Assembly: GCF_000379465.1 (NCBI RefSeq)
Contig: NZ_KB905414.1
Span: 124,001 to 188,000 of the forward strand
Source: Sciscionella marina DSM 45152
Lineage (GTDB): Bacteria > Actinomycetota > Actinomycetes > Mycobacteriales > Pseudonocardiaceae
Direction: 5' to 3'
DNA: 64,000 bases
Shown: positions 1 to 64,000 of the stretch, in pieces
How positions within the stretch are numbered: position 1 is the stretch's first letter
Layout of the letters: each line of letters opens with the position of its first letter
Notes under the pieces: model-generated
Told to the model about the DNA's origin: nothing
What the model saw: only the letters and a program-made list of their open reading frames with translations
Databases searched by the model: none
Position numbers and translations under genes: made by a program

Positions 1-2
1 TC

Positions 3-413
3 CCGGTCGTCTCCGACACGCTGATGAAACGCGTCCTCGACGGTTGCAAGGGCCGCGACCTCCGCGCCCGCAGAGACGAGGCGATCATCCGGTTGTACTG
101 GGACACCGGGGCACGACTGTCCGAGATCGCCAACCTCGATCTCGACGACCTGGATCTCGAAGTCGACGTCATCCGTGTCGTGGGAAAGGGCGGCAAACCC
201 CGGGCAATCCCCTTCTCCACGAAAACCGGACAAGCACTCTCCCGCTACCTACGAGTACGCAAACAACACCCACAAGCCGACTTGGTGTCAGCACTCTGGC
301 TCAGCGATCGCGGCCGCGGGCCCCTCCAAGCCAACGGCATCAAGCTGATCATCCGCCGCCACGAACGAGCCCACGCCGCAGCACGACGCTTCAGACTCGG
401 GAACCACCTATGA
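3..413 (+). pseudogene. Truncated tyrosine recombinase (XerC/phage-integrase type)
   Basis: Site-specific recombinase fragment. The reading frame is already open at the window edge, so the N-terminus lies outside. The segment TGARLSEI carries the first catalytic arginine of the R-K-H-R-H/W-Y set and GKGGKPR carries the beta-hairpin lysine. The frame then stops at 413, before the HxLRH box and the tyrosine nucleophile that normally follow within about 90 residues, and the last 20 residues do not look like the family. The catalytic domain is therefore incomplete and the protein should be inactive. It may be a relic of an integration event at this end of the island. Confidence 0.75.
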
Positions 414-843
414 ACCGTTGTCCAGCACGCCCATCGTCGACGGCAACGCGCGCTGGACAAGGTGCGAAGAGATTCCTTCGAAGACATCGACCCGACATGC
501 CCCCGCCGGTGAACGCATCGAACGCGCCCGACAGACACGCCTCGCCGACTATGCCAGAATGAACCATCTCAGCTCGCTGCGTCGGCGGAATCGCGCACGC
601 CAATGGATTCTCCCCAGCACTGTGCCGTTTTGACATCGCCGGGATCACGGCGTGCGGCGGCCACCAGAAAACTGGGATCGATCAGCACCCGCGGGAAGAA
701 CAGAAAGCCAGCTCCGGGAACACCCGGATCCGGCCGTTACCGGCGAAAAACGGTGCACCGCCGACCATGATCACCACGGGCACCACCGCCAGGGCCCACT
801 GCGGGTGTCTGTTAATTCTCGGTTCGCGGCCCGCGTTCGCCGG
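414..843. other. Gene-free stretch after the recombinase remnant
   Basis: No frame here shows a recognisable domain or a ribosome-binding site with a plausible start. The missing C-terminal part of the recombinase was looked for in all forward frames and not found. The stretch is probably recombination debris. Confidence 0.4.
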
Positions 844-1344
844 TCACGGTGCGTTCGGTGCGGAACCGGGTTTCCGGCCGTGGAAACGGCGGTGCATATC
901 GTGTATCCGTTCAGCGATCTCGGGGACCGGACCGCTGACCTCCACACCGGGCACGACGGCCTTGATCGGCAGCGCCCGTACTGGCGCGGCCGGCACCGAC
1001 AGCTCAGCCAGCCAGTTCGCCAGCTGCTCGGCCGAACTCGCGTAGACGATGCGACCGAGACCGGCCCAGCCGTGCGCGGCGGCGCACATGGGGCAGTGCT
1101 CACCCGAGGTGTAGACGGTGGAGCTCGCGCGCTGGCCGGGCGTGAGATTGTTCGCCGCCCAGCGCGCCAGTTCGAACTCCGGATGACGCGTACGGTCTCC
1201 ACTCGACACTCGGTTGCGGTCCTCGAACAACACCTCGCCGTCCTCGGCGACCAGGAGCGATCCGAACGGTTCATCACCGGCCGCGAGGGACTCGGCCGCC
1301 AATTCGACGCAACGGTTCAGGTACCGCAATTCGGTTGCGCTCAT
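844..1344 (-). CDS. Cytidine/deoxycytidylate-deaminase-fold protein
   Basis: Zinc-dependent nucleoside or base deaminase-like protein of 166 residues. The zinc site is visible: H54-P55-E56 in place of the usual HAE, and C84-P-M-C87 (PCxxC class). Histidine and the two cysteines would bind zinc and E56 would be the proton shuttle. The family includes guanine deaminases and tRNA adenosine deaminases, and the natural substrate cannot be told. It lies 57 bp downstream of a second, more canonical deaminase on the same strand, so the two probably form a small operon divergent from the LysR gene. The HPE variant is uncommon but keeps the catalytic residues. Confidence 0.75.
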   Translation of the reverse strand: MSATELRYLNRCVELAAESLAAGDEPFGSLLVAEDGEVLFEDRNRVSSGDRTRHPEFELARWAANNLTPGQRASSTVYTSGEHCPMCAAAHGWAGLGRIVYASSAEQLANWLAELSVPAAPVRALPIKAVVPGVEVSGPVPEIAERIHDMHRRFHGRKPGSAPNAP

Positions 1345-1401
1345 CAGCGTACGGCCCTCCCAATGGGGACAATGGGGATTTTACCGGAAACGGACGGATC
1401 T

Positions 1402-1899
1402 TCAGGCGGTCGGCGCATCCGCCACATGCCGCTCACCGCCGTTGCGCTGCTGCCACCGCCGGTAGACCTCGACGGCCGACTCACGCGGTGCATAGCGCAT
1501 CGGCAACCGGCGTTCGGTGTAGTCCTTGGCGAACTCGTCGTAGAAGGTACCCAGCTCGAAGTACTTCCGGTCATCCACATAGTGCGGCTCATAGGCAGCA
1601 CGCGTGGTCAGGAAGACGACCTCATCCGGGCTGCAGTAATAAAGGGCCCCCAGACACATCGGGCAAGGCTGGGCCAGCACATAGATGGTGCATCCGGTCA
1701 GATGCTCCGTGCCGAGGCCGGTACACGCCTCCCGGACCGCGAGTATCTCGGCGTGCGCGGTGGGATCGTGGGTCTGCGCGACCTTATTCGCGCACTCGGC
1801 GAGAACAGCGCCGTCCCGCTCGATGACCGTCGCGAAGGGGCGCCCTCTGGCTTCGACATTCCGGCGGGCAAGGTCGATCGTGCGCTGAATGAAGTCCAT
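1402..1899 (-). CDS. Nucleoside/guanine deaminase family protein
   Basis: Zinc-dependent deaminase of 165 residues, close to the family's usual 155-165. H49-A-E51 and P78-C79-P-M-C82 form the canonical zinc site of the CMP/dCMP deaminase superfamily. The 119-bp gap to the divergent LysR gene makes that regulator a likely controller. The substrate is unknown; guanine or a modified cytosine or purine is plausible. Its paralogue follows on the same strand. Confidence 0.8.
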   Translation of the reverse strand: MDFIQRTIDLARRNVEARGRPFATVIERDGAVLAECANKVAQTHDPTAHAEILAVREACTGLGTEHLTGCTIYVLAQPCPMCLGALYYCSPDEVVFLTTRAAYEPHYVDDRKYFELGTFYDEFAKDYTERRLPMRYAPRESAVEVYRRWQQRNGGERHVADAPTA

Positions 1900-1960
1900 G
1901 ATTCCTCGATCGCGTGGGTAATTCGCATGCTCCGACGCGTCCCAGCCTGCAGCAACCGAG

Positions 1961-2012
1961 CTATAGTGTCCAAGACGAAGAACTCATGATCACCATTGGT
2001 ATCACCTATAGT
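1961..2012. promoter_or_regulatory. Repeated CTATAG element in the deaminase/LysR divergent promoter
   Basis: CTATAGT occurs at 1961-1967 and again at 2006-2012, 45 bp apart, in an otherwise GC-rich spacer directly upstream of the LysR start. The hexamer is self-complementary. LysR proteins commonly bind two sites in such divergent spacers, so these are candidate LysR contacts, or AT-rich -10 elements. Confidence 0.35.
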
Positions 2013-2018
2013 CCTCGC

Positions 2019-2915
2019 ATGAGACCGGAACTGCGGCACCTGCGCTACCTGCTCGCCGTCGCCGAGCACGCCAACTTCACCCGCGCCGCCGAAGCGCTGC
2101 GGGTCTCCCAACCGACGCTGTCCCAACAGATCGGGCAGCTCGAGCGGGCACTGGGCGCACCACTGCTGGACCGCACCGGAAAGACCGTGCGCCTGACCGA
2201 CACCGGCGAAACCTACCTCCGCTACGTCCGAGCGGCGCTACGCGATCTGGCGGCAGGGGAACGCGCCGTTGCCGACGTCCAAGACCTCACCAGCGGACAC
2301 CTGCGCCTGGCGATGACTCCCACGTTCACGGCGTACCTGCTGGGGCCTGTCCTCACCGCATTCCACGAGCACCACCCCGGACTGAGCCTCGACGTGCGGG
2401 AATTCACCCAAGACCACATCGAGGCCGCCCTGCTCGCCGACGAACTCGACCTGGGCATCGCCTTCCGGGGCCCACACCCGAGCGGCATCGAGAGCACCGA
2501 ACTCTACGAGGAGTCCCTCGATCTGGTCGTCGGCCCCCATCACCCGTACGCGGGCCGCACCGGCAGCCTCCCGGTCAGCGAAGTCAGCAGCAACCGGCTG
2601 GCCCTGCTCAGCACCGAGTTCGCCACCCGCCGCGAGATCGACGCCTACTTCGCCGAACACCGGACACAGACACACCTCGCGGTCGAGGCCAACTCCGTGA
2701 CCGCACTGACCGAGGCTGTCGGCCACACCGAACTGGCCACCATCCTGCCCGACGCCATCACCCGCGACCACCCCGAGCTCTACCCGGTGCGGCTCGACCC
2801 GGCCATCCCCACCCGCACCGTATGCCTACTCCACCGGAAAAACGCCTACCACAGCGCGGCTTCCCGTGCCTTCGAACGAATCGTGCACCGATACGACCCG
2901 TACCGGCCGACCTGA
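2019..2915 (+). CDS. LysR-family transcriptional regulator
   Basis: DNA-binding regulator of 298 residues. The N-terminal winged helix (about residues 5-60, with NFTRAAEALRVSQPTLSQQI) is typical LysR, followed by a periplasmic-binding-protein-like effector domain (about 90-290). The start at 2019 (MRPELRHLRYLL) was chosen because it places the helix-turn-helix at the usual position; an upstream in-frame extension from 1914 adds 35 residues without family character. The overall look is CynR/CatR-like. It is divergent from the two deaminases, the classical LysR arrangement, so they are its probable targets. The inducer is unknown. Confidence 0.88.
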   Translation: MRPELRHLRYLLAVAEHANFTRAAEALRVSQPTLSQQIGQLERALGAPLLDRTGKTVRLTDTGETYLRYVRAALRDLAAGERAVADVQDLTSGHLRLAMTPTFTAYLLGPVLTAFHEHHPGLSLDVREFTQDHIEAALLADELDLGIAFRGPHPSGIESTELYEESLDLVVGPHHPYAGRTGSLPVSEVSSNRLALLSTEFATRREIDAYFAEHRTQTHLAVEANSVTALTEAVGHTELATILPDAITRDHPELYPVRLDPAIPTRTVCLLHRKNAYHSAASRAFERIVHRYDPYRPT

Positions 2916-3744
2916 CGCGGTGCAGATCACGAACCAGCAGATCGATGCGTCCGGTGCCGACGACGGAATCTCTTACAGGCGCAGGATCGTGGCGAGCAGT
3001 CGCGGTGAGCGCCCGATCGCCTCGGTGGCGGACTCCCCCGGGATGGCGCAGCCATCAGTCCGAGCACGAGGGCGGTGTCCATCCATACCCGGGGCGATGC
3101 GTCCAGGTCCGGCAGGTCGGCCGGTTCACGTCCCGAGAACCAGGTGCGGATCCCGGGGAGTGGGCAGCTCTGCAAGGCGCAGCCGGTACCGACGAGCGGT
3201 CCGGTGCGCTGTCCCGCCACCGGGCGAGGAGCGGTCGTTGAGGGCTGTCCAGTCGTGTAGCCGGGGTTCGAGTGCGGTGACCCGCCGGTTCCGCGCGCAA
3301 CGGCCCGTCCCCGAAGTGCTGGTCACCGAGACCGTGATCGGGCGGCACATGCCGATACCGCACAGGAACCGGAAACGAAGTGCCCCAGAGCGGCGTGCTC
3401 TCCACCAGGATCCGGCACCTCGCGTCCGGGCCGAGTCACCCGTATCCCGATGAGTGGGAGACACGCTGGCAGGGGACGCGGCTCGGTCATAACGTCTTCG
3501 TTGTCGCGGCACGACGAGGAGAGGGCTGGTCGCGCATGACACTGGTCGACAGCCCACCGGAGCACACCGCCCGCGAACCCGGCGGTGGCGCGGCACTTCA
3601 CGGCCACCGCACCAGCCACCGGCTCGTGGCCGATTCCGATCTGGCGAACCGGTTCTCACCGCAGCCAGCACCGAACGAGTGCCGCATGGCGGTGAGGACC
3701 ACCAGCCGCACCCTGACGAGCCGCACGAAATGAGAGACGATTAC
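2916..3744. other. Degenerate intergenic stretch, probably gene debris
   Basis: No intact gene is visible in 0.8 kb, although open frames exist on both strands. On the minus strand a protein-like segment (about 3220 to 2967, with PADLPDLDASPRVWMD) seems to continue in a shifted frame as ESATEAIGRSPRLLATILRL up to a stop, as if one gene end had been frameshifted. The original family could not be recognised. Confidence 0.35.
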
Positions 3745-4920
3745 ATGTACCCGACACATCCCGTCCTCGACGCCATCGCCGAGTATGCCGAAGAGCTGCG
3801 GCGCCTGGAAACGGAATCCATCGAGCTGCGCAAGCTCGCCCCGGAGATCGTCAAGCGATTCCGCGAAATCGGCGTCATGCGACTCTTACAACCCGGACGG
3901 TACGGTGGAATGGAGGCGGATCCGAGAGTTTTCAACGAGGCCATGTACGCCATCTCCCGCGCTTCGAGCTCGGCGGGCTGGGTGACCGGCGTGGTGGGTG
4001 TCCACGCCTGGCACATCGGCCTGTTCGACGACCGGGCTCAGCGCGAGGTCCTCGGCGAAAACCCGGACACCTGGTTGAGTTCTTCCTATGGACCGGCCGG
4101 AAAGGCCAAACGTGTCAAGGGCGGGCACGTGCTGACCGGCCGCTGGGGTTTCTCCTCCGGCAGTGACTACTGCGACTGGGTTTTCGTCGGCGGCCTCGTC
4201 ACCGACGAGGCCGGTGGGCCACCGGAATATCGGCACTTCCTGCTTCCCCGTCCGGACTACGAGATCGTGGACGTGTGGCACGCGTCCGGACTGGTCGGCA
4301 CCGGTAGCAACGACATCGTGGTGAGTGAACAGTTCGTGCCGGATCACCGGTCGCTCAACGTCTCCGACACGATGGAGCGCAACGTTCCCGGAAAGGAGAT
4401 CAACACCTCGCCGATCTACAACCTGCCTTGGTTCGGCGTGCTGCTCAATTCGGTGGTCGTCCCGTTGATCGGGATGGCGTCCACCGCGCTGGATGAAGCA
4501 CTCCAGATACACCGGACCAAGGTCTCCGCCAATCCGGCCATGGTGCCCAATGATCTGACGCTGACCCGGTTCGCCGAGGCATCCGGGGCGGTCGATCTCG
4601 CCCGGGATCTGTTACTGCGCAACCTCGGCGACCTGTACGACACCGCGTGCGCAGAACAAGGACCGACGCTCGCTCAGCGGATGCGCGGCAAGCGCGATCA
4701 CATGGTCGCGGTCGAGCTCGCGGTTTCCGCGGTCGACAAGGCATACCAGAGTGGCGGACCGAGGTCGATCTGGAATACCAGCCTGATCCAGCAGCTGTGG
4801 CGGGACGTGCACGCCGGTCAGCACCATGCGATGAACCTCCCGGACGGCGCCTATCCGGTCTACGGCCGGTACCTGCTTCAAGGTGAAGCCATTCTGCCCA
4901 ACATCGTCGGCGCCTTCTGA
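3745..4920 (+). CDS. HsaA-like flavin-dependent monooxygenase (paralogue 1)
   Basis: Oxygenase component of a two-component FMNH2-dependent hydroxylase (acyl-CoA-dehydrogenase fold, group D), 391 residues. HsaA ortho-hydroxylates the phenolic A ring of 3-HSA in steroid degradation. The N-terminal helical domain, the WVxxVVGVHAWHIGLFD region and the C-terminal WRDVHAG motif match HsaA. The start at 3745 (MYPTHPVLD) is preferred over the ATG at 3730 because GAGAGA precedes it and the N-terminus then fits the paralogues. It sits 27 bp upstream of an extradiol dioxygenase, the next enzyme in an HsaA-HsaC sequence. There is no reductase beside it, so reduced flavin may come from the HsaB-like protein at 34945. 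Confidence 0.85.
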   Translation: MYPTHPVLDAIAEYAEELRRLETESIELRKLAPEIVKRFREIGVMRLLQPGRYGGMEADPRVFNEAMYAISRASSSAGWVTGVVGVHAWHIGLFDDRAQREVLGENPDTWLSSSYGPAGKAKRVKGGHVLTGRWGFSSGSDYCDWVFVGGLVTDEAGGPPEYRHFLLPRPDYEIVDVWHASGLVGTGSNDIVVSEQFVPDHRSLNVSDTMERNVPGKEINTSPIYNLPWFGVLLNSVVVPLIGMASTALDEALQIHRTKVSANPAMVPNDLTLTRFAEASGAVDLARDLLLRNLGDLYDTACAEQGPTLAQRMRGKRDHMVAVELAVSAVDKAYQSGGPRSIWNTSLIQQLWRDVHAGQHHAMNLPDGAYPVYGRYLLQGEAILPNIVGAF

Positions 4921-4947
4921 CCGGCAACAGATTGGAAAGGACCGATC

Positions 4948-5817
4948 ATGCCCATCCACTCACTCGGCTATCTCCGACTGAACGTGACCGACATTCCGGC
5001 CTGGCGGAGATTCGCCGGGGAATTCCTTGCCATGCAGGAGGTTTCCGGATCGACCGAGGGAGCACTGCACTACCGCATCGACAGCTTCCACCACCGTCTC
5101 GCACTGATCCCTGCCGAAACCCCCGGGCTCGCGGCAGCCGCTTTCCAGGTCACCGACTCCCGGGATCTCGACCGGATGGTCACCGAACTGGAAACGGCCG
5201 GATCGACCGTCACCCGAGGCAGCAAAGAGGACTGCGAGCTCCGGCAGGTCAGTGGCTTCGTTTCCTTGACCGATCCCGGTGGCAACCCGATCGAACTCTT
5301 CCACGGGCCACGGTTCGACCACTCGGTTCCCGTCACGCCAGGAGTCTCCGCGTTCGTCACCGGCGACCTCGGGATGGGCCATATCATCCTGAACATGGCC
5401 GATGTCGAAGCAGGCTACCGGTTCTACGTCGACCTGCTCGGCTTCAGTGAACGAAATACGACCGAGTCGCCCGACGGGACGCTCTATTTCCTCGGCTGCA
5501 ACGCCCGCCAGCACACCCTCGGGCTGGCTCCGGCCGCCGGCCCCGGACTGCTGCATTTCATGTTCGAAGGCGTGAACCTCGACGACGTCGGGCGGGCATT
5601 GGACCGTGCATACCGATACGAGGTGCCGATGATGCAGTCGCTGGGGCGGCACACCAACGACAATATGGTCTCGTTCTACGTCTGGTCCCCGGACCTGCAC
5701 GCGGTCGAGTTCGGCTATGACGGCGAGCGGGTCGATCCGGACACGCCGAGCTATGACATCACCGAGGGCGCGTTCTGGGGCCACCATTTCACTCCGCCGC
5801 CCTCCCCCACCGGGTGA
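4948..5817 (+). CDS. Extradiol (2,3-catechol) dioxygenase, HsaC/BphC type
   Basis: Fe(II)-dependent meta-cleavage dioxygenase of the vicinal oxygen chelate family, 289 residues, two tandem betaalphabetabetabeta modules per half. The metal ligands are visible as H145 (GMGH), H203 (LLHF) and E254 (AVEFG), with second-sphere H189, H235 (LGRHTND) and Y244. It would open the catechol made by the preceding monooxygenase. A good ribosome-binding site (GGAAAGGA) precedes the ATG. Compared with the copy at 35547 it is more diverged from mycobacterial HsaC, so its catechol substrate may differ. Confidence 0.88.
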   Translation: MPIHSLGYLRLNVTDIPAWRRFAGEFLAMQEVSGSTEGALHYRIDSFHHRLALIPAETPGLAAAAFQVTDSRDLDRMVTELETAGSTVTRGSKEDCELRQVSGFVSLTDPGGNPIELFHGPRFDHSVPVTPGVSAFVTGDLGMGHIILNMADVEAGYRFYVDLLGFSERNTTESPDGTLYFLGCNARQHTLGLAPAAGPGLLHFMFEGVNLDDVGRALDRAYRYEVPMMQSLGRHTNDNMVSFYVWSPDLHAVEFGYDGERVDPDTPSYDITEGAFWGHHFTPPPSPTG

Positions 5818-6056
5818 ACCGGCGGCGGCGGTGGACGACGCGATGACCCGGTTCTCGCATCACGGCACCGGAGCTGATCCGGATTCGGTGGCCGATGCCC
5901 CGATCCTGCTCAGTGAGAACGGTCCAGCAGTCGCGGCGGTCGTGTCCTAGATTGCCAGCAGAAGACTCCTCACGAGTGCCGGCTCGGTGGTGCTTCCACC
6001 GTCGGCCCGGAGTTGCCGCACAACACCTTGTGCGACGGGACGCGGAAAGGGCCGGC

Positions 6057-6881
6057 ATGGGAAAGCGGGAACCGGCGGCACCGGTATCGATGATCGACCG
6101 TGTAGTCGACATCCTTGATTCATTCCTGGTCCCGGGAGGTCTGACGCTGGCCCAGGTCGTCGGCAGGACCGGGCTGCCGCGTTCCTCGGCACACCGGATC
6201 CTCGATCAGCTGGTCCGGACAGGTTGGTTGCGGCGTGACGAGTTCGTCTACCACCTGGGCGCCAGGGTGCGCGATCTCGGCGCCATCGCCGCGCATGAGC
6301 AGGAACTGCGGGCGGCCGCCGCACCGCACCTGCGGGAGTTGCACGCTTCGACCGGGCTGGCAGCACAACTGTCCCTATTGGACGGTTCCGATATCGCCCT
6401 GCTGGACAACGTCGCCGGGCGGTTCACCGCGCGGGTATCCGGCCGCGCCGGTGATCGATTCCCCGCCGTGCACACCGCTGCGGGCAAGGCGATGCTCGGA
6501 TTCGCCACCGACGCCGTGGCCGAAGCCGTGCTGGCAACGCCGGGCGTCGAGGTAGCCCGGACGCGCGCGGAACTCCGGGCAGTGCGGGCCTGTGGCATCG
6601 CCTTCGATCGGGAGGAAGCGCTGCACGGCATCGGCAGCGTGGCGGCGCCCCTGACCGCGCCCGGTGCCCGGCCGGCGGCGATCGCGGTGAGCGGGCCGAT
6701 ACAGCACCTCGACATGAAGAGACTCGTCTCGCCGGTGCGCGCCGCAGCCCACAAGATCACCTGCGCGTTGAGCTGTTCTCCCTCGGCAGAAACCATCGGC
6801 TACGTGGACTGCAGCTGGCCGGTCTATCCCCGGCATCACCTGCACCCGCTCAACGACGAGAACGGCACCACCGTGGCCTAA
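6057..6881 (+). CDS. IclR-family transcriptional regulator
   Basis: Regulator of 274 residues. The winged helix-turn-helix (about residues 12-70, SMIDRVVDILDSF then LPRSSAHRILDQLVRTGWL) is followed by a GAF-like effector domain. The start at 6057 was chosen for its GGAAAGG ribosome-binding site and for the family N-terminus; the frame is open 54 codons further upstream without similarity. It lies 239 bp downstream of the HsaA-HsaC pair in the same direction and is a candidate regulator for that pair. A C-terminal tail of about 30 residues after the effector domain is unusual for the family. Confidence 0.85.
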   Translation: MGKREPAAPVSMIDRVVDILDSFLVPGGLTLAQVVGRTGLPRSSAHRILDQLVRTGWLRRDEFVYHLGARVRDLGAIAAHEQELRAAAAPHLRELHASTGLAAQLSLLDGSDIALLDNVAGRFTARVSGRAGDRFPAVHTAAGKAMLGFATDAVAEAVLATPGVEVARTRAELRAVRACGIAFDREEALHGIGSVAAPLTAPGARPAAIAVSGPIQHLDMKRLVSPVRAAAHKITCALSCSPSAETIGYVDCSWPVYPRHHLHPLNDENGTTVA

Positions 6882-6980
6882 CCGAAGTAGTCAGCGACGC
6901 GACACCGGACCGGGTACCGCGGCCGCTGTCTCGGGCCAGCGGAAAACCCTTGACCTGAACGGAAAATCGAACGAAGACAA

Positions 6981-7015
6981 AACCCGCTGCGCACATTCAT
7001 GGTACGCAACGGGTT
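6981..7015 (-). terminator. Hairpin between convergent genes, T-tract on the minus strand
   Basis: Arms AACCCGCTGCG (6981-6991) and CGCAACGGGTT (7005-7015) pair with one mismatch around a 13-nt loop. Reading the minus strand, the hairpin is followed by TTTTGTCTT, a good rho-independent signal for the EthD-like gene. It may also serve the IclR gene from the other side. Confidence 0.6.
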
Positions 7016-7040
7016 GCTCGGTCGACGGCTCGCGGCCCGT

Positions 7041-7820
7041 TCAGCCAGCCGGGCGCGGCACCGCAGCGAACGGCACCACCGTAGCCAACGGTGCGGCGAA
7101 CAGCACCTCCTCGGCACTGCCAGGTCCGCTTCCCCCGCCCTGCGCCTCGTGCTCGGCGATCGCCGCAGCGGTCTCGATCGGATCCTCGTCCAGGTACAGC
7201 ACCCGCGCGCGCACTTCCCCCTCTGCCCAGACACGCGGCTCGCCTCCCTCCGGCCAGAACGGATCCTTCGACTGCGTCAGGCGAAACGTCCAGCCACCCA
7301 TCACCCCGGGTACGTCCAATAATTCGGGCAGGTGTTCCCGGTCGTACCAGCGGTACAGTTCGTGGGCCTCCGCGCCGAGCGGATCGGCGATCCTGGACAG
7401 CGTCACGTGCACACCGCGGTTGGGGCAGTAGGGCAGGACGTCCTCGGAAACCAGCGTACGTGCGGCGACGTATCCCTTCAGCGGCGCGAAGAATCCCATG
7501 AAGCGACGCACCACGCTCGGAACGGCCGGTCCTCTTCCCCAGTGCACCGAGTCGATGGCGAGCCGGTCCCATTCGGCAATGCTGCGCTCGTATGGCGCGC
7601 GGAACCAGTACATCGTCATGGAATCGACACCGGAAAAGCCGTCGGTGCACCGTTCCACCGAATCGGCATCCGCCAGCCTGGTCCAGCGATCCCCCCACGC
7701 TACGCCGGGAAGCGCGCGGTTTTCCGGCAGATGGTCGTACAACTGCCAATCGTGATAAACGGGCAGATATTTCGGATCCGTAACATCCACGAACGAAAAG
7801 AAGGCGCGCTCGGAGAACAT
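7041..7820 (-). CDS. EthD-like dimeric alpha/beta-barrel protein with two repeats
   Basis: 259-residue protein of uncertain function. Two segments resemble the EthD/ferredoxin-like signature: DWQLYDHLPENRALPGV near residue 24 and RWYDREHLPELLDVPGVMGG near residue 157, each a WY/LYxxEHLP...PGV pattern, which suggests an internal duplication. EthD-type proteins assist or catalyse small-molecule conversions in ether and polyketide/aromatic metabolism. A ribosome-binding site GAAGAGG precedes the ATG. It heads a minus-strand group with the luciferase-like and NTF2-like genes only loosely (gap 119 bp to the gene at 7940). The family assignment is tentative. Confidence 0.55.
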   Translation of the reverse strand: MFSERAFFSFVDVTDPKYLPVYHDWQLYDHLPENRALPGVAWGDRWTRLADADSVERCTDGFSGVDSMTMYWFRAPYERSIAEWDRLAIDSVHWGRGPAVPSVVRRFMGFFAPLKGYVAARTLVSEDVLPYCPNRGVHVTLSRIADPLGAEAHELYRWYDREHLPELLDVPGVMGGWTFRLTQSKDPFWPEGGEPRVWAEGEVRARVLYLDEDPIETAAAIAEHEAQGGGSGPGSAEEVLFAAPLATVVPFAAVPRPAG

Positions 7821-7939
7821 CGAAACCTCTTCATGTGCGGAATAAACAGCGAATGCTTGCGAGGTATCTTATCGCGGATTCGACTTCGGGCCAAGTGCGC
7901 ACCGGCCCCGGAGGCCAGCGCCAGCCGGCCTGGCGGGGT

Positions 7940-8881
7940 TCACCGCGCGGCGTGAACCTCCGGCATCACCGCTTCAGCGAACCAGCGCAGGAAATCGAGA
8001 TACTCGGTGATGGAACCGATCGCCGCGGGCGCTTCGATCACGGTTCTGGTGATCCCGATCGTCCGGTATTCTCCGGCATAAGCCTCGATCAACCGGTCCC
8101 GCTCGGCCGTCAGCCCGGCGGCACTCATGTCCGCGAATGCCGTGGGCAACACGGCGCCACCAGGTGGTGTCAGCCAGTTGACATCGAAGGTCTCCGCTTT
8201 TCCGTCGAAATCCTGCTGCGAGCGCAGATAGTCCAGCAGCGGCGGGATTTCCTCGATACCGAGGCCGGTCGGGTTCGGCTGCCACCCATCATACCGAGCG
8301 GCGCGGCGCAGCGCCGGTTTGGAATTGCCGCCGATACAGATCGGCGGGCGGGGACGCTGCACGGGCCTGGGTTCGACGGCAAGTCCGGTGATCGTGAAAT
8401 GATTCCCGTGGTACTCGGGCATGGAGTCGCTCCACAACGTGGTCAGCGCAGCCAGACTCTCATCGGTGATCCTGCCGCGTTCGGCGAACGGCACGCCGAG
8501 AGCCACGAATTCCTGTTCGGCATGGCCGACGCCTACCGATATGTTCAGTCGTCCACCGGACAGCACATCGATCGTCGACAGCGCCTTGGCCAACCGGAGC
8601 GGATGATGGTACGGGAGCACGAGGACCGCGGTGTCCAGCCGGATGCGGCGCGTCGCGGCAGCGGCGAAAGCCATGACCGACAACGCGTCCTGCCAGTACG
8701 CGCCGAGCCGTGGAACCTCGAATTGCGGCACACCGAGATGTTCGGAGACCGAGACCGTGTCATAGCCCAGCGCATCGATCTCGCCGAGGAGATGACGGAA
8801 TCCGTCCGCGTCGAGTTCCCCCGCCCAATCATATTTTCCGGGAAGCCGATTGGTCCCCGGAAGGATGATGTCGAATTTCAT
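7940..8881 (-). CDS. Luciferase-like (LLM class, probably F420-dependent) oxidoreductase 1
   Basis: TIM-barrel flavin/F420 oxidoreductase of 313 residues. Family hallmarks include LDTAVLVLPYHHPLRLAKALSTID, LSGGRLNISVGVG and PICIGGNS. The ATG at 8881 has AAAGGTG in front and begins with MKFDIILPGTN, the expected first beta strand; the frame is open far upstream but that part is only the antisense shadow of the next gene. It lies 5 bp after the NTF2-like gene, so the two are one transcription unit. F420 versus FMN use cannot be decided from sequence. The substrate is unknown; ketone or enone reduction in the catabolic pathway is plausible. Confidence 0.85.
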   Translation of the reverse strand: MKFDIILPGTNRLPGKYDWAGELDADGFRHLLGEIDALGYDTVSVSEHLGVPQFEVPRLGAYWQDALSVMAFAAAATRRIRLDTAVLVLPYHHPLRLAKALSTIDVLSGGRLNISVGVGHAEQEFVALGVPFAERGRITDESLAALTTLWSDSMPEYHGNHFTITGLAVEPRPVQRPRPPICIGGNSKPALRRAARYDGWQPNPTGLGIEEIPPLLDYLRSQQDFDGKAETFDVNWLTPPGGAVLPTAFADMSAAGLTAERDRLIEAYAGEYRTIGITRTVIEAPAAIGSITEYLDFLRWFAEAVMPEVHAAR

Positions 8882-8886
8882 GACGG

Positions 8887-9420
8887 TCACCTTTCCACGG
8901 CCGACGGCCAGCCGGGCAGTCGATAGAGCGGATCGGCACTCGATGGATGTCCACTCGGACCTTCGCCCTCCTTGTGCCGGAACAGACCAGCGTCGCTGCG
9001 GGTCCAATCCCTCGTGGCCAACCGCTCGGCGATCCGCCACTGGCCGCTTCGCCGTTCCATCCGGTCTATATAACGGAATCCCGTGGTGAAATCGTGGTCC
9101 GGTTCCCCGCCAAGGACAGCCCGGTGCGTGGCTGTGCCGTACGACTCGCACCGGGCCGCATCGCCGTCCAGTTCCACGAGCTGCTGCCCGATGAGATGGT
9201 GCGTTCCCGCGAAGCGCCGCAGAATTTCGCTCAGCCAGGCGATGTACGCCTCGATGTCTCCGGTGAATCCGGTGTGCCGGTCGATGGCATCCGGGTGGTA
9301 ACACGTCCGGAGCAGGTCGAAATCGCGCCGGTCCACGGCCCGGCAGTAGCGGAACACGACTTCGGTGATCTGCTGGCGATCGATCAGTTCGGAAAGCTGC
9401 TTTGGAGTCACGACAACCAC
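8887..9420 (-). CDS. SnoaL/NTF2-like protein (ketosteroid-isomerase fold)
   Basis: 177-residue protein of the NTF2-like cone fold: QQITEVVFRYCRAVDRRDFDLLRTCYHPDA at the N-terminus is the classic pattern of the SnoaL_4 / scytalone dehydratase group. Members act as isomerases, dehydratases or small-molecule binders. Starts are GTG at 9420 or GTG at 9411; GGAAGGGG lies between 5 and 13 bp upstream of these. It is translationally close to the luciferase-like gene (5 bp gap). A dehydration or isomerisation step on a steroid-like substrate is possible but not shown. Confidence 0.75.
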   Translation of the reverse strand: MVVVTPKQLSELIDRQQITEVVFRYCRAVDRRDFDLLRTCYHPDAIDRHTGFTGDIEAYIAWLSEILRRFAGTHHLIGQQLVELDGDAARCESYGTATHRAVLGGEPDHDFTTGFRYIDRMERRSGQWRIAERLATRDWTRSDAGLFRHKEGEGPSGHPSSADPLYRLPGWPSAVER

Positions 9421-9598
9421 TTGCCCCTTCCGCCGGTGAGCATCGCGCAGATCGGCGTGCGTGCGTGGGATGCGTCGCCGCGCCTATCCGCCACGCGGCC
9501 CGTTTCGCTAGACTACCAACCAGACGCTTGGTCTCATAGGAGTTTCCCGGACTCGGACGCAGCAATCCGTTCGCAATCGACGAAAGAAGGCCGACAAC
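9421..9598. promoter_or_regulatory. Divergent promoter region between NTF2-like and luciferase-like genes
   Basis: 178-bp spacer between genes transcribed apart. It contains ACCAACCAGACGCTTGGTCT around 9515-9534, an imperfect dyad (ACCA...TGGT with flanking AGAC...GTCT) of the kind bound by TetR-type repressors of acyl-CoA and steroid genes. The dyad is weak and no regulator is adjacent. Confidence 0.25.
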
Positions 9599-10486
9599 AT
9601 GGCAGTGAGGATGGGCGTCAATACGCCGATCGTGCTGCACGTCCCGGACCGCAACTCCGAATGGGAGCAGACGGCGGGAATCGCAGAGGTGGTGCGCATC
9701 GCCGAACGAGCCGACGAATTGGGCTATGACTTTCTGACCTGTAGCGATCACGTCGGCGTTCCACAAGGCTCACCGTCTCCGATGATGGGCGGAATGCGCG
9801 GAACCCGTTACTGGGATCCACTGGCCACGTTGTCGTATCTAGCCGCCCGCACTCGAGGAATTCGGCTGTGCACCAACGTTCTCGTCCTCGGCTACCATCA
9901 TCCGCTCGCGATCGCCAAACGGTTCGGCACCCTGGACATGCTCAGCGGCGGGCGGCTGATTCTCGGTGTCGGTGTCGGCAGCACGGCCGAGGAATTCGCC
10001 GTACTCGGTGCCCCGTTCGACGACCGGGGACCGCGCGCCGACGACGCGATCGGTGCCCTCCGTGCGGCGATGTCCGAGCGGCTGCCATCCTATGACGGCC
10101 GGTATTACCGGTTCTCCGGACTGGTGATCGAACCTCACGCGGTGCAGCGAGAAGTGCCGATCTGGGTGGGCGGCAACACCCGGCGGTCCGTACGGCGGGC
10201 CACCGAGCTCGCCGACGGCTGGCTGCCCGCGGCACTGTCCCCCGAACAGCTGCGCACCAGGCTCGAACAGCATCCACCGTCCGGACCACGATTCGAGGTC
10301 GTCGTCAGTACCACCGAAGCGCTCGATCCGGTGGGCGACCCCGATGGTGCCCTCCGGACGGTCACCGCGCTCGAGGAGGCTGGTGCGACCACCGTCCTGC
10401 CCCGCCTGCTGCACCATTCCGAGCAGCACTATCTCGAAGGATTGCAGGCGCTGGCCGAGCTCTCCTGTTTCGTGCCGCGGCCATGA
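9599..10486 (+). CDS. Luciferase-like (LLM class, probably F420-dependent) oxidoreductase 2
   Basis: 295-residue TIM-barrel oxidoreductase. GIRLCTNVLVLGYHHPLAIAK, LSGGRLILGVGVGS and VPIWVGGNT are diagnostic of the LLM family. The ATG has GAAAGAAGG 9 bp upstream. It is divergent from the NTF2/LLM1 pair and a clear paralogue of LLM1 and of the gene at 47016. Three such enzymes in one island suggest several deazaflavin- or flavin-dependent reductions of related ketones or enones. Confidence 0.85.
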   Translation: MAVRMGVNTPIVLHVPDRNSEWEQTAGIAEVVRIAERADELGYDFLTCSDHVGVPQGSPSPMMGGMRGTRYWDPLATLSYLAARTRGIRLCTNVLVLGYHHPLAIAKRFGTLDMLSGGRLILGVGVGSTAEEFAVLGAPFDDRGPRADDAIGALRAAMSERLPSYDGRYYRFSGLVIEPHAVQREVPIWVGGNTRRSVRRATELADGWLPAALSPEQLRTRLEQHPPSGPRFEVVVSTTEALDPVGDPDGALRTVTALEEAGATTVLPRLLHHSEQHYLEGLQALAELSCFVPRP

Positions 10487-10830
10487 GGACCGGTGCCCGC
10501 CACGGCGGCCGAGCCCGGGTGACCGCCCCGTGTTCGGTGATCCTGCTGCTGAAGCGCACCAGGGTGTCGTGATACCGGGGCGTGCGGCTCGGCACCTCCG
10601 CGCACCCGTTTCTCCGGAACTCTCTACGGGTGCCACCGACGTCATCATGCGCCCCCTGCCCGTGCGACGCGCGTGATCGCCCATCCGCTGCCTCACCGAA
10701 CCGGACGAGGTGAGCGCCCGGACGTGGCAGCCCAGCCGTGGTTCGGTGTGCGGTGCATCAACGTGGTGCACGGGTACTCTCGGCGAGGGAAGCCCTGGGT
10801 GGCACACCGAGACATCGCCCGGTCCGGCGA
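10487..10830. other. 344-bp convergent spacer
   Basis: Lies between the ends of the luciferase-like gene and the SMP-30 gene. No ribosome-binding site, domain, strong hairpin or repeat was recognised. Confidence 0.3.
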
Positions 10831-11877
10831 TCACCGATGTGAGAACGGAATCGTGCCGGGCGCCAGCGCCTGGAAGCGGTACAGCTGCGACGCCCCGGAA
10901 CCACCACCGGTCGTGATGTAGCCTGCGCGCTCACCAGGTTTGATCACGACATTCGAAACCTTGTATCCGTCCGGTAGCGAAGGCAGCGCGACTCGTCCGA
11001 TGATCTTGCCGAGCTTGTTGATGACGACCAGTTCCTTGCTCGCCAGTTCGGCCTGATAGACATTACCCGCGGAATCGACCGTATTCGAATCGGCGCCGGA
11101 ACCGTCCAGATTCGCCATGACCCGCGGATAACCGGAAAACCGCGTGGTGTCCATCGTGCCGTCCGGATTGAGCCCGATCTGATCGACACGGTTGGCCTGC
11201 AGCTCACCGACCCAGATCTGGTCTCCCTCGGGCGACAACGAGATTCCGTTCGGCCTCGCCAGTCCGGCGGTGACCTGGTCCAGCGCTCCATTCGGCTGCA
11301 GCCGGTAGACACCACCGACCGGGTCGGCAAGTGTCCCGTCGAACGAAGTGAAATAGAGATTTCCCTTCTTGTCGAATACCATATCGTCCGGATAGACCGG
11401 CGAACCGTGATAGTCCTCGACCACTGTGCGCATCCCGGTCCCGTCCCGATTCATGCGCATGATCCTGCCGTTCACCAGATCCGCCAGGTAGACCGAACCG
11501 TCCCGATCGACCGCGATACCGGAGAACACGCTTGTCTTGTCGCGGTAGAGCGGCACGCTCTTGCGGGTGGACATGTCCAGTTTGAACACCCGGTTGCCAT
11601 CGGCGTCGCCGCCGACGCTCACCCAGTACAGGTTGCCACTCCGGTCGAATCGCGGGGCTTCGGCGAACGGCTCGGCGTCCGCCTTGCTCGGCTGTTCCAG
11701 CGTGGCATACGGCCGGGCCACCAGAGTGACTCGATCATTATGCACCGCACCGGAACCCGGCTCGCCCATCGCGCGGTCGGCATGGCCGCCGAACACGTAC
11801 GAGGCCGCGAAACCGGCCACGACCGCGGCGGCGAGTACGCTGGTGCGCCGCCCACGAGAACGCCATCGAGAATTCAT
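10831..11877 (-). CDS. Exported SMP-30/gluconolactonase-like beta-propeller
   Basis: 348-residue protein with an N-terminal export signal: basic RWRSRGRRTS then a hydrophobic stretch (about residues 14-30, VLAAAVVAGFAASYVFG). The rest is a six-bladed beta-propeller of the SMP-30/Drp35 class, with repeated blades such as FDRSGNLYWVSVGG, VDRDGSVYLADL, FDKKGNLYFTS and LSPEGDQIWVGEL. Family members are calcium-dependent lactonases or esterases. It would act outside the membrane or be anchored to it. It is a single gene divergent from the enoyl-CoA hydratase. Lactone hydrolysis after Baeyer-Villiger oxidation is one possible role but is speculative. Confidence 0.75.
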   Translation of the reverse strand: MNSRWRSRGRRTSVLAAAVVAGFAASYVFGGHADRAMGEPGSGAVHNDRVTLVARPYATLEQPSKADAEPFAEAPRFDRSGNLYWVSVGGDADGNRVFKLDMSTRKSVPLYRDKTSVFSGIAVDRDGSVYLADLVNGRIMRMNRDGTGMRTVVEDYHGSPVYPDDMVFDKKGNLYFTSFDGTLADPVGGVYRLQPNGALDQVTAGLARPNGISLSPEGDQIWVGELQANRVDQIGLNPDGTMDTTRFSGYPRVMANLDGSGADSNTVDSAGNVYQAELASKELVVINKLGKIIGRVALPSLPDGYKVSNVVIKPGERAGYITTGGGSGASQLYRFQALAPGTIPFSHR

Positions 11878-12255
11878 GTATACCGCCCATCGTCATCGTT
11901 TTCAGGGGTTTGCCCGCACTGGCCAGACCGCACGATCCGGATCGCCGGTGGACGTGATTCACCGGCCGGGGCTGGAACCTTTTCCGTGTCCTGCGCGGCA
12001 CCCGAACCTCCCCGCCGGGTGATGTCCGGGTGAACCCGGCGCGACAGGGTGCGCGGGCCGTATCGGAATGGGGTGACACCACCCGAAAACTGGCGGTGTC
12101 AACGTCCCGCATGCCATGATCGCCTCGGCGCACCGGCGAATCACCTCGCACATCCGGGCGGGGGGCGAACGGGAGCCGAGCACGAACGCTCGTGACGGAA
12201 ACCGAGCGGCCTTCGCGAAAAGAATCGAGGAGTTACCATTGGCGGACGAGACAAA
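11878..12255. promoter_or_regulatory. Divergent spacer with an oddly placed ribosome-binding site
   Basis: 378 bp between the SMP-30 gene and the enoyl-CoA hydratase. The only clear signal is GAGGAG at 12227-12232, six bases before an in-frame ATT (12238) of the hydratase frame; no ATG or GTG lies at the right distance. No operator-like palindrome was seen. Confidence 0.35.
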
Positions 12256-13065
12256 GTGCCGGAAATGGACCATCGGCGATCGAACAACCGGCCGGTTCGC
12301 ATGACCGGCCGACAGGACGCCACGGTCCTCGTGGAACGCCGTGGTCGAATACTGCTCGTGACGCTGAATCGCCCGTCGGCGCGCAATGCCATCGACGGCG
12401 CCGTGGCGGAAGAACTGGCGGCGGCCGCGCGTGAACTGGACAGCGACCCGGAGCTTTCGGTCGGCGTGCTCACCGGGACGGGGCAGGACTTCTGCGCCGG
12501 TATGGACCTGAAAGCCTTCGCCCGCAAGGAAGACATGAGTCCGGTCGTGCGCTTCATCCGCGAGGGGACCCGCAAGCCGCTCATCGCCGCCGTCGAAGGC
12601 CACGCCGTCGCGGGTGGTCTCGAGCTGGTACTCGCCTGTGATCTGGTGGTCGCCGCGTCCGACGCCCGGATGGGAATTCCCGAAGCGACCGTCGGCCTGT
12701 TCGCCGCCGGTGGCGGGCTGCTGAGGCTTCCCGATCGCATCGGGTCGAGCCTGGCGCTGCAGATGGCGCTGACCGGGGACCCGGTTTCCGCCGAACGGGC
12801 ATACGCCGCCGGTTTCCTCGCTCGGCTGGCCGAACCCGGAGAAGCGGAACAGGAGGCGCTGCGCTTGGCTGAGCGAGTGGCACACAACGCGCCACTCGGT
12901 ATCGCCGCGTCCAAGGAGCTGATCCGTGCGGGCCGCGGTATGACGGAGGCACAGTTCTGGGCGTACCAGGCACCGCTGCGCGATCAGGTGTTCACATCCG
13001 GGGATGCCCGGGAAGGTCCACGGGCCTTCGCGGAGAAACGTCCGCCCCGCTGGACCGGAACCTAG
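12256..13065 (+). CDS. Enoyl-CoA hydratase/isomerase (crotonase family)
   Basis: Crotonase-fold protein of 254-269 residues that would hydrate or isomerise an acyl-CoA. The oxyanion-hole segments are DFCAGMDLKAF and EGHAVAGGLELVLACD, and the acidic region IPEATVGLFAAGGG follows. Possible starts are GTG 12256 and ATG 12301 (MTGRQDATVLVERRG, the best family match); neither has a ribosome-binding site, whereas GAGGAG sits before an in-frame ATT at 12238. It is a single gene opposite a degraded ligase. The C-terminal EGPRAFAEKRPPRW is shared with the hydratase at 51112, indicating related subfamilies. Confidence 0.88.
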   Translation: MPEMDHRRSNNRPVRMTGRQDATVLVERRGRILLVTLNRPSARNAIDGAVAEELAAAARELDSDPELSVGVLTGTGQDFCAGMDLKAFARKEDMSPVVRFIREGTRKPLIAAVEGHAVAGGLELVLACDLVVAASDARMGIPEATVGLFAAGGGLLRLPDRIGSSLALQMALTGDPVSAERAYAAGFLARLAEPGEAEQEALRLAERVAHNAPLGIAASKELIRAGRGMTEAQFWAYQAPLRDQVFTSGDAREGPRAFAEKRPPRWTGT

Positions 13066-13108
13066 GCGGACGAACGAGATGACCGGCCGCCTCCGGTGCT
13101 GAACCGTT

Positions 13109-13506
13109 GTGCGGCAACGCATTCCGGAACCACCTCGCGCGGAGTTCTTCGGCATGCCCGAAGACGCGGCGGTGCGCTCACCGATCGACCGTGGGCGCAC
13201 CGAACTCAATTCGACCGGGGTGCGGGAGGCGGGCAGGGCCGCCACGCAGACCTGTTCGCCCGACAGCCCGGCAACGGCCGGATCGGCGATGGCCGGATGG
13301 CCAGCCAGGCTCAGCAGCACCGGATTCGCCGGGCACGCGACGATATCGCCGTGTCGCACGCCTCGCCTGTGCCAGGCGGCGGCCATCCGGTTCGCACTGC
13401 TGTCGAGTTCGACGAAGCGGATCGACTCACCGGCCAGGGTCGCGGCGGGCGCGTCCGGATGGATGCGCAGACCACGATCGAGCAGGTCCCCGATCAGCAT
13501 CCGCAT
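13109..13506 (-). pseudogene. Acyl-CoA ligase pseudogene with large internal deletions
   Basis: The first 57 codons read like the N-terminus of an AMP-forming acyl-CoA ligase (MRMLIGDLLDRGLRIHPDAP ... RHGDIVA, matching the intact ligase at 26764). The frame then jumps into C-terminal ligase sequence (GHPAIADPAVAGLSGEQVCV, equivalent to the GVADTAVVGLPDEQ region) and after another gap reaches MPKNSARGG, like the LPRNAAGK end. About 400 central residues, including the P-loop and adenylation core, are missing. The ATG and upstream operators remain. The frame stays open for hundreds of codons only because it runs antisense to the hydratase. Confidence 0.72.
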
Positions 13507-13635
13507 AGCGCCTCCCGGTTCCGTCAGGTTCCCGATTGGGCGTGACTATCCGTCCCCGGCACCGCGGCATCGGAGCCCGTTCGCCGAGTCACGCGACCGG
13601 ACCGTGTCAGTCACCGCTTCCCTGTGTCGGCCCGA

Positions 13636-13651
13636 TTTAAGTGTACTCTAT
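13636..13651. promoter_or_regulatory. Weak AAAGAGTATACTCTTT-type operator
   Basis: TTTAAGTGTACTCTAT matches 10 of 16 positions of the palindromic element found near the GntR gene at 62650, including the AG.GTACTCT-like core. It lies 130 bp upstream of the dead ligase's start codon. Its presence beside a stronger copy at 13834 repeats the paired arrangement seen at 55.0 and 62.5 kb. Confidence 0.4.
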
Positions 13652-13833
13652 TCAGGCGATCAGGTTCAATGAACCGAGTCGGGCATGGTCGGCAAAGCAC
13701 CCGAAGCCGCCGGGTCCGTACACCATAATCTGACGATATTCGCCCATTTCCATTAAAATGGTGCCATCCGCGGCTGCCGCTGGACATGGCCGAGACCGAG
13801 GTGATCTTCCTACCGCCAGTCGGTCCGACCAAA

Positions 13834-13849
13834 AATAAGTATACTCTTC
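13834..13849. promoter_or_regulatory. AAAGAGTATACTCTTT-type operator
   Basis: AATAAGTATACTCTTC matches 13 of 16 positions of the element AAAGAGTATACTCTTT. It stands in the AT-rich spacer between the steroid-type SDR and the dead ligase. Both neighbours are on the minus strand, so the promoter it could control is that of the dead ligase. Confidence 0.6.
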
Positions 13850-13913
13850 TTTGTACCGGCAGGAAGCGAGACGGCAACGGGGCGACCGCCCCGGTTCCCC
13901 GGATGTGCCCGGG

Positions 13914-14663
13914 TCAGGCGGTCATTCCGCCGTCGATCACGAAATCCTGCCCGGTGCAGTACGAGCTCGCCGCACTGATCAGGAAGGCCACCAGGGCGCT
14001 TGCCTCCTCAGGGGCACCCGGCCGGGAGATCGGGATGGTCGCCACCGCGCCGCCGCCCGCGCGTGTTTCCTCGGTGATCATCTGGGTGTCCATCGCGCCG
14101 GGACAGATCGTGTTGACTCGGATCCCGTACCGGCCCAGCTCGGCCGCCGCCGACCGGCTCAGCCCCCGGACCGCCCATTTGGACGCCGAGTAGAGCGCGG
14201 CCGTCGAATAGCCCCGGATACCGGCTACCGAGGCTATGTTCACCACGGCGCCACCATGTTCGCGCATCAACGGGAAGACCGCCTGCATCCCGTTCACGGC
14301 ACCGAGTACGTTCACCCGCATCTCCAGATCGAACAGGCGCTCATCGGATTCCAGCAGCGAAACCGGCTCGTAGACGCCGGCATTGTTGACCAGTGCGTCG
14401 ATCCGGCCATACCGGCGCCCGATCTCCTCGACGACCGCCGTCCACTGTTCCCGATCCGTGACATCGAGCCCGAGGCCGAGCGCCGCCGAGCCCGCTTCGT
14501 TCAGTCGCGCGGCGGCCGATTCGGCGGCACCGGCGGCGAGATCGGCGAGCACCACCCGGGCTCCGCTGTCGGCCAGCACCCGTGCGTGTGCCGCACCGAG
14601 TCCGCCGCCTCCGCCGGTGATCAGCACTACCTTGTCATCGAGATCGATGATGGGTTTCGCCAT
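13914..14663 (-). CDS. SDR oxidoreductase resembling 3-alpha/20-beta-hydroxysteroid dehydrogenase
   Basis: Classical short-chain dehydrogenase of 249 residues, NAD(H)-binding. Motifs: TGGGGGLG (cofactor), NNAG, catalytic serine in NIASVAG, YSASK, and the C-terminal FVIDGGMTA. Segment order and wording (YSASKWAVRGLSRSAAAELG) closely follow actinobacterial 3-alpha/20-beta-hydroxysteroid dehydrogenase/FabG3. It would interconvert a steroid hydroxyl and ketone. The ATG at 14663 has GGAGGG upstream; the longer open frame on this strand is spurious. It is divergent from the esterase at 14965. Confidence 0.85.
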   Translation of the reverse strand: MAKPIIDLDDKVVLITGGGGGLGAAHARVLADSGARVVLADLAAGAAESAAARLNEAGSAALGLGLDVTDREQWTAVVEEIGRRYGRIDALVNNAGVYEPVSLLESDERLFDLEMRVNVLGAVNGMQAVFPLMREHGGAVVNIASVAGIRGYSTAALYSASKWAVRGLSRSAAAELGRYGIRVNTICPGAMDTQMITEETRAGGGAVATIPISRPGAPEEASALVAFLISAASSYCTGQDFVIDGGMTA

Positions 14664-14673
14664 CTGCCCTCCA

Positions 14674-14696
14674 CTCACTGACAAATGTTCGGTGAG
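14674..14696. promoter_or_regulatory. Imperfect dyad in front of the SDR gene
   Basis: CTCAC (14674-14678) and GTGAG (14692-14696) flank a partly symmetric centre (TGACA...TTCG), making a 23-bp imperfect palindrome just upstream of the SDR ribosome-binding site. It is a candidate repressor site in the 301-bp divergent spacer 14664-14964; no dedicated regulator is adjacent. Confidence 0.3.
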
Positions 14697-14964
14697 ACCG
14701 CGGTCGCAGCATCTTCCGAGCCGAAGGAGAGCAGCGAACGGGGCCTGGGGCGGCGTGGACACACACCGGAGCCGCCGCTTTCCATGATCACGGGAGAAAC
14801 AGGCGATCGGCCACCGGCGTCTCGGACAGCGGGAATCCGGCTCGACCGGGCGCCGAATTCTCGTAGTTTCCGGATGGCGGCCGGTTTCCGCGCGCCGCCA
14901 CGGCCACGATGACACCCGCGGAGCGGCGAGCAGTGCTCGGCACCGCCCATTCCGGAGGTTGCGG

Positions 14965-16116
14965 ATGACCGATACGGCTACGGCCGACCGGGTGAACGAA
15001 TCGGTGGGCGCGGCCATGCGGCACGCGCTCGAACTCGGCGAGACCGGAATCCAGGTGGCGGCATACCGACACGGGGAACTGCTCGTCGACCTGAGTGCGG
15101 GCATCGCGGATCCGGCCACCGGGGCGCCCGTCCGCCCGGACACCCTCTTCCACGTCTTCTCGGTGTCGAAAGCGGTCACCGCCACCGCCGTGCACGTGCT
15201 CGCGGCCCGGGAGGCGCTCGACTACTCGGCTCCCGTAGCGCGGTACTGGCCTGAATTCGGCGCGAACGGCAAGGGACGGATCACCGTGCAGACCTTGCTC
15301 AGCCATCGGGCCGGTATCCCCTGGATGCCGGACGGGGTGACACCGCGGCTGCAGGCCGACTGGGCCTGGATGATCCGGCGGATCGAAGCACTCGCACCCG
15401 CCTTTCCGCCAGACACCACGAACTGCTATCACGCCCTGGTGTGGGGGTGGGTCGTCGGAGAACTGGTGCACCGCGCCGATCCGGAACATCGCGACTTCCG
15501 GACCTTCGTCACCGAGGAGTTGTTCGCGCCGCTCGGCATCGAGGACATCCACTTCGGCCTGCCCGAGGATGCGGTGCACCGCCGTGCCCCGGTACTCGGC
15601 GGGGAACCGCCTGATTCGGCTTCCGGGGAACACTTCCTCGGCATGCCGAGAGCGGTCTATCCCGGCGCGGCCGCCTTCAATCTGCCGGAGACCCTGCGCG
15701 CGGTGCATCCCGGTGCGGGCGGCGTGGCCACCGCGCGAGCGATGGCGCGGTTTTTCGCGATGCTCGCCCAACGTGGCGAACTGGACGGGGTCCGGGTGCT
15801 GCCCGCCCGGCTGGTCGACCGGTTCTGCACCCCGCGCGAGAACATGGCCGGACCGGACCGGTATCTCGGCAAGCCCGCACCCATCGGCGCGTACGGCTAC
15901 TGGCGCGGCGGCGCGGGAGCGCACCCGGTGGTCGGCGAGCATCCGGCGCTGCTCTATCACCCGGGCGCCGGTGGTTCGATCGCCTGGGCAGAGCTGGACA
16001 CCGGACTGTCCGTGGCGATCTGCCACAACGGCATGCATCCCGGAGCTGTCGACCCGGACCGGCACCCGTTCGTCCCGATCGCCGACGCCGTCCGGAGATT
16101 GTGCCGCACGTCCTGA
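14965..16116 (+). CDS. Serine hydrolase, beta-lactamase/EstB-type esterase
   Basis: 383-residue serine hydrolase of the beta-lactamase class C / family VIII esterase group. The S-x-x-K motif is visible as FSVSKAVTA (about residue 69), followed by the Tyr motif near YHALVWG and a C-terminal HPGAGGSIAWA region in place of KTG. GGAGG six bases upstream fixes the ATG at 14965. No signal peptide is seen, so it is probably cytoplasmic. Such enzymes hydrolyse esters or lactones; acetyl or other esters on a steroid nucleus are possible substrates. Confidence 0.82.
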   Translation: MTDTATADRVNESVGAAMRHALELGETGIQVAAYRHGELLVDLSAGIADPATGAPVRPDTLFHVFSVSKAVTATAVHVLAAREALDYSAPVARYWPEFGANGKGRITVQTLLSHRAGIPWMPDGVTPRLQADWAWMIRRIEALAPAFPPDTTNCYHALVWGWVVGELVHRADPEHRDFRTFVTEELFAPLGIEDIHFGLPEDAVHRRAPVLGGEPPDSASGEHFLGMPRAVYPGAAAFNLPETLRAVHPGAGGVATARAMARFFAMLAQRGELDGVRVLPARLVDRFCTPRENMAGPDRYLGKPAPIGAYGYWRGGAGAHPVVGEHPALLYHPGAGGSIAWAELDTGLSVAICHNGMHPGAVDPDRHPFVPIADAVRRLCRTS

Positions 16117-16187
16117 TGCCATCCGCAAGTCCCGGCGCTGCAGTCGTTCCGCGCGCCCCGCCGACGACCACAGAGGAGAACCCCGCC

Positions 16188-16681
16188 ATGTCCACCGCAC
16201 GTGAGGAGCTCGTCGAGCTGACCCGATCGGTGGCCGGTGCGGTCGGGCGCACCGGCGTGCGCCAGAAGCGGATGCGCGTTTTCCGGACGGCTGCGCGCGG
16301 CGGTGGACGAGCTGGAGCGCAGTCGCCTCTCCGGGGTCCCCCGGATGTCGTTCACCGAGGCGGTCGGCGCGCCGCAGTACACCTGGCAGAACCACGATCC
16401 CGCTCTGCCCGGTCACCTGGACGAGGGCCCGGCCGGAGTCATGCACGGTGGGGTCTCGGCCTGGCTGCTGGATTCGCTGCTGTCCAGTTTCGTGCAGTAC
16501 CACGGGATCCCCGGCGTGACCGCCACGCGCACGGCGGACTGCCGAAGGCCGATCCCACTCGATCGCGGGCTCACCCTCACCGGCCGTCTGGACGGGGTCC
16601 GCCCCACACAAGGCCAGCGCGACGGGCACGGTGGCGGTCGAGGCACGTGGCGTGTTCGTGCGCCGGAAACAGCGGCGATGA
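16188..16681 (+). pseudogene. Frameshifted PaaI-type hotdog thioesterase
   Basis: The ATG at 16188 has GAGGAGA upstream and begins MSTAREELVELTRSVAGAVG. Around 16285 the protein continues one frame later (LRAAVDELERSRLSGVP, then GVMHGGVSAWLLDSLLSSF, the thioesterase HGG motif). Around 16610 it continues in the third frame as KASATGTVAVEARGVFVRR up to a stop at 16679. Two single-base-type frameshifts thus break one acyl-CoA thioesterase. Either the gene is dead or there are two sequencing errors in GC-rich runs. Confidence 0.72.
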
Positions 16682-16706
16682 GACCGGCTGGCCACTGCCA
16701 CCGCGT

Positions 16707-17303
16707 TCAGGGGGCGAGTCTGCGGAAGCAGCGCACGGCGAGCTCGGCGGGTGAATCGGCTTCGGCCTGTTCTGCTGCCCATGCTTCGAGGGCGACCCTG
16801 ATCGCGTCCGTGGCCGCCGCCGCGACCAGCCGCAGTTCGAGCTCCCCGGTTTCGGCCGCGATGCCCGCCAGCACCGGGACCAGCAGTGTCTCCGACTCAC
16901 GGTTGACCCGGTACCAGACCTCGGCGAGGGAGGAGTCCTTCGCGGCGGCCCGCAACAGCCGTCGGGTGCGTTCGAGACGGTCCGTCTGGTCGGTGTCCTG
17001 CGGCGTGAGCGCCCCGCGGATGGCCTCCTCGACCGCCGGAAGCAGCCGCGCGCCACCGGGGGTGTCCGCGAGCCGGGCGCGCCACATGTCCCCGCCCACG
17101 GCAAGAGCCGGTGCGACGGCGTCCTCTTTGCTCCGGAAGTAGCGGTAGAAGGTGCGCAGCGAAACTCCGGCCGCACCGGCGATGCCCTCCGCCGTCACTT
17201 CCCCGGGACCGTGGTCGGCGAGCAGCCCGAAGGCCACCTGTGCGATGTCGAGGCGGGTGGCGGCCTTGCGCCGTTCGGTCAGGGAAAGGTTCCGGTTGTC
17301 CAC
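16707..17303 (-). CDS. TetR-family transcriptional regulator
   Basis: 198-residue repressor. The helix-turn-helix at about residues 14-62 contains VTAEGIAGAAGVSLRTFYRYFRSKEDAV, typical of TetR, followed by an all-helical ligand domain. It is divergent from the SDR at 17407 with a 103-bp spacer, so it probably controls that gene and itself. The ligand is unknown. Its end lies 25 bp from the end of the broken thioesterase. Confidence 0.88.
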   Translation of the reverse strand: MDNRNLSLTERRKAATRLDIAQVAFGLLADHGPGEVTAEGIAGAAGVSLRTFYRYFRSKEDAVAPALAVGGDMWRARLADTPGGARLLPAVEEAIRGALTPQDTDQTDRLERTRRLLRAAAKDSSLAEVWYRVNRESETLLVPVLAGIAAETGELELRLVAAAATDAIRVALEAWAAEQAEADSPAELAVRCFRRLAP

Positions 17304-17406
17304 GGACCAAGACTCTCAGACCAGCCAATGTGACACACCATGCATATCTGACACGTTTTGCCACTACGGCATACACTGGACATGTAGGTTCGGATGAGCC
17401 AAAGAG
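17304..17406. promoter_or_regulatory. TetR/SDR divergent promoter with repeated TGACAC
   Basis: TGACAC occurs at 17331-17336 and 17349-17354, exactly 18 bp apart start to start, flanking the AT-rich CCATGCATAT. The spacing of about two helical turns fits a dimeric repressor contacting one face, so this is the best candidate TetR operator in the spacer. Confidence 0.35.
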
Positions 17407-18201
17407 ATGAGAACCATGAATCGTTTCGAAGGACGCCGGGTGCTGGTCACCGGGGCCGGTTCCGGCATCGGCCAGGCGAGCGTGCTGCGGATCCTGTCCG
17501 AGGGCGGGCGGGTGGTCGCGGCCGACCGCAGCGAGGCGGGCCTGGCGGACACCGTGTCCAAGGCCGGGGCCGGTGCGGACCGGCTGACCGAGATCGTGCT
17601 GGACATCGGGAACGAGCAGTCCGTGCGCGCGGGCGTGGCGTCCGCGGTGGACGCACTCGGCGGCCTGGACGCGCTGGTGAACGCGGCGGGCATCCTGCGC
17701 TCCTCGCACACCCACGAGACCTCGCTCGACCAGTTCGAGCAGATCCTGCGGGTGAACCTGGTCGGCACCTTCCTGGTCATCCGCGAGTCGATCCCCGCAC
17801 TGCTCGAGGGCGAGCGGCCGGCCGTGGTGAACTTCAGCTCCACCTCGGCGACGTTCGCCCACCCGTACATGGCCGCGTACGCGGCGAGCAAGGGCGGCGT
17901 GCTGTCCATGACCCATGCGCTGGCCGCGGAATACGCCAAGCAGGGCATCCGCTTCACCGCCGTGCAGCCGGGATCCATCTCGTCCGGCATGACCGACGGT
18001 TCCGGGCAGAGCAAGGCCAGCACGGGCCCCGGGCTGCCCGAGGACGCCGACATGGCGCTGTACGCGAAGCTGCAGCCGGCGATCGGTCAGGGTTTCGCCG
18101 GTCCGGAGACGGTCGCCTCCGTGGTCGCGATGCTGGCCAGTGAGGATGCCGCTTTCATCACCGGAACCGAAATCCGGATCGACGGGGGCACGCACTACTG
18201 A
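17407..18201 (+). CDS. Short-chain dehydrogenase/reductase
   Basis: Classical SDR of 261-264 residues. TGAGSGIG binds the cofactor, NAAG follows, the catalytic set is visible as NFSSTSATF (Ser) and YAASK, and the C-terminal EIRIDGGTHY is standard. Starts ATG 17407 and ATG 17416 are both possible. Divergent TetR control is likely. It probably oxidises a hydroxyl on a steroid-like or fatty intermediate; a more exact role cannot be given. Confidence 0.85.
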   Translation: MRTMNRFEGRRVLVTGAGSGIGQASVLRILSEGGRVVAADRSEAGLADTVSKAGAGADRLTEIVLDIGNEQSVRAGVASAVDALGGLDALVNAAGILRSSHTHETSLDQFEQILRVNLVGTFLVIRESIPALLEGERPAVVNFSSTSATFAHPYMAAYAASKGGVLSMTHALAAEYAKQGIRFTAVQPGSISSGMTDGSGQSKASTGPGLPEDADMALYAKLQPAIGQGFAGPETVASVVAMLASEDAAFITGTEIRIDGGTHY

Positions 18202-18251
18202 ATGGTTCCGCGCGGTCGTCACCACCGAAGCCGACGGGGAACGGAGCGGCT

Positions 18252-19292
18252 TCACGGTACGGCAACGACCCGGCCGATCAGCTGCCCTGACTCCAGTCTC
18301 CGGTAGGCGTCCTCGATATCGGCGAGCGCGAACACCTCCGTCGGATTACTGATCGCGCCGGTCCGCGCCAGTTCGATGACCGCGCGTGTGTCGGCTATAT
18401 CGGATCCCTGGAAAGTGAACACCTCACCGTCGCGCGGCAGCCCGGAAAACCAGTTCCCACCGAAACCGCCACCGCCCGCACCGACCAGTCCGAACGCGCC
18501 GCCCGCGGCGAGCGCGCCGAGCCCGGCGGCGATCGAACCGTCGGTGCCGACGAAATCGAGCACCACATCGGCCCCGGCGCTGCCGGTGAGTTCGCGGATC
18601 CGCACGGCCGTGTGTTCGTCCACACCGTGGATCGCTTCGTCCGCACCGAGTTCGAGCGCCTGAGCGCGCCGGTTCTCCGCGTGGTCGACGACGATGGTGC
18701 GCGCGGCACCGAACAGCCGCACGTACTGCACGGCGAACCTGCCCAGTCCCCCGGCGCCGAGAATCACCGCGGTGGCACCGGGTAGCAGCCGGGAGCGCAC
18801 CCGCCGGACCGCGTGATAGCTCGTCGAACCCGCATCGGTCAGCGGGCCAGCGGTCACCGCGTCGAGTCCGCCGAGCGGCAGCAGATCTCTGGGATCCTCG
18901 ACCAGGACGTACTCGGCCAGACCGCCGTCTCGCCCGTATCCGCGTCCGGCGCTGCCGCCTGGGCACGCGTTGTCCTGGCCGGTGATGCAGTACCGGCAAT
19001 GCCCGCAGGACGCCGCCGCGACGAGCGCCACCGCGTCCCCCTCATCGAGGCCCAGCTCGGTGTGCGGGCCGATCCCGGCGATCCAGCCGGTGGTCTCGTG
19101 GCCGAGGGTGAACGGCATCGACCAACCCAGCGGTTCCCCGAACTCGGCGGGGATGCCGATCATGCCCAGATCGGAATGGCAGAGCCCACATCCGGCGACC
19201 TTCATCAACACCTGTCCCGGTCCCGGCACGGGCACCGGGACTTCGCACAGTTCCGCGGCGCCCCGCCAGGACCGGATTCGATACGCCTGCAT
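18252..19292 (-). CDS. Zinc-dependent alcohol dehydrogenase (MDR superfamily)
   Basis: 346-residue medium-chain dehydrogenase. CGLCHSD and GHE supply the catalytic zinc ligands, CGHCRYCITGQDNAC gives the four cysteines of the structural zinc, and GAGGLGRFAVQ is the NAD(P) Rossmann motif. A ribosome-binding site AAGGACAAGG precedes the ATG. It is the last gene of a minus-strand operon running KstD-like flavoprotein, epimerase-like reductase, alcohol dehydrogenase with gaps of 39-48 bp. It probably oxidises an alcohol made in the same pathway. Confidence 0.88.
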   Translation of the reverse strand: MQAYRIRSWRGAAELCEVPVPVPGPGQVLMKVAGCGLCHSDLGMIGIPAEFGEPLGWSMPFTLGHETTGWIAGIGPHTELGLDEGDAVALVAAASCGHCRYCITGQDNACPGGSAGRGYGRDGGLAEYVLVEDPRDLLPLGGLDAVTAGPLTDAGSTSYHAVRRVRSRLLPGATAVILGAGGLGRFAVQYVRLFGAARTIVVDHAENRRAQALELGADEAIHGVDEHTAVRIRELTGSAGADVVLDFVGTDGSIAAGLGALAAGGAFGLVGAGGGGFGGNWFSGLPRDGEVFTFQGSDIADTRAVIELARTGAISNPTEVFALADIEDAYRRLESGQLIGRVVAVP

Positions 19293-19331
19293 CAGCCTTG
19301 TCCTTTCGACTGCCCGGCGAAGCGGCGCCGG

Positions 19332-20237
19332 TCACCGGTTGGCTTCCACCATGCGACGGAACCCGGTCCGCCACGAGACCGTGCAGATCGGCCCACCCAC
19401 CAGTTCGCGCAGCTTGCCCGCATCGGGGCACACTCCCATGATCGCGGCCTCGGAGTGCCGCACGCTCGCCTCGCATCCGGCAAGGCGTGCGAGGTATCCG
19501 GTCCACTCCGCGATGCCGACCTGCTCGTCGCCGCACCAGTTCACGATCGTCGGCGGTGTGCCCGCCGCGCCGAGCAGTATGGGCAGGGTACGCACCATGT
19601 CGTCGAGGTGGATCGGGGCGAAGACATCCGGAAAACCCGGATGCACGGCCACCGGTTCCCCGTCGAGCACCGTCCGCAGATGCATCAGCGGGAACCCCGT
19701 GTGGTCGCCGTAGGGAACGTTCAGCCGGGCGATGGTCACCGGCAGCTCGAACAGCCGGGCGCAGGAGCGCACCACCGCCTCTGCGGCGATCTTCCCGATG
19801 CTGTAGGTCGGGAAGACCTCGCGCATGCAGTCCCCGAGCGGATCGTGTTCCGCCCGTGGCTGCGGATGCGGCGCGTAGACCGCGGTCGAGGAACAGTGCA
19901 GGAAGGCCTCGGCATCCCGGTAGCGGGACACCAGCATGGCGGCCGGTTCGACGTTGTTGCGGTGCGCCCGCTCGAAATCCGGCTCGGTGAACAGGTCGAC
20001 GGCGAAGTGCAGGACGTAGTCGGCATCGGGCAGTTCCTCGGCGAGCTCTCGCGGTGTGCGCGCCGCGAGGTCGATGGTCAGCGGCCGGACTCCCGCCGCT
20101 TCGAGGCGTTCTTTCGCGCCGGAGTCGCCGAACCTGGCCGCTCCCCACACCGTGTTGCCGACCGCGAGTGCGCTCGCGACCGCCGAACCGACGGCACCAC
20201 TGGCCCCGGTGACGAGGATTCGCCTGCCGGTGATCAT
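19332..20237 (-). CDS. Extended SDR: NAD-dependent epimerase/dehydratase or 3-beta-HSD-like
   Basis: 301-residue extended short-chain dehydrogenase. TGASGAVG is the cofactor motif (TGxxGxxG), SSTAVY and YSIGK carry the catalytic Ser/Tyr/Lys. Members include sugar epimerases, 3-beta-hydroxysteroid dehydrogenase/isomerases and lignan/flavonoid reductases. GGGAGGGAAA is a strong ribosome-binding site. Its position between a KstD-type flavoprotein and an alcohol dehydrogenase favours a role on a steroid-like ketone or alcohol rather than on a sugar nucleotide. Confidence 0.8.
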   Translation of the reverse strand: MITGRRILVTGASGAVGSAVASALAVGNTVWGAARFGDSGAKERLEAAGVRPLTIDLAARTPRELAEELPDADYVLHFAVDLFTEPDFERAHRNNVEPAAMLVSRYRDAEAFLHCSSTAVYAPHPQPRAEHDPLGDCMREVFPTYSIGKIAAEAVVRSCARLFELPVTIARLNVPYGDHTGFPLMHLRTVLDGEPVAVHPGFPDVFAPIHLDDMVRTLPILLGAAGTPPTIVNWCGDEQVGIAEWTGYLARLAGCEASVRHSEAAIMGVCPDAGKLRELVGGPICTVSWRTGFRRMVEANR

Positions 20238-20285
20238 CCGGTTTCCCTCCCTGATCAGTGGCCTCGGCCGGATTCCGGATACCGG

Positions 20286-22019
20286 TCAGGACCGGGCCGC
20301 GGCGGGTGCGACCGGCGTGTCCGAGCGCATCCGCCCGGCTGCGTGCCGCGCCACGATCGTGCCGTACACCAGCCCCTGGCCGATGGTCGCGCCCGCGCCC
20401 GGATACACCTTCCCGAACACGTTCGCGGCGGTATTGCCGATGGCGTAGAGCCCGCCGATCGGGGAACGGTCGGCGCGCAGTACCCGGCCCTGCCCGTCCG
20501 CCCGTAGTCCACCGCAGGTGCCGAGATCACCGAGCACGATGCGCACCGCGTAGAGATTCCCCTGCAACGGGCGCAGATTCGGGTTCGGCGTCATGCTCGG
20601 ATCGCCGTAGTAGCGATCGTAGGCGCTGGCACCACGGCCGAAGTCCTCGTCCACCCCGGCCCCGGCCAGTTCGTTGAACCGCCGCATCGAGGCGGTGAAC
20701 CGCTCGGCGGGCAGCCCGATGCTGCGGGCCAGCGCGGCCGCGGACGAGGCCTGGTGCGCGATACCCGCCGCGAACCAGCTCTGTGGCAGCGGCATCCGGG
20801 GGAACACCCCGGCGGCGAACACATAGCTGTTGCGGTAGCGCTGGTCGAACACCAGCCACATGTCCCCGACCGGATCACCGGCGCGCTCCCGCCCGAGCAC
20901 GGTCTGCCCGAAGCTCATGTAGTCGGTCGCCTCGTTGACGAACCGGTTCCCGTTCTGGTCGACGAGCAGCGAACCGGGCAACGAACGCTCCGCGAGCAGG
21001 ACCAGCGGATCCTGACCGGGCAACGGGGCGACGGCCGGGAACCACCATGCCTGGTCCATGAGGTCGAGGTCGGCGCCCGCCTGCTCACCCGCCCGGATGG
21101 CATCCCCGGTATTGCCCTTGTTGCCCAGGCTCCACCCGGCTTCCAAAGCCTCCGACTGGTAGGTGTGCCGCCAGGCCAGGTCGTGGTCGAAGCCCCCCGC
21201 GGCAAGCACCACGCCGCGGCGCGCCCGCACCGTGACCATGCGGCCGTCCTGTTCGAGCACCGCACCCGTCACCCGGTCGTCCTCGATGAGCAGGTGCCGT
21301 AGCGAGGTGCGCGTCCACACCGGGATTCCGGCGCGCAGCACGCCCACGTAGAGCCCAGCGGCCAGCGCCTGTCCACCCGCCACGTACTCGCGGCCGATGA
21401 GCTTGCCGCCGATGCCCTGGGCGACCCGGCGCAGCGCCTTCGGGAAACCCTTGCGCGGCATGCGGAACATCAGGTTCATCCACTTGTAGTCGAACCCGGT
21501 GATCGGCATCGGCAGCGGTGATTCCAGCGAGGAGGGCCGCAGGCGCGCGCGTTCCTTGCCGAGCACCCCGAGATCGAACGGGAGACATTCGCAGGTGCGT
21601 CCGGCCGCGTTACCACCGGGCAGCTCGGGGTGATAGTCCGAGTAACCCTTGCTCCACATGAACCGCATCGGGGTGCTGCGTGCCAGCATCCGGACCGTTT
21701 CGTCGCCGTGGCGCAGGAAATTCGTCCACCGCTCGTCCGGCGCGCTACCGTGCACCGCGGCGCGCACGTACTCCTCGGCCCGCTCCGGCGAATCGATCGC
21801 CCCCTGCTCCGCGAGCAGCGAACTCGCCGGTATCCAGAAACCTCCGCCGGACCGCGCCGTGGATCCGCCGACATAGTCGGTCTTCTCCACGATCAGCGCG
21901 CTCAACTCCTGCTGCCGCGCGGCGAGCGCCGCCCCCATCCCGGTACCGGAGCCGACCACGAGCAGGTCGACCACGGTGTCGTGCGCTCGAGTCGGCGGTG
22001 GTGGCGTACTCGCATGCAT
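20286..22019 (-). CDS. KstD-family FAD dehydrogenase (3-ketosteroid-delta-1-dehydrogenase-like)
   Basis: 577-residue flavoprotein. The FAD-binding GSGTGMG (residues 23-29) and GGSTARSGGG region open the protein; the C-terminal part YAVRIVLGDLGTCGGLRAD followed by GLYAIGNTAANVFGKVYPGAGATIG corresponds closely to the KstD active-site and second FAD segments. KstD introduces the 1,2 double bond into 3-ketosteroids using FAD. It heads the operon 22019-18252 and has two copies of the TCCCG-N5-CGGGA operator upstream. Family membership is firm; the exact position of desaturation is inferred. Confidence 0.85.
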   Translation of the reverse strand: MHASTPPPPTRAHDTVVDLLVVGSGTGMGAALAARQQELSALIVEKTDYVGGSTARSGGGFWIPASSLLAEQGAIDSPERAEEYVRAAVHGSAPDERWTNFLRHGDETVRMLARSTPMRFMWSKGYSDYHPELPGGNAAGRTCECLPFDLGVLGKERARLRPSSLESPLPMPITGFDYKWMNLMFRMPRKGFPKALRRVAQGIGGKLIGREYVAGGQALAAGLYVGVLRAGIPVWTRTSLRHLLIEDDRVTGAVLEQDGRMVTVRARRGVVLAAGGFDHDLAWRHTYQSEALEAGWSLGNKGNTGDAIRAGEQAGADLDLMDQAWWFPAVAPLPGQDPLVLLAERSLPGSLLVDQNGNRFVNEATDYMSFGQTVLGRERAGDPVGDMWLVFDQRYRNSYVFAAGVFPRMPLPQSWFAAGIAHQASSAAALARSIGLPAERFTASMRRFNELAGAGVDEDFGRGASAYDRYYGDPSMTPNPNLRPLQGNLYAVRIVLGDLGTCGGLRADGQGRVLRADRSPIGGLYAIGNTAANVFGKVYPGAGATIGQGLVYGTIVARHAAGRMRSDTPVAPAAARS

Positions 22020-22120
22020 GGTCTTCTCCTCATCGGGTCATGGGGTCATCGCGTCGACGAGCGGGTGACGGGAACCTTCTCCGGAGCTCACCATCGGCTT
22101 ACGGTCCGGGAAACCTCTGT

Positions 22121-22135
22121 TCCCACTCATCGGGA
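22121..22135. promoter_or_regulatory. TCCCG-N5-CGGGA operator, copy 1
   Basis: TCCCA-CTCAT-CGGGA. It faces the minus-strand flavoprotein gene at 20286-22019; 30 bp further along that strand lies TGAGCT (22085-22090), only a weak -10. Its centre is 28 bp from copy 2. Confidence 0.6.
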
Positions 22136-22148
22136 CCGTCGTCCGCTT

Positions 22149-22163
22149 TCCCGGTGAGCGGGA
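22149..22163. promoter_or_regulatory. TCCCG-N5-CGGGA operator, copy 2
   Basis: Perfect arms, TCCCG-GTGAG-CGGGA. Thirty bp downstream is GATCCT (22194-22199), a weak -10-like hexamer for the plus-strand flavoprotein gene at 22230. The same element recurs in five other promoters of this window. Confidence 0.65.
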
Positions 22164-22229
22164 CAGTCGATTTTCCGCGGATGCACCGCTGGGGATCCTG
22201 GAAACCCGGTAACGGTGGAAGGGACGACG

Positions 22230-23726
22230 ATGGCCGCACAACCGCAACGCACTGTCATGCCGAGACACGTCGACGAGATCGGCTCCTTCGACCTCGAGAC
22301 CGATGTGCTCGTGATCGGCTACGGCTGCGCGGGCGCCGCCGCGGCCCTGGAAGCCGCACGCAGCGGTGCACGGACGATGCTGCTCGAACGGGCAGGCGGG
22401 CCCGGTGGCTCCTCGGCTCTTTCCGGCGGCGAGATCTACCTCGGCGGCGGGACCCCGATCCAGCGAGCCTGCGGCTTCACCGACACGCCCGAGGAGATGG
22501 CCAAGTTTCTGCTCGCCGCTCTCGGCCCCGATGCGGACGACGAGAAGATCGGCCACTACGCCGAGCACAGCGTCGCGCATTTCGAGTGGCTGACCGAACA
22601 CGGAGTGCCGTTCAAGCCGAGCCTCTGGGACTCGCCGAGCTGGGTGCCGCCGAGCGACGACGGTCTCATGTGGATGGGCGAGAACAGCTGGCCGTACAAC
22701 GAGATCGCCGTTCCGGCACCGCGCGGGCACCGGCCGACCGCCGAGGGATTCGGCGGCCGGCTGCTGATGGAACGGCTCGCCGCCGCGGTGTCGGCCGCGC
22801 GAGTCGACGCCCGGTTCGACAGCTACGTCACCAATCTGGTGCTCGGCGCGGACCGCGGGGTGGCCGGTGTCGTGGCTCGAAGGTACGGCGCGGAGTTCAC
22901 CGTCCGTGCCCGGAACGGCGTCGTGCTCACCACCGGTGGTTTTGTGGACAACGAGGAAATGCTCGCACTGCACGCGCCGCAGCTCGTCGGCCTCGGCAAG
23001 AACAGCGACGGCGCCGATGATGGCCGCGGCATCCTGATGGCGCAGGCGGCCGGCGCGGCGGTGAAACACATGTCCGCAGGCCAGATCGGCATCTCGCTGA
23101 TCCCGGGGATGATCGCGCGCGGCATGATCGTGAACGGCAAGGGCCAGCGGTTCATCAACGAGGACACCTACCCCGGCCTCGTCGGTCAGGCGGCGCTTTT
23201 CCGCCAGGGCATGGACGTCTGGGTGATCATCGACGAACAGGGCTACGAGGCGATCCCCGAGGCGGAACGCTGGGGCGTACGGCCCACCCAGGTCGCCGAT
23301 TCGCCCGGGGAGCTCGCCGAGCTCATCGGTCTGCCTCCCAGCGCGTTGCGCTCCACCGTCGAGGTCTACAACCGGCACGCGAAAAACGGCGAGGATCCCC
23401 TGTGTCACAAGGATTCCCGCTGGCTGCGGCCATTGTCCGCACCGTTCGCCGCGATCAGCGTTGCGGCGGGTATGAACGCACCGGCCGAAGGCGGAGTCGA
23501 AAGCGGCAAGGGCGCGTCCGTGTTCACCATCGGCGGGCTGCGCACCACCGTCCACGGCGCGGTCCTCGACCTCGACGGGGCGGCGATCCCCGGGCTGTTC
23601 GCGGCGGGCCGGGCCACCTCTGGGCTGCATTCCTGGGGTTATGTCAGCGGCACCTCACTCGGCGACGGCACATTCTTCGGCCGGTATGCCGGGCGCGCGG
23701 CCGCGGGCGGGAACGGCACCCCGTGA
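22230..23726 (+). CDS. FAD-binding fumarate-reductase/KstD-like flavoprotein
   Basis: 498-residue flavoprotein. GYGCAGAAAALEAA near residue 30 is the FAD Rossmann motif, GGSSALSGG follows, and GLFAAGRATSGLHSWGYVSGTSLGDGTFFG is the C-terminal FAD segment. The KstD GDLGT box is not present, so it is a family relative rather than a KstD orthologue; a delta-4 or other steroid dehydrogenase or an enone reductase is possible. The ATG at 22230 has GGAAGGGA upstream. The stop overlaps the GTG of the next gene, so the two are coupled. Confidence 0.82.
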   Translation: MAAQPQRTVMPRHVDEIGSFDLETDVLVIGYGCAGAAAALEAARSGARTMLLERAGGPGGSSALSGGEIYLGGGTPIQRACGFTDTPEEMAKFLLAALGPDADDEKIGHYAEHSVAHFEWLTEHGVPFKPSLWDSPSWVPPSDDGLMWMGENSWPYNEIAVPAPRGHRPTAEGFGGRLLMERLAAAVSAARVDARFDSYVTNLVLGADRGVAGVVARRYGAEFTVRARNGVVLTTGGFVDNEEMLALHAPQLVGLGKNSDGADDGRGILMAQAAGAAVKHMSAGQIGISLIPGMIARGMIVNGKGQRFINEDTYPGLVGQAALFRQGMDVWVIIDEQGYEAIPEAERWGVRPTQVADSPGELAELIGLPPSALRSTVEVYNRHAKNGEDPLCHKDSRWLRPLSAPFAAISVAAGMNAPAEGGVESGKGASVFTIGGLRTTVHGAVLDLDGAAIPGLFAAGRATSGLHSWGYVSGTSLGDGTFFGRYAGRAAAGGNGTP

Positions 23727-24796
23727 CCGAATCCGCCCGGCGGTTCGCCGTCGACGAACTGCATGCCTTCACCGCGGCCGTCTTCGAAGCACTCGCCGTG
23801 CCTGCCGAGGACGCCGCCCGTACGGCGCGGATCCTGGTGGACGCCGACCTTTCCGGGATCACCACGCACGGTCTGTCGAACCTCGCCGAGCACTGGCACT
23901 ACGTCCGGGGCCTGCGCGCCGGGGTGGTCGAACCGTGCCCGCGGATCGAAGTGCTCCGGGAGACCGGGGCGACCGCGGCGCTGGCCGCGGGCGCCGGACT
24001 GGGCCCGGTGGTGGCCGACCGGGCGATGCGGATGGCGATCGACAAGGCCGAAGCCCACGGCGTCGGCACCGTGACGGTGCGCGACGGTCGTCATTTCGGT
24101 GCGGCGGGTTATTACGCCAGAATGGCCGCCGAATGTGGCCTGGTCGGGATCGTCATGGCGCACACTTCCCCGAGCGGCGTCCCGCCCGGGGCGACGGTCC
24201 CCGCGGTCGGCACGAACCCGATCGCCATCGGTGCACCGATTCCCGGCGCCGCCCCGTTCGTGTTCGACATGGCCGTCACCGCGGCGGCCGGGACGAAGGT
24301 GCTCAACGCCGCCCGGGATGGTCGCAGGCTCCCCCCAGGGCTGATCGTGGACGCCGAGGGACGCACGACAACCGATCCAGGGCGGTCCGCCGGTCTGCTG
24401 CTGCTCGGCGCGGGAACCGGCGGCGGGCACAAGGGTTTCGGTCTCGGCGTGATGGTGGACATCCTCAGCGGGCTGCTCTCCGGTACCGGTACCGGTCTGT
24501 TCCAGCAGTACGGTCCGGAGTGGCGGATCGGCTACTGGATGTCCGCCTGGCGCATCGAGGCGTTCACCGATCCCGAGGACTACGCCCGGGAGGCGAGCCG
24601 GATGGCGGAGGGCCTGCATGCGCTGGACCCCGCGCCGGGAACCGCCGGCGTGCTGCTGCCCGGCGAGCGGGCCGCCCGCTGCCGGGAGGAGAACCGGTCC
24701 GGTGGCGTGCCGCTGCACCACGCCGTGGTGGACGGCTGCCGCTCGGTCGGCGCGGACCTGGGAATCCCGTTCCCCGCGCCGCTTCCGGCCACCTGA
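23723..24796 (+). CDS. Ldh-type (malate/L-lactate dehydrogenase 2 family) oxidoreductase
   Basis: 357-residue NAD(P)-dependent oxidoreductase of the Ldh_2 family, unrelated to classical LDH. Diagnostic segments are ADLSGITTHGLSN at the N-terminus, HFGAAGYYARMAA, VGTNPIAIGAP and HKGFGLGVMVDILSGLL. Members reduce or oxidise 2-oxo/2-hydroxy acids, ureidoglycolate or imines. The GTG start overlaps the preceding stop by GTGA. A 2-oxoacid or 2-hydroxyacid intermediate would fit beside a ring-cleavage pathway and the oxoacid:ferredoxin oxidoreductase, but this is inference. Confidence 0.85.
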   Translation: MTESARRFAVDELHAFTAAVFEALAVPAEDAARTARILVDADLSGITTHGLSNLAEHWHYVRGLRAGVVEPCPRIEVLRETGATAALAAGAGLGPVVADRAMRMAIDKAEAHGVGTVTVRDGRHFGAAGYYARMAAECGLVGIVMAHTSPSGVPPGATVPAVGTNPIAIGAPIPGAAPFVFDMAVTAAAGTKVLNAARDGRRLPPGLIVDAEGRTTTDPGRSAGLLLLGAGTGGGHKGFGLGVMVDILSGLLSGTGTGLFQQYGPEWRIGYWMSAWRIEAFTDPEDYAREASRMAEGLHALDPAPGTAGVLLPGERAARCREENRSGGVPLHHAVVDGCRSVGADLGIPFPAPLPAT

Positions 24797-24831
24797 GCCG
24801 GGCCCGGCTGCGGCGCCGCGCGCCCGGACCG

Positions 24832-24881
24832 TCCCGCTCAACGGGAGGGCGCCGGACGCCGCACCGCGGCGGACCTAGCAT
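24832..24881 (+). promoter_or_regulatory. TCCCG-N5-CGGGA operator plus -10 element for the C-C hydrolase gene
   Basis: Operator TCCCG-CTCAA-CGGGA at 24832-24846 is followed after exactly 29 bp by TAGCAT at 24876-24881. The predicted transcript would begin near 24888, about 65 bp before the hydrolase ATG. The spacing is identical at the promoters before 34551 and 34945. Confidence 0.7.
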
Positions 24882-24952
24882 CCCTGACGGCAGCAGGACC
24901 CGTCGTGTCCGGACAACTCCGGACCCCTTTCGATTCGGCAGGTGATTCCCGG

Positions 24953-25792
24953 ATGACGACCGTTGACGTTGCTTCGCGGACGAGTCGCGGTGCGTACACG
25001 TTGAACTACCACGAGGCGGGGTCCGGTCCAGCGCTGGTCATGCTGCACGGCTCGGGGCCGGGCGTCTCCGGGATGTCGAACTTCGCGGCGAATCTCGGTC
25101 CGCTTTCCGGACATTTCCGCACCATCGTGCCGGACATGCCGAGCTTCGGGGACAGCCCGGCGGCCACGTACAGCAGGCCCTATCCGGAACATGCGGCGGA
25201 CGCGGTGATCTCGCTGCTCGACGATCTGGGCATCGACAAGGCGCATCTGGTCGGGAACTCGATGGGCGGATTCGTGGCACTGGAGACCGCCTTCCACTAT
25301 CCGGAGCGGGTGGGCCGGATGGTGCTGATGGGCCCGGGCGGGATAGCGGCGGAGCTGTTCTCGCCGCCGGTATCGGAAGGTGCGAGGCGGCTGTTCGAGT
25401 TCATGGACGCGCCTTCCGAGGAAGCGATGCGCGCCTGGGTGGACACCATGGTCTCCGACCCGTCGACGGTGTCCGCGGACGTGATCCGGGAACGCACCGA
25501 ACGCGCGCTCGCCCCGGGAGCGATCGAGCGGATGCGCGCGGTGTTCGGTTCGCTCGGCAATCCTTCGGCGCACGGTCCGATGTGGACACGAGCCGACCGG
25601 ATCGCCACACCGACCCTGGTGACCTGGGGACGTGACGACCGGATGTTGCCGCTGGAGGGCGCTTTCTTCGGCGTGCGCCGGATGCCTGCCGCCGACCTGC
25701 ACATCTTCTCCCGCTGCGGGCACTGGGCGCAGGTCGAGCGCAAGACCGACTTCGAGCGGCTGACCGTCGAGTTCCTGAACTCACCGGCCTGA
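24953..25792 (+). CDS. Meta-cleavage product hydrolase, HsaD/BphD-like
   Basis: Alpha/beta hydrolase of 279 residues that would hydrolyse the C-C bond of the ring-cleavage product (4,9-DSHA in steroid degradation). The oxyanion/entrance motif SGPGVSG, nucleophile S103 in GNSMGG, acid D228/D229 in WGRDDRMLP and H257 in CGHWAQ reproduce the HsaD/BphD pattern. The ATG at 24953 (MTTVDVASRT) is preferred for its AGGTG site and family-like N-terminus. It is preceded by its own operator/promoter and followed by a strong terminator, so it is probably monocistronic. Confidence 0.88.
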   Translation: MTTVDVASRTSRGAYTLNYHEAGSGPALVMLHGSGPGVSGMSNFAANLGPLSGHFRTIVPDMPSFGDSPAATYSRPYPEHAADAVISLLDDLGIDKAHLVGNSMGGFVALETAFHYPERVGRMVLMGPGGIAAELFSPPVSEGARRLFEFMDAPSEEAMRAWVDTMVSDPSTVSADVIRERTERALAPGAIERMRAVFGSLGNPSAHGPMWTRADRIATPTLVTWGRDDRMLPLEGAFFGVRRMPAADLHIFSRCGHWAQVERKTDFERLTVEFLNSPA

Positions 25793-25805
25793 CCTTCGAT
25801 CACCG

Positions 25806-25845
25806 GCCTCCGGCTCCGCGGTGGGATCTCCGCGCGGCCGGAGGC
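25806..25845. terminator. GC-rich hairpin between convergent genes
   Basis: GCCTCCGGC (25806-25814) pairs perfectly with GCCGGAGGC (25837-25845), with inner CCGCGG/CCGCG pairing, and GTTTC follows. It lies between the hydrolase and SDR stop codons and can serve both. Confidence 0.65.
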
Positions 25846-25866
25846 GTTTCGTGCCCTGACCGGCGG

Positions 25867-26670
25867 TCACGCCTGATCGTCCCCGAGGGCCGGCGGCGAG
25901 AGCCGGTCGTTCGCCGTGACCCCGCCGTCGACGAACAGGGTTGTCCCGGTGACGAACGCGGCCTCCTCGCTGAGCAGGAATCGCACCGCCCCGGCGACCT
26001 CCTCCGGCTGCCCCAGCCTGCCGAGCATCGCGTCCCGGTTCATCCGGTCCGAGCGCGCGCGATCACCGAGGCTGCGGCGCAGCATGGGGGTCTCGATGTA
26101 GCCCGGGCAGACCGCGTTGACCCGGACACCGGCGGGTCCGAGCCGGGCGGCCAGCGACCGGGTCAGGCCGAGCAGCCCGGCCTTGGATGCGCTGTAGGCG
26201 GGGATGCCGCCCTGTCCGAGCGCCGCGTTGATCGAGGAGATCCCGACGACGGCGGATCCCGGAAGCGCCCGGAGGTCCTCTTCGAGTGCGGCGCTCAGAT
26301 AACCGTAGGCGGTCAGGTTGACGTCGAGAACTCGCCGCCACTCGGCCGGATCCAGCTCGGTCAGCGGCCCCGAGTCCACGATCCCCGCCGCGTGCACGAA
26401 CCCGCCGATCCGGCCGACGACCGAGCGTGCCGTGTCGAGCGCGGCCGGATAACCGTCCACTTCGGACACATCGATCGCGGTGGTCTGTACGGGGACCTCC
26501 AGTTGCCCGGCCACCACGGCCAGTCCCCGTTCGTCACGGTCCCAGAGGACGACCGGCCGTCCGCGGGCGGCCAGCAGCCGCGCGCAGGCGGCACCGATGC
26601 CGGAGGCGCCACCGGTCACCAGGACCGGGCTGCGCGGGGCGAAAGCCGCCTCCTCGGATTTGCTCGGCAT
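25867..26670 (-). CDS. Short-chain dehydrogenase/reductase
   Basis: 267-residue classical SDR. TGGASGIG, HAAG in place of NNAG, GISSINAAL (Ser), YSASK and TLFVDGGVT are visible. GAGGGAG precedes the ATG. It lies 93 bp downstream of the acyl-CoA ligase on the same strand, forming a two-gene unit. It probably acts as a 3-hydroxyacyl-CoA or hydroxysteroid dehydrogenase; the sequence does not separate these. Confidence 0.85.
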   Translation of the reverse strand: MPSKSEEAAFAPRSPVLVTGGASGIGAACARLLAARGRPVVLWDRDERGLAVVAGQLEVPVQTTAIDVSEVDGYPAALDTARSVVGRIGGFVHAAGIVDSGPLTELDPAEWRRVLDVNLTAYGYLSAALEEDLRALPGSAVVGISSINAALGQGGIPAYSASKAGLLGLTRSLAARLGPAGVRVNAVCPGYIETPMLRRSLGDRARSDRMNRDAMLGRLGQPEEVAGAVRFLLSEEAAFVTGTTLFVDGGVTANDRLSPPALGDDQA

Positions 26671-26763
26671 GATGTGCTCCCTCGGATCGGTCTTGGTCAG
26701 GTTTTCCGGCCGCTGATCGCGAACCGGCCGCGCGAAAGAGAGAATCGCTCCGGCTTGCCGGAC

Positions 26764-28260
26764 TCAGCTGCCCGAACGATTCCCGCTCCCGGTGCCGGAC
26801 TCGCGCACCACCGACTCGCGCACTGCGGACCGCATCACCTGCCCGGTCGCCGGGGTACGCGGAATGACCTCGGTGACGACCACCCGCCGCGGATGCTTGT
26901 AGTTCGCGAGTCCACCGAGCCCGGCGCGCAGCGTGGCCACATCCGGGACCGGAACCCCCGGCTCGGGTACGACCACCGCGCAGACCAGCTCGCCCCACTG
27001 TTCGTCGGGAAGCCCGACCACGGCGGTGTCCGCGACCCCGGGTAGTTCCCGTAAGGCGGCCTCCACCTCGGCGGGCGCCACGGTCTCGCCTCCCGAGCGG
27101 ATCACTTCTCGCTTGCGGCCGGTGATGTGGATGAATCCGTCCTCATCGCGGTACCCGATGTCGCCCGAGTAATACCAACCGTCCCTGACCGCGGCCGCGG
27201 TCGCCTCCGGCAGGCGGAGATAGGAGTTCATCAGCGTCGGCCCGCGAAAGAGCAGTTCCCCGTCCGGCGCGAAGCTCACCACCCCGGTCGGAGCCGGACG
27301 GCCGACGCTGCCACGCTTCGCGTCGAGTTGCCACTCCCGCAGCCCGGCGACCGGTCCGGCCTCACTGCTGCCGTACAGGACCGCCTGCTCCGCGTTCGGA
27401 GCGCGATGGCGCAGCCGCTCGAGCAGATCGTCGCCGACGCGGGAGGTTCCGGTGTAGGCATGACGCAGGCACCCCAGATCCCCGTCCGCGGCCAGCACCC
27501 GGTCCCAGACTGCCGGAATGCAGTACATCCCGCTCGGACGGCGCCGCTCGACCGCGGCCATCATGGTCGGCGCGTCGGCCCGTTCCACGAGATGGACCGC
27601 GGTGCGGGACATCCAGGCCTCGATCACGTACTGCCATCCGCCGTAGTGGTACAGCGGGAAACTGGTGAGCAGGCCACCGTCGCCGCGGATCATCCCGCCG
27701 AAACTCGCCCCGCCGGACGTGGACCGCAGCCACGTGGCGCGGTGGCTGACCGAGACTCCCTTGGGACGGCCCGTACTCCCGCTCGTCAGGTAGATGATGT
27801 GCGGATCGGTGTCGGCGAGCTCGGTGTCGACCTCCGTGCTCGAGGCCGCCGCGGCGAGGGTGAACAGATCATCGGGTGCGTCCGTGTCCATGGTGACGAC
27901 CTCGGCGCCCGCATCGCGGGCGCCGTCCCGGCGTTCCTCGTCCACGGCGACCAGGCGCGGGCGGAGATAGTCCACGATGCCTGCCGTCTCCTCCGCGCTC
28001 AGCACCGGGGACAGCGGCGCGAAGATCGCCCCGATTCGCGCACTGGCCAGAAAACCCGCCAGCGAGCGCAGGGATGTGCCCGACCACCAGCCGAGGACAT
28101 CACCGTGGCGCAACCCGAGCCCGAGCAAGGCGTGCGCCACCCGGTTGGCCTCGGCGTCCAGATCGGCGAACGAGATCGTGTCATCGCCCAGCGAAGCCGC
28201 GGTCGCACGGGGTTCCAGGATCGCCGCGTTCGCCACCGTGTCACCGATCAGCAGGTTCAC
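26764..28260 (-). CDS. AMP-forming acyl-CoA ligase (FadD-like)
   Basis: 498-residue adenylate-forming enzyme that would activate a carboxylate with ATP and CoA. TSGSTGRPKG is the P-loop, YGSSEAGP the aromatic/A5 motif, YYSGDIGYRDEDGFIHITGRKREVI the hinge, and PATGQV stands where the catalytic PxxGK lysine is usual: the lysine is replaced by glutamine here, which could weaken adenylation and deserves a check. It is divergent from the ferredoxin oxidoreductase operon across only 60 bp. Its N- and C-termini are the best match to the deleted ligase at 13.1-13.5 kb. Confidence 0.82.
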   Translation of the reverse strand: MNLLIGDTVANAAILEPRATAASLGDDTISFADLDAEANRVAHALLGLGLRHGDVLGWWSGTSLRSLAGFLASARIGAIFAPLSPVLSAEETAGIVDYLRPRLVAVDEERRDGARDAGAEVVTMDTDAPDDLFTLAAAASSTEVDTELADTDPHIIYLTSGSTGRPKGVSVSHRATWLRSTSGGASFGGMIRGDGGLLTSFPLYHYGGWQYVIEAWMSRTAVHLVERADAPTMMAAVERRRPSGMYCIPAVWDRVLAADGDLGCLRHAYTGTSRVGDDLLERLRHRAPNAEQAVLYGSSEAGPVAGLREWQLDAKRGSVGRPAPTGVVSFAPDGELLFRGPTLMNSYLRLPEATAAAVRDGWYYSGDIGYRDEDGFIHITGRKREVIRSGGETVAPAEVEAALRELPGVADTAVVGLPDEQWGELVCAVVVPEPGVPVPDVATLRAGLGGLANYKHPRRVVVTEVIPRTPATGQVMRSAVRESVVRESGTGSGNRSGS

Positions 28261-28298
28261 GTCGAGTCCTCCTCATCCGCCGGCTTGACCGGGATCTC

Positions 28299-28322
28299 AT
28301 TTTGGATTAAAAATCAAAACAT
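28299..28322. promoter_or_regulatory. AT-rich imperfect dyad in the 60-bp divergent promoter
   Basis: TTTTGGATTAAAAATCAAAA (28300-28319) is an imperfect inverted repeat (TTTTGGAT / ATCAAAA around TAAAA) that directly abuts the ATG at 28321. The AT content is far above the surroundings. It is the natural candidate site for the GntR protein encoded in the same operon; binding here would block both divergent promoters. Confidence 0.45.
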
Positions 28323-28908
28323 GACAAGCGCCCGCCCGGCCGCCCCTCCGGCCGAACTCCAGCTCCTCCTGATCGGGATCGGTGGCCAGGGCATCCAGCT
28401 GATCGGCAAGACACTCGCGCAGGCCGCCACCAACACCGGCAAACACGCCATGCTCGCCGCCGACTACGGCGGTGAGATGCGCGGCGGCCCCTCGAACGCC
28501 TCCGTCGTGATCGGTACCGAACCGCTGCGCTCACTGCCGATCCTGCCGAGCGCGACGGCGGCGATCGTGGCCAGCCACAAGTTCGCCGGACCGGTGCCGC
28601 AGCGCCTGCGCGAAGGCGGCCTGCTGTTGCGCAACTCCTCGGTGGTGGACAGCGGTGCGGGACGCGAGCATCACCGGGTGGTCGAGGTCCCGGCGACCGC
28701 GATGGCCACGGAGCTCGGTGCGCCGCAGGCGAGCGGGTTCATCCTGCTCGGCGCGTTCAACAGGCTGACCGGACTGGTGCCGGAGGCGGAACTCGTCACC
28801 GCGATGACCGCGCTGCTGCCGCCGTACCGGGCCCAGCACGCGACCAAGAACGCCGAGGCGCTGTCCGCGGGAGCCGCCGCGGTCGCCGGGCAGGAGGCAC
28901 CGAGGTGA
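28321..28908 (+). CDS. 2-oxoacid:ferredoxin oxidoreductase, gamma subunit
   Basis: 195-residue pyruvate/ketoisovalerate oxidoreductase gamma domain. IGIGGQGIQLIGKTLAQAA is the signature glycine-rich segment, followed by YGGEMRGGPSNASVVIG. It forms part of a TPP-, CoA- and ferredoxin-dependent oxidative decarboxylase. The ATG has no ribosome-binding site and follows the AT-rich promoter directly, so the message may be leaderless. The stop overlaps the GTG of the alpha subunit. In most aerobic actinomycetes this domain is fused in a two-subunit enzyme; here it is a separate polypeptide, as in anaerobes. Confidence 0.88.
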   Translation: MTSARPAAPPAELQLLLIGIGGQGIQLIGKTLAQAATNTGKHAMLAADYGGEMRGGPSNASVVIGTEPLRSLPILPSATAAIVASHKFAGPVPQRLREGGLLLRNSSVVDSGAGREHHRVVEVPATAMATELGAPQASGFILLGAFNRLTGLVPEAELVTAMTALLPPYRAQHATKNAEALSAGAAAVAGQEAPR

Positions 28909-30014
28909 ACACCGCCGTCGCCAAGCCATCCATGCAGTTGCTCGAAGGGGCAACGGCCATCGCCGAATCGGCCATCCTCGCGGGCTGCCGGTTCTTCGCC
29001 GGTTACCCGATCTCCCCGTTCACCCCGCTGCTCGAGCACATGTCCCGGGCACTGCCCGAGAACGGCGGTGTCTGCATCAACGCCGAGAGCGAGATCGAGG
29101 GCGCGAACATGGCGCTCGGTGCGGGCGCGACCGGGGCGATGGCGGCTACCGGCTCCTGCGGCCAGGGCCTCGCGCTCATGCAGGAGACCATCGCCGAGGC
29201 CGCGCTCAACGAGACGCCCATGGTCGTGTTCAACCTGGCCCGTAACCAGCAGGACTACTTCCAGGCGACCAGGGGCGGCGGCTGGGGCGACTACCGCACC
29301 ATCGCCTTGGCGCCCAAGGACATCCCCGAAGCCGTCGAGCACACCCAGCTGCTGTTCCACCTCTCCCGGCGCTACCGGGCGCCGACGCTCCTCTACGGGG
29401 ACCCGCTGCTGGCCCAGACCAGGGTCGGCGTGCACCTGCGCAGGATCGAATTCGACGAGTTGCCGCCGCAGGACTGGGCGCTGGACGGAACCGGCGGCGG
29501 CACCGGGGAATCCCGCCAGATCTGGACCTGGGCGATGGGCAAGGCCACGAATCCCGGGCTCGGGCCGGACGGACACTGGCAGCAGGTGGCCGCGAAGTTC
29601 GACCGGATCGCCGAGCTCGAACAGCGCAGCGAGCAGCGCTACGCCGAGGATGCCGACACTCTCGTGGTGTCGTTCGGCTCGGCGGCCAAGTTCATCGAAC
29701 ACGTCGTGGAGGAATTGCGCGCCGAAGGACACCGGATCGGCTGGTTCCGGCCGATCTCGCTGTGGCCGTTCCCCGGTCCCGCGCTGGCCGGGGCGACCGC
29801 CGGGATCAAGCGCGTGCTGGTGTTCGAGCTGAACGCCGGGCAGATGCTCGAGGATGTGCGGCAGTACGCCAGGGACCGCGACGCGATCCGGTTCATCGGC
29901 GGCGTCAGCATCCACGAATCCGGACTCTCGTACGGGCCGCTGCTCGACGCCCCGGAGATCCGTGCGCGCATTCTCGCCGCCATCGCCGAGGATTCGACAA
30001 GGAGTACATCATGA
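28905..30014 (+). CDS. 2-oxoacid:ferredoxin oxidoreductase, alpha subunit
   Basis: 369-residue alpha subunit (KorA/VorB type). The pyrimidine-binding domain is recognised by AGCRFFAGYPISPFTPLLEH and INAESEIEGANMALGAGATG, with the Rossmann-like domain II near WFRPISLWPFPGPAL. It pairs with the beta subunit to bind TPP. The GTG start overlaps the gamma stop, and its own stop overlaps the beta ATG, giving tight translational coupling. Confidence 0.9.
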   Translation: MNTAVAKPSMQLLEGATAIAESAILAGCRFFAGYPISPFTPLLEHMSRALPENGGVCINAESEIEGANMALGAGATGAMAATGSCGQGLALMQETIAEAALNETPMVVFNLARNQQDYFQATRGGGWGDYRTIALAPKDIPEAVEHTQLLFHLSRRYRAPTLLYGDPLLAQTRVGVHLRRIEFDELPPQDWALDGTGGGTGESRQIWTWAMGKATNPGLGPDGHWQQVAAKFDRIAELEQRSEQRYAEDADTLVVSFGSAAKFIEHVVEELRAEGHRIGWFRPISLWPFPGPALAGATAGIKRVLVFELNAGQMLEDVRQYARDRDAIRFIGGVSIHESGLSYGPLLDAPEIRARILAAIAEDSTRSTS

Positions 30015-30823
30015 CCCAGGAACTCCGGATCGTTCCGACCGACCGTCCACCGGCCGACGGCAAGGCGCGCAAGGTCGCCGATTTCCGCCCTTCGCTCATG
30101 CTCGGCGAGCACGGGCTCTGCCCCGGCTGCGGGGAACCGGTCGCGCTGCGCATCCTGCTGGAGACCCTGCAGGATCTCGGCATCGTGAACAACTCCATCG
30201 GCGTGGTCGGGCACGGCTGTTACGGCAGCTTCGTCCGGATCATGGACGTCGACGTGTTGCAGTGCCTGCACGGGCGGGCGCCGTCCTGCGCTACCGGGAT
30301 CAAACGGATGCGCCCGCAGACCGCCGTGTTCACGATGCAGGGGGACGGCGACATGGTCAACGAGGGACTGCAGGAAGTGCTGCACACCGCGGCACGCGGG
30401 GAGAACGTCACCGCGATTCTGCTCAACAACGGGGTGTTCGGGGATACCGGAGGACAGCAGACCGCGACGACCGTACTCGGCCAGCGCACGAAGACGAGCA
30501 TCGAGGGGCGCGACCCAGGACTGCACGGGCATCCGATCCCGGTCGCCGATCTGGTCGCGAGCCTCGACGGCGTCGGCTATGTCGCTCGCGGCGCGGTGGG
30601 CACAGCCGGATCGATAGCCCGGACCAAGCGAATGATCCGCGCCGCTTTCGAAAGCCAGCTCGCCGGTGAGGGATTCAGCCTCGTGGAGATCCTCACCATG
30701 TGTCCCACCGGCTGGTTCGTCGGCGCCCCACAAGGTCCGGACTACCTCGCGGAATCGATGGAGCAGGTCTTCCCGCTCGGCGACCTCCGCGCCCGGCCGA
30801 AGCCGTCCGGAGCAGGCGCATGA
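30011..30823 (+). CDS. 2-oxoacid:ferredoxin oxidoreductase, TPP-binding beta subunit
   Basis: 270-residue beta subunit. Four cysteines C37, C40, C70 and C231 fit the proximal [4Fe-4S] cluster. GDGD (111-114) to NN (139-140) is the TPP/Mg motif, followed by GDTGGQQTATTVLGQRTKT and GRDPGLHGHP, wording typical of ketoacid oxidoreductases from strict anaerobes. The substrate 2-oxoacid (pyruvate, 2-oxoglutarate or branched) cannot be read from sequence. ATGA overlaps join it to alpha before and to the GntR gene after. Confidence 0.9.
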   Translation: MTQELRIVPTDRPPADGKARKVADFRPSLMLGEHGLCPGCGEPVALRILLETLQDLGIVNNSIGVVGHGCYGSFVRIMDVDVLQCLHGRAPSCATGIKRMRPQTAVFTMQGDGDMVNEGLQEVLHTAARGENVTAILLNNGVFGDTGGQQTATTVLGQRTKTSIEGRDPGLHGHPIPVADLVASLDGVGYVARGAVGTAGSIARTKRMIRAAFESQLAGEGFSLVEILTMCPTGWFVGAPQGPDYLAESMEQVFPLGDLRARPKPSGAGA

Positions 30824-31611
30824 CCGGGTACGAGGCGGGCCTCACCCCCGCGCAGGCCCGGTCGCGCCTGGTCCGGGTCAAGACCAGTGACGCGGTCGCC
30901 GACAACGTGCTCGACCTGCTGTTCGCCGGAGAACTCCGCCCTGGTGACCGGATCGACATCGATGGCCTCGCCGAGATGCTCGGGGTGAGCAGGGCTCCGG
31001 TACGCGAGGCCCTGGTGATGCTGGAGCGTGACGGGCTCGTCGAGATCCGGTATCACCGCGGCGCCTTCGTGGCCGACCTCGACGCCGCGGCGGTCCGGGA
31101 GAGTTTCGAACTCTACGGACTACTGACCGCACTCAGCAGCAGACGGGTCGCCGAACGACGTGATCCTGCCGTGCTGGAGGCGCTGGACACCGCGATCGCC
31201 GAGATCGAGGAGGCCGATTCGGTCGACGAGTTCGAGATCAAGGCGCGCGAGTACCGGCGAATCGTCAACCGTGCCTTCGCCGGAAGCAGGCTGCGCGCCG
31301 TACTGCGCACCTTCAGCGGACTCGTCCCCGCCGCGTCCCGGTTGACGATGCCCCGCTCGATCGACCGCGAACGCGACCTGCTGCGCGCCGAGCACGCGGC
31401 GATCGGACGTGGTGATCCGGACGCGGCGACCGAAGCCGTCGTCGAACACATCTGGATGCTCGGCGAACTGGCGGTGCAGACACTGCGGGAGCGCGAGGTG
31501 ATCGGCGAGGAGGAAGACGAGGACGCGGACCGGCGCGACCATGCCGAGATCGCGCGGACCCTCGACGTGCTGGAGTCGAAACGCCGAGCACGGAAGGGAG
31601 CGGCGAAATGA
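30820..31611 (+). CDS. GntR-family regulator (FCD class) inside the oxidoreductase operon
   Basis: 263-residue regulator. The winged helix (about residues 20-85) contains ELRPGDRIDIDGLAEMLGVS and APVREALVMLERDGLVEI, followed by an all-helical FCD-type effector domain and an acidic/basic tail. Its ATG overlaps the beta stop and its stop overlaps the ferredoxin ATG, so it is translated as an integral part of the enzyme operon. It is the likely autoregulator acting at the dyad at 28300. FCD domains usually sense small organic acids, which would suit an oxoacid-metabolising operon. Confidence 0.88.
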   Translation: MTGYEAGLTPAQARSRLVRVKTSDAVADNVLDLLFAGELRPGDRIDIDGLAEMLGVSRAPVREALVMLERDGLVEIRYHRGAFVADLDAAAVRESFELYGLLTALSSRRVAERRDPAVLEALDTAIAEIEEADSVDEFEIKAREYRRIVNRAFAGSRLRAVLRTFSGLVPAASRLTMPRSIDRERDLLRAEHAAIGRGDPDAATEAVVEHIWMLGELAVQTLREREVIGEEEDEDADRRDHAEIARTLDVLESKRRARKGAAK

Positions 31612-31835
31612 ACCAACCACGGGGAACGGTGGTCATCGACACCGAGCGGTGCAAGGGCTGCGAGCTCTGCATCGAGGCGTGCCCACCCGATGTACTGGTG
31701 ATGTCGACCGAGGTGAACGAGACCGGCTACCGCTATCCCCTGCTGCAGTCCGGGTGTACCGGCTGCACCGCCTGCCGGATGGTCTGCCCGGACCAGGTTT
31801 TCGAGGTCTACCGGTTCGACGCACGAGGTGCCTGA
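31608..31835 (+). CDS. 2-oxoacid:ferredoxin oxidoreductase, delta subunit (2[4Fe-4S] ferredoxin)
   Basis: 75-residue ferredoxin-like subunit. C15, C18, C21, C25 and C50, C53, C56, C60 form two perfect CxxCxxCxxxCP clusters (CKGCELCIEACP and CTGCTACRMVCP). It would carry electrons from the proximal cluster of the beta subunit to a soluble acceptor. The ATG overlaps the GntR stop, so it belongs to the same coupled operon although separated from the other subunits by the regulator. Confidence 0.92.
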   Translation: MNQPRGTVVIDTERCKGCELCIEACPPDVLVMSTEVNETGYRYPLLQSGCTGCTACRMVCPDQVFEVYRFDARGA

Positions 31836-31905
31836 CTCGCCGGATGGGCACGCGCCACACCGGCACCGGCGAGCTCCGAACGAACTGCCACAAAGGAGTG
31901 CAGTG

Positions 31906-33240
31906 ATGTCTTCGGTCGATCCCCGGCTGGTGTCCGCATCCACCGGGAACGAGCACTTACACCGTCCGGGCGCCAGGACTTTCCTCGCGGTGAATCTGGG
32001 TAACGCGCTCGAATGGTACGACTGGTCGATCTTCGCGGTTTTCGCCGTCTATTTCGCCGATGACTTCTTCGGCAACGGCGATGGCGTCTCCAGTCTGCTC
32101 TCCACATTGGCGACCTTCGCGGCCGGATTCGTGATGCGCCCGCTCGGCGGCCTCGTCTTCGGCCGGATCGCCGATCGCCGTGGCCGCCGCGGTGTCCTCG
32201 TCCTGACGATGATGATCGTCGCCGCGGGCAGCATCCTGCTCGCGCTCAGCCCGACCTACCGGCAGATCGGACTGGGTGCCTCGGTGTGGCTGCTGGTGCT
32301 CCGGTGCGCACAGGGCTTCGCGCACGGCGGTGAACTCGGCGGGGCCTACACCTACATCGCCGAGATTGCTCCCGCGGCCAAGCGCGGTCTGTGGGGCAGC
32401 ACCGTGACGATGTCCACCGTGGTCGGTACGGTGCTGGCGACTCTGGTCGGCGCGCTGCTGCGGACCGGGATCAGCGAGGAGCAGATGGGCGCGTGGGGCT
32501 GGCGGGTTCCGTTCGTGATCGGCGGGCTGCTCGCGCTACTGGGCCTGTGGCTGCGCCGGGGCCTGCACGAGCCGGAGGTGTTCACCCGCTCCGCGGAGAC
32601 GGTCGCGGCGGACCGGCGCGTCACCGGGCTGTGGGCACACCGCGGCGCGCTGCTGCGGGTCGTGGCCATCGTGGCGGGCAGCACGATGATCAACTACGTG
32701 TGGTCGGTGAACGCACCCGCCTATGCCATCAGCTTCCACGGCATGAACGACACCGCGGCGCTGTGGGTCGGCATGGGAGCCAACCTGTTGTTCCTCAGCA
32801 CGCTTCCGTTGGCGGGCATGATCTCCGACCGGTACGGCCGGAAGTTCAACCTGATCGTCTGGGGTATCGGCTCGGCAGCGCTGGCGTTCCCACTCTCCGC
32901 GTTGCTCGGCCCCCATCCGATGAGCCTGCTGCTGGCCATGATGCTGGCCCTGGTGGTGCAGTCGTTCAGCGGGAGCATCCAGGTCGCCCTGTTCGCCGAG
33001 CTGTTCAGTACCCGGGCCAGGGCCGCGGGTGTCGGTCTCGCGGTGTCGATCTCCGCCGCGATCTTCGGTGGTACGGCGCCGTATCTCGACTCCTGGCTCA
33101 CCGCACGGGGCTTTCCGGAGGTGTTCACCGGATACGCGGTCGTGCTCGCACTGATCGGCATCCTGGCCCTGGTGCGCATGCCGGAGACCAAGGGCATCGA
33201 TCTGGGCGTCCACAGTGGACTGAGCACACGGCTCAGATGA
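31906..33240 (+). CDS. MHS-type MFS metabolite:proton symporter
   Basis: 444-residue, about 12-helix transporter of the metabolite:H+ symporter family (relatives carry 2-oxoglutarate, citrate, shikimate, betaines). NALEWYDWSIFAVFAVYFAD at helix 1 and GRIADRRGRRGVLV in loop 2-3 are diagnostic. The ATG at 31906 has AAAGGAG upstream and lies 70 bp after the ferredoxin gene, so it may be co-transcribed with the oxidoreductase. It is a candidate importer of the oxoacid or steroid-acid substrate. Its stop overlaps the convergent HsaA-like gene by 8 bp. Confidence 0.88.
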   Translation: MSSVDPRLVSASTGNEHLHRPGARTFLAVNLGNALEWYDWSIFAVFAVYFADDFFGNGDGVSSLLSTLATFAAGFVMRPLGGLVFGRIADRRGRRGVLVLTMMIVAAGSILLALSPTYRQIGLGASVWLLVLRCAQGFAHGGELGGAYTYIAEIAPAAKRGLWGSTVTMSTVVGTVLATLVGALLRTGISEEQMGAWGWRVPFVIGGLLALLGLWLRRGLHEPEVFTRSAETVAADRRVTGLWAHRGALLRVVAIVAGSTMINYVWSVNAPAYAISFHGMNDTAALWVGMGANLLFLSTLPLAGMISDRYGRKFNLIVWGIGSAALAFPLSALLGPHPMSLLLAMMLALVVQSFSGSIQVALFAELFSTRARAAGVGLAVSISAAIFGGTAPYLDSWLTARGFPEVFTGYAVVLALIGILALVRMPETKGIDLGVHSGLSTRLR

Positions 33241-34399
33241 GATTGTCCTCCACGGTGAACCCGAACTCGCCGCGGCCGTACATGGCCAGTGCCCGCTCGA
33301 CGTCGTTGGCCACGTGCACGCTGCCCGCGTGCGCGTCCCGCCAGGCGCGTTCGATCGGGTTGCCGCGCCGCAGCGAGTTGCCCCCGGCCATCTTGAACAG
33401 GATGTCGATGGCCTCCAGCGCGCGTTCGGTGCCGCGCACCTGGTCCCGCCGGGTGCGCAGGCGCAGCTCCATCGGGATCTCGCGCCCGCCGAGGGCGCAT
33501 TCGTAGAGCTCGCGGATGTTGCGCTCCTGCTGCAATACGGCGGCGTCGACCTCCGAGGCAGCCCTGGCCACCGCCACGTGGGCGAACGGGTCGTCGACGA
33601 ACCGGTCCCCTCCGTAGCTCAGGCGCACCCGGTCGCGCAGCACGGTGAGGTAGTCGCGGTAGCAGCCGGTCACGATGCCGATCAGCGGCGCGGTGACCGT
33701 GGTGGTGAAGATCGAGGCGAACGGCATCCGGTACAGCGGCCCGCTGTTCACCCGCTGGCCCGGCCCGCGCAGCTGGACCTGGTCGTAGTTGCGGATGCAA
33801 CGGTGCTCTGGGACGAAGGCGTTCCCGACGAGGATGTCGTCGCTGGCCGTCCCGCGCAGCCCGGTGGCATCCCAGGTCCGCTTGATCGTGTAGTCGGTCC
33901 GGGGCACCAGCACGCTGAGCACATCCACCGGCCTGCCGTCCTGCCCGAGCACACAGGCGCCGAGCAACGCCCAGCTCGCATGCCCGCATCCCGAGGAGAA
34001 GCTCCACTGCCCGGACAGCCGGTATCCGTTCTCCCCCACCGGTTCGAGCCAACCGACCGGAGCGTAGGCCGAGGACACCAGGGTGTCCGCGTCCTGCCCC
34101 CACACCTCCTGCTGGGCCCGCTCGTCGAACAGCCCCAGTTGCCATGGGTGCACACCGAGCACCGCGGTGATCCAGCCGGTGGACCCGCAGGCCGCGGACA
34201 GTTCGCGGACCACCTGGTAAAACTCGACCGGGTTCGTTTCCATCCCACCGAACCGCTTCGGCTGCAGCATCCGGAACACGCCGGCGGCCTTCAGCTCCGT
34301 CACGGTCCGTTCGGGCACCGCCCCCTCGGTGTCGGCGTCCGCTGCCCGGGACGCGATCCCCTCGAGCAGTTCGCGCACCGCTTCCCTGACCTGGTTCAT
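33233..34399 (-). CDS. HsaA-like flavin-dependent monooxygenase (paralogue 2)
   Basis: 388-residue oxygenase of the HsaA group and the closest of the three paralogues to mycobacterial HsaA: QPKRFGGMETNP, CGSTGWITAVLGVHPWQLGLFDERAQQEVWG, RRDQVRGTERALEAID, IERAWRDAHAGSVHVANDVERA and an EFGFTVEDNLI end parallel HsaA (EFGLPPGDTMV). It hydroxylates a phenolic ring using FMNH2 supplied by HsaB. The start at 34399 (MNQVREAV) follows the family; the longer open frame is unsupported. The adjacent palindrome at 34464 may control it from the other side. Confidence 0.88.
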   Translation of the reverse strand: MNQVREAVRELLEGIASRAADADTEGAVPERTVTELKAAGVFRMLQPKRFGGMETNPVEFYQVVRELSAACGSTGWITAVLGVHPWQLGLFDERAQQEVWGQDADTLVSSAYAPVGWLEPVGENGYRLSGQWSFSSGCGHASWALLGACVLGQDGRPVDVLSVLVPRTDYTIKRTWDATGLRGTASDDILVGNAFVPEHRCIRNYDQVQLRGPGQRVNSGPLYRMPFASIFTTTVTAPLIGIVTGCYRDYLTVLRDRVRLSYGGDRFVDDPFAHVAVARAASEVDAAVLQQERNIRELYECALGGREIPMELRLRTRRDQVRGTERALEAIDILFKMAGGNSLRRGNPIERAWRDAHAGSVHVANDVERALAMYGRGEFGFTVEDNLI

Positions 34400-34463
34400 C
34401 GACACACTCCCAACCGCACCGCCGCCATAGTGGGCCATCCGCCGACGCCGCTGCCAGGTTTCG

Positions 34464-34513
34464 TCCCGCCCACCGGGAACCGAGCCCCGTACATGCCCGG
34501 TCGGCGCTACCGT
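34464..34513 (+). promoter_or_regulatory. TCCCG-N5-CGGGA operator plus -10 for the small cysteine protein gene
   Basis: Perfect arms TCCCG-CCCAC-CGGGA (34464-34478), 29 bp, then TACCGT (34508-34513). The predicted start of transcription is near 34520 with a GGAAGGGA ribosome-binding site at 34532. The site lies between two divergent genes and could serve both. Confidence 0.7.
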
Positions 34514-34550
34514 AACCGCCCTCGGTACAACGGAAGGGATCGGGACGATC

Positions 34551-34805
34551 GTGATTCGTGAGGACAATCGGCTGGCGGACCTGCCCATGACGACACTGTC
34601 GTGCCGCACCTGTGCCGCCGAGGTACTGGTGCGCAAGGCCAGCTGGCAGCAGACCAGTATCCAGTGGGACTGCACCGCATCCGCGGCCTGCCTCGAACGG
34701 CAACGGCACCGGGAGAAGGGTGTGCCGTTCGCGGCCTGTACCGCACTCAGCGAGTCGATCTCCCGCGCGGCGGTCTCCGGCGAGTTGGACATCGCTCAGG
34801 AGTAG
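34551..34805 (+). CDS. Small cysteine-containing protein of unknown function
   Basis: 84-residue protein. Four or five cysteines (CRTC near residues 18-21, then C42, C47 and C62) suggest a small metal-binding fold, with the pattern LSCRTCAAEVLVRK, SIQWDC and PFAACTAL. Similar small proteins accompany Rieske or flavin oxygenase genes in actinomycetes as far as I recall, but no function is known to me. The GTG start has GGAAGGGA 10 bp upstream and the gene has its own operator and -10, which argues strongly that it is real and co-regulated with the steroid-ring genes. A ferredoxin-like or oxygenase-accessory role is possible. Confidence 0.65.
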   Translation: MIREDNRLADLPMTTLSCRTCAAEVLVRKASWQQTSIQWDCTASAACLERQRHREKGVPFAACTALSESISRAAVSGELDIAQE

Positions 34806-34825
34806 GCCACCGCGCTCGCCGGAAA

Positions 34826-34840
34826 TCCCGGTCAACGGGA
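34826..34840. promoter_or_regulatory. TCCCG-N5-CGGGA operator upstream of the flavin reductase gene
   Basis: Perfect arms TCCCG-GTCAA-CGGGA. No -10 lies 29-30 bp downstream, but a half-site with the right spacing follows at 34888, so this may be the high-affinity upstream partner of a two-site promoter. Confidence 0.6.
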
Positions 34841-34887
34841 CGTTTCCGATCCGGTGGGGACCGGCGCAGCGACTCTCCGGACCAGGA

Positions 34888-34937
34888 GGTTGATCAACGG
34901 GATGAGCACCCAGCACGGCTCCCGGCGGATCTAGCGT
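34888..34937 (+). promoter_or_regulatory. Operator half-site and -10 for the flavin reductase gene (leaderless)
   Basis: ATCAA-CGGGA (34893-34902) preserves only the right arm, but TAGCGT follows after 29 bp at 34932-34937. The predicted start of transcription coincides with the ATG at 34945, and no ribosome-binding site is present, so the message is probably leaderless. Confidence 0.6.
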
Positions 34938-34944
34938 GGACCCC

Positions 34945-35469
34945 ATGACCGTTTCGAGAACCGTGCCGTCGCGGAGTGAGACCGCACCGACACCACACAC
35001 GATGCGCCGGGCGATGGGCAATTTCGCGACCGGTGTGACCGTCGTGTGCGGCCTCGACGAGGACACCCCGGTCGGCTTCGCCTGCCAGGCCTTTGCCAGC
35101 GTCTCACTCGAACCGCCGCTGGTGCTGTTCTGCGCGGACCACCGCGGCCGGGCCTGGCCGCTGATCCGTGCTGCCGGGCGGTTCAGCATCAACGTGCTCG
35201 CCGAGGAACAGGACGAGCTCTGCGCACGGTTCGGAACCCGTCAGGGCCGGAAGTTCGACGGCCTGCCCTGGCAACGATCCCGTTGGGACACACCCAATCT
35301 GCCCGGGGTGCTCATCCGCGCCCACTGCGCGGTGGACGATGTCCACGTGGCCGGGGACCACGATGTGGTGATAGGGACCGTGCTCGAGATCGAGGAGCCC
35401 GGCGCGCACCGGCGTCCGATGGTCTTCCACCGCGGCGGGTTCGGTATCCAGGACGAGACCGGCAGCTGA
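34945..35469 (+). CDS. HsaB-like flavin reductase
   Basis: 174-residue NAD(P)H:flavin reductase of the split-barrel flavin reductase-like family, the usual partner that supplies FMNH2 to HsaA-type oxygenases. MRRAMGNFATGVTVVCG, GFACQAFASVSLEPPLVLFC and a GRFSINVLAEEQ segment are diagnostic. It is the only HsaB-like gene in the window and would have to serve three HsaA paralogues. It has its own promoter with the shared operator and no ribosome-binding site. Confidence 0.88.
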   Translation: MTVSRTVPSRSETAPTPHTMRRAMGNFATGVTVVCGLDEDTPVGFACQAFASVSLEPPLVLFCADHRGRAWPLIRAAGRFSINVLAEEQDELCARFGTRQGRKFDGLPWQRSRWDTPNLPGVLIRAHCAVDDVHVAGDHDVVIGTVLEIEEPGAHRRPMVFHRGGFGIQDETGS

Positions 35470-35497
35470 CCGGCCTCCGACGGGGCCGGGCAGCGTT

Positions 35498-35534
35498 CCG
35501 GCCCGGCTCACTGGCGAACAGCGAGCCGGGCCGG
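35498..35534. terminator. Strong bidirectional hairpin
   Basis: A perfect 12-bp inverted repeat, CCGGCCCGGCTC (35498-35509) and GAGCCGGGCCGG (35523-35534), with a 13-nt loop lies midway between the convergent stops of the flavin reductase and dioxygenase genes. No T-tract, as is common in actinomycetes. Confidence 0.7.
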
Positions 35535-35546
35535 ATGTGCGGATGA

Positions 35547-36467
35547 TCAGTCGTCCGCGCTCAGTGTCGCCAGCGGTTCGGCGGCGGACCAATCGTGGCC
35601 CCAGTAGGAATCCGCGGTGATCTCCTCAGCGGTGTAGGAATCCTCGTCGACCAGCATGCCCTGGGTGCCGTACTCGATGTCCCAGCCACCGGGGGCCCGG
35701 ACGTAGAACGAGACCATCTTGTCGTTGGTGTGCCTGCCAAGTGTCGAGGAGATCGAGAACCCGGCACCGCGCACCCGGTCCAGTGCCCTGCCGACCGCGT
35801 CCAGCGAGTCGACCTCGACCATCAGGTGCACCACACCGGGCGCACCGACCTGCTCGGCGGGCAGCACCGCGAGGCTGTGGTGGCGCTGGTTGACGCCCAT
35901 GAACCGGATCCGCGGCGCGGCCCCATCGGCATCCGGCGGCCCGGCCTTCATCGCGCCGCGCGGCAGGAAGCCGAGAACCTCGGTGTAGAAGGAAACCGTC
36001 TCCTGCACCGCCGTGGTCGGCAGCACGATGTGCCCGAGCCCCTGTGCCCCGGTGACGAAGCGCTGCCCGAGACCGGTCAGCAGTGGGGAATGGTCGAGCA
36101 CCGGGCCGAAGAAGACCTCCACCTCGACCCCCGCCGGGTCGGTGAAGGTGATGGCCTGTTCCACGTCCCTTGCGGCCGCCTCGGCGGGTGAGAGCTGCTT
36201 GACCGCGATACCCGCGGACTCGACCGCCCGGCCGATCGCGGCCAGTGCGAACTGGTCCCGCGCTTCCCAGCCGACGGCCAGCACCTGGTCGAGGACGCCG
36301 GGCAACACGCTGACCCGCGCCGCGCGCTCATCGACCCGCAGATACAGGCCGCCCGGCTCCGGTCCGCTGCCTTCGGCGAACCCGAGACAGTCGATGGCCA
36401 GCTCCCGCCACCGTTCGATGTCGGCCGTCTGCACTTTGACGTACCCGAGACCGCGAATTTCACTCAT
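35547..36467 (-). CDS. hsaC: HsaC: iron-dependent 3,4-DHSA-type extradiol dioxygenase
   Basis: 306-residue VOC-family extradiol dioxygenase. Fe(II) ligands are H146 (GLGH), H214 (VVHL) and E265 (DIEYG); H196/H197, H246 (LGRHTND) and Y255 complete the active site. RFVTGAQGLGHIVL, FMGVNQRHHSLA and SYWGHDW follow mycobacterial HsaC closely. It cleaves the catecholic A ring of the secosteroid. It is the last gene of the minus-strand run KshA-KshB-HsaA-HsaC, 26 bp after the HsaA-like gene, which strongly supports the steroid assignment. Confidence 0.88.
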   Translation of the reverse strand: MSEIRGLGYVKVQTADIERWRELAIDCLGFAEGSGPEPGGLYLRVDERAARVSVLPGVLDQVLAVGWEARDQFALAAIGRAVESAGIAVKQLSPAEAAARDVEQAITFTDPAGVEVEVFFGPVLDHSPLLTGLGQRFVTGAQGLGHIVLPTTAVQETVSFYTEVLGFLPRGAMKAGPPDADGAAPRIRFMGVNQRHHSLAVLPAEQVGAPGVVHLMVEVDSLDAVGRALDRVRGAGFSISSTLGRHTNDKMVSFYVRAPGGWDIEYGTQGMLVDEDSYTAEEITADSYWGHDWSAAEPLATLSADD

Positions 36468-36493
36468 TGCGTTTCCCCGTTCGGATTGTGTTT

Positions 36494-37678
36494 TCAGATC
36501 ATGACCCGCAACGGGCCAGGGGGTGGCTCGATGTCCAGTCCGCCGAGCGCCGAGGAATGGAACGCCGCGCCCGGAACGTGCACCGCGTGCACCATGCCCA
36601 TGTGCGCGTCCCGCCAGAAACGCTGGATCGGATGGTTCATCCGCATCCCATTGCCGCCGGAGCGATCGACGATCTCATCGAGCGCGCGCACAGCCCGGCG
36701 CGCGGCCTGGATCTGGGTCCTGCGCCCCCGCGCCCGCTCGGCGAAGCTCGGCCATTCCCCGGCCGCGGCCCGGTCGTAGAACCACTTGATGTTGTCCAGC
36801 AACGCCGAACGGGACGCGGCGATCTCCGCGGATGCCTCACCGACCGCGTAGAGCACATAGGGGTCATCGCGGATCTGGGTCCCGGTGACCTGCACACGGT
36901 TGCGCTGATAGGCGAGGTGATGGGCCAGCGCGCCCTCGGCCATCCCGATCACCGAGGCGGTGATGCCGAGCGGGAACGCCTGGGTGAACGGCATCCGGTA
37001 GAGCGGATTCGTCAATCCGGCCTCGGCCGCCGCTTCCCCGCAGGCGACCCGATCGTAGGTGAGCACCCGGTAGTCCGGGACGAAGGCGTCCTCGACGAGG
37101 ATGTCCTTGCTCCCGGTCCCGCGCAGTCCCACGACATCCCAGGAGTCCTCGACGATCCGGTAGTCGGCGCGCGGAATGAGCACGTGCATCTGCTCCACTT
37201 CGGGCAGTGGCTTGCCGTCCGCATCCCCGATCACCGCGCCGAGGAAGAGCCAGTCGCAGTGGTCGGTCCCGGAAGAGAACTGCCAGTGACCGCTGAAAAG
37301 GTAGCCGCCGTCCACCGGACGCAGCACACCCATCGGAGCGTACGGCGAGGCCATCCAGGTCTCCTGGTTCTCGCCCCACACCTCCTCCTGCACCCGCGGA
37401 TCGGCCATCGCCAGCTCCCAGGGATGCACCCCGACGACGCCGGCCACCCAGCCGGAGGATCCGTCCAGCGCGGCCAGCCTCATCACCGCTTCGGCGAACT
37501 CCACCGGGTGGCTCTCCGAACCGCCGTACTTCTCCGGCTGCTGCATCCGGATGATGCCGGAATCCCGGATGAGACGGGCTGCCCTGTCGTCAAGGCGGCC
37601 CAGCTTCTCGTTGCTCGGGCCGAGCTCGGCGATCCGGTCCGCGTTCTCGTTCAGGAACTCGATTGTCTTCTGGCTCAT
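36494..37678 (-). CDS. HsaA-like flavin-dependent monooxygenase (paralogue 3)
   Basis: 394-residue HsaA-group oxygenase, directly upstream of hsaC and downstream of kshB. QPEKYGGSESHPVEFAEAVM, DGSSGWVAGVVGVHPWELAM and IQRFWRDAHMGMVHAVHV are conserved, but the C-terminal tail (LGGLDIEPPPGPLRVMI) departs from the EFGF/EFGL ending of true HsaA and the motif reads RDAHMG rather than RDAHAG. The substrate may therefore differ from that of paralogue 2. The ATG at 37678 was chosen over an in-frame upstream codon at 37720 by family length. Confidence 0.87.
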   Translation of the reverse strand: MSQKTIEFLNENADRIAELGPSNEKLGRLDDRAARLIRDSGIIRMQQPEKYGGSESHPVEFAEAVMRLAALDGSSGWVAGVVGVHPWELAMADPRVQEEVWGENQETWMASPYAPMGVLRPVDGGYLFSGHWQFSSGTDHCDWLFLGAVIGDADGKPLPEVEQMHVLIPRADYRIVEDSWDVVGLRGTGSKDILVEDAFVPDYRVLTYDRVACGEAAAEAGLTNPLYRMPFTQAFPLGITASVIGMAEGALAHHLAYQRNRVQVTGTQIRDDPYVLYAVGEASAEIAASRSALLDNIKWFYDRAAAGEWPSFAERARGRRTQIQAARRAVRALDEIVDRSGGNGMRMNHPIQRFWRDAHMGMVHAVHVPGAAFHSSALGGLDIEPPPGPLRVMI

Positions 37679-37852
37679 GCCATCCCCAACTCCGTTGGTC
37701 TGCTGTGGATCTGGGCACACACGAGTCCGGGCACGGTCTCGGTGAGTTCGTCTTCGACGGGATTCCCCGCTCCCGCCTGGAATCCTGTCAAGGGCGGGGG
37801 CCTGGGCACCCGGCGGCTCTCGCCGACCGGGAGAGTGATCGCGTCCCGGTGC

Positions 37853-38887
37853 TCATTCGTCATAGCTGACCCGGAGGTGATCACTCAGCGGGACGGACTG
37901 GCAGGCCAGTACGATGCCGTCGGCGAGGTCCTCGGGTTCGAGTACCTCGTTGCGCAGCATCTCGACTTCCCCTTCCAGGACGAAGCAGGCGCAGGCACTG
38001 CAGTTTCCCTCCCGGCAGGAGAACGGCGCGTCCACACCGGCCTCCAGGAACGCGTCCAGCATCCGCTCGCCCTTCGGGCAGGATACGGTCTGTGTCTCGC
38101 CTTCGAGCTGTACTTCCACGGTGGCCGAGGGGCCGCTGTGGTCGAGTGCGGACCGCGGCTCCGCGAAGGGATCGGTGTCCAGCGAGAAGAACTTCTCCTG
38201 GCGGACGCGTTCGGCGGCCACACCGGCGGCGGCCGCGGCGGCGGTGACCGCGGCCATGTAGGGCTGCGGTCCGCAGACGTACATCTCGCGGTCCCGGTAC
38301 GGGCGCAGATGCTCGCGCAACAGCTCCATCGAGGGCAGCCCCTGTACCGATTCCAGCAGATGCACCGTGTGCAGCCGGTCCGGGTGTTTTCCTTGCAGGG
38401 CGAGCAGTTCCTCGCCGAAGATCACCGACTGCTCGTCGCGGTTGGCATAGATCAGCGCCACCCGGCCGGTGCCGCCGTGCAGCACCGACTTGAGGATCGA
38501 CATCATCGGGGTGATGCCGCTGCCCGCGGCGACCAGCAGCAGATCCGCGTCCAGCGAGGACGGCGTGAACATTCCCGAGGGCCGCAGCACTTCGAGCTCG
38601 TCGCCGACGTTCAGGTTGTCGCAGAGCCAGTTCGAGCCATACCCCTCGCCGGTGCGTTTCACCGTCACCTGCATCGGCTCGCGGAGCAGTGGCGAACTGG
38701 ACAGCGAATAGCAGCGCGCCGCCCCGCCCTCCCGATCGGTCGGCACGTTGATCGTGAGGAACTGGCCGGGGCGGTAGCTGAACCGCTCGGCATCACCCTC
38801 CTCCGGTTCCAGCACGATCGAACGGGCGTCCTCGGTCTCGGCACGGATCGCCGCGACCCGAAGCTTGTAGGAATGTGTCACCGACAT
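37853..38887 (-). CDS. kshB: KshB: 3-ketosteroid 9-alpha-hydroxylase reductase
   Basis: 344-residue ferredoxin reductase: FAD-binding domain (RPGQFLTINVP, RCYSLSSSP), NAD-binding domain (LLVAAGSGITPMMSI and YVCGPQPYM) and C-terminal plant-type [2Fe-2S] ferredoxin with CREGNCSACAC and a distal cysteine in LACQS. This FAD-NAD-2Fe2S order is that of KshB and related class IA/III reductases. It passes electrons from NADH to the Rieske oxygenase encoded 61 bp upstream. Some relatives (HmP/PaaE type) share the layout, but the location next to KshA makes KshB most likely. Confidence 0.88.
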   Translation of the reverse strand: MSVTHSYKLRVAAIRAETEDARSIVLEPEEGDAERFSYRPGQFLTINVPTDREGGAARCYSLSSSPLLREPMQVTVKRTGEGYGSNWLCDNLNVGDELEVLRPSGMFTPSSLDADLLLVAAGSGITPMMSILKSVLHGGTGRVALIYANRDEQSVIFGEELLALQGKHPDRLHTVHLLESVQGLPSMELLREHLRPYRDREMYVCGPQPYMAAVTAAAAAAGVAAERVRQEKFFSLDTDPFAEPRSALDHSGPSATVEVQLEGETQTVSCPKGERMLDAFLEAGVDAPFSCREGNCSACACFVLEGEVEMLRNEVLEPEDLADGIVLACQSVPLSDHLRVSYDE

Positions 38888-38948
38888 CCGGCGTCCTCGC
38901 CCCGGGCGGGCCCGATCGGCTCGCCACCGTGCCGGTCGAGTACAGCCG

Positions 38949-40154
38949 TCATACGCCGACTGCCTGCTGCTTGGCGAGGTTGTCGGCCACTTCCTGCTTC
39001 CAGGCTTCGATGGCCTTCGAGGTATCGATCTCGAATTCGAACCGATCGGTCATCTCCGGGGTCACCTCGGCGGCGTCCACATAGAACTGTTCGTACCAAC
39101 GGCGCAACTGATAGACCGGACCGTCCTCCTCGCACAACAGTGGGTTGTCGATGCGCGCCTTGTTCTTCCAGATCTGCACGTCCTGCAGGAACCCGGCCTC
39201 GACGCCCTTGGCCATCGCCTTGGCCATCGACTCGGACTCCTCGGTGGGCATACCTTCCGGTTTCTTCACTCGCAGCCCGTATTGCAGGATGAAGCTGTCC
39301 TTGGTCACGGGGTAGTGGCAGTTGATCAGCACCGTGTCGACCATGCCTGCCTCGAACTCGTAGCTCAGGTAGTCGATCATGTAGGATGGTCCGTAGTACG
39401 ACGCCTCGGAGTACTGCTTGAGCAGCTTCGGCATCGGCTTTCCGTCCTCGTCCACGTACATCAGCAGATCGTCACGCTGATGCCCCTCGTAGTACTGGGT
39501 GGCCACGTGCCCTTCGAACACATTGCGGCAGGAGGTCGGGAACGCACCGTGCACATAGAAGAAGTGCGCCATGTCGACCACGTTGTCGATGATCTCCCGG
39601 CAGTTGACGTTGACCAGGATCGGTTTCCACAGCCAATCGGTCCACTCGCCTTCCTCGAGCCCACGGATCGCGGGCACGGCGAACTCCTCGGGAGGCTGGT
39701 TACCCTCCGGGTCGTTCCAGACGAACAGCAGCCCGTCGCGCTGCATCGTCGGCCACGCCTTGGTCCTGGCCCGCAGCGGCACCCGGCGTGAGTACGGGAT
39801 CTGCTTGCACCGTCCGTCGCCGCCCCAGCGCCAGTCGTGGAACGGGCAGGCGATCTCGTTGCCCCGCACGGATCCCTGGCTGAGGTCGCCGCCCATATGC
39901 CTGCAGTAGGCGTCGAGCACGTTGACGGTGCCGTCCTCGCCCTGGAACACCACCAGTTTGCCGCCGAACGCGTTGATCGTGTGCGGCTGGCCATCGCCGT
40001 AGCTGCTGGCCAGCCCCAGGCAATGCCAGCCACGAGCGAATCGTGTGGTGACCTCGGTGGCCTCAATGGAACGCACTTCGGCGTCGTTGGCATCGACAGC
40101 TGACACGTCGACCACGGTCCCTTCCTCATCGAACAACGGAGCCTCACTGAACAC
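38949..40154 (-). CDS. kshA: KshA: 3-ketosteroid 9-alpha-hydroxylase, Rieske oxygenase
   Basis: 401-residue terminal oxygenase. Rieske ligands C84, H86, C103 and H106 (CRHMGG and CPFHDW), the linker GGDGRCKQIPY, mononuclear iron ligands H197 and H202 in DNVVDMAHFFYVHG, and the stretch ARIDNPLLCEEDGPVYQLRR plus YEQFYVD agree closely with KshA of mycobacteria and rhodococci. It hydroxylates C9 and, with KstD, opens ring B. The start is GTG at 40154, only about six bases after the predicted transcription start, with no ribosome-binding site. Confidence 0.92.
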   Translation of the reverse strand: MFSEAPLFDEEGTVVDVSAVDANDAEVRSIEATEVTTRFARGWHCLGLASSYGDGQPHTINAFGGKLVVFQGEDGTVNVLDAYCRHMGGDLSQGSVRGNEIACPFHDWRWGGDGRCKQIPYSRRVPLRARTKAWPTMQRDGLLFVWNDPEGNQPPEEFAVPAIRGLEEGEWTDWLWKPILVNVNCREIIDNVVDMAHFFYVHGAFPTSCRNVFEGHVATQYYEGHQRDDLLMYVDEDGKPMPKLLKQYSEASYYGPSYMIDYLSYEFEAGMVDTVLINCHYPVTKDSFILQYGLRVKKPEGMPTEESESMAKAMAKGVEAGFLQDVQIWKNKARIDNPLLCEEDGPVYQLRRWYEQFYVDAAEVTPEMTDRFEFEIDTSKAIEAWKQEVADNLAKQQAVGV

Positions 40155-40166
40155 CGGAGATCATCG

Positions 40167-40217
40167 ACGTTAATCGGGCCGACGGAACCCGATCCCGCCC
40201 GATCCTGCTGACCGGGA
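40167..40217 (-). promoter_or_regulatory. TCCCG-N5-CGGGA-type operator plus -10 for kshA
   Basis: On the minus strand TCCCG-GTCAG-CAGGA (40217-40203) is followed after 30 bp by TAACGT (40172-40167). The kshA GTG begins 13 bp beyond the -10, so the transcript is nearly leaderless. It drives the run kshA, kshB, hsaA-like, hsaC. Confidence 0.7.
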
Positions 40218-40302
40218 CACCATCCGCAGGCTGCGCTGACGCCCGCCGGACAGCGGTCCGCGCCCGGTGCGGCCGGGGAATCCGCCCGATCGACGGAACA
40301 CG

Positions 40303-41160
40303 TCAGTCGACGACCACAGAGCTGTACTCGGGTGGCGGCGCGAGGAACCGGCGATTCGAGACGGGTGCCTTGCCGTCCACGTCGAGCACGCCGAGTTCTT
40401 CACCGAGCTCGGCGCCGACCAGCACCCGGCCGGAGTAGGCCATCCGGTCCGGGGAATCGGCCAGCGCAGCGATCACCCGGCCGGTGAACTCCGGAGATTC
40501 CGCCAGCCCGGCCAGTTTCCCGTAGCGCTCGTTCCCCGCGGCAAGCACAGCCTCGGTGCGTTCGGTGCGCAGCAGCCCCATCCAGACCGACACCGCCGCC
40601 ACACCGTGCGGCCGCAGATCGTGCGCCATATCGTGCGCCATCTTGTCCACGCCGGCCTTCACCGCACCGTAGGCGGGACCGTGCATGTAGCACATGCCGC
40701 CGAACGCGGAGGTGTGCACCAGCAGACCGGCCGGGCTCCGGGTCAGCAGCGGTGCCCCATAGTAGCCGGACACGTAGCTCGACCGCAGTCCGACATCGAA
40801 CATCCGTTGCATGGCAAGCGGTTTCCGCCAGAACGGTCCCGGATCGACCAGCTCGTCCGGGACGATGAACGCGTTGCTGACCAGAATGTCGAGCCTGCCG
40901 TGTGCCCGCTCCACCCGGTCGAACAGCGCGGCCGTCTGCTCGTCCTCGGCGTGGTCGCACACCACCGGGATGCCGGTGCCGCCCCGGGCGCTGATCTCCT
41001 CAGCCGTCGCGTAGACGGTTCCCGGCAGCGGGGCGGCCCCCTCGACCTCGGTGCGCCCGGTGACGTACACGGTCGCCCCGGTCGTGCCGAGCGCCAGTGC
41101 GATGCCCTTGCCCGCGCCGCGGCTCGCACCGGTGACCACGGCCACCCGGTCGGCGCTCAT
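40303..41160 (-). CDS. DHRS1-like short-chain dehydrogenase
   Basis: 285-residue SDR. TGASRGAGKGIALALGTTGATVYVTGR, an insertion after the second strand, SNAF in place of NNAG, TSAFGG (Ser) and YGAVK place it in the DHRS1-like subgroup, whose human member reduces steroids among other carbonyls. The ATG overlaps the stop of the upstream KstD-like gene (ATGA), so the pair is coupled. A steroid ketone/hydroxyl conversion is likely by context. Confidence 0.85.
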   Translation of the reverse strand: MSADRVAVVTGASRGAGKGIALALGTTGATVYVTGRTEVEGAAPLPGTVYATAEEISARGGTGIPVVCDHAEDEQTAALFDRVERAHGRLDILVSNAFIVPDELVDPGPFWRKPLAMQRMFDVGLRSSYVSGYYGAPLLTRSPAGLLVHTSAFGGMCYMHGPAYGAVKAGVDKMAHDMAHDLRPHGVAAVSVWMGLLRTERTEAVLAAGNERYGKLAGLAESPEFTGRVIAALADSPDRMAYSGRVLVGAELGEELGVLDVDGKAPVSNRRFLAPPPEYSSVVVD

Positions 41161-42698
41161 CGCCGCTGCGCCATGTGCAGCGCGGCGAGATGGCTGAACA
41201 CCATGGAGGAACCGATCGGGTTGCCACCGCCGGGGTAGGCCGTCCCGCTCACCGCGGCCATCGAGTTGCCCGCCGCGTACAGTCCCTGGATCGGCGCGCC
41301 GGAGACGTCCAGCACCCGCGCGTCCGGATCGGTGCACAGCCCGCCTTTGGTGCCGAGATCCGAAAGCCCGAAGGCCACCGCGTGGAACGGCGGCTGCTCG
41401 ATGGGCACCAGCGGCGACCGGTCACCCGTGAAGAATCGATCGTAGGGCTCCTCCCCTCGCCGGAAATCGGTGTCCACCCCGGACTCGGCCATCCGGTTGA
41501 ACCCCCGCACGGTCGCCGCAAGCCGATCGCCGGGCACGCCGATCCGATCGGCCAGCCCGCCGAGAGTGGCGGCGCTGTGCCACAGTCCCGCCCGCTCGTA
41601 ATCGGAGGACTCACCGAGCGGGACGCTGGTCGACTGCACCGGTGGCCGTGCGCCCGACCGGTCGTCGTAGACCATCCAGAACGGCAAGCGGATATCCCCA
41701 TCGCGCAACCGGTCCAGCACCACACGGCCGATCCGGTCGTAGGGCAGCGACTCGTTCACGAACCGCTCGCCGTGCACGTCGACGAAGATCCCGCCGGTGA
41801 ACCAGAGGGAAAACGTGGACCGGCCGTCGGGATGCGTGATCCCCGGCGACCACCACGCCTCGGACATCAGATCGGTGTCCGCGCCGAACTCGATCGCAGC
41901 CTGGATCGCCGCACCCTGATTTCCTTGCGGGGCCATCGAATCCCGTGCCGCGCCGGGCACTCCGTACCGATCGCGCAGTCCCTGGTTGCGTTCGAATCCA
42001 CCGGAGGCGATCAGCACCCCGCGTCGTGCACCGATCCGCCGTCTCCCCTGCCCCGTCGAGACCAGCGCGCCCTGCACAGCCACACCGTCACCGAGCAGCC
42101 CTTCGCACCTCGCGGCCGTGCGCATGGTGACGCCGTCGCGCCGGGAAAGGGCCAGCAACAGCCTGCCGAGCAGCGACTGACCGCCGATCAGCTCGTCCGG
42201 GAGCGGCACTTCACCGCGATCGCTCGGCAACGGTGGACGCAACCGTTCGCGCAGCGAGCCGAGCCGTGCCGCGGGCATCGACGGAGCCATGATGTGCCGT
42301 CCGTCGCCTCGTGCCTTCGGCGCGGATCCGTAGTAGTCCGGCCACGGATACTTGCGGAACTCGAAGGCGTCGTCGCTTTCCAGGTAATCGATCAGCCGGG
42401 GCCCGTTGTCCAGATAGGCATCCTGCAGCGCGCGCGGGGTGCGTTCACCGACGACCGCGCGATAGTAGGCTCGCGCATCCTGTGGCCGGTCGTCATCGCC
42501 CGCGCGGCGCAGCGCCGCGTTGCCCGGCAACCAGAGCCCGCCGCCGGAGTAGGCCGTCGTACCGCCGAAGTACTCGGTCGACTCCACGACGAGTACCGAG
42601 AGTCCTTCGCGTGCCGCGGTGTAAGCGCCGGTCAGCGCGCCGCCCCCGGAACCGGCGACCACCACGTCGTATTCCTCGTCCCAGGCCCGTTCAGACAT
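41157..42698 (-). CDS. KstD-family FAD dehydrogenase with altered active-site box
   Basis: 513-residue flavoprotein. GSGGGALTGAYTAAREG is the FAD motif, GGTTAYSGGGLWLPGN and SDLGTKGGLCTD, then GLYAAGNSMAAVSGTAYPGGGNPIG, are KstD-type. Where the sister protein at 20286 has a tyrosine before the GDLGT box (LYAVRIV), this one has FHAVAFGLSDLGT, replacing Tyr by His and Gly by Ser. It may desaturate a different position (for example delta-4 of a 3-oxo-5-steroid) rather than C1-C2. Starts at 42707, 42701 and 42698 are possible. It is coupled to the DHRS1-like gene. Confidence 0.85.
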   Translation of the reverse strand: MSERAWDEEYDVVVAGSGGGALTGAYTAAREGLSVLVVESTEYFGGTTAYSGGGLWLPGNAALRRAGDDDRPQDARAYYRAVVGERTPRALQDAYLDNGPRLIDYLESDDAFEFRKYPWPDYYGSAPKARGDGRHIMAPSMPAARLGSLRERLRPPLPSDRGEVPLPDELIGGQSLLGRLLLALSRRDGVTMRTAARCEGLLGDGVAVQGALVSTGQGRRRIGARRGVLIASGGFERNQGLRDRYGVPGAARDSMAPQGNQGAAIQAAIEFGADTDLMSEAWWSPGITHPDGRSTFSLWFTGGIFVDVHGERFVNESLPYDRIGRVVLDRLRDGDIRLPFWMVYDDRSGARPPVQSTSVPLGESSDYERAGLWHSAATLGGLADRIGVPGDRLAATVRGFNRMAESGVDTDFRRGEEPYDRFFTGDRSPLVPIEQPPFHAVAFGLSDLGTKGGLCTDPDARVLDVSGAPIQGLYAAGNSMAAVSGTAYPGGGNPIGSSMVFSHLAALHMAQRR

Positions 42699-42764
42699 CA
42701 TCGGCATACCGTTCCGGTCGCTCTCGGCAGGATGCGGCGCGCCCGCGGCGGCCCGCTTCCGGAC

Positions 42765-42815
42765 ATGCTCGCCCGCGAGCCGAGCCCGGTGGCCGGTCCA
42801 TCCCACTCATCAGGA
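42765..42815 (-). promoter_or_regulatory. TCCCG-N5-CGGGA-type operator plus -10 for the KstD-like/SDR operon
   Basis: On the minus strand TCCTG-ATGAG-TGGGA (42815-42801), 30 bp, then GAGCAT (42770-42765). The predicted transcript begins about 50-60 bp before the start codons. It lies between the PadR gene and this operon. Confidence 0.62.
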
Positions 42816-42853
42816 CGGCCGCTCCCCTGCCTCTATGGCGGCGGTCGGTTGCT

Positions 42854-43510
42854 TCAGTGACCACGCCTGCGCAGTTCGCCCGCGCTGCGCGGTTTGGGCT
42901 TCGCCGGCCCGCCGGCACGTCGCTTCGACTGCGCGGCCAGCAGCTCGTCCAGCTCGGCCAGCATCAGATCCATCCGGTCCCGCTCGTCCGCGTAGTAGCG
43001 CTCGGACCAGCGCAGCACCAGCTCGGGAAACGCCCAGTCGGGCTCGGTGGCTGCGCCCTTGGCATCCGCCTCGGCGTACCGGCGCAGTTTCTCCGCGCGC
43101 TCGCGATGAGCTGCCAGCCGCTCGCGGAGCGAATCGGGGGCGCCGAGGTGTCCGAGCCACATGCGCAGCATCACGCTGTGTTTGAGCACCACCGGTTCCA
43201 GTACGGATTCGTTGGCCCACCTGGCAAGCGCGGCCGCGCCGGGTTCGGTGATGGAGTAAAGCCGCTTGTCCCGCGCGTCGTTCCTGCTGACCACCCGCGA
43301 GGCGGTGTAGCCCAATTCCTCCAGCTTGCGCAGCTCGGTATAGATCTGGCTGAACGACGGCGACCAGAAGAAGAACTGCAGGCTCCAGTCCGCCCACTTC
43401 TTCACGTCGTAGCCGGAGAGCTCCGAGCCGAACGAGAGCAGGCCCAATACCGCCCAGCTCGTGGTTCGCAACGCCGGGAGCGCTTCGTCGTCGGTCCGCT
43501 CGGCTGCCAT
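42854..43510 (-). CDS. PadR-family transcriptional regulator
   Basis: 218-residue regulator. The N-terminal winged helix (about residues 15-100) shows WAVLGLLSFGSELSGYDVKKW, FSQIYTELRKLEELGYTAS and DKRLYSITEPGAAAL, diagnostic of PadR, followed by a helical C-terminal Vir-type dimerisation region and a basic tail. The start at 43510 fits family length. It is divergent from the Baeyer-Villiger monooxygenase, with a strong palindrome in the spacer, so it probably represses that gene and itself. Phenolic or steroid effectors are possible. Confidence 0.87.
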   Translation of the reverse strand: MAAERTDDEALPALRTTSWAVLGLLSFGSELSGYDVKKWADWSLQFFFWSPSFSQIYTELRKLEELGYTASRVVSRNDARDKRLYSITEPGAAALARWANESVLEPVVLKHSVMLRMWLGHLGAPDSLRERLAAHRERAEKLRRYAEADAKGAATEPDWAFPELVLRWSERYYADERDRMDLMLAELDELLAAQSKRRAGGPAKPKPRSAGELRRRGH

Positions 43511-43614
43511 AACTGCACGATATCTCGCCTCACCAATCGTCACCGCGGTCCGGTCGGGCACGTGCGCCGCCACCGATCGGTCCGTTCCGGCGGCTTCCGG
43601 CGACTGGTCGTGAG

Positions 43615-43633
43615 TATACCTATTAGGTATAGT
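43615..43633. promoter_or_regulatory. PadR-type operator overlapping a -10 element
   Basis: TATACCTATTAGGTATA (43615-43631) is a perfect 17-bp palindrome around one central base, extended by GA...TC on the outside. TATAGT (43628-43633) inside it is an excellent plus-strand -10. Bound repressor would cover this promoter. It lies 105 bp from the PadR start codon. Confidence 0.7.
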
Positions 43634-43668
43634 CGCCTCAGCGGGTGTTCTCGCCGAAAGGGAGTCGC

Positions 43669-43902
43669 GTGCACAACGAAGTCATCGGTCCGCCGCCGGA
43701 GCCCGCGGGCCGTCCCCCACCGGTTCGGCAGGCGGATCGGCCCTGTTCCGGGCAGACCCCGGCCGCGCTCGGGCAGCCGCCCGATCCCTGCCGGTCCGTT
43801 TCCGGCACCGGCACGCACGCACACCCGGTCGCCGGACCGGCGCACCCCGAAAGGTCCTTCGCCCGAAGGATTTCCGGACCTTTCCTACGCACCCGCGGCT
43901 GA
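43669..43902 (+). CDS. Possible small proline-rich leader ORF
   Basis: 77-codon ORF starting at GTG with AAAGGGAG four bases upstream and a -10 (TATAGT) 36 bp upstream. The product begins MHNEVIGPPPEPAGRPPP and resembles no family known to me. It runs through the nested dyad at 43850-43883 and ends 64 bp before the monooxygenase ATG. It may be a leader ORF or chance; the good start signals are the main support. Confidence 0.3.
   Translation: MHNEVIGPPPEPAGRPPPVRQADRPCSGQTPAALGQPPDPCRSVSGTGTHAHPVAGPAHPERSFARRISGPFLRTRG
43850..43883 (+). repeat. Nested inverted repeats in the monooxygenase leader
   Basis: Outer arms AAAGGTCC (43850-43857) and GGACCTTT (43876-43883) are perfect; inner arms TCCTTCG (43855-43861) and CGAAGGA (43864-43870) are also perfect and share bases with the outer left arm. 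The two hairpins are mutually exclusive in RNA, as in an attenuator or riboswitch-like leader. Confidence 0.5.
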
Positions 43903-43966
43903 TCTCTCGACGGCAGCGCCGTGCGCAGCTTTCACCGATCCCCGGCAAGGCCGAAGGAGCACGTAC

Positions 43967-45571
43967 ATGGAGCAGAACGATCCCGTCGACGTCCTGGTCA
44001 TCGGCGCCGGATTCGCGGGGATCTACGCGGTACACGCCGTCCGCGAAGCCGGTTTCACCGTGCGCTGCCTGGAGGCCGGCGCCGGAGTGGGTGGCACGTG
44101 GTATTTCAACCGCTATCCGGGCGCGCGCTGCGATGTGGAGAGCATCGACTACTCGTATTCCTTCGACGACGTGCTGCAGCAGGAATGGAAATGGAGCGAA
44201 CGGTACGCGACACAGCCGGAAATCCTGGCCTATATCAACCACGTCGTCGAAAGATTCGGCCTGCACAGGGATATCCGGTTGAACTGCCCGGTGGTCGCGG
44301 CACATTTCGATGAGCACGTGACGATGTGGCGGGTGCGGGCCGAGTCCGGAGAAGAGCACTCGGCACGCTATCTCTTCTGTGCCACGGGATCGCTTTCCGC
44401 GGTCAACAAACCCGATATCCCCGGCATCGACCGCTTCCGCGGCCGGATGATCCACACCGCACGCTGGCCCGAGGAGGGAACCGGGTTCGAGGGTATGCGA
44501 GTCGGGGTCATCGGGACCGGATCCTCCGGTATCCAGTCGATCCCCATCCTCGCGCGCGAGGCCGAGCACCTGACCGTCTTCCAGCGCACCCCCAACTGGA
44601 GCGTGCCCGCGTTCAACCGTCCGCTGACCGAAGCCGACCAGACGCGCATCCGCGAGGAGTACCCACGGCGCCGCCGCGTCTCCCGGGCGAGCAGCGGCGG
44701 ATCCGTGCACGTTCCACAGCCGAAGAACGCGGCCGACTGCACACCGTCCGAGCGGGAGCAGGCGCTGGAACGCGGCTGGCGCACCGGCGGCGTGTTGTTC
44801 GGCAAGACATTTCCCGACCAGTACACGAATCTCGCCGCCAATGGCTATGCCAGCCGGTTCGCCGAGCGCAAGATCCGGGCGGTCATCGACGATCCCGCCA
44901 CCGCGGATATCCTCATCCCGAAGAACCAGCCGATCGGAGCGAAACGCATCTGCACCGATTCCGGTTATTACGAAACCTTCAATCGCGCCGATGTGAGCCT
45001 TGTCGATCTACGCGCCGAGCCGATCCGCGCCGTCACGGAAACGGGTATCGAAACGGACCGGTCGCGGTTCGAGCTGGACGTGCTGGTGTTCGCCACCGGT
45101 TTCGACGCGATGACCGGTGCACTGAACCGGATCGATCTCCGTGGCGCCGGCGGAAGACGCATCCAGGATGCGTGGCAGGACGGTCCGGTGACCTACCTCG
45201 GCTACCAGGTGCCGGCGTTCCCGAACCTGTTCCTGCTCAACGGACCCGGCTCCCCCTCGGTGCTCGCCAATATGGTGCTGACCTCGGAGGCACAGGTCGA
45301 CTGGCTGGTGACGCTGCTACGGACCGCACGGCAGCAGGGCACGAAACGAATCGAGGCGCGTTCCGACGCCGCGGAGAAGTGGACGACGCGGATCGACGAA
45401 GCTGCGGAGGAAACCATATTCGTGCATACTGATTCCTGGTATCTGGGCTCGAATATCGCCGGAAAACCACGCCGTTTCATGATGTATCCGCTCGGCCTCG
45501 GCAACTACCGGAAAAGCTGCGATGAAATTGCGGAAAACGACTACGAAGGGTTCATGTTCGACGGACACTGA
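43967..45571 (+). CDS. Baeyer-Villiger monooxygenase (class B flavoprotein)
   Basis: 534-residue FAD/NADPH monooxygenase that inserts oxygen next to a ketone, giving an ester or lactone. FAD motif G13-A-G15-F-A-G18, the type I BVMO fingerprint F157-R-G-R-M-I-H163-T-A-R-W167-P168, and the NADPH motif G183-T-G185-S-S-G188 are all intact. The region after the second Rossmann motif and the C-terminal PRRFMMYPLGLGNY are like steroid/cyclododecanone-type BVMOs. GAAGGAG precedes the ATG. A steroid ketone (C17 or C20 position) is a likely substrate by context. Confidence 0.9.
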   Translation: MEQNDPVDVLVIGAGFAGIYAVHAVREAGFTVRCLEAGAGVGGTWYFNRYPGARCDVESIDYSYSFDDVLQQEWKWSERYATQPEILAYINHVVERFGLHRDIRLNCPVVAAHFDEHVTMWRVRAESGEEHSARYLFCATGSLSAVNKPDIPGIDRFRGRMIHTARWPEEGTGFEGMRVGVIGTGSSGIQSIPILAREAEHLTVFQRTPNWSVPAFNRPLTEADQTRIREEYPRRRRVSRASSGGSVHVPQPKNAADCTPSEREQALERGWRTGGVLFGKTFPDQYTNLAANGYASRFAERKIRAVIDDPATADILIPKNQPIGAKRICTDSGYYETFNRADVSLVDLRAEPIRAVTETGIETDRSRFELDVLVFATGFDAMTGALNRIDLRGAGGRRIQDAWQDGPVTYLGYQVPAFPNLFLLNGPGSPSVLANMVLTSEAQVDWLVTLLRTARQQGTKRIEARSDAAEKWTTRIDEAAEETIFVHTDSWYLGSNIAGKPRRFMMYPLGLGNYRKSCDEIAENDYEGFMFDGH

Positions 45572-45904
45572 GCCATCGGCCGGTACAGCTCCATGAGCTG
45601 CGCCGGGCATGAGGAAGCTTGCCCTACCACGAAAGGGAGGAACTCAGTATTCTCGATAATCGAGCACGCGCTTGATGATGACATCGTCACCGAAGGAGCT
45701 GACCGTGTCACGCACATGCGATACGAACCGGAAACCCGTTTCCGCCTGCGGCACCGACGGACACGAAACGGGTCTGCGGGCGCTCCACGGTGGCACACAC
45801 GAGAACGGCGACTCACACAGCGGAACGCACCCGCCCGGCGCCCCGATATCCGCTTGCGCCGCGGGGCGAACGGCTGCGCTCGGGTACACACGACCGGAGG
45901 AGAG
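45572..45904. promoter_or_regulatory. BVMO-IclR spacer with a perfect 13-bp palindrome
   Basis: 333 bp without a convincing gene. CTCGATAATCGAG (45652-45664) is a perfect palindrome around one base and stands in a small AT-rich patch, a candidate operator for the following IclR gene. Open frames here lack family similarity. Confidence 0.4.
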
Positions 45905-46831
45905 ATGACACCAGTTTCCGCGGCGATAGCATCCGCAGCCACGACATCCGATCCGCCCGGGCCTGCCGAACCGGCCCGGTCCTCCGATAGCGCCGTGCCG
46001 CAGTCCATGTTGGAGCGCATGACCCTGATCATGAACTGCTTCTACGGCAAGGCGGTTCGGCACAGCATCGAGGATGTCGCCCGGGCGACCCAGCTGCCCC
46101 GCTCGACCACGCACCGCATCCTCGTGGATCTGGTCCGGCTCGGCTGGCTCACGCAGACACCCGCGGGCTACGGCATCGGCAGCAGGGCACTGTCCTTCGG
46201 CAGCGACGGCGGATACGGCGGGCTCCGCAAGGCCACCGCACCGCTGCTGCACGATCTGGCCATGCGCACCGGCATGGTCGCCCATCTCGGTGTCCTGGTG
46301 GACGCCGAGATCTACTACCTCGACAAGGTCGGCGGGCGGTTCGCGACGAAAGTGCCTTCGCAGGTCGGCGGCCGCGCACCGGCACACTGCACCGCCCTCG
46401 GGAAGTCCATGCTGGCCTGCCTGCCGCCCGAACAGGTCGACCGACAGCTCGCCGGCGGCCTCGGCAGGCACACCGAGCGCACGATCTGCCGCCTCGACAC
46501 GCTGCATCACGAGCTCGGGAGAATCCGCGGGCGCAACGGGATGGCCTTCGAACGCGGCGAATGCTCTCCCGCCGTGGCATGCGTGGCCGTGGCGATCCGC
46601 TCCGCGGACGGCCCGGTCGGCAGCATCTCGTTGTGCGGCGAGGCGGGCACGCCACTGGAGCGGATCGCACCACTGGTGGTACAGGCCGCCAGGGAAGCGA
46701 CCCATGATCTGTTCGGTCCGGCGCGCAAGAACACGGCGGGGCGCAAACATCCGCCCGAGCTCGGGCCTACCTGGTCGGTCGAGGCGATGAACGCGTTGCT
46801 CGCGATCGGCTCCGGGCAGGACTGGATCTAG
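45905..46831 (+). CDS. IclR-family transcriptional regulator
   Basis: 308-residue regulator with an unusual 30-residue N-terminal extension. The winged helix (about residues 36-95) contains MLERMTLIMNCFYGKAV and LPRSTTHRILVDLVRLGWL; the effector domain has HCTALGKSMLACLP and a GISxxG-like region. GGAGGAGAG upstream fixes the ATG. The recurrent 15-bp palindrome TCCCG-N5-CGGGA has the size and 5-5-5 symmetry of IclR-type boxes, and this is the IclR gene nearest the kshA/hsa/kstD operons, so it is my first candidate for the regulator of that regulon. This link is inference. Confidence 0.87.
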   Translation: MTPVSAAIASAATTSDPPGPAEPARSSDSAVPQSMLERMTLIMNCFYGKAVRHSIEDVARATQLPRSTTHRILVDLVRLGWLTQTPAGYGIGSRALSFGSDGGYGGLRKATAPLLHDLAMRTGMVAHLGVLVDAEIYYLDKVGGRFATKVPSQVGGRAPAHCTALGKSMLACLPPEQVDRQLAGGLGRHTERTICRLDTLHHELGRIRGRNGMAFERGECSPAVACVAVAIRSADGPVGSISLCGEAGTPLERIAPLVVQAAREATHDLFGPARKNTAGRKHPPELGPTWSVEAMNALLAIGSGQDWI

Positions 46832-46900
46832 CGCCGCCGCACCGCGGACACGCATCGATCGGCAAGGCGGATCCGGCCGCACGAACGTCGCTGCGGCACT

Positions 46901-46919
46901 TCTGTCCAGAAAGGACAGA
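46901..46919. promoter_or_regulatory. TGTCC-N5-GGACA palindrome before the third luciferase-like gene
   Basis: TCTGTCCAGAAAGGACAGA is a perfect inverted repeat with 7-bp arms and a 5-base centre, 70 bp after the IclR stop and 97 bp before the next ATG. It has the same 5-5-5 geometry as the TCCCG-N5-CGGGA family but other arm bases. It may be an operator or a small terminator hairpin. Confidence 0.45.
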
Positions 46920-47015
46920 CGAGGCAATACCTCATGCTCCGAAGCAAAACGATGCGATCTGTTGCCAGGCAAGCGATAGCTTTGCAAACCACTGTCCACT
47001 CGGTACGATCAGCGG

Positions 47016-47891
47016 ATGCGCTATGCGGTCATGGCCCCCGTATCGGCCGGTGTCACGGCGGACCCGGATTGGATCGGCGGGTTCGCCGAACACGCGGAAC
47101 AGTGCGGCTTCGAGTCGTTCGTCGTGGTGGAGCACGCGGTGGTCGTCACCGGATACGAGAGTGTCTACCCATACGACCGGTCCGGCAAGATGGAACTCGG
47201 TCCCGGATGCGACATCCCCGACCCGCTCGATCTGCTTGGCTTCCTCGCGGCGCGAACGAGCAGCATCGGTCTGGCCACCGGAATCCTCGTGTTGCCCAAT
47301 CACCATCCGGTGGTGCTCGCCAAGCGGGCCGCCACGCTGGACGCGCTCTCCGGCGGACGACTGCGGCTGTGTGTCGGCGTCGGCTGGATGAAGGAGGAAA
47401 TCGAGGCCTGCGGCACCGATTTCACCACCCGGGGCAGACGGGCGGACGAGCAGATCGATGTCCTTCGGGCGCTCTGGAACGGAGACAGCGAGCACGGCGT
47501 GAGTCACCACGGCGAGTTCTTCGCCTTCGACCGTGCGGTGACCCGGCCCATTCCGGCCCACCCGATACCGGTGCACATCGGCGGACACAGCCTGGCGGCG
47601 GCGCGCCGCGCGGGGCGGAGGGGGGACGGCCTGCAGCCGCTCGGTGTCAGCGGGGAGAAACTCGCCCGGCTGGTGCGCGTGATGCGCGAGGAGGCCGAAG
47701 CCGCCGGGCGCGACCCGGACGCGCTGGAGCTGACCCTCGGCCACGGCGTTCCGGCGGTCACCGTGGAGAAGGCCGAATCGCTTGCCGCCCGCGGGGCCGA
47801 CCGGATCCTGCTCGCCCCGACACCTACCGAGGATCTCGCCGCCGCGAAGGACGAACTCTCCGCCTGCGCGCAACGACTGGCGCTGCGCTGA
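47016..47891 (+). CDS. Luciferase-like (LLM class, probably F420-dependent) oxidoreductase 3
   Basis: 291-residue TIM-barrel oxidoreductase. SIGLATGILVLPNHHPVVLAK, LSGGRLRLCVGVGW and IPVHIGGHS identify the LLM family (TIGR-type probable F420-dependent). It is followed after 2 bp by the NTF2-like gene and then by two SDRs, a four-gene operon 47016-49956. It repeats the LLM plus NTF2-like pairing seen at 7940-9420, suggesting that the two proteins work together. Confidence 0.86.
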   Translation: MRYAVMAPVSAGVTADPDWIGGFAEHAEQCGFESFVVVEHAVVVTGYESVYPYDRSGKMELGPGCDIPDPLDLLGFLAARTSSIGLATGILVLPNHHPVVLAKRAATLDALSGGRLRLCVGVGWMKEEIEACGTDFTTRGRRADEQIDVLRALWNGDSEHGVSHHGEFFAFDRAVTRPIPAHPIPVHIGGHSLAAARRAGRRGDGLQPLGVSGEKLARLVRVMREEAEAAGRDPDALELTLGHGVPAVTVEKAESLAARGADRILLAPTPTEDLAAAKDELSACAQRLALR

Positions 47892-47893
47892 AC

Positions 47894-48364
47894 ATGCGAC
47901 CGACAAGTGCGGACCACCTCGCTCTCACCGATCTGGTCGCCCGGTACGGCGCGCTGGTCGATGACCGTTCCCCGGCTGTCGCGGACCTGTTCTGCCCGGA
48001 CGCGGTGCTCGGCTTGCCCGAGCCTCCGGAGAGCCTGGAACCGGTGGCCGAGCACGAGGGACGGGCCATGATCCGGGAAGCCCTTGGCGCACTCGGAGAT
48101 TTCCCAGTCACTCAGCACGCCCTGGTCGGCTCGGTGTTCGACGATGGAGCGGCGCAGGGCGAGGCGACCGGGCGCATCGCGTGCATCGCGCACCATGTCC
48201 GCGAGCGCCCGTCCGGCGAACTCGGCCGCATCACCTGGCACCTGCGCTACCTGGACCGGTACCGGCACACCGCACAGGGCTGGCGGATCGCCAGCCGGGC
48301 CGTGCACATCGACTGGATCGAGACTGCCAGACCGCGCGGCTGGCGGATCGGCGGGCAGCGGTGA
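47894..48364 (+). CDS. SnoaL/NTF2-like protein
   Basis: 156-residue NTF2-like protein: DHLALTDLVARYGALVDDRSPAVADLFCPDAVLG opens the cone fold and WHLRYLDRYRHTAQGWRIASRAVHIDW closes it, the usual SnoaL_4 pattern. It probably acts as an isomerase or dehydratase-like enzyme or binding protein. The ATG lies 2 bp after the LLM stop and its stop overlaps the GTG of the SDR, so it is coupled on both sides. Confidence 0.78.
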   Translation: MRPTSADHLALTDLVARYGALVDDRSPAVADLFCPDAVLGLPEPPESLEPVAEHEGRAMIREALGALGDFPVTQHALVGSVFDDGAAQGEATGRIACIAHHVRERPSGELGRITWHLRYLDRYRHTAQGWRIASRAVHIDWIETARPRGWRIGGQR

Positions 48365-49173
48365 ACCGGCGGGTCTGTGTCGTCACCGGGGCAGCCGAGG
48401 GCATCGGCACGGCCATCGCCCGGCGGTTCGCCGCAAGCGGGGATGTCGTGGTGCTCAACGACGTCGACGCCCGCGCGGCGGAGCTGACCGCGCAGCGGAT
48501 CGAAGGCTCCGGCGGCCACTGTGTGCTGGCCTGCGGGGATATCACCGAGGAGCCGGTGGTCGCCGAGGTCGCCGAGACCGCGTTGGCGGTCGCGGACGGG
48601 CGGGTGGACGTACTGGTGAACAACGTCGGCGACTTCCGGCCCGCCGCGTGGACCTTCCTGCACTCCACACCACAGCAGTGGCAACGGCTCTACGAACTCA
48701 ACCTGTGGCACGTGCTGGCACTGACCCACGCCTTGCTGCCCTCGATGGTCGAGCGGGAGCAAGGCGTGATCATCAACAACTCCACCGTCGAGGCGTTCCG
48801 CGGCATCCCGGGCAAGGCCGTCTATTCCGCGTTCAACGCCGGGGTTTCCGCGTTCACCAAGAGCCTGGCGGTCGAGGTCGGCCAGCACGGGATCCGGGTG
48901 AACGCCATCGCCCCGGATCTCGCCGACACACCGCAGACACCCGCGGCGGCGATGCTGCACGGTCGGGATCCGGACCTGATCCGCACCTGGGTTCCGCTCG
49001 GCAGGTTCGGTGATCCGGACGACTACGCGGCGGTCGTCGAATTCCTGGCCTCGCCGCAGTCCTGCTACCTGACCGGACAGACGATCCCGGTCGACGGCGG
49101 CACCCTGGCCGCTTCCGGCTGGTACGGCAGGGCCGACCGGAAAGGCTGGACGAATCTGCCCAACGAGGCCTGA
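48361..49173 (+). CDS. Short-chain dehydrogenase lacking the catalytic lysine
   Basis: 270-residue SDR. TGAAEGIG and NNVG are present, NNSTVEAF carries the serine, but the YxxxK motif reads Y-S-A-F-N: asparagine replaces the lysine that lowers the tyrosine pKa. The remaining fold (FTKSLAVEVGQHGIRVNAIAPD and TIPVDGG) is normal. It may be a weak or inactive dehydrogenase, or use another residue. GTG start overlapping the previous stop; followed 36 bp later by a second SDR. Confidence 0.84.
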   Translation: MNRRVCVVTGAAEGIGTAIARRFAASGDVVVLNDVDARAAELTAQRIEGSGGHCVLACGDITEEPVVAEVAETALAVADGRVDVLVNNVGDFRPAAWTFLHSTPQQWQRLYELNLWHVLALTHALLPSMVEREQGVIINNSTVEAFRGIPGKAVYSAFNAGVSAFTKSLAVEVGQHGIRVNAIAPDLADTPQTPAAAMLHGRDPDLIRTWVPLGRFGDPDDYAAVVEFLASPQSCYLTGQTIPVDGGTLAASGWYGRADRKGWTNLPNEA

Positions 49174-49209
49174 ACCCGGCTCCGCTACGACATCGGCGAA
49201 GGAGACCAC

Positions 49210-49956
49210 ATGCGCAAGCAGCTCGAGTTCGGATTCACGGCCGGGGATCTCGTGCTGATCACCGGTGCGGGCAGCGGCATCGGCCGGGCGACCGCGGTCC
49301 GCGCCGCCGAGCTCGGACTCTCCGTCGCGGCCTGGGATCTCGATCAGCCGGGCGTGGCGCAAACCGCTGAACTGATCACGCGCGCCGGTGGCCGTGTCCT
49401 GCCGGTTCTGGCCGATGTCGGGGACGCCGCGGCCGTGGAACGCGGATTCTGCGCCACCCGGCGGGAATTCGGTGAGATCCGTTACCTGGTGAACAACGCC
49501 GGTCCTTCCTCGGCAAGCGAGATCGAGTTCGATGCGGGTGTCCGGATCGCCGTCGGCAGCGTCCGGCGGATGACCGAGACCTGGCTGAGCGAGCCGGTGC
49601 CTCCCGGCGCCGCACTGGTCAACATCGCCTCGGTCGCCGGGAACTTCCTCGGCACCGCCTCGGACTGGTACTCCGCCTCGAAAGCGGCCATCGCGGGCTA
49701 CACCAGGCATCTGGCCGGCTACCGCAGCGACGAAGTGCGCAGCAACGCGGTCGCCCCCGGCATGGTGGACACCCCGCGGCTGCGGGGTTTCGCCGCGAGC
49801 GAAGTGGGGCAGCGTTCGCTGCAGCTCAACCCGATGGGCCGCATGGCGGTCGGCGATGACATCGCGTTCGCGATCCTGTTCCTGCTGTCCCCGCTCGCCA
49901 CCTACATCAACGGAGTAGTGCTCCCGGTCGACGGAGGCTGGCTGATCGCCCAGTAG
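49210..49956 (+). CDS. Short-chain dehydrogenase/reductase
   Basis: 248-residue classical SDR. TGAGSGIG, NNAG, NIASVAG (Ser), YSASK and LPVDGGWLI are all intact. It closes the LLM-NTF2-SDR-SDR operon. Because the preceding SDR has lost its catalytic lysine, this one may provide the activity, possibly as a hetero-oligomer. The stop codon is at the base of a hairpin shared with the convergent ACAD operon. Confidence 0.85.
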   Translation: MRKQLEFGFTAGDLVLITGAGSGIGRATAVRAAELGLSVAAWDLDQPGVAQTAELITRAGGRVLPVLADVGDAAAVERGFCATRREFGEIRYLVNNAGPSSASEIEFDAGVRIAVGSVRRMTETWLSEPVPPGAALVNIASVAGNFLGTASDWYSASKAAIAGYTRHLAGYRSDEVRSNAVAPGMVDTPRLRGFAASEVGQRSLQLNPMGRMAVGDDIAFAILFLLSPLATYINGVVLPVDGGWLIAQ

Positions 49957-49987
49957 CCGATCGTCCGGTCGTCCGGTTCCGGTCGGC
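49956..49987. terminator. Hairpin between convergent operons
   Basis: GCCGATCG (49956-49963) pairs with CGGTCGGC (49980-49987) allowing one G-T pair, in the 35-bp gap between the SDR and acyl-CoA dehydrogenase stops. Confidence 0.4.
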
Positions 49988-49991
49988 GCGC

Positions 49992-51110
49992 TCAGGCGCG
50001 CAGCCCGAACTCCTGCCGGGCGATCAGCCCGCGCATCACCTCGGAGGTGCCCCCGCCGATGGTCTCCAGGATCGTCTGCCGCCAAAGGAACTCGGTGTCC
50101 GTGCCGACCGCAAGCGCCTGCTGCGCACCGAATTCCAGCCCGGCGTGGGCGATATCCTGTGCCAGCGTAGTCCCTGCCAGCTTGTGATAGGCGGCGGGAA
50201 CCGCGGAAGGCGCGCCGCTGATCACCTCGCCGAGCAAGGCCAGCCCGAGCGCTTCCACTTCGGTGACCCGCACGGCCAGCTGGCCCATCCGGCGCCGCAC
50301 GACCGGATCCCCGGCCACCCCGGCATCCTCCAATGCAGCCAGCACATCGTGCAGATCGCGCCGCAGCCGCTTCGGCGGGAACTGCACGTGTCGCTCCACC
50401 GCGAGTGCCGAGGAGACGACCTGCCAGCCCTGGTCCTGCGCGCCGACCCGATTCGCGGCAGGCACCCGCACACCGTCGAACCTGACCTCGTTCAGCCGCC
50501 CGCCGTCCAGCGTCGGGATCGGCGATACCGAGACACCCGGTGTGTCCAGCGGTACGATCAGCACGCTGAGCCCGCGCGACCGGCTGTCCTGCGCTCCGGT
50601 GCGACACAGCAGCCAGATGTAATCCGACCAGTGTGCGTTGGAGGTCCAGCATTTGGCGCCGTCGACCACATACTTCCGGCCGTCTCGGCGGGCACGGGTA
50701 CGCACCGAGGCCAGATCGGATCCGGCGTCCGGTTCCGAGTAGCCGAGGCAGAAATTGATCCGGCCGCGGCGCAGTCCGGCCAGGAACCGGTTCCGCTGTT
50801 CGTCCGTGCCGTGCGACATGAGTGCCTTGGCCACCAGACCCGGTCCCATCGGCGGCCGGGCGGCCCGGGCATAGGCCAGCTCGTCCCAGAGAATGAACTC
50901 GTAGGCCGGGGAAAGCCCACCACCGCCGAATTCCTCCGGCCAGGACAGGGAAAGCCAGCCCCGTTCGCCGAGCGCCCGGTAGACCTGGCGTACCCCGTAA
51001 GCGGTGTCCGTACCGCGGTGGAAATAGCCATTCATCCCACGGAACTCGGTCAGGAATTCGAGCACCTCGGCACGGAAAGCCTCTTCCTCACGCGTGAAAC
51101 CGAAATCCAT
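49992..51110 (-). CDS. Acyl-CoA dehydrogenase, large subunit type
   Basis: 372-residue FAD-dependent acyl-CoA dehydrogenase. FCLGYSEPDAGSDLASVRTRA and VDGAKCWTSNAHWSDYIWLL form the flavin/substrate region and ETIGGGTSEVMRGLIARQEFGL the C-terminal FAD-binding end. It is the last gene of a minus-strand operon with four ACADs (large, small, small, enoyl-CoA hydratase, large). Actinobacterial steroid side-chain ACADs are alpha2beta2 heterotetramers encoded as adjacent pairs, so this protein probably pairs with one of the small ones. Confidence 0.88.
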   Translation of the reverse strand: MDFGFTREEEAFRAEVLEFLTEFRGMNGYFHRGTDTAYGVRQVYRALGERGWLSLSWPEEFGGGGLSPAYEFILWDELAYARAARPPMGPGLVAKALMSHGTDEQRNRFLAGLRRGRINFCLGYSEPDAGSDLASVRTRARRDGRKYVVDGAKCWTSNAHWSDYIWLLCRTGAQDSRSRGLSVLIVPLDTPGVSVSPIPTLDGGRLNEVRFDGVRVPAANRVGAQDQGWQVVSSALAVERHVQFPPKRLRRDLHDVLAALEDAGVAGDPVVRRRMGQLAVRVTEVEALGLALLGEVISGAPSAVPAAYHKLAGTTLAQDIAHAGLEFGAQQALAVGTDTEFLWRQTILETIGGGTSEVMRGLIARQEFGLRA

Positions 51111-51111
51111 G

Positions 51112-51930
51112 TCAGTCTTCCGTACCGGTGGTCCAGCGCGGCTCCCGGCCCTCGGCGAACGCGCGCGGCCCTTCCTTCGCGTCCGGATGCGCCCAGTGCA
51201 TCCGCAGCAGCGCCCAGCCGTACTCGCAGGCCTGCGCGTACCCCATTTCCAGCGAACCCCAGATCGCTTGCTGGGAAAGGGAAACCGCGGCCGGTGAGTT
51301 GCGCGCGATCGCCTGCGCCATCTCCTCGGCGGTCTCCATCAGGCTGTCCGATGTGGTCAGTTCATCGACCAGCCCGAGCTGATAGGCGCGTTCGGCAGGC
51401 ATCCGGTAGCTCTTGCCCATCATGGTCATCCGCAGCGCGGACCCCAGTGGCAACCGCTTCGCCAGCCCGATGTTCTCCATCGCGCCGACCAGCCCGACGT
51501 TGACGTGCGTGTCCAGGAAACTGGCGTGGTCCACCGAGACCACGATGTCGGCATCCACCACGAAGTGCAGTCCCGCACCGGCCACTACTCCGTTCACCGC
51601 GCTGATCACCGGCTTCCACACCCGGTTCTGCTTCGGTGACCAGTAGACCTCATCGGTGAGCGGGCCGGTTCCGGTGCTCATGCCGCCGCGCTCGGCGACC
51701 GCGCCGACGTCCGCACCGGTGCAGAAGTGCCGCTCGCCGGAGCCGGTGACGATCGCCGCGCGGATCCACGGGTCGTCGCGTACCTCGCCCCAGATCTCCT
51801 TGCACCGCGGCATCATCGAACCGGTCAGCGAGTTGCCCCGGTGCGGGCGGTTCAGGGTGATGTACGCGATGTGGTCACGCTTCTCGAAAAGCACCTCGTC
51901 ACTGGGCGCCTCGTCCTGCTCACGCATCAT
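51112..51930 (-). CDS. Enoyl-CoA hydratase/isomerase (crotonase family)
   Basis: 272-residue crotonase-fold protein. HFCTGADVGAV and NGVVAGAGLHFVVDADIVVSVDHASF form the oxyanion hole; DTHVNVGLVGAMEN occupies the acidic region, with one of the two classical catalytic glutamates apparently replaced. The ATG overlaps the upstream ACAD stop and 1 bp separates its stop from the next gene. It would hydrate the enoyl-CoA made by the ACAD pair. Confidence 0.87.
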   Translation of the reverse strand: MMREQDEAPSDEVLFEKRDHIAYITLNRPHRGNSLTGSMMPRCKEIWGEVRDDPWIRAAIVTGSGERHFCTGADVGAVAERGGMSTGTGPLTDEVYWSPKQNRVWKPVISAVNGVVAGAGLHFVVDADIVVSVDHASFLDTHVNVGLVGAMENIGLAKRLPLGSALRMTMMGKSYRMPAERAYQLGLVDELTTSDSLMETAEEMAQAIARNSPAAVSLSQQAIWGSLEMGYAQACEYGWALLRMHWAHPDAKEGPRAFAEGREPRWTTGTED

Positions 51931-52868
51931 GGCCGACCTTTCTGGAAATACCCTGCCAAAACCTGTTCACCGGAGCCGTCGGCATAGCCGGGCGGTGTCG
52001 CCAGCGCCCGGATGCGCTGTGCCACCCGGCCGATCGGGCCTTCCACGGAGTAGCCGATCGCGCCGAAACCCTGGTGCGCGGTCAGCGCCGCGCCGACCGC
52101 GGCGCGGGAAGCCGACAGCCGTGCGGAGACTGCGAGTACTTCTCCGTCCTCGTGCCCCTCGTCCATGGCGAGCGCGGCCATCATGGTCAGCTTCTCGGCC
52201 GAGGTCAGCGCCAGGCCGGCGGTCACGATGGGATGTGCGACCGCCTGGAACGAACCGATCGCCTTGCCGAACTGGATCCGGGTCCGCGCGTGCTCGGCGA
52301 CCCCGTCGAGCAGCCGCCTGCCCGCACCCCACAGGTACGCCGCAAGCGCGAGATCGGAGAGTGCCCGCGCGGTCGGGACCCGGTCCAGCGCCTGGGCCAG
52401 ACGCAGCCCGACCCGGCCCCACGGTTCGCCGCCGAGCATCTCGACCGGCTCGACCTCACCGACCGGATCGGCCAGCCACGCCCCGTCGCCATCGGTCTCG
52501 ATGAACACTCCGGCCAGCGGCGCCCAGGGCAGCAGCGGTCGCTTTCCGAGCGAGACCAGTGCCTTGCCCTGGCTGAGCAGGACGGCCTGTCGCTCGGGCA
52601 GCGCATGGGTGGCGAACACGGTCGCCGCGATCGGTCCCGGCGCGGCGGCGCGGCCGAGTTCCGCACAGGCCGTCACGATCTCACCGGCCCCGGCACCCTC
52701 ACCGGGAACGGCGAGCGACAACAGGCCGAGTTCGGCCAGGCCGTGCCAGAACGGCCAGGGGAAACCCTCGGCAGCACGCACCTGCTCGGCGCAGTGCGCC
52801 GCGCAGTAGTCGCGCACGCTCTCCGCGAGCATGCGCTGTTCGTCCGTTCTGCGCAGCGAGACGCTCAT
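51927..52868 (-). CDS. Acyl-CoA dehydrogenase, small (beta) subunit type
   Basis: 313-residue short ACAD-like protein. The N-terminal helical domain (EQRMLAESVRDYCAAHC) and C-terminal helical domain (RTRIQFGKAIGSFQAVAHP, HQGFGAIGYSVEGPIGRVAQRI) are present, while the central beta domain is short and diverged. This is the usual look of the beta subunit in heterotetrameric steroid ACADs. Overlaps by four bases with both neighbours' ends. Confidence 0.85.
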   Translation of the reverse strand: MSVSLRRTDEQRMLAESVRDYCAAHCAEQVRAAEGFPWPFWHGLAELGLLSLAVPGEGAGAGEIVTACAELGRAAAPGPIAATVFATHALPERQAVLLSQGKALVSLGKRPLLPWAPLAGVFIETDGDGAWLADPVGEVEPVEMLGGEPWGRVGLRLAQALDRVPTARALSDLALAAYLWGAGRRLLDGVAEHARTRIQFGKAIGSFQAVAHPIVTAGLALTSAEKLTMMAALAMDEGHEDGEVLAVSARLSASRAAVGAALTAHQGFGAIGYSVEGPIGRVAQRIRALATPPGYADGSGEQVLAGYFQKGRP

Positions 52869-53791
52869 GACGCCCTGCCCCACCGTGCGGCGACCACGGC
52901 CCGATCGTGTCCCCGGCGGCCGCCGAGCTCGGTACGCAGTGTCTGCATGCGCAGCGTCCACAGATGCAGGTCGTGTTCGGTGGTGAGCCCGACCGCGCCC
53001 ATGATCTGGTGCGTCTCCCTGGTGACCCGGCCGAGCGCGGCCATCGTGTGTGCCGCGGCGACCGCGGCCGATTCCGCCCGGGCGCCGGAAAAGGCGGCCT
53101 CGTAGACCAGCCAGCGCGCTCCCTCGACGGCCACGCTCAGCTCGGCAAGCCGGTGCTGCAGGGCCTGGAACGAGCCGAGCGCTCTGCCGAACACCTTGCG
53201 GTCTTTGGCATAGGTGACTGCGATATCCATGGCTTGGCGCATCATTCCCACTGCTTCCGCGGACACTCCGACCCGCCACCAGTTCATCATGGCCGCAGCC
53301 GTTCCCGGGCCGAGCTCACGGCTTTTCCGGGATACCGGCCGGGCGAGCGGATAGCCATAGGCGGAGGGCACCGGTTCGGCCGTGTCCGGGTCGAGTTCGG
53401 CGAGCACGCAACGCGGCCCGTCGGCGAGCAGCATCCGGGTGGCCTGCGCGCCGTAACGGATCGGGCCAGGGTCCCCGGCGACGGCGAGCACCACCGGGCC
53501 TTCCGGCGGTTCGAGTCCGAGTGCGGGCAGCACCAGCATGCGCGGCACCGGGGTGACCGCGCCGAGCCGCATGGCGATTCGTTCCACCGCGAGTGTCGCG
53601 TCCAGCGGACCGGCTTCCTCGGCACCGAACAGCTCCTCGAAACCGCCTTCGCGCAACGCGGCCTCCAGTTCCCGGTCGTAGGCGCCGAGCTCGGCCAGTT
53701 CCCGGCTGCGCTCGGTCCCGGCATGCCGGTCGAGCAGGGTGTCCAGGGCTTCGAGCAGCGCGCGCTGGGTCGATGAGAGTTCGAAATCCAC
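52865..53791 (-). CDS. Acyl-CoA dehydrogenase, small (beta) subunit type
   Basis: 308-residue short ACAD. KDRKVFGRALGSFQALQHRLAELSV and HQIMGAVGLTTEHDLHLWTLR are the C-terminal FAD-contacting segments. It starts 2 bp after the large ACAD at 53794 and is probably its partner in one alpha2beta2 enzyme. Overlaps the next small ACAD by ATGA. Confidence 0.85.
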   Translation of the reverse strand: MDFELSSTQRALLEALDTLLDRHAGTERSRELAELGAYDRELEAALREGGFEELFGAEEAGPLDATLAVERIAMRLGAVTPVPRMLVLPALGLEPPEGPVVLAVAGDPGPIRYGAQATRMLLADGPRCVLAELDPDTAEPVPSAYGYPLARPVSRKSRELGPGTAAAMMNWWRVGVSAEAVGMMRQAMDIAVTYAKDRKVFGRALGSFQALQHRLAELSVAVEGARWLVYEAAFSGARAESAAVAAAHTMAALGRVTRETHQIMGAVGLTTEHDLHLWTLRMQTLRTELGGRRGHDRAVVAARWGRAS

Positions 53792-53793
53792 GG

Positions 53794-54933
53794 CTAGTCC
53801 TTCGGCAGTTTCAGGATGAGGCGGGTGATCAGGTTGAGCTGGACCTCATAGCTGCCCGCCGCGATTCCCGCGCCGAGCGAGTTGCGGAACTGGGCGTCGC
53901 CGAGCTCCCCTTCGGCGAGTGCCTCGCTGCCGAGAACATCCACGGCCAGGTCCCCGACCGCCCGCTCGGCCAGCACCATCGCCGCGCGCGCCTGGTTCGC
54001 CAGTGGCGAGGGTTCCTTCGCTTTCGCGCGTTCGTCGATCACCCGGTACACCAGTACCCGTGCCGCCTCGCACTGTGCGCGCGCCGCGCCGAACTGTTCC
54101 TGAATGCCTTCGTCCCCGAACAGGCCTGCTTCGCGGCACCGCTCGGCCAGCCGGTCGAGCACCAGAGCGGCCCGTGCGTAGCGCGGTGCTCCGACCCGTT
54201 CATAGGCGAGGGTGCGCCGCACGATCCGCCATCCCTCGTTCTCCTCGCCGAGCAGACACTCGGCCGGGATCCACGCGTCGGTGAGGAACAGTTCATTGAA
54301 CGAATGCTCGCCGACCAGCCCGCTGATCCTGCGGACCTCGACTCCCGGTGTGTCCAGCGGCAGCAGGAAAACCGAGATCCCGGCCCGCCCGGACGCGGTG
54401 GAACCGGTGCGGGCCAACAGGAAGCAGTAGTCCGCGACGTTCGCGTACGAGGTCCAGATCTTCTGCCCGTTCAGCACGAAACCGTCCCCCTCGCGGACCG
54501 CCCTGGTGCGCAGTGCCGCGAGGTCGGTTCCGGCCTCCGGTTCGGAGAATCCCTGACACCAGAACACTTCGCCGCGCGCGATCGGCGGGAGCAGTGTGCG
54601 GCGCTGCTGTTCGGTGCCGTATTTGATGAGCGCCGGTCCGACCCAGTTCACGTTCATGTACTGGGGACCGCGCGGTTCACCGCGCTTCCACATCTCCTCA
54701 CCGAGCACGAAATGCTGCCAGGCACCCTGGCCGCCACCGCCGTATTCGGGCGGCCAGTGCGGGGTCAGCCAGCCTTTGTCGGCCAGCTTGCCGACGAACG
54801 CGCGGGAGAACTCGCTGTAGACCGCGCTGCCGAGTCCGGTCTCGGAACGCTGCCAGTCGGCGAGCTCCCGGTCCAGGAACGCGACGAGCTCACGACGGAA
54901 GGCCGCGTCCTGCTCGCTCCAGGCGAACTCCAT
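53794..54933 (-). CDS. Acyl-CoA dehydrogenase, large (alpha) subunit type
   Basis: 379-residue ACAD. FWCQGFSEPEAGTDLAALRTRA, LNGQKIWTSYANVADYCFLLAR and GISVFLLPLDTPGVEVRRI are typical of FadE enzymes acting on steroid or other bulky acyl-CoAs. First gene of the five-gene operon, divergent from the transporter at 55189 with two AAAGAGTATACTCTTT-type operators in the spacer. The product would be a 2,3-enoyl-CoA with electrons passed to ETF. Confidence 0.88.
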   Translation of the reverse strand: MEFAWSEQDAAFRRELVAFLDRELADWQRSETGLGSAVYSEFSRAFVGKLADKGWLTPHWPPEYGGGGQGAWQHFVLGEEMWKRGEPRGPQYMNVNWVGPALIKYGTEQQRRTLLPPIARGEVFWCQGFSEPEAGTDLAALRTRAVREGDGFVLNGQKIWTSYANVADYCFLLARTGSTASGRAGISVFLLPLDTPGVEVRRISGLVGEHSFNELFLTDAWIPAECLLGEENEGWRIVRRTLAYERVGAPRYARAALVLDRLAERCREAGLFGDEGIQEQFGAARAQCEAARVLVYRVIDERAKAKEPSPLANQARAAMVLAERAVGDLAVDVLGSEALAEGELGDAQFRNSLGAGIAAGSYEVQLNLITRLILKLPKD

Positions 54934-55003
54934 CAGGTCCCCCCACCCGGCCAGTTGTTCCTTCGGCTCATTCCGGCAGCTCCCCTCACGGAGACGATAT
55001 CCA

Positions 55004-55019
55004 ATTCAGTACACTCTAT
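55004..55019. promoter_or_regulatory. AAAGAGTATACTCTTT-type operator (weak), ACAD side
   Basis: ATTCAGTACACTCTAT matches 11 of 16 positions, with the AGTACACT core. It lies 71 bp upstream of the ACAD operon's start codon. Confidence 0.5.
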
Positions 55020-55137
55020 TGTTCGTTCCGTCGATCGACAAGACCGCACCCAGTGCGCGGACGATCACACGCGCCACTCTGTAGCCACAGGCTTTCGCGG
55101 TACGGCAGTCGATTCGCCTGTCTTGTCAGTACACGTT

Positions 55138-55153
55138 AAAGAGGATACTCTTT
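55138..55153. promoter_or_regulatory. AAAGAGTATACTCTTT-type operator, transporter side
   Basis: AAAGAGGATACTCTTT matches 15 of 16 positions and is flanked by TT...TT continuing the dyad. It lies 36 bp upstream of the transporter ATG, where bound repressor would cover the promoter. Confidence 0.75.
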
Positions 55154-55188
55154 TAGCCAAGGGTGAGGGTCAGGACACGGAGGTCCCG

Positions 55189-56580
55189 ATGGTCGAACAG
55201 GAACCACACCTGCCGGAGCCGTCTCCGCCCGCCACCGATGGCCGGCAGCTGCGCAAGGTGACCCTGTCGAGCCTGCTGGGCACCGTCATCGAGTACTACG
55301 ACTTCCTGATCTACAGCACGATGGCCGCCCTGGTGCTCGGCGACCTGTTCTTCCCCTCGATGAATACGGCCATGTCGACCATTGCCTCGTTCGGCACTTT
55401 GGCGGCCGGCTACGTGGCTCGCCCGCTCGGCGGCCTCGTCTTCGGACACTTCGGCGACCGGCTCGGCCGCAAGTCGATGCTGATGGTGACGATGACGCTG
55501 ATGGGCGCGGCCAGCTTCCTGATCGGAGTGCTGCCCACCTATGGCTCGATCGGCATCGCGGCTCCGCTGCTGCTGGTCCTGCTCCGGGTGATCCAGGGCC
55601 TCGCCGTCGGGGGCGAATGGGGCGGCGCGGCGCTGATGGTGGTGGAACACGCCGACTCCCGGCGCCGGGGATTCTGGGCGGGCATCATGCAGCTCGGTTC
55701 GCCACTCGGCTCGTTCCTGTCCACCCTGGTGCTCACGCTGGTCACATTGCTGCCCCAGTCCGCCCTGCTGTCCTGGGGCTGGCGACTGCCGTTCCTGCTG
55801 AGCGCACTGCTGCTGATGATCGGGCTCTACATCCGGCTGCGGGTGACCGAGAGCCCGGTGTTCCGGGCCGCGCTCGCCGAGCGGAAAGCCACGAAGCAGC
55901 CACGGGTTCCCGCCCTGCAGGTGCTGCGCCATCCGCGTGCGCTGGTGCTCGCCTGTGCAATCGGCATCGGACCGTTCGCACTCACCGCGCTGATCAGCTC
56001 GCACATCCTCGCGTATGCCAAGGGACTCGGCTACGAGACCGCCGATGTCGCGCGGGCGCTGCTGCTGGTGGCGGCCGTCGGGATCGTGTGCATCCCGCTG
56101 TTCTCCGCGCTCTCGGACCGGTTCGGGCGCCGTGCTCTCGGCCTGACCGGCGCTCTCGCCACGGTCGCCTACGCATTCCCGCTCTACGCCATGGTCGACA
56201 GTGGCTCCGTCGCGGCACTGACCATCGGCCTCATGCTCGGGCAGGTGCTGCAGAATCTGATGTACGCGCCGCTGGCACCCATGCTCTCCGAGATGTTCGG
56301 CACCGGCGTCCGCTATACCGGTGTCTCACTCGGCTACCAGCTGGCCAGCCTGATCGGCGCCGGCTTCACCCCGCTGATCGCCAGCAGCCTCGTCGCGGCG
56401 ACGGGCGGGTCGAGCGTGCCACTGAGCATCGTGGCCACGGTGGGCGCCGTCATCACCATCGCGGCGATGGTGCTGCTGTCCGAGACCCGTGGCCGCGATC
56501 TGACCGCGGTCCCGTCCACACCGACCGAGGACGAACGGTCCACAGTGGACGGTGCGAGCGGCTCCGCGCGGAGGAGCTGA
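55189..56580 (+). CDS. MHS-type MFS transporter
   Basis: 463-residue, about 12-helix metabolite:H+ symporter. GTVIEYYDFLIYSTMAALVLGD at helix 1, RPLGGLVFGHFGDRLGRKSML in loop 2-3 and VGGEWGGAALMVVEH are family hallmarks. The frame is open far upstream, but GGAGG before 55189 and family length fix the start. It heads the operon transporter, amidase, small partner, ligase and carries the GntR operator. It probably imports the carboxylate or amide degraded by those enzymes. Confidence 0.88.
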   Translation: MVEQEPHLPEPSPPATDGRQLRKVTLSSLLGTVIEYYDFLIYSTMAALVLGDLFFPSMNTAMSTIASFGTLAAGYVARPLGGLVFGHFGDRLGRKSMLMVTMTLMGAASFLIGVLPTYGSIGIAAPLLLVLLRVIQGLAVGGEWGGAALMVVEHADSRRRGFWAGIMQLGSPLGSFLSTLVLTLVTLLPQSALLSWGWRLPFLLSALLLMIGLYIRLRVTESPVFRAALAERKATKQPRVPALQVLRHPRALVLACAIGIGPFALTALISSHILAYAKGLGYETADVARALLLVAAVGIVCIPLFSALSDRFGRRALGLTGALATVAYAFPLYAMVDSGSVAALTIGLMLGQVLQNLMYAPLAPMLSEMFGTGVRYTGVSLGYQLASLIGAGFTPLIASSLVAATGGSSVPLSIVATVGAVITIAAMVLLSETRGRDLTAVPSTPTEDERSTVDGASGSARRS

Positions 56581-57981
56581 ATGCGCACGACGATCGCCGA
56601 GGCCGCCGCGGCCCTGCGTTCCGGCGCGACCACCGCGGTGGAACTGCTCCGGTCCCGCCTCACGGCCGCGGATGCGCACGACACCGACCTCGGTGTCTAC
56701 CTGTCCAGGTTCGACGACACCGCGTTCGCCGCGGCCGCCCGGGCCGACGCCGAGCTCGCCACGGGGCAGGATCGCGGTCCGCTGCACGGCATTCCCTTCG
56801 GGGTCAAGGACTGCATCGCCGCCGAAGAGGGCACGGTCACCGCGCAGAGCACGGTACCGGGCGCGGCCCTGCGGCAGGACGCTCCCGTCGTGGCACGGTT
56901 GCGCGCGGCGGGCGCGGTACTCACCGGCAAGACCACCATGATGGAGTTCGCGATCGGCGCACCGGATCCGGACGCGCCGTTCCCGCTGCCGCGCAATCCG
57001 TGGCACACCGCGCACTACACCGGGGGCTCCACCTCGGGCTCGGCCAGCGGCATCGCGGCGGGCATGTTCCTCGGCGGGCTCGGCACCGACACCGCGGGCA
57101 GCATTCGCTATCCGGCGGCGGCCTGCGGAGTGACCGGGCTCAAGCCGACGTTCGGCCTGGTACCCAAGAGCGGCTGCATCCCGCTCGGTGACAGCCACGA
57201 CCACGTCGGCCCGCTGGCGGCGACCGCGTGGGACTGCGCCATGATCCTCAGCGTCATCGCGGGCAGCGCGCCGGACGACCCGAGCTCGACCGGCCGCGGA
57301 TTCACCGCCCGCGCCGGGCACCGGGGACGCCCGCTGGCCGGTCAGCGCATCGGTCTGACACGGTTGCCGGGCGGGAATCCGGACGTCTGCCCCGAACTCG
57401 GGCCCGCGCTCGACGCGGCGGTGACCGAACTGCGCGCGTGCGGCGCCGAAGTCGTGCCGGTGGAGCTGCCCTGGTACGAGGAACTGACCTGGGTGGCGCG
57501 GCTCGGGCTGGCCGCCGAGGCGTTCGCCTACCACGCGACGGGGCTGCGCGAGCACTGGTTGGAGTACGGCCCCGGGACCAGAATGGCCATCGTGCGCGGA
57601 TCGCTGATCTCGGCGGGCGATTTCGTGCAGTTGCAGCGCGTACGCCGGGCAGGTCAGCGTAAGCTCGCCGAGCTGTTCACCGGTGTCGACCTCGTGGTGA
57701 CACCGACCTCGACGCACGGCGCGCCCGAGTTCCGGCGGCTGTGCACCGACGGTATGGCGGAAACGGCCTTCACCGCGTACTGGAACGCGGTCGGCAATCC
57801 GGCGGTGTCGGTGCCCATGGGGTTCACCGCCGAGGGGCTGCCGCTCGGGATGCAGATCGCGGGCAGGCCGTTCGAGGACGCAGGCGTTCTCGCGGCCGCC
57901 GATGCCTACCAGTCGCGCACCGACTGGCACCGCCGCTCGCCCGCCCTGTCCGTTGCCGCAGTCGAGGAATCGTCCCGATGA
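56581..57981 (+). CDS. Amidase-signature hydrolase
   Basis: 466-residue amidase-signature enzyme. The Ser-cisSer-Lys triad is visible as K76 (GVKD), S150 (TGGS) and S174 (TDTAGSIRYPA), with spacing 74 and 24 as in FAAH and peptide amidases. It hydrolyses a C-N bond of an amide. The ATG immediately follows the transporter stop, and the stop overlaps the next ATG. Co-occurrence with an acyl-CoA ligase suggests that it releases a carboxylic acid that is then CoA-activated, for example from an amino-acid-conjugated steroid acid; this substrate is inference. Confidence 0.88.
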   Translation: MRTTIAEAAAALRSGATTAVELLRSRLTAADAHDTDLGVYLSRFDDTAFAAAARADAELATGQDRGPLHGIPFGVKDCIAAEEGTVTAQSTVPGAALRQDAPVVARLRAAGAVLTGKTTMMEFAIGAPDPDAPFPLPRNPWHTAHYTGGSTSGSASGIAAGMFLGGLGTDTAGSIRYPAAACGVTGLKPTFGLVPKSGCIPLGDSHDHVGPLAATAWDCAMILSVIAGSAPDDPSSTGRGFTARAGHRGRPLAGQRIGLTRLPGGNPDVCPELGPALDAAVTELRACGAEVVPVELPWYEELTWVARLGLAAEAFAYHATGLREHWLEYGPGTRMAIVRGSLISAGDFVQLQRVRRAGQRKLAELFTGVDLVVTPTSTHGAPEFRRLCTDGMAETAFTAYWNAVGNPAVSVPMGFTAEGLPLGMQIAGRPFEDAGVLAAADAYQSRTDWHRRSPALSVAAVEESSR

Positions 57982-58184
57982 ACACCGCCCCTTCGGACAT
58001 CGTCCCCGCCCTGCTCGCCGCCGCGGGGCTGACCGTCTCCGCCGAGGAACAGGCGCGGCTGATCGCCGAGTATCCGGCCTGGAGGGCACGGATGGACACG
58101 CTGTACGCCCTGCCCGAGGCCCGCTACGAGTCACCGGCACCGGTGTTCGGCGCGCAGCCCGGCCACACGAGCGAGCGCCCATGA
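57978..58184 (+). CDS. Small AtzG/GatC-like amidase partner
   Basis: 68-residue helical protein encoded in ATGA overlap with the amidase. VPALLAAAGLTVSAEEQARLIAEYPAWRARMDTLYAL and the extended tail ARYESPAPVF resemble the small GatC/AtzG-type subunits that wrap around amidase-signature enzymes. The size, position and coupling support an obligate partner; sequence similarity alone is weak. Confidence 0.6.
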   Translation: MNTAPSDIVPALLAAAGLTVSAEEQARLIAEYPAWRARMDTLYALPEARYESPAPVFGAQPGHTSERP

Positions 58185-58242
58185 CACCTTCCTGCCGCGC
58201 CGGCTCGGCCACACCGCCTCCCGTTCGGGACGGGAGGGCATC

Positions 58243-59799
58243 ATGGAACGGACCCGGAAAGGAGCGACGCCCGTGGGCAGTGCACTGACGGTCCCGGACT
58301 GGTTGCGCACCATCGGCGACCAACCGCACGGGGCGAACCGGCGCGCCCTGCTCGACGAGTGCGGTGAGCTCACCTTCACCGAACTCGTCGACGCGGTGGA
58401 CGCGGTGAGCGCCGGGCTACGCGAGGCCGGGCTCCGGCCCGGCGACCGCGTGGTCACCGCGATGCGGCCATCCATCCCGCACCTGGTGGCCATCCTCGGC
58501 GCGATGGCGGCCGGAATGGTGGCCGCACCGCTGAACATCCGGCTCACCGCACCGGAAGCGCGCACCTACCTCTCCGCCCTCGAACCCGCGGCGCTGCTCG
58601 CCGACCCGCCACACGCGCAACTCGCCCGCGGGACCGGTTTCCGGACCATCGAGCTGGCATCGGCCGCTCGTGCGCTGCCCATCGCGCAGCGGCTGGCACC
58701 GGTACACGGCGGCCCGGCCGAGCGTTACCTGCCGGATGAGCAGGACCTCGCGGTGATCTTCGGGACCGGCGGAACCACCGGCACCCCGAAGGGGGCGGTG
58801 CACACGCATCGAAGCCTGTGGCTCTGGCTGAACACGTGCGTGCTCGGCAATCCCCGGAGCCTGAACGATGTGGACCTGTTCTTCTCGCCCTTCTTCCACA
58901 TCACCCTGGGCACCAACCTGCTCGCCCCGCTGATCGCCGGCGGGCAGGTGTGGATCCAGTCGCGTTTCGAAGCCGCCACGGCCCTCGCGGCGATCGACCG
59001 TGGCGCCAGCAGGCTGATGGGTGCGCCGACCATGTTCGAGGAGATGCGCGCCCGGCCGGAGTTCGCCACCAGCAGCCGCGAGCACGTCACCGCGATCCGG
59101 TTCGGCTCCGCGCCGTCCACCGGTGAGTTCGTGCGCGGGCTGCTCCGCGATTTCCCCAACGCGCGGATCCGCGCCGGGTTCGGAGCCACCGAGTTCGGCT
59201 CGGTGCTGGGCTTCGATCACGAGGACCTGCTCGCCGGGCGGTTCACCGGCGTCGGCAGACCGCTGCCCGGGGTCACGGTGCGGATCCTCGGTCCGGACGG
59301 CGAGCAGGTGCCGCCGGACACCGTCGGCGATCTGGTGGTGTCCTGTCCCTGGCAGACCAGCGGCTACTACGGCCTGCCCGCGGAAACCGCCGCGACCTTC
59401 CAGCCCGACGGCGTGCACATCGGCGATCTGGCCTCGCGGAGCGCCGAGGGCTGGGTGCACATCGCGGGCCGCCGCAAGGAGATGATCATCAGCGGTGGAG
59501 AGAACGTCTACCCACGTGAGGTGGAGGAAGTGCTGCTGCGTCATCCGCGGGTGACCGACGCCATCGTCTACGGCATGCCGGACGAGCACTGGGGGGAACG
59601 GGTCGAGGCGGGCATCGTCGCCGCGAACGGTGCCCCGCCGGAACTCGACGAGCTGCGCGACTACTGCCGCGCCGAACTGGCCGGCTACAAGATCCCGAAA
59701 ACCTGTCGGCTGCTGACCGAGATCCCGTTGACGGCCAACAACAAGCCGGACCGCCGGACGGTTCGCGAACAGGCGCTCGCCGGCCACGGGAAGGGCTGA
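58243..59799 (+). CDS. AMP-forming acyl-CoA ligase
   Basis: 518-residue adenylate-forming ligase (508 if it starts at GTG 58273; both starts have good ribosome-binding sites). GTGGTTGTPKGAVHTH is the P-loop, FGATEFGS the A5 motif, GRRKEMIISGGENVYPREVE the hinge and C-terminal domain, and NNKPDRR carries the catalytic lysine in a shifted context (usual form GK.xR). Last gene of the transporter-amidase operon; it would activate the acid released by the amidase. Confidence 0.88.
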   Translation: MERTRKGATPVGSALTVPDWLRTIGDQPHGANRRALLDECGELTFTELVDAVDAVSAGLREAGLRPGDRVVTAMRPSIPHLVAILGAMAAGMVAAPLNIRLTAPEARTYLSALEPAALLADPPHAQLARGTGFRTIELASAARALPIAQRLAPVHGGPAERYLPDEQDLAVIFGTGGTTGTPKGAVHTHRSLWLWLNTCVLGNPRSLNDVDLFFSPFFHITLGTNLLAPLIAGGQVWIQSRFEAATALAAIDRGASRLMGAPTMFEEMRARPEFATSSREHVTAIRFGSAPSTGEFVRGLLRDFPNARIRAGFGATEFGSVLGFDHEDLLAGRFTGVGRPLPGVTVRILGPDGEQVPPDTVGDLVVSCPWQTSGYYGLPAETAATFQPDGVHIGDLASRSAEGWVHIAGRRKEMIISGGENVYPREVEEVLLRHPRVTDAIVYGMPDEHWGERVEAGIVAANGAPPELDELRDYCRAELAGYKIPKTCRLLTEIPLTANNKPDRRTVREQALAGHGKG

Positions 59800-59835
59800 C
59801 CCTCCGGCGCTCGGCCGCGGTGCCGCCTGAGGAGG

Positions 59836-61425
59836 TCAGTCCACCGCCTCGCGCAGCACTGCCTTGCGGATCTTCCCGGTCGAGGTCTTCGGCAGCGCCC
59901 CGAAGCGGATCTGCTTGGGCACCTTGAAATGCGCGAGACGGCCGCGCAGCCAGCCGATCAGCTCCGCCTCGGTGACCGCACTCGCCTCGTCGGCGCGCAC
60001 GAACGCCACCGGCACCTCGCCCCACTTCGGATCGGGTCTGGCCACCACCGCCGCCTCCGCGACCGCCGGATGCGCCAGCAGCACCTGCTCCACCTCGATC
60101 GAGGCGATATTCTCGCCGCCGCTGATGATCACGTCCTTGAGCCGGTCGCGGACCTCGATGTAACCGTCCGGATGGCGGACCGCGACATCCCCGGTGTGCA
60201 GCCAGCCCCCGGTGAACGCGGCCGCGGTGGCTTCCGGGTCGTCGAGATAGTGCGACATCACCGTGTTCGAGCGGATGACCAGTTCGCCGAGCGCGCTGCC
60301 GTCGGCCGGGACGTCCTCGAACGCCTCGGTCACCACCCGCGCCGATTCCACGTTCACGGTGCGCACACCCTGCCTGGCCATCAGCGCCGCCCGCTGCTCG
60401 GGCTCCTGCGAGCGCCACTCCGGTCGTGGCACGCAGACCAGCGAGGGCCCGTATGTCTCGGTCATCCCGTAGAGGTGGACGATCCCCACACCGAGCCGGG
60501 ACATCTCCTCGATCGCGGTCGGCGAGGGCGCCGCTCCCCCGACCGCGAACAGCACCCGCTGATCGAACGGCGCACCCTCCTGGGCTCCACGGTGCTCGAC
60601 AAGCGAGTCGAGCACGACCGGGGCCCCGCACAGGTGCGTGATACCGGCTTGCCGGATTACCTCGAGCGCGTGCACCGGATCCACCTTGCGCAGCGCGACA
60701 TGCCGGGCCCCCGCTGCGGTCACCGCCCACGTATAGCACCAGCCATTGCAGTGGAACATCGGCAGCGTCCACAGGTAGCGCGAGTCCGGCCGCAGTCCCG
60801 CGGAGACCACCTGGCCGAGCGCGTTGAGGTAGCCGCCGCGGTGGGTGTAGACCACGCCCTTCGGACCTCCGGTGGTGCCCGAGGTGAAGTTGATGCTCAG
60901 TGGCTGCCGTTCGTCGCCGGGCAGCCGGAGCGGCGCCGGTGTCGCCGTGCGCAACCAGCCGGTGTAGCCCTCGGTGTCCACGGTGTCCTCGGCCCCGATG
61001 GTCACGACCTCGCGCAGCGAGGTCACCCGCTCCCGGATCCCGGCGACCCGGTCGGCGAGCGTGTGGTCGACCACCAGCACCTTCGCCCCGGCCAGCCCCA
61101 GCACCAGTTCGTACTCCTGCCCGGAAAGCCGGGTGTTCAGCGCCACCAGCACGCACCCGGCACCGGGGATCCCGTAATGCGCTTCGAGCAACGGAAGATC
61201 GTTGGGGGCGAGCACCGCAACCCGGTCCCCGGCCACCAGGCCGAGCTCGATCAACCTGCCCGCCAGCCGCTGCGCCCTCTCCAGCAGCCCGGACCAGCTG
61301 ACCTGCGCCCCGGCGCCGGTGCGGACGCCGATGTCGTCACCGCCGATATCGGCCGCGCGGTGCAGAAAGCTCAGCGGACTCAGCGGAACCTCGTTCGCCT
61401 CGGCGGGATCGTGCACCCGGGGCAT
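59836..61425 (-). CDS. AMP-forming acyl-CoA ligase (medium/long-chain FadD type)
   Basis: 529-residue ligase. TSGTTGGPKGVVYTHRG is the P-loop, LYGMTETYGP the A5 motif, RLKDVIISGGENIASIEVEQ the hinge region and TSTGKIRK the catalytic-lysine end, all canonical. GAGGAGGTGAGC precedes the ATG at 61425. It follows the cyclase gene by 13 bp and is controlled with it. Three active-looking ligases plus one dead copy in one island suggest several carboxylate entry points. Confidence 0.9.
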   Translation of the reverse strand: MPRVHDPAEANEVPLSPLSFLHRAADIGGDDIGVRTGAGAQVSWSGLLERAQRLAGRLIELGLVAGDRVAVLAPNDLPLLEAHYGIPGAGCVLVALNTRLSGQEYELVLGLAGAKVLVVDHTLADRVAGIRERVTSLREVVTIGAEDTVDTEGYTGWLRTATPAPLRLPGDERQPLSINFTSGTTGGPKGVVYTHRGGYLNALGQVVSAGLRPDSRYLWTLPMFHCNGWCYTWAVTAAGARHVALRKVDPVHALEVIRQAGITHLCGAPVVLDSLVEHRGAQEGAPFDQRVLFAVGGAAPSPTAIEEMSRLGVGIVHLYGMTETYGPSLVCVPRPEWRSQEPEQRAALMARQGVRTVNVESARVVTEAFEDVPADGSALGELVIRSNTVMSHYLDDPEATAAAFTGGWLHTGDVAVRHPDGYIEVRDRLKDVIISGGENIASIEVEQVLLAHPAVAEAAVVARPDPKWGEVPVAFVRADEASAVTEAELIGWLRGRLAHFKVPKQIRFGALPKTSTGKIRKAVLREAVD

Positions 61426-61438
61426 GCTCACCTCCTCC

Positions 61439-62311
61439 TCACACCACGGCCACGGGGCGCAGCGGGGATCCCGTGCCACCGCGTACGGTCAGCGGAAGAC
61501 CGAGGAACAGGAACGTACTGACCCCGTTCGCGGACAGTTCCTCGCAGTTCACCCATTCCATGATGTGCACACCGTGCTGCTGCAACAACAGCACATGCAC
61601 CGGAAGTGGACTGCCCGGCACCGTCGATGGCCGCACCTCGAACGCTACGGTGTCCGCGCCGACATAGCGAACGCCGTGGGAAACGAGCCATTCCGCCCCG
61701 TCCAGCGCCACCCCGCTGCCCGCGCTGTGTTCGTCGATCTTTTTCATGTCCGGCCAGTACTTCATTTGCCCGGTGCGGACCAGGACGATGTCCGAGGGAC
61801 CGATCGTGACGCCGGCTTCCTCCGCTGCCAGCCGCAGGTGTTCCGCACCGATCGCGAAGTGCGGCGCCAGCACGTCCGCACCGAGCGCGCGCGGCACGTC
61901 GAGCAACACCCCGCGGCCGATGATGGGCGCGAGCTCCGAGGCGTCGCCGCGCAGCGCACCGTAGTCGCCGAGCGCGGTGGCCGAGGACTGTCCGCCGTGC
62001 CACTCGTCCTCGCTGCCACAGGTGACGTGGCAGAGGGCGTCGATGTGGGTGCCGGTGTGCAGCGTCCCGGACACCAGCTCCGAAACATACCCGACCTCCA
62101 CCTCGTTGTCCCCCCTGTCGGCGAACGGGAACCGGCCCTCGTTGCGCTGCCCCTGCGGGGAGTTGTAGGTGACGACCTCGAAGCGCGGGTACCCGCCGAA
62201 CGACGGCATGTGCCGCCACCAACCGGAGGCGAGTTCGTACACCCTCCCCTCAGTGGGGACGCCGAGACCACGCAGCACATCCGCGGCGGGTGCAGGGTTC
62301 TCAGGACTCAT
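61439..62311 (-). CDS. Cyclase/kynurenine-formamidase-like metal hydrolase
   Basis: 290-residue protein of the cyclase (KynB-like) family. The signature LHTGTHIDALCHV (HxGTHxDxxxH) supplies the divalent metal ligands. Family members hydrolyse N-formyl amides, isatin, or catalyse ring closures and openings. The ATG at 62311 (MSPENPAPAADV) fits the family; the frame upstream is unsupported. First gene of the cyclase-ligase operon with a perfect GntR palindrome about 170 bp upstream. Together with the amidase it makes two C-N- or lactone-cleaving enzymes in one regulon. Confidence 0.85.
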   Translation of the reverse strand: MSPENPAPAADVLRGLGVPTEGRVYELASGWWRHMPSFGGYPRFEVVTYNSPQGQRNEGRFPFADRGDNEVEVGYVSELVSGTLHTGTHIDALCHVTCGSEDEWHGGQSSATALGDYGALRGDASELAPIIGRGVLLDVPRALGADVLAPHFAIGAEHLRLAAEEAGVTIGPSDIVLVRTGQMKYWPDMKKIDEHSAGSGVALDGAEWLVSHGVRYVGADTVAFEVRPSTVPGSPLPVHVLLLQQHGVHIMEWVNCEELSANGVSTFLFLGLPLTVRGGTGSPLRPVAVV

Positions 62312-62482
62312 CGGGATCTCCTTCGCACGAGCCGATCCGCGGCACCCCCGGACGCCGGCCGAGGCAGCCGTGCGCAGTACCGCACCCCGGGACGCCCGGT
62401 CCGGACGGCCAGGTTTCCTCCGCATCGCCGTGCGGCAGTCGCCGGTAGCCCGGCCGCGACCTCGAACCTCTCTTCGTCACAT

Positions 62483-62504
62483 CCTAAAGAGTATACTCTT
62501 TAGG
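62483..62504. promoter_or_regulatory. Perfect 22-bp palindromic operator, AAAGAGTATACTCTTT core
   Basis: A perfect 22-bp inverted repeat, CCT-AAAGAGTATACTCTT-TAGG in outline, with core at 62486-62501. It defines the consensus used for the other five sites. It lies between the GntR gene and the operon that follows it and is the strongest candidate GntR operator. Confidence 0.82.
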
Positions 62505-62593
62505 AGACAAAATCGAGTACGATCATAAGGATCATCAACCGATTCAGCCCATCCAAACGAAAATCTGGTCAGCCGCGAAACCTTCAGGGCAAG

Positions 62594-62609
62594 AAAGAGT
62601 GTACCCTTT
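62594..62609. promoter_or_regulatory. AAAGAGTATACTCTTT-type operator, second copy
   Basis: AAAGAGTGTACCCTTT matches 14 of 16 positions and is followed by ACCGTAAAGG. It lies 41 bp downstream of the GntR stop and 108 bp from the perfect copy, again giving a paired arrangement. Confidence 0.7.
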
Positions 62610-62649
62610 ACCGTAAAGGTGTGCCGATACGTCCAGCACGGCGGTGCCG

Positions 62650-63381
62650 TCACAGCAGCCGGGCGATCGCCTGCAGATGCCGCCGCATGCGGTACTGGCC
62701 GAGCGGAGCGTCCCCGGCGATGATCGCGGCGACGATCGCCCGGTGCGCCTCGTGGGACTCGACGGCGGCCTCGTGCTGCCCCTCGCTGTCGGCGCCGCCG
62801 GTATCCCATTCCTGTTGAACGATTTCCTGGTCGAGTTGGGTCAATACCTCGACGAACAAAGTGATCGCCGGATTTTCCGCGAGTTCGGCGATCACCCGGT
62901 GCAGATTACGCGCATGCCCACGCGTGACACCCTGCTCGATAAACTTTTCCTCGACACGCAGGGCATCTTTCAGCAGCACGATTCCCGATTCGGTGAGATT
63001 CTCCGTCGCCTGCACGATGCCCGCGAGTTCGAGCGCCGTGCGAGCCTCGAAAAGCTGCTCCCGGGTCACCTCGGCATGCCGCAGATAGACCCTCGCGGCG
63101 TTGCGCACCACGCCGGGATCCGGTTCGGTCACCACCAGGCCACCGCCCGGCCCCCGGCGCATCGTGGCCATCTGCTGGTATTCGACAAGCCGGACCGCCT
63201 CCCGGAACACGGCCCTGCTCACCGAATATCGCTCGATCAGCTCGCTCGCCGAACCGAGCACCGAGCCGGTAACCCAGCCACCGGAAATAATGTCCTTTTC
63301 GATCTGCTCGGCGACCTTTTCCGCGAGCCGCTGATTGGGTTTATCGGTCACCGCCGGTTCCACCGATCCTTCGCCGGCCAT
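62650..63381 (-). CDS. GntR-family regulator (FadR/FCD class)
   Basis: 243-residue regulator. The winged helix (about residues 18-85) contains VAEQIEKDIISGGWVTGSVLGS and YSVSRAVFREAVRLVEYQ, followed by GPGGGLVV and an FCD-type helical ligand domain. The palindrome AAAGAGTATACTCTTT is found next to it and in the promoters of the ACAD operon and transporter operon, so it is the probable master regulator of the 50-62 kb genes. FCD members sense fatty acyl-CoAs or organic acids; an acyl-CoA intermediate of the pathway is a likely effector. Confidence 0.88.
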   Translation of the reverse strand: MAGEGSVEPAVTDKPNQRLAEKVAEQIEKDIISGGWVTGSVLGSASELIERYSVSRAVFREAVRLVEYQQMATMRRGPGGGLVVTEPDPGVVRNAARVYLRHAEVTREQLFEARTALELAGIVQATENLTESGIVLLKDALRVEEKFIEQGVTRGHARNLHRVIAELAENPAITLFVEVLTQLDQEIVQQEWDTGGADSEGQHEAAVESHEAHRAIVAAIIAGDAPLGQYRMRRHLQAIARLL

Positions 63382-63722
63382 TGATCGACCCCCGTTTTAC
63401 CGTACGTCCGCAGGCTCACCGATTCTGTCCTGACCACCATAGCTCATGATCGATTCGAACCGCGCTGTCCACTTTCCCGCGCAGCGAGCCAGACACCGGA
63501 ACGGCCGGTGCGCCGACCCACACACTGCAACCGCGCGGTGGCCCCGCCGCGGGTCAACCCTTCGGTCACCGGACAACCGATCCGGAACACAGCGCCGGGC
63601 ACCGCGGCTGCGTGGCGATTTCCGAACAGGGGACCCACGAATGGAGCCAGGGTCGCCTTCTCGTGCGAGCCGCTATCTGGACAGACCCACCGAGCGGATC
63701 AGAGTCTGTCTCGGACGGCGTC
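63382..63722. other. 341-bp spacer at the right flank
   Basis: Between the GntR start and the small acidic protein. No copy of either operator family, no ribosome-binding site with a plausible gene and no strong hairpin was seen. GntR autoregulation through the palindrome is therefore not evident here. Confidence 0.3.
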
Positions 63723-63968
63723 CTACTCGGTGTCGGGGCGCCGGCGTCGTTCAATCGGTGCCGATGTGCGAGCGCGATCGGTTTCGGCGTGGCTGGCCCG
63801 TTCTTCGGACTCCCGAAGTACCTCTTCAGCCATGGACTCGGCGGTCTCCTCGTCGGGGACGACCTCTGTTTGATCTGCGTAGTCGGTGTCACCGGGGTGC
63901 TGCTCCTCGGGCAGGAGGTTCGCACGCTGTCGGATTCGTTGTTGATCGGGCTGATCAGGAGTCGACAT
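63723..63968 (-). CDS. Small acidic actinobacterial protein of unknown function
   Basis: 81-residue hydrophilic protein, MSTPDQPDQQRIRQRANLLPEEQ at the N-terminus, then Asp/Glu-rich and a basic RRRRPDTE tail. Short proteins starting with the same RANLLPEE-type segment are widespread in actinomycetes with no known role to my knowledge. GAGGTG lies before the ATG at 63968; a longer start at 63998 is less likely. It probably belongs to the host backbone rather than to the catabolic island. Confidence 0.6.
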   Translation of the reverse strand: MSTPDQPDQQRIRQRANLLPEEQHPGDTDYADQTEVVPDEETAESMAEEVLRESEERASHAETDRARTSAPIERRRRPDTE

Positions 63969-64000
63969 GGAGACACCTCGCGATCTTGTCCACGGCAAGC

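Follow-up and report, generated by a model that had tools for sequence, protein, structure and literature searches.

A 64,000-nucleotide stretch of the Sciscionella marina DSM 45152 genome (hereafter the window) raises the question of why three HsaA-type oxygenases and two extradiol dioxygenases should be accompanied by a single HsaB-type flavin reductase. The reading that we favor, with a probability of roughly 70%, is that the window represents a second island for degradation of the steroid nucleus, beside a canonical hsa operon on contig C1. A second kshA, kshB and kstD, an hsaA2-type gene, hsaC and hsaB were found together, apart from the cholesterol-type cluster. The core belongs to a known kind of second actinobacterial cluster and is in itself a variant of published ones; what is unusual is mainly the occurrence of two HsaA genes beside one HsaC, plus a third, distant HsaA with a dioxygenase.

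Oxygenases, dioxygenases and neighboring genes

The HsaA-type ORFs at 3745, 33233 and 36494 and the dioxygenase ORFs at 4948 and 35547 had been placed correctly in a preliminary description of this DNA. HsaA1 (33233-34414, minus strand) scored 608 bits against the HsaA equivalog model NF045629 (cut-off 450) and fell in a clade adjoining canonical HsaA; the start of its gene lies near 34414/34399 rather than at the first ATG (34792) of the 519-aa ORF. Neither HsaA2 (36494-37720, minus strand; 388 bits) nor the divergent HsaA3 (3745-4920, plus strand, alternatively from 3733; 371 bits) reached this cut-off. Since HsaA1 is the only window copy above 450 bits, it alone passes as HsaA, in agreement with the earlier remark that only this copy ends like true HsaA. 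The different tail that had been noted in HsaA2 is real but typical of its clade, being common to eight family members and similar to the C-terminus of the RHA1 hydroxylase 2or0, which belongs to the HsaA2 clade. 2or0 differs from the HsaA2 copy on pRHL1, and a literature search found no paper naming PDB 2OR0.

The residues His120, Ser146, Ser171 and His396 (C2-HPAH numbering), which we take to be the catalytic positions of HsaA-type oxygenases, are kept in all three window copies, as well as in 36 of 36 HsaA1-type and 26 of 26 HsaA2-type rows, including 2or0. The phylogenetic comparison proposed in the preliminary description separated the three divergent copies into distinct clades, that of HsaA3 being long-branched. 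The suggestion of more than one phenolic substrate is plausible. HsaA1 and HsaA2 are not recent duplicates, being only 38% identical and placed in separate clades. The tree comprised 37 HsaA1 rows at ≥400 bits (one of them the strain's own C1 copy), the best 25 HsaA2 rows and the one HsaA3 relative found; sequences that contained a stop codon or masked letters, or were shorter than 330 residues, were left out. The eight "other" rows include four HsaA2 genes, of which three are duplicates; some rows are identical, and the meeting of HsaA3 with the HsaA2 clade carries a long-branch warning.

The HsaC-type dioxygenase (35547-36467, minus strand) adjoins HsaA2, and HsaC3 (4948-5817, plus strand), a divergent member of the BphC/HsaC superfamily, is the partner of HsaA3. 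The two are 36% identical and scored 326 and 253 bits, respectively, against NF045631 (cut-off 450); the BphC model TIGR03213 (cut-off 366) gave the higher values of 351 and 274 bits, again below the cut-off. In BphC, His146, His210 and Glu260 are presumably the iron ligands and His195, His241 and Tyr250 the catalytic residues of type I extradiol dioxygenases; all six are kept in both window enzymes. The HsaC tree was built from the best 40 HsaC-type rows and the three HsaC3-type rows found, with a long-branch warning where HsaC3 meets BphC. The HsaB-type flavin reductase (34936-35469, plus strand; 180 bits, NF045630 cut-off 230) and the HsaD-type C-C hydrolase (24905-25792, plus strand; 297 bits, NF045632 cut-off 400) also remained below their cut-offs.

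Upstream of HsaA2 on the minus strand lie a KshB-type reductase (FAD/NAD/2Fe-2S; 37853-38887), a KshA-type Rieske oxygenase (38949-40154), an SDR dehydrogenase (40303-41160; one of 45 window query translations, it was read out of frame with two stops given as X, and its matches were left out of the comparisons), a KstD-like flavoprotein (41157-42806; PRK12837, 770 bits, cut-off 675) and a PadR-type regulator (42854-43573). Homologues of the latter occur in RHA1 pRHL1 (46%) and in genome G858 (53%), both near a homologous cluster; the C-19+ cluster of Mycobacterium smegmatis is PadR-regulated. On the plus strand there follow a Baeyer-Villiger monooxygenase (BVMO; 43967-45571), an IclR-type regulator (45593-46831) and an F420-dependent LLM-class oxidoreductase (47016-47891). 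The remaining genes are a first F420-dependent LLM-class oxidoreductase (9599-10486, plus strand), a KstD (20286-22019, minus strand; PRK12845, 957 bits, cut-off 793), a KstD-like FAD-binding enzyme of the PRK07121 type (22215-23726, plus strand), a 2-oxoacid:ferredoxin oxidoreductase (OFOR; 28905-30823, plus strand; alpha 28905-30014, beta about 30011-30823) and an MFS transporter (31828-33240, plus strand). Several features count against the island reading: the cluster is rearranged, HsaB is opposite in strand to its neighbors, the HsaD usual in relatives is missing and the only HsaD present is of another type, and the LLM gene at 9599 and KstD at 20286 are kilobases away.

Recurrence of two HsaA genes with one HsaC

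The surroundings of HsaA2 were compared in 80 loci, the best of at least 568 confirmed HsaA2 matches. A homologue was counted when it lay in the retrieved flanking DNA with ≥45% identity and >50% coverage. The flanks extended no more than 10 kb to either side, and several stopped at a contig end, so that absences weigh little. Among these best 80, homologues were found of HsaC (69/80), HsaB (60/80), KshB (59/80), IclR (56/80), the PRK07121-type enzyme (49/80), KshA (42/80), the LLM genes at 9599 (37/80) and 47016 (11/80), and HsaA1 (24/80). Two or more HsaA-type genes were present in 28 of the 80 loci, and more than one HsaC (≥120 bits) in none. The extra gene was of the HsaA1 type at ≥63% identity in 25 of the 28; in the other three (L096, L102, L106) the second HsaA is only 31-42% identical, and in L102 and L106 the single HsaC stands beside this distant third kind of HsaA, not beside HsaA2. 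The second HsaA gene is partial in two of the 28.

Among 297 genomes of the family, which overlap the 80 loci in at least five pairs, HsaA1 (≥59%) was found in 14, HsaA2 (≥64%) in 15 and both in 11 (Fisher p 2e-13, own genome left out, kinship ignored), with cut-offs chosen at visible breaks in the ranked matches. For HsaA1, HsaA2 and the window HsaC alike, the nearest relatives include L095 and L110. Some genomes deviate: G208 has the closest HsaA1 relative (74%) and no HsaA2 at ≥64%, with one at 56% on another contig, and in G080 and G073 HsaA1 occurs without an HsaA2 match and with no HsaC detected nearby. Taken by sequence, HsaA1 and HsaA2 appear to be two old oxygenases that are usually inherited together. 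A literature search on hsaA1/hsaA2 returned nothing informative, hsaA2 occurring in a paper on mycobacterial cholesterol degradation.

HsaA3 and HsaC3 form a separate, rare and divergent set, as far as homology indicates. HsaA3 is 54% identical to a gene in locus L186, and no further relative was found at E≤1e-100 among the 297 family genomes; 29 plasmid records matched, all below 60% identity (35-43% among the 15 matches listed). The nearest relative found of the window HsaD lies beside HsaA3-HsaC3 in L186. In G327, relatives of HsaA3 and HsaC3 are adjacent and adjoin an HsaD-type gene, with a 55% homologue of the MFS transporter about 6 kb from this set. Searching the literature for hsaA3/hsaC3 retrieved some papers on steroid degraders among the matches, and nothing informative.

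The preliminary description had proposed that two HsaA-HsaC pairs act on different phenols and share one HsaB. A pair formed by the dioxygenase at 4948 and the oxygenase at 3745 is genuine, the two being adjacent both here and in G327, and the 36% identity between the HsaCs suits two pairs. The position of HsaC would also agree with its pairing with HsaA2, HsaA1 then being an additional gene. However, HsaA1 and HsaA2 recur together with a single HsaC, so that HsaA1 would be left over although it usually travels with HsaA2, and a second HsaB exists on C1; we regard the two-pair arrangement as unlikely.

The canonical hsa set and related clusters

A canonical hsaA-D-C-B set was identified on contig C1, with all four genes over the curated cut-offs (HsaA 690, HsaD 480, HsaC 551 and HsaB 262 bits). 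The HsaB model gave 18 matches across the genome: the window and C1 genes and 16 further ones below the cut-off. Thus the idea of one HsaB for all copies is correct for the window and fails genome-wide, because C1 holds a second HsaB over the cut-off. HsaE, HsaF and HsaG had been reported absent from the window; neither the window nor the 19.5 kb examined on either flank gave a match. The prediction that part of the pathway lies elsewhere was borne out by hsaEFG-like genes at C1:541 kb, including an HsaF-type aldolase over its cut-off and an HsaE-like hydratase at 264 bits (cut-off 409). C1 also has a gene judged by eye to be IpdA-like, for which an NCBIfam scan gave no family at E≤1e-30.

A complete second cluster, with the window copies inactive, had been named as contrary to the preliminary description. 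A second hsaABCD set and hsaEFG-like genes do exist, yet the window copies, with their catalytic positions kept, show no sign of being inactive. The complete C1 set could do the chemistry by itself, and the window genes might then be leftover duplicates with no distinct role. Such redundancy is made quite improbable by the open reading frames, by the retained catalytic residues, by the placement of the copies in three clades and by their conservation together across genera.

Among the closest known systems is that of Nocardioides (Pimelobacter) simplex VKM Ac-2033D, cluster D (KR76_27035-27130), which, judged by published gene names, shares kshA, kshB, hsaB, hsaC, hsaD, kstD1 and kstD2 with the window (PMC7807495, PMC7593942). 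Locus L164 (P. simplex ATCC 6946), taken as cluster D, has homologues of its genes and HsaA2, and no HsaA1 match was found there. Compared with cluster D, the window is rearranged and adds HsaA1, HsaA3-HsaC3, BVMO and OFOR genes. Cluster D is described as being without KstR/KstR2 sites (PMC7807495, PMC7593942). Its genes are reported to be induced by phytosterol, and only kstD2 by cortisone acetate (PMC7807495), a pattern that counts against the island reading. Plasmid pRHL1 of Rhodococcus jostii RHA1 (NC_008269, L182) likewise has KshB-KshA-HsaA2-HsaC in a row, with homologues of HsaB, HsaD, PadR, IclR and KstD nearby; it differs in carrying HsaE/F/G-like genes inside the cluster (identified partly by eye), and the 41179 bases compared gave no HsaA1 match. 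A second steroid set, for C19 steroids, is the C-19+ cluster of M. smegmatis, which is likened here by its published description and is said to have evolved apart from the KstR regulon (PMC5962712).

Saccharopolyspora hirsuta, compared by published gene names alone, also has a second kshA/kshB, kstD1 and kstD2 side by side and a second hsa set (hsaA3, hsaB3, hsaC3, hsaD3), but differs in having casACEHI alongside (PMC8708139). These hsa genes, clustered with cas genes in S. hirsuta, are described as orthologues of those of RHA1 (PMC8708139), and the published RHA1 gene numbers run HsaB3, HsaD3, KstD3, HsaA3, HsaC3 (PMC8399759), like the order in many relatives. The window might therefore be a cholate (bile-acid) ring-degradation cluster equivalent to RHA1 hsaA3-D3. 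As the best match in the genome to CasG (steroid-24-oyl-CoA synthetase) scored only 316 bits (cut-off 750), a cholate side-chain cluster was rejected as the main reading, and the ring-degradation variant also seems improbable.

Possible roles and substrates

For the second nucleus-degradation island, the following order of reactions may be proposed. The KstD flavoproteins and KshAB would open ring B, and HsaA1 and/or HsaA2, probably supplied by HsaB, would hydroxylate the resulting ring-A phenol. The single HsaC of the cluster might serve both oxygenases in cleaving the hydroxylated ring, and an HsaD-type hydrolase would split its product, the small fragment then being handled by hsaEFG products encoded outside the island. 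The substrates of HsaA1 and HsaA2 would most likely be 9,10-seco phenols of one kind that differ in C17/side-chain or ring substituents. HsaA3-HsaC3, with HsaD, may serve another phenol as a rare set of its own. The window HsaC adjoins HsaA2, not HsaA1, and HsaA1 could therefore rely on the HsaC of C1.

Descriptions of A-ring hydroxylation in steroid degradation usually give each cluster a single HsaA. That two HsaA lineages recur beside a single HsaC across several genera of actinobacteria suggests a division of labor, which would help to predict the steroids (androgens, progestogens, bile acids) that a strain mineralizes. In a further reading, which we consider very unlikely, HsaA1 and HsaA2 would act in succession on one molecule, hydroxylating the same aromatic ring twice (or a substrate that requires two hydroxylations) before HsaC cleaves it. 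This would add a previously undescribed step to the 9,10-seco pathway and account for the retention of two oxygenases beside a single dioxygenase.

A phenol hydroxylase, an extradiol dioxygenase and OFOR within one island would also fit an estrogen-type 4,5-seco module, a reading underlain by the roles of the Edc/Oec estrogen enzymes. Such a module would hydroxylate and cleave phenolic ring A with ring B intact, followed by oxidative decarboxylation. However, OFOR is not near HsaA3-HsaC3 in G327, the relatives of this pair adjoin an HsaD-type hydrolase that an estrogen 4,5-seco product would not need, and OFOR is of the two-subunit type with a PorB/KorB-like beta subunit, leaving this the slightest of chances. 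OFOR was likewise not supported as a conserved part of the island: its alpha gene was found in no other of 200 family genomes (E≤1e-90), and gave no match in the G327 stretch or in the relatives' loci.

With regard to substrates, KstD (20286) is 69% identical to the copy in L164 and 63% to that of RHA1 pRHL1. L164 is presumed to correspond to the cluster in which cortisone acetate raises kstD2 1200-fold (PMC7807495). For KshA, the best PDB match, 4qdf, leads the next, 4qdc, by just 545 to 537 bits. The closest solved relative of the BVMO is steroid monooxygenase 4aos (646 bits, compared with 533 for phenylacetone monooxygenase), and a close homologue occurs in only three of the best 80 of at least 568 HsaA2 loci. 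By these similarities, the steroid-monooxygenase-like BVMO and the KstD2-like and KshA5-like genes suggest C19/C21 (testosterone/progesterone-type) steroids. The LLM genes, being of the F420 family, may be of another kind than the LLM by which Caenibius degrades progesterone. The pdc progesterone cluster of Caenibius tardaugens (PMC12239570) resembles the window in the placing of BVMO and LLM genes next to a regulator; the regulator is of the TetR/LuxR type there and of the IclR type here, where the LLM is of the F420 class and the BVMO, among solved structures, is closest to 4aos.

Gene content and affiliation of the window oxygenases

The hsa-type genes of the window probably (probability roughly 0.7) belong to a second steroid nucleus-degradation island of a known actinobacterial kind, additional to the hsa operon on contig C1 of the same genome. 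The window (68% G+C) corresponds to bases 124001-188000 of contig C35; the genome comprises 8.54 Mb in 86 contigs. All of the HsaA-like, HsaC-like and HsaB-like genes named in the preliminary description were found in it. Among the window oxygenases, only HsaA1 (33233-34414, minus strand) passed the NCBIfam HsaA cut-off of 450 bits, scoring 608; HsaA2 (36494-37720, minus strand) and HsaA3 (ORF 3733; 3745-4920, plus strand) reached 388 and 371 bits. The dioxygenases HsaC (35547-36467, minus strand; 326 bits) and HsaC3 (4948-5817, plus strand; 253 bits) scored below the HsaC cut-off of 450, as did the HsaB reductase at 34936 (180 bits; cut-off 230) and the HsaD hydrolase at 24905 (297 bits; cut-off 400) with their own NCBIfam models. 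Nearby genes encode a KshA-type Rieske oxygenase (38949), a KshB-type reductase (37853), three KstD-like flavoproteins, a Baeyer-Villiger monooxygenase (BVMO; 43967), PadR (42854) and IclR (45593) regulators, two LLM-class oxidoreductases, acyl-CoA ligases and SDRs. A two-subunit 2-oxoacid:ferredoxin oxidoreductase, unusual next to steroid genes, is encoded at 28905-30823, and its alpha gene had no close relative among 200 family genomes.

A phylogeny against characterised HsaA proteins (80 rows), proposed earlier as a check, separated the three window oxygenases, whose pairwise identity is 33-38%. The HsaA1 clade (support 100/99) branched together with the canonical HsaA proteins from M. tuberculosis, RHA1 and contig C1 (93/88), HsaA2 shared a clade with 2or0 of RHA1 (100/100), and HsaA3 grouped only with a gene of genome G327 (100/100), on long branches and with an unsure deeper placement. 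In the alignment, all three keep the catalytic positions His120, Ser146, Ser171 and His396 of C2-HPAH; Arg263, which binds the substrate in HPAH, is replaced in all three, likewise in canonical HsaA. Metal ligands and catalytic residues are kept in both window dioxygenases.

Recurrence of HsaA1 and HsaA2 beside one HsaC

With identity thresholds placed at gaps in the match listings, an HsaA1-type gene (at least 59%) was detected in 14 of 297 family genomes and an HsaA2-type gene (at least 64%) in 15. Both occurred in 11 genomes, HsaA1 alone in three and HsaA2 alone in four; the Fisher p value for co-occurrence (2e-13, own genome excluded) overstates independence, because 6 of the 10 remaining genomes belong to one genus. 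The two genes lie on one contig, at most 12 kb apart, in 9/11 genomes, and on separate contigs in 2/11. The nearest HsaA1 relative (74%), in G208, comes from one of the three genomes lacking HsaA2 at this threshold.

The gene neighbourhood was examined in 80 named HsaA2 loci, the best 80 of at least 568 matches, with homologues defined by at least 45% identity and more than 50% coverage. Homologues of HsaC were present in 69 of these, HsaB in 60, KshB in 59, IclR in 56, the 22215-type flavoprotein in 49, KshA in 42, LLM9599 in 37, HsaA1 in 24, KstD41157 in 12, LLM47016 in 11, KstD20286 in 10 and BVMO in three. Counting places at 120 bits or more, at least two HsaA-type genes were found in 28/80 loci, and a recheck confirmed separate genes rather than split matches; HsaC-type genes numbered exactly one in 71 loci, none in nine and two in none. 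The extra HsaA gene was HsaA1-type (at least 63%) in 25 of the 28 loci and of a more distant kind (31-42%) in L096, L102 and L106. HsaC adjoins HsaA2 in most multi-HsaA loci, so we only infer its use by HsaA1, and our confidence in a second steroid island is slightly lowered, HsaC not being central to both oxygenases. The loci of an Actinoallomurus MAG (L095) and Actinomadura sp. DC4 (L110) are among the nearest relatives of window HsaA1, HsaA2 and HsaC in the trees, which fits joint inheritance.

Several loci differ in arrangement. L110 carries three HsaA-type genes (5897-7054, 10001-11182, 16717-17868) and one HsaC. In the Hoyosella loci L102 (3131-5145) and L106 (3136-5135), HsaC stands beside the distant HsaA kind (31% to HsaA1), with HsaA2 apart from it. 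In L086 and L087, an HsaA1-type gene adjoins an HsaD-type gene and a PRK07121-type flavoprotein gene is present; HsaC and HsaA2 were undetected there.

The HsaA3-HsaC3 pair and HsaD

HsaA3 had no other match at E<=1e-100 among 297 family genomes, and HsaC3 had a single match besides itself at E<=1e-75 among 394 genomes of the class, in G327. There, homologues of HsaD (62%), HsaA3 (54%) and HsaC3 (56%) are consecutive, with an MFS homologue (55%; 31828 in the window) ~6 kb further; the window Ksh and KstD genes were unmatched in the surrounding 31 kb. HsaD of the 24905 type (E<=1e-85) was found in four of 298 genomes of the order, own genome counted. The G858 copy has KshA-HsaA2-HsaC, PadR, HsaB and KstD in its vicinity and another HsaD past them, and the G691 copy adjoins an HsaA2-type gene and HsaE/F/G-like genes (the latter identified by eye). 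HsaD therefore ties the HsaA3-HsaC3 set to steroid clusters.

Remaining pathway genes, known clusters and likely substrates

No match to HsaE/F/G turned up in the window or within 19.5 kb to either side of it, and the expectation that part of the pathway is encoded elsewhere was borne out. On contig C1, hsaA, hsaD, hsaC and hsaB follow one another in that order in an operon (690, 480, 551 and 262 bits, all over cut-off), so the window HsaB is not, as had been supposed, the only one available to all copies. The operon adjoins kstD-, kshA- and kshB-like genes (46%, 57% and 45% identity to their window counterparts). The genome search for hsaEFG recovered HsaF-type aldolases over cut-off at C46:100 kb, near aromatic-dioxygenase-like genes (by eye), and at C1:541 kb, the latter beside an IclR gene and accompanied by an HsaE-like hydratase (below its own model's cut-off) and an HsaG-like gene named by eye; among the hits listed, ORFs of this stretch were 47-71% identical to matching stretches in relatives' clusters. 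The stretch (C1:540.9-543.7 kb) is far from both steroid clusters, and its IclR is 36% identical to that of the window. A further pair, HsaA-like (31% to HsaA1) and HsaB-like (204 bits), lies at C19:42732-45484, outside the HsaA clades of the tree.

Published accounts name S. hirsuta hsaA3, hsaB3, hsaC3 and hsaD3 as RHA1 orthologues (PMC8708139) and, for the R. ruber Chol-4 genome, list kshA, a 'hydroxylase', hsaC, iclR, padR and a cyclohexanone-monooxygenase gene in one steroid region (PMC6498646); this makes the window cluster one variant of a type already described. Ordinary as it is in kind, it is distinguished by a single HsaC accompanied by two conserved HsaA lineages and by the rare third HsaA-HsaC pair. 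No description of the two-HsaA/one-HsaC arrangement was found in the literature searched, mostly outside subscription journals, a weak sign of novelty.

The closest structures to KshA are 4qdc and 4qdf, the latter being that of KshA5. The BVMO scored 646 bits to steroid monooxygenase 4aos versus 533 to phenylacetone monooxygenase, and its homologues (53-60%) share a locus with HsaA2 in R. erythropolis plasmid pLRE138 (L183), L102, L106 and L174. N. simplex cluster D contains kshA (the closest orthologue of KshA5), kshB, hsaB, hsaC, hsaD, kstD1 and kstD2; phytosterol upregulates several genes of the cluster, and cortisone acetate raises kstD2 1200-fold (PMC7807495). In a companion study the cluster is presumed responsive to steroids other than cholesterol and lithocholate (PMC7593942). 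Progesterone use by C. tardaugens relies on a BVMO and an LLM protein (PMC12239570). The substrates are likely to be C19/C21 steroids, a reading that we rate at roughly even odds. The steroid-monooxygenase-like BVMO, IclR and F420-class LLM oxidoreductase genes are consecutive at 43967-47891, a grouping that recalls the pdc progesterone genes.
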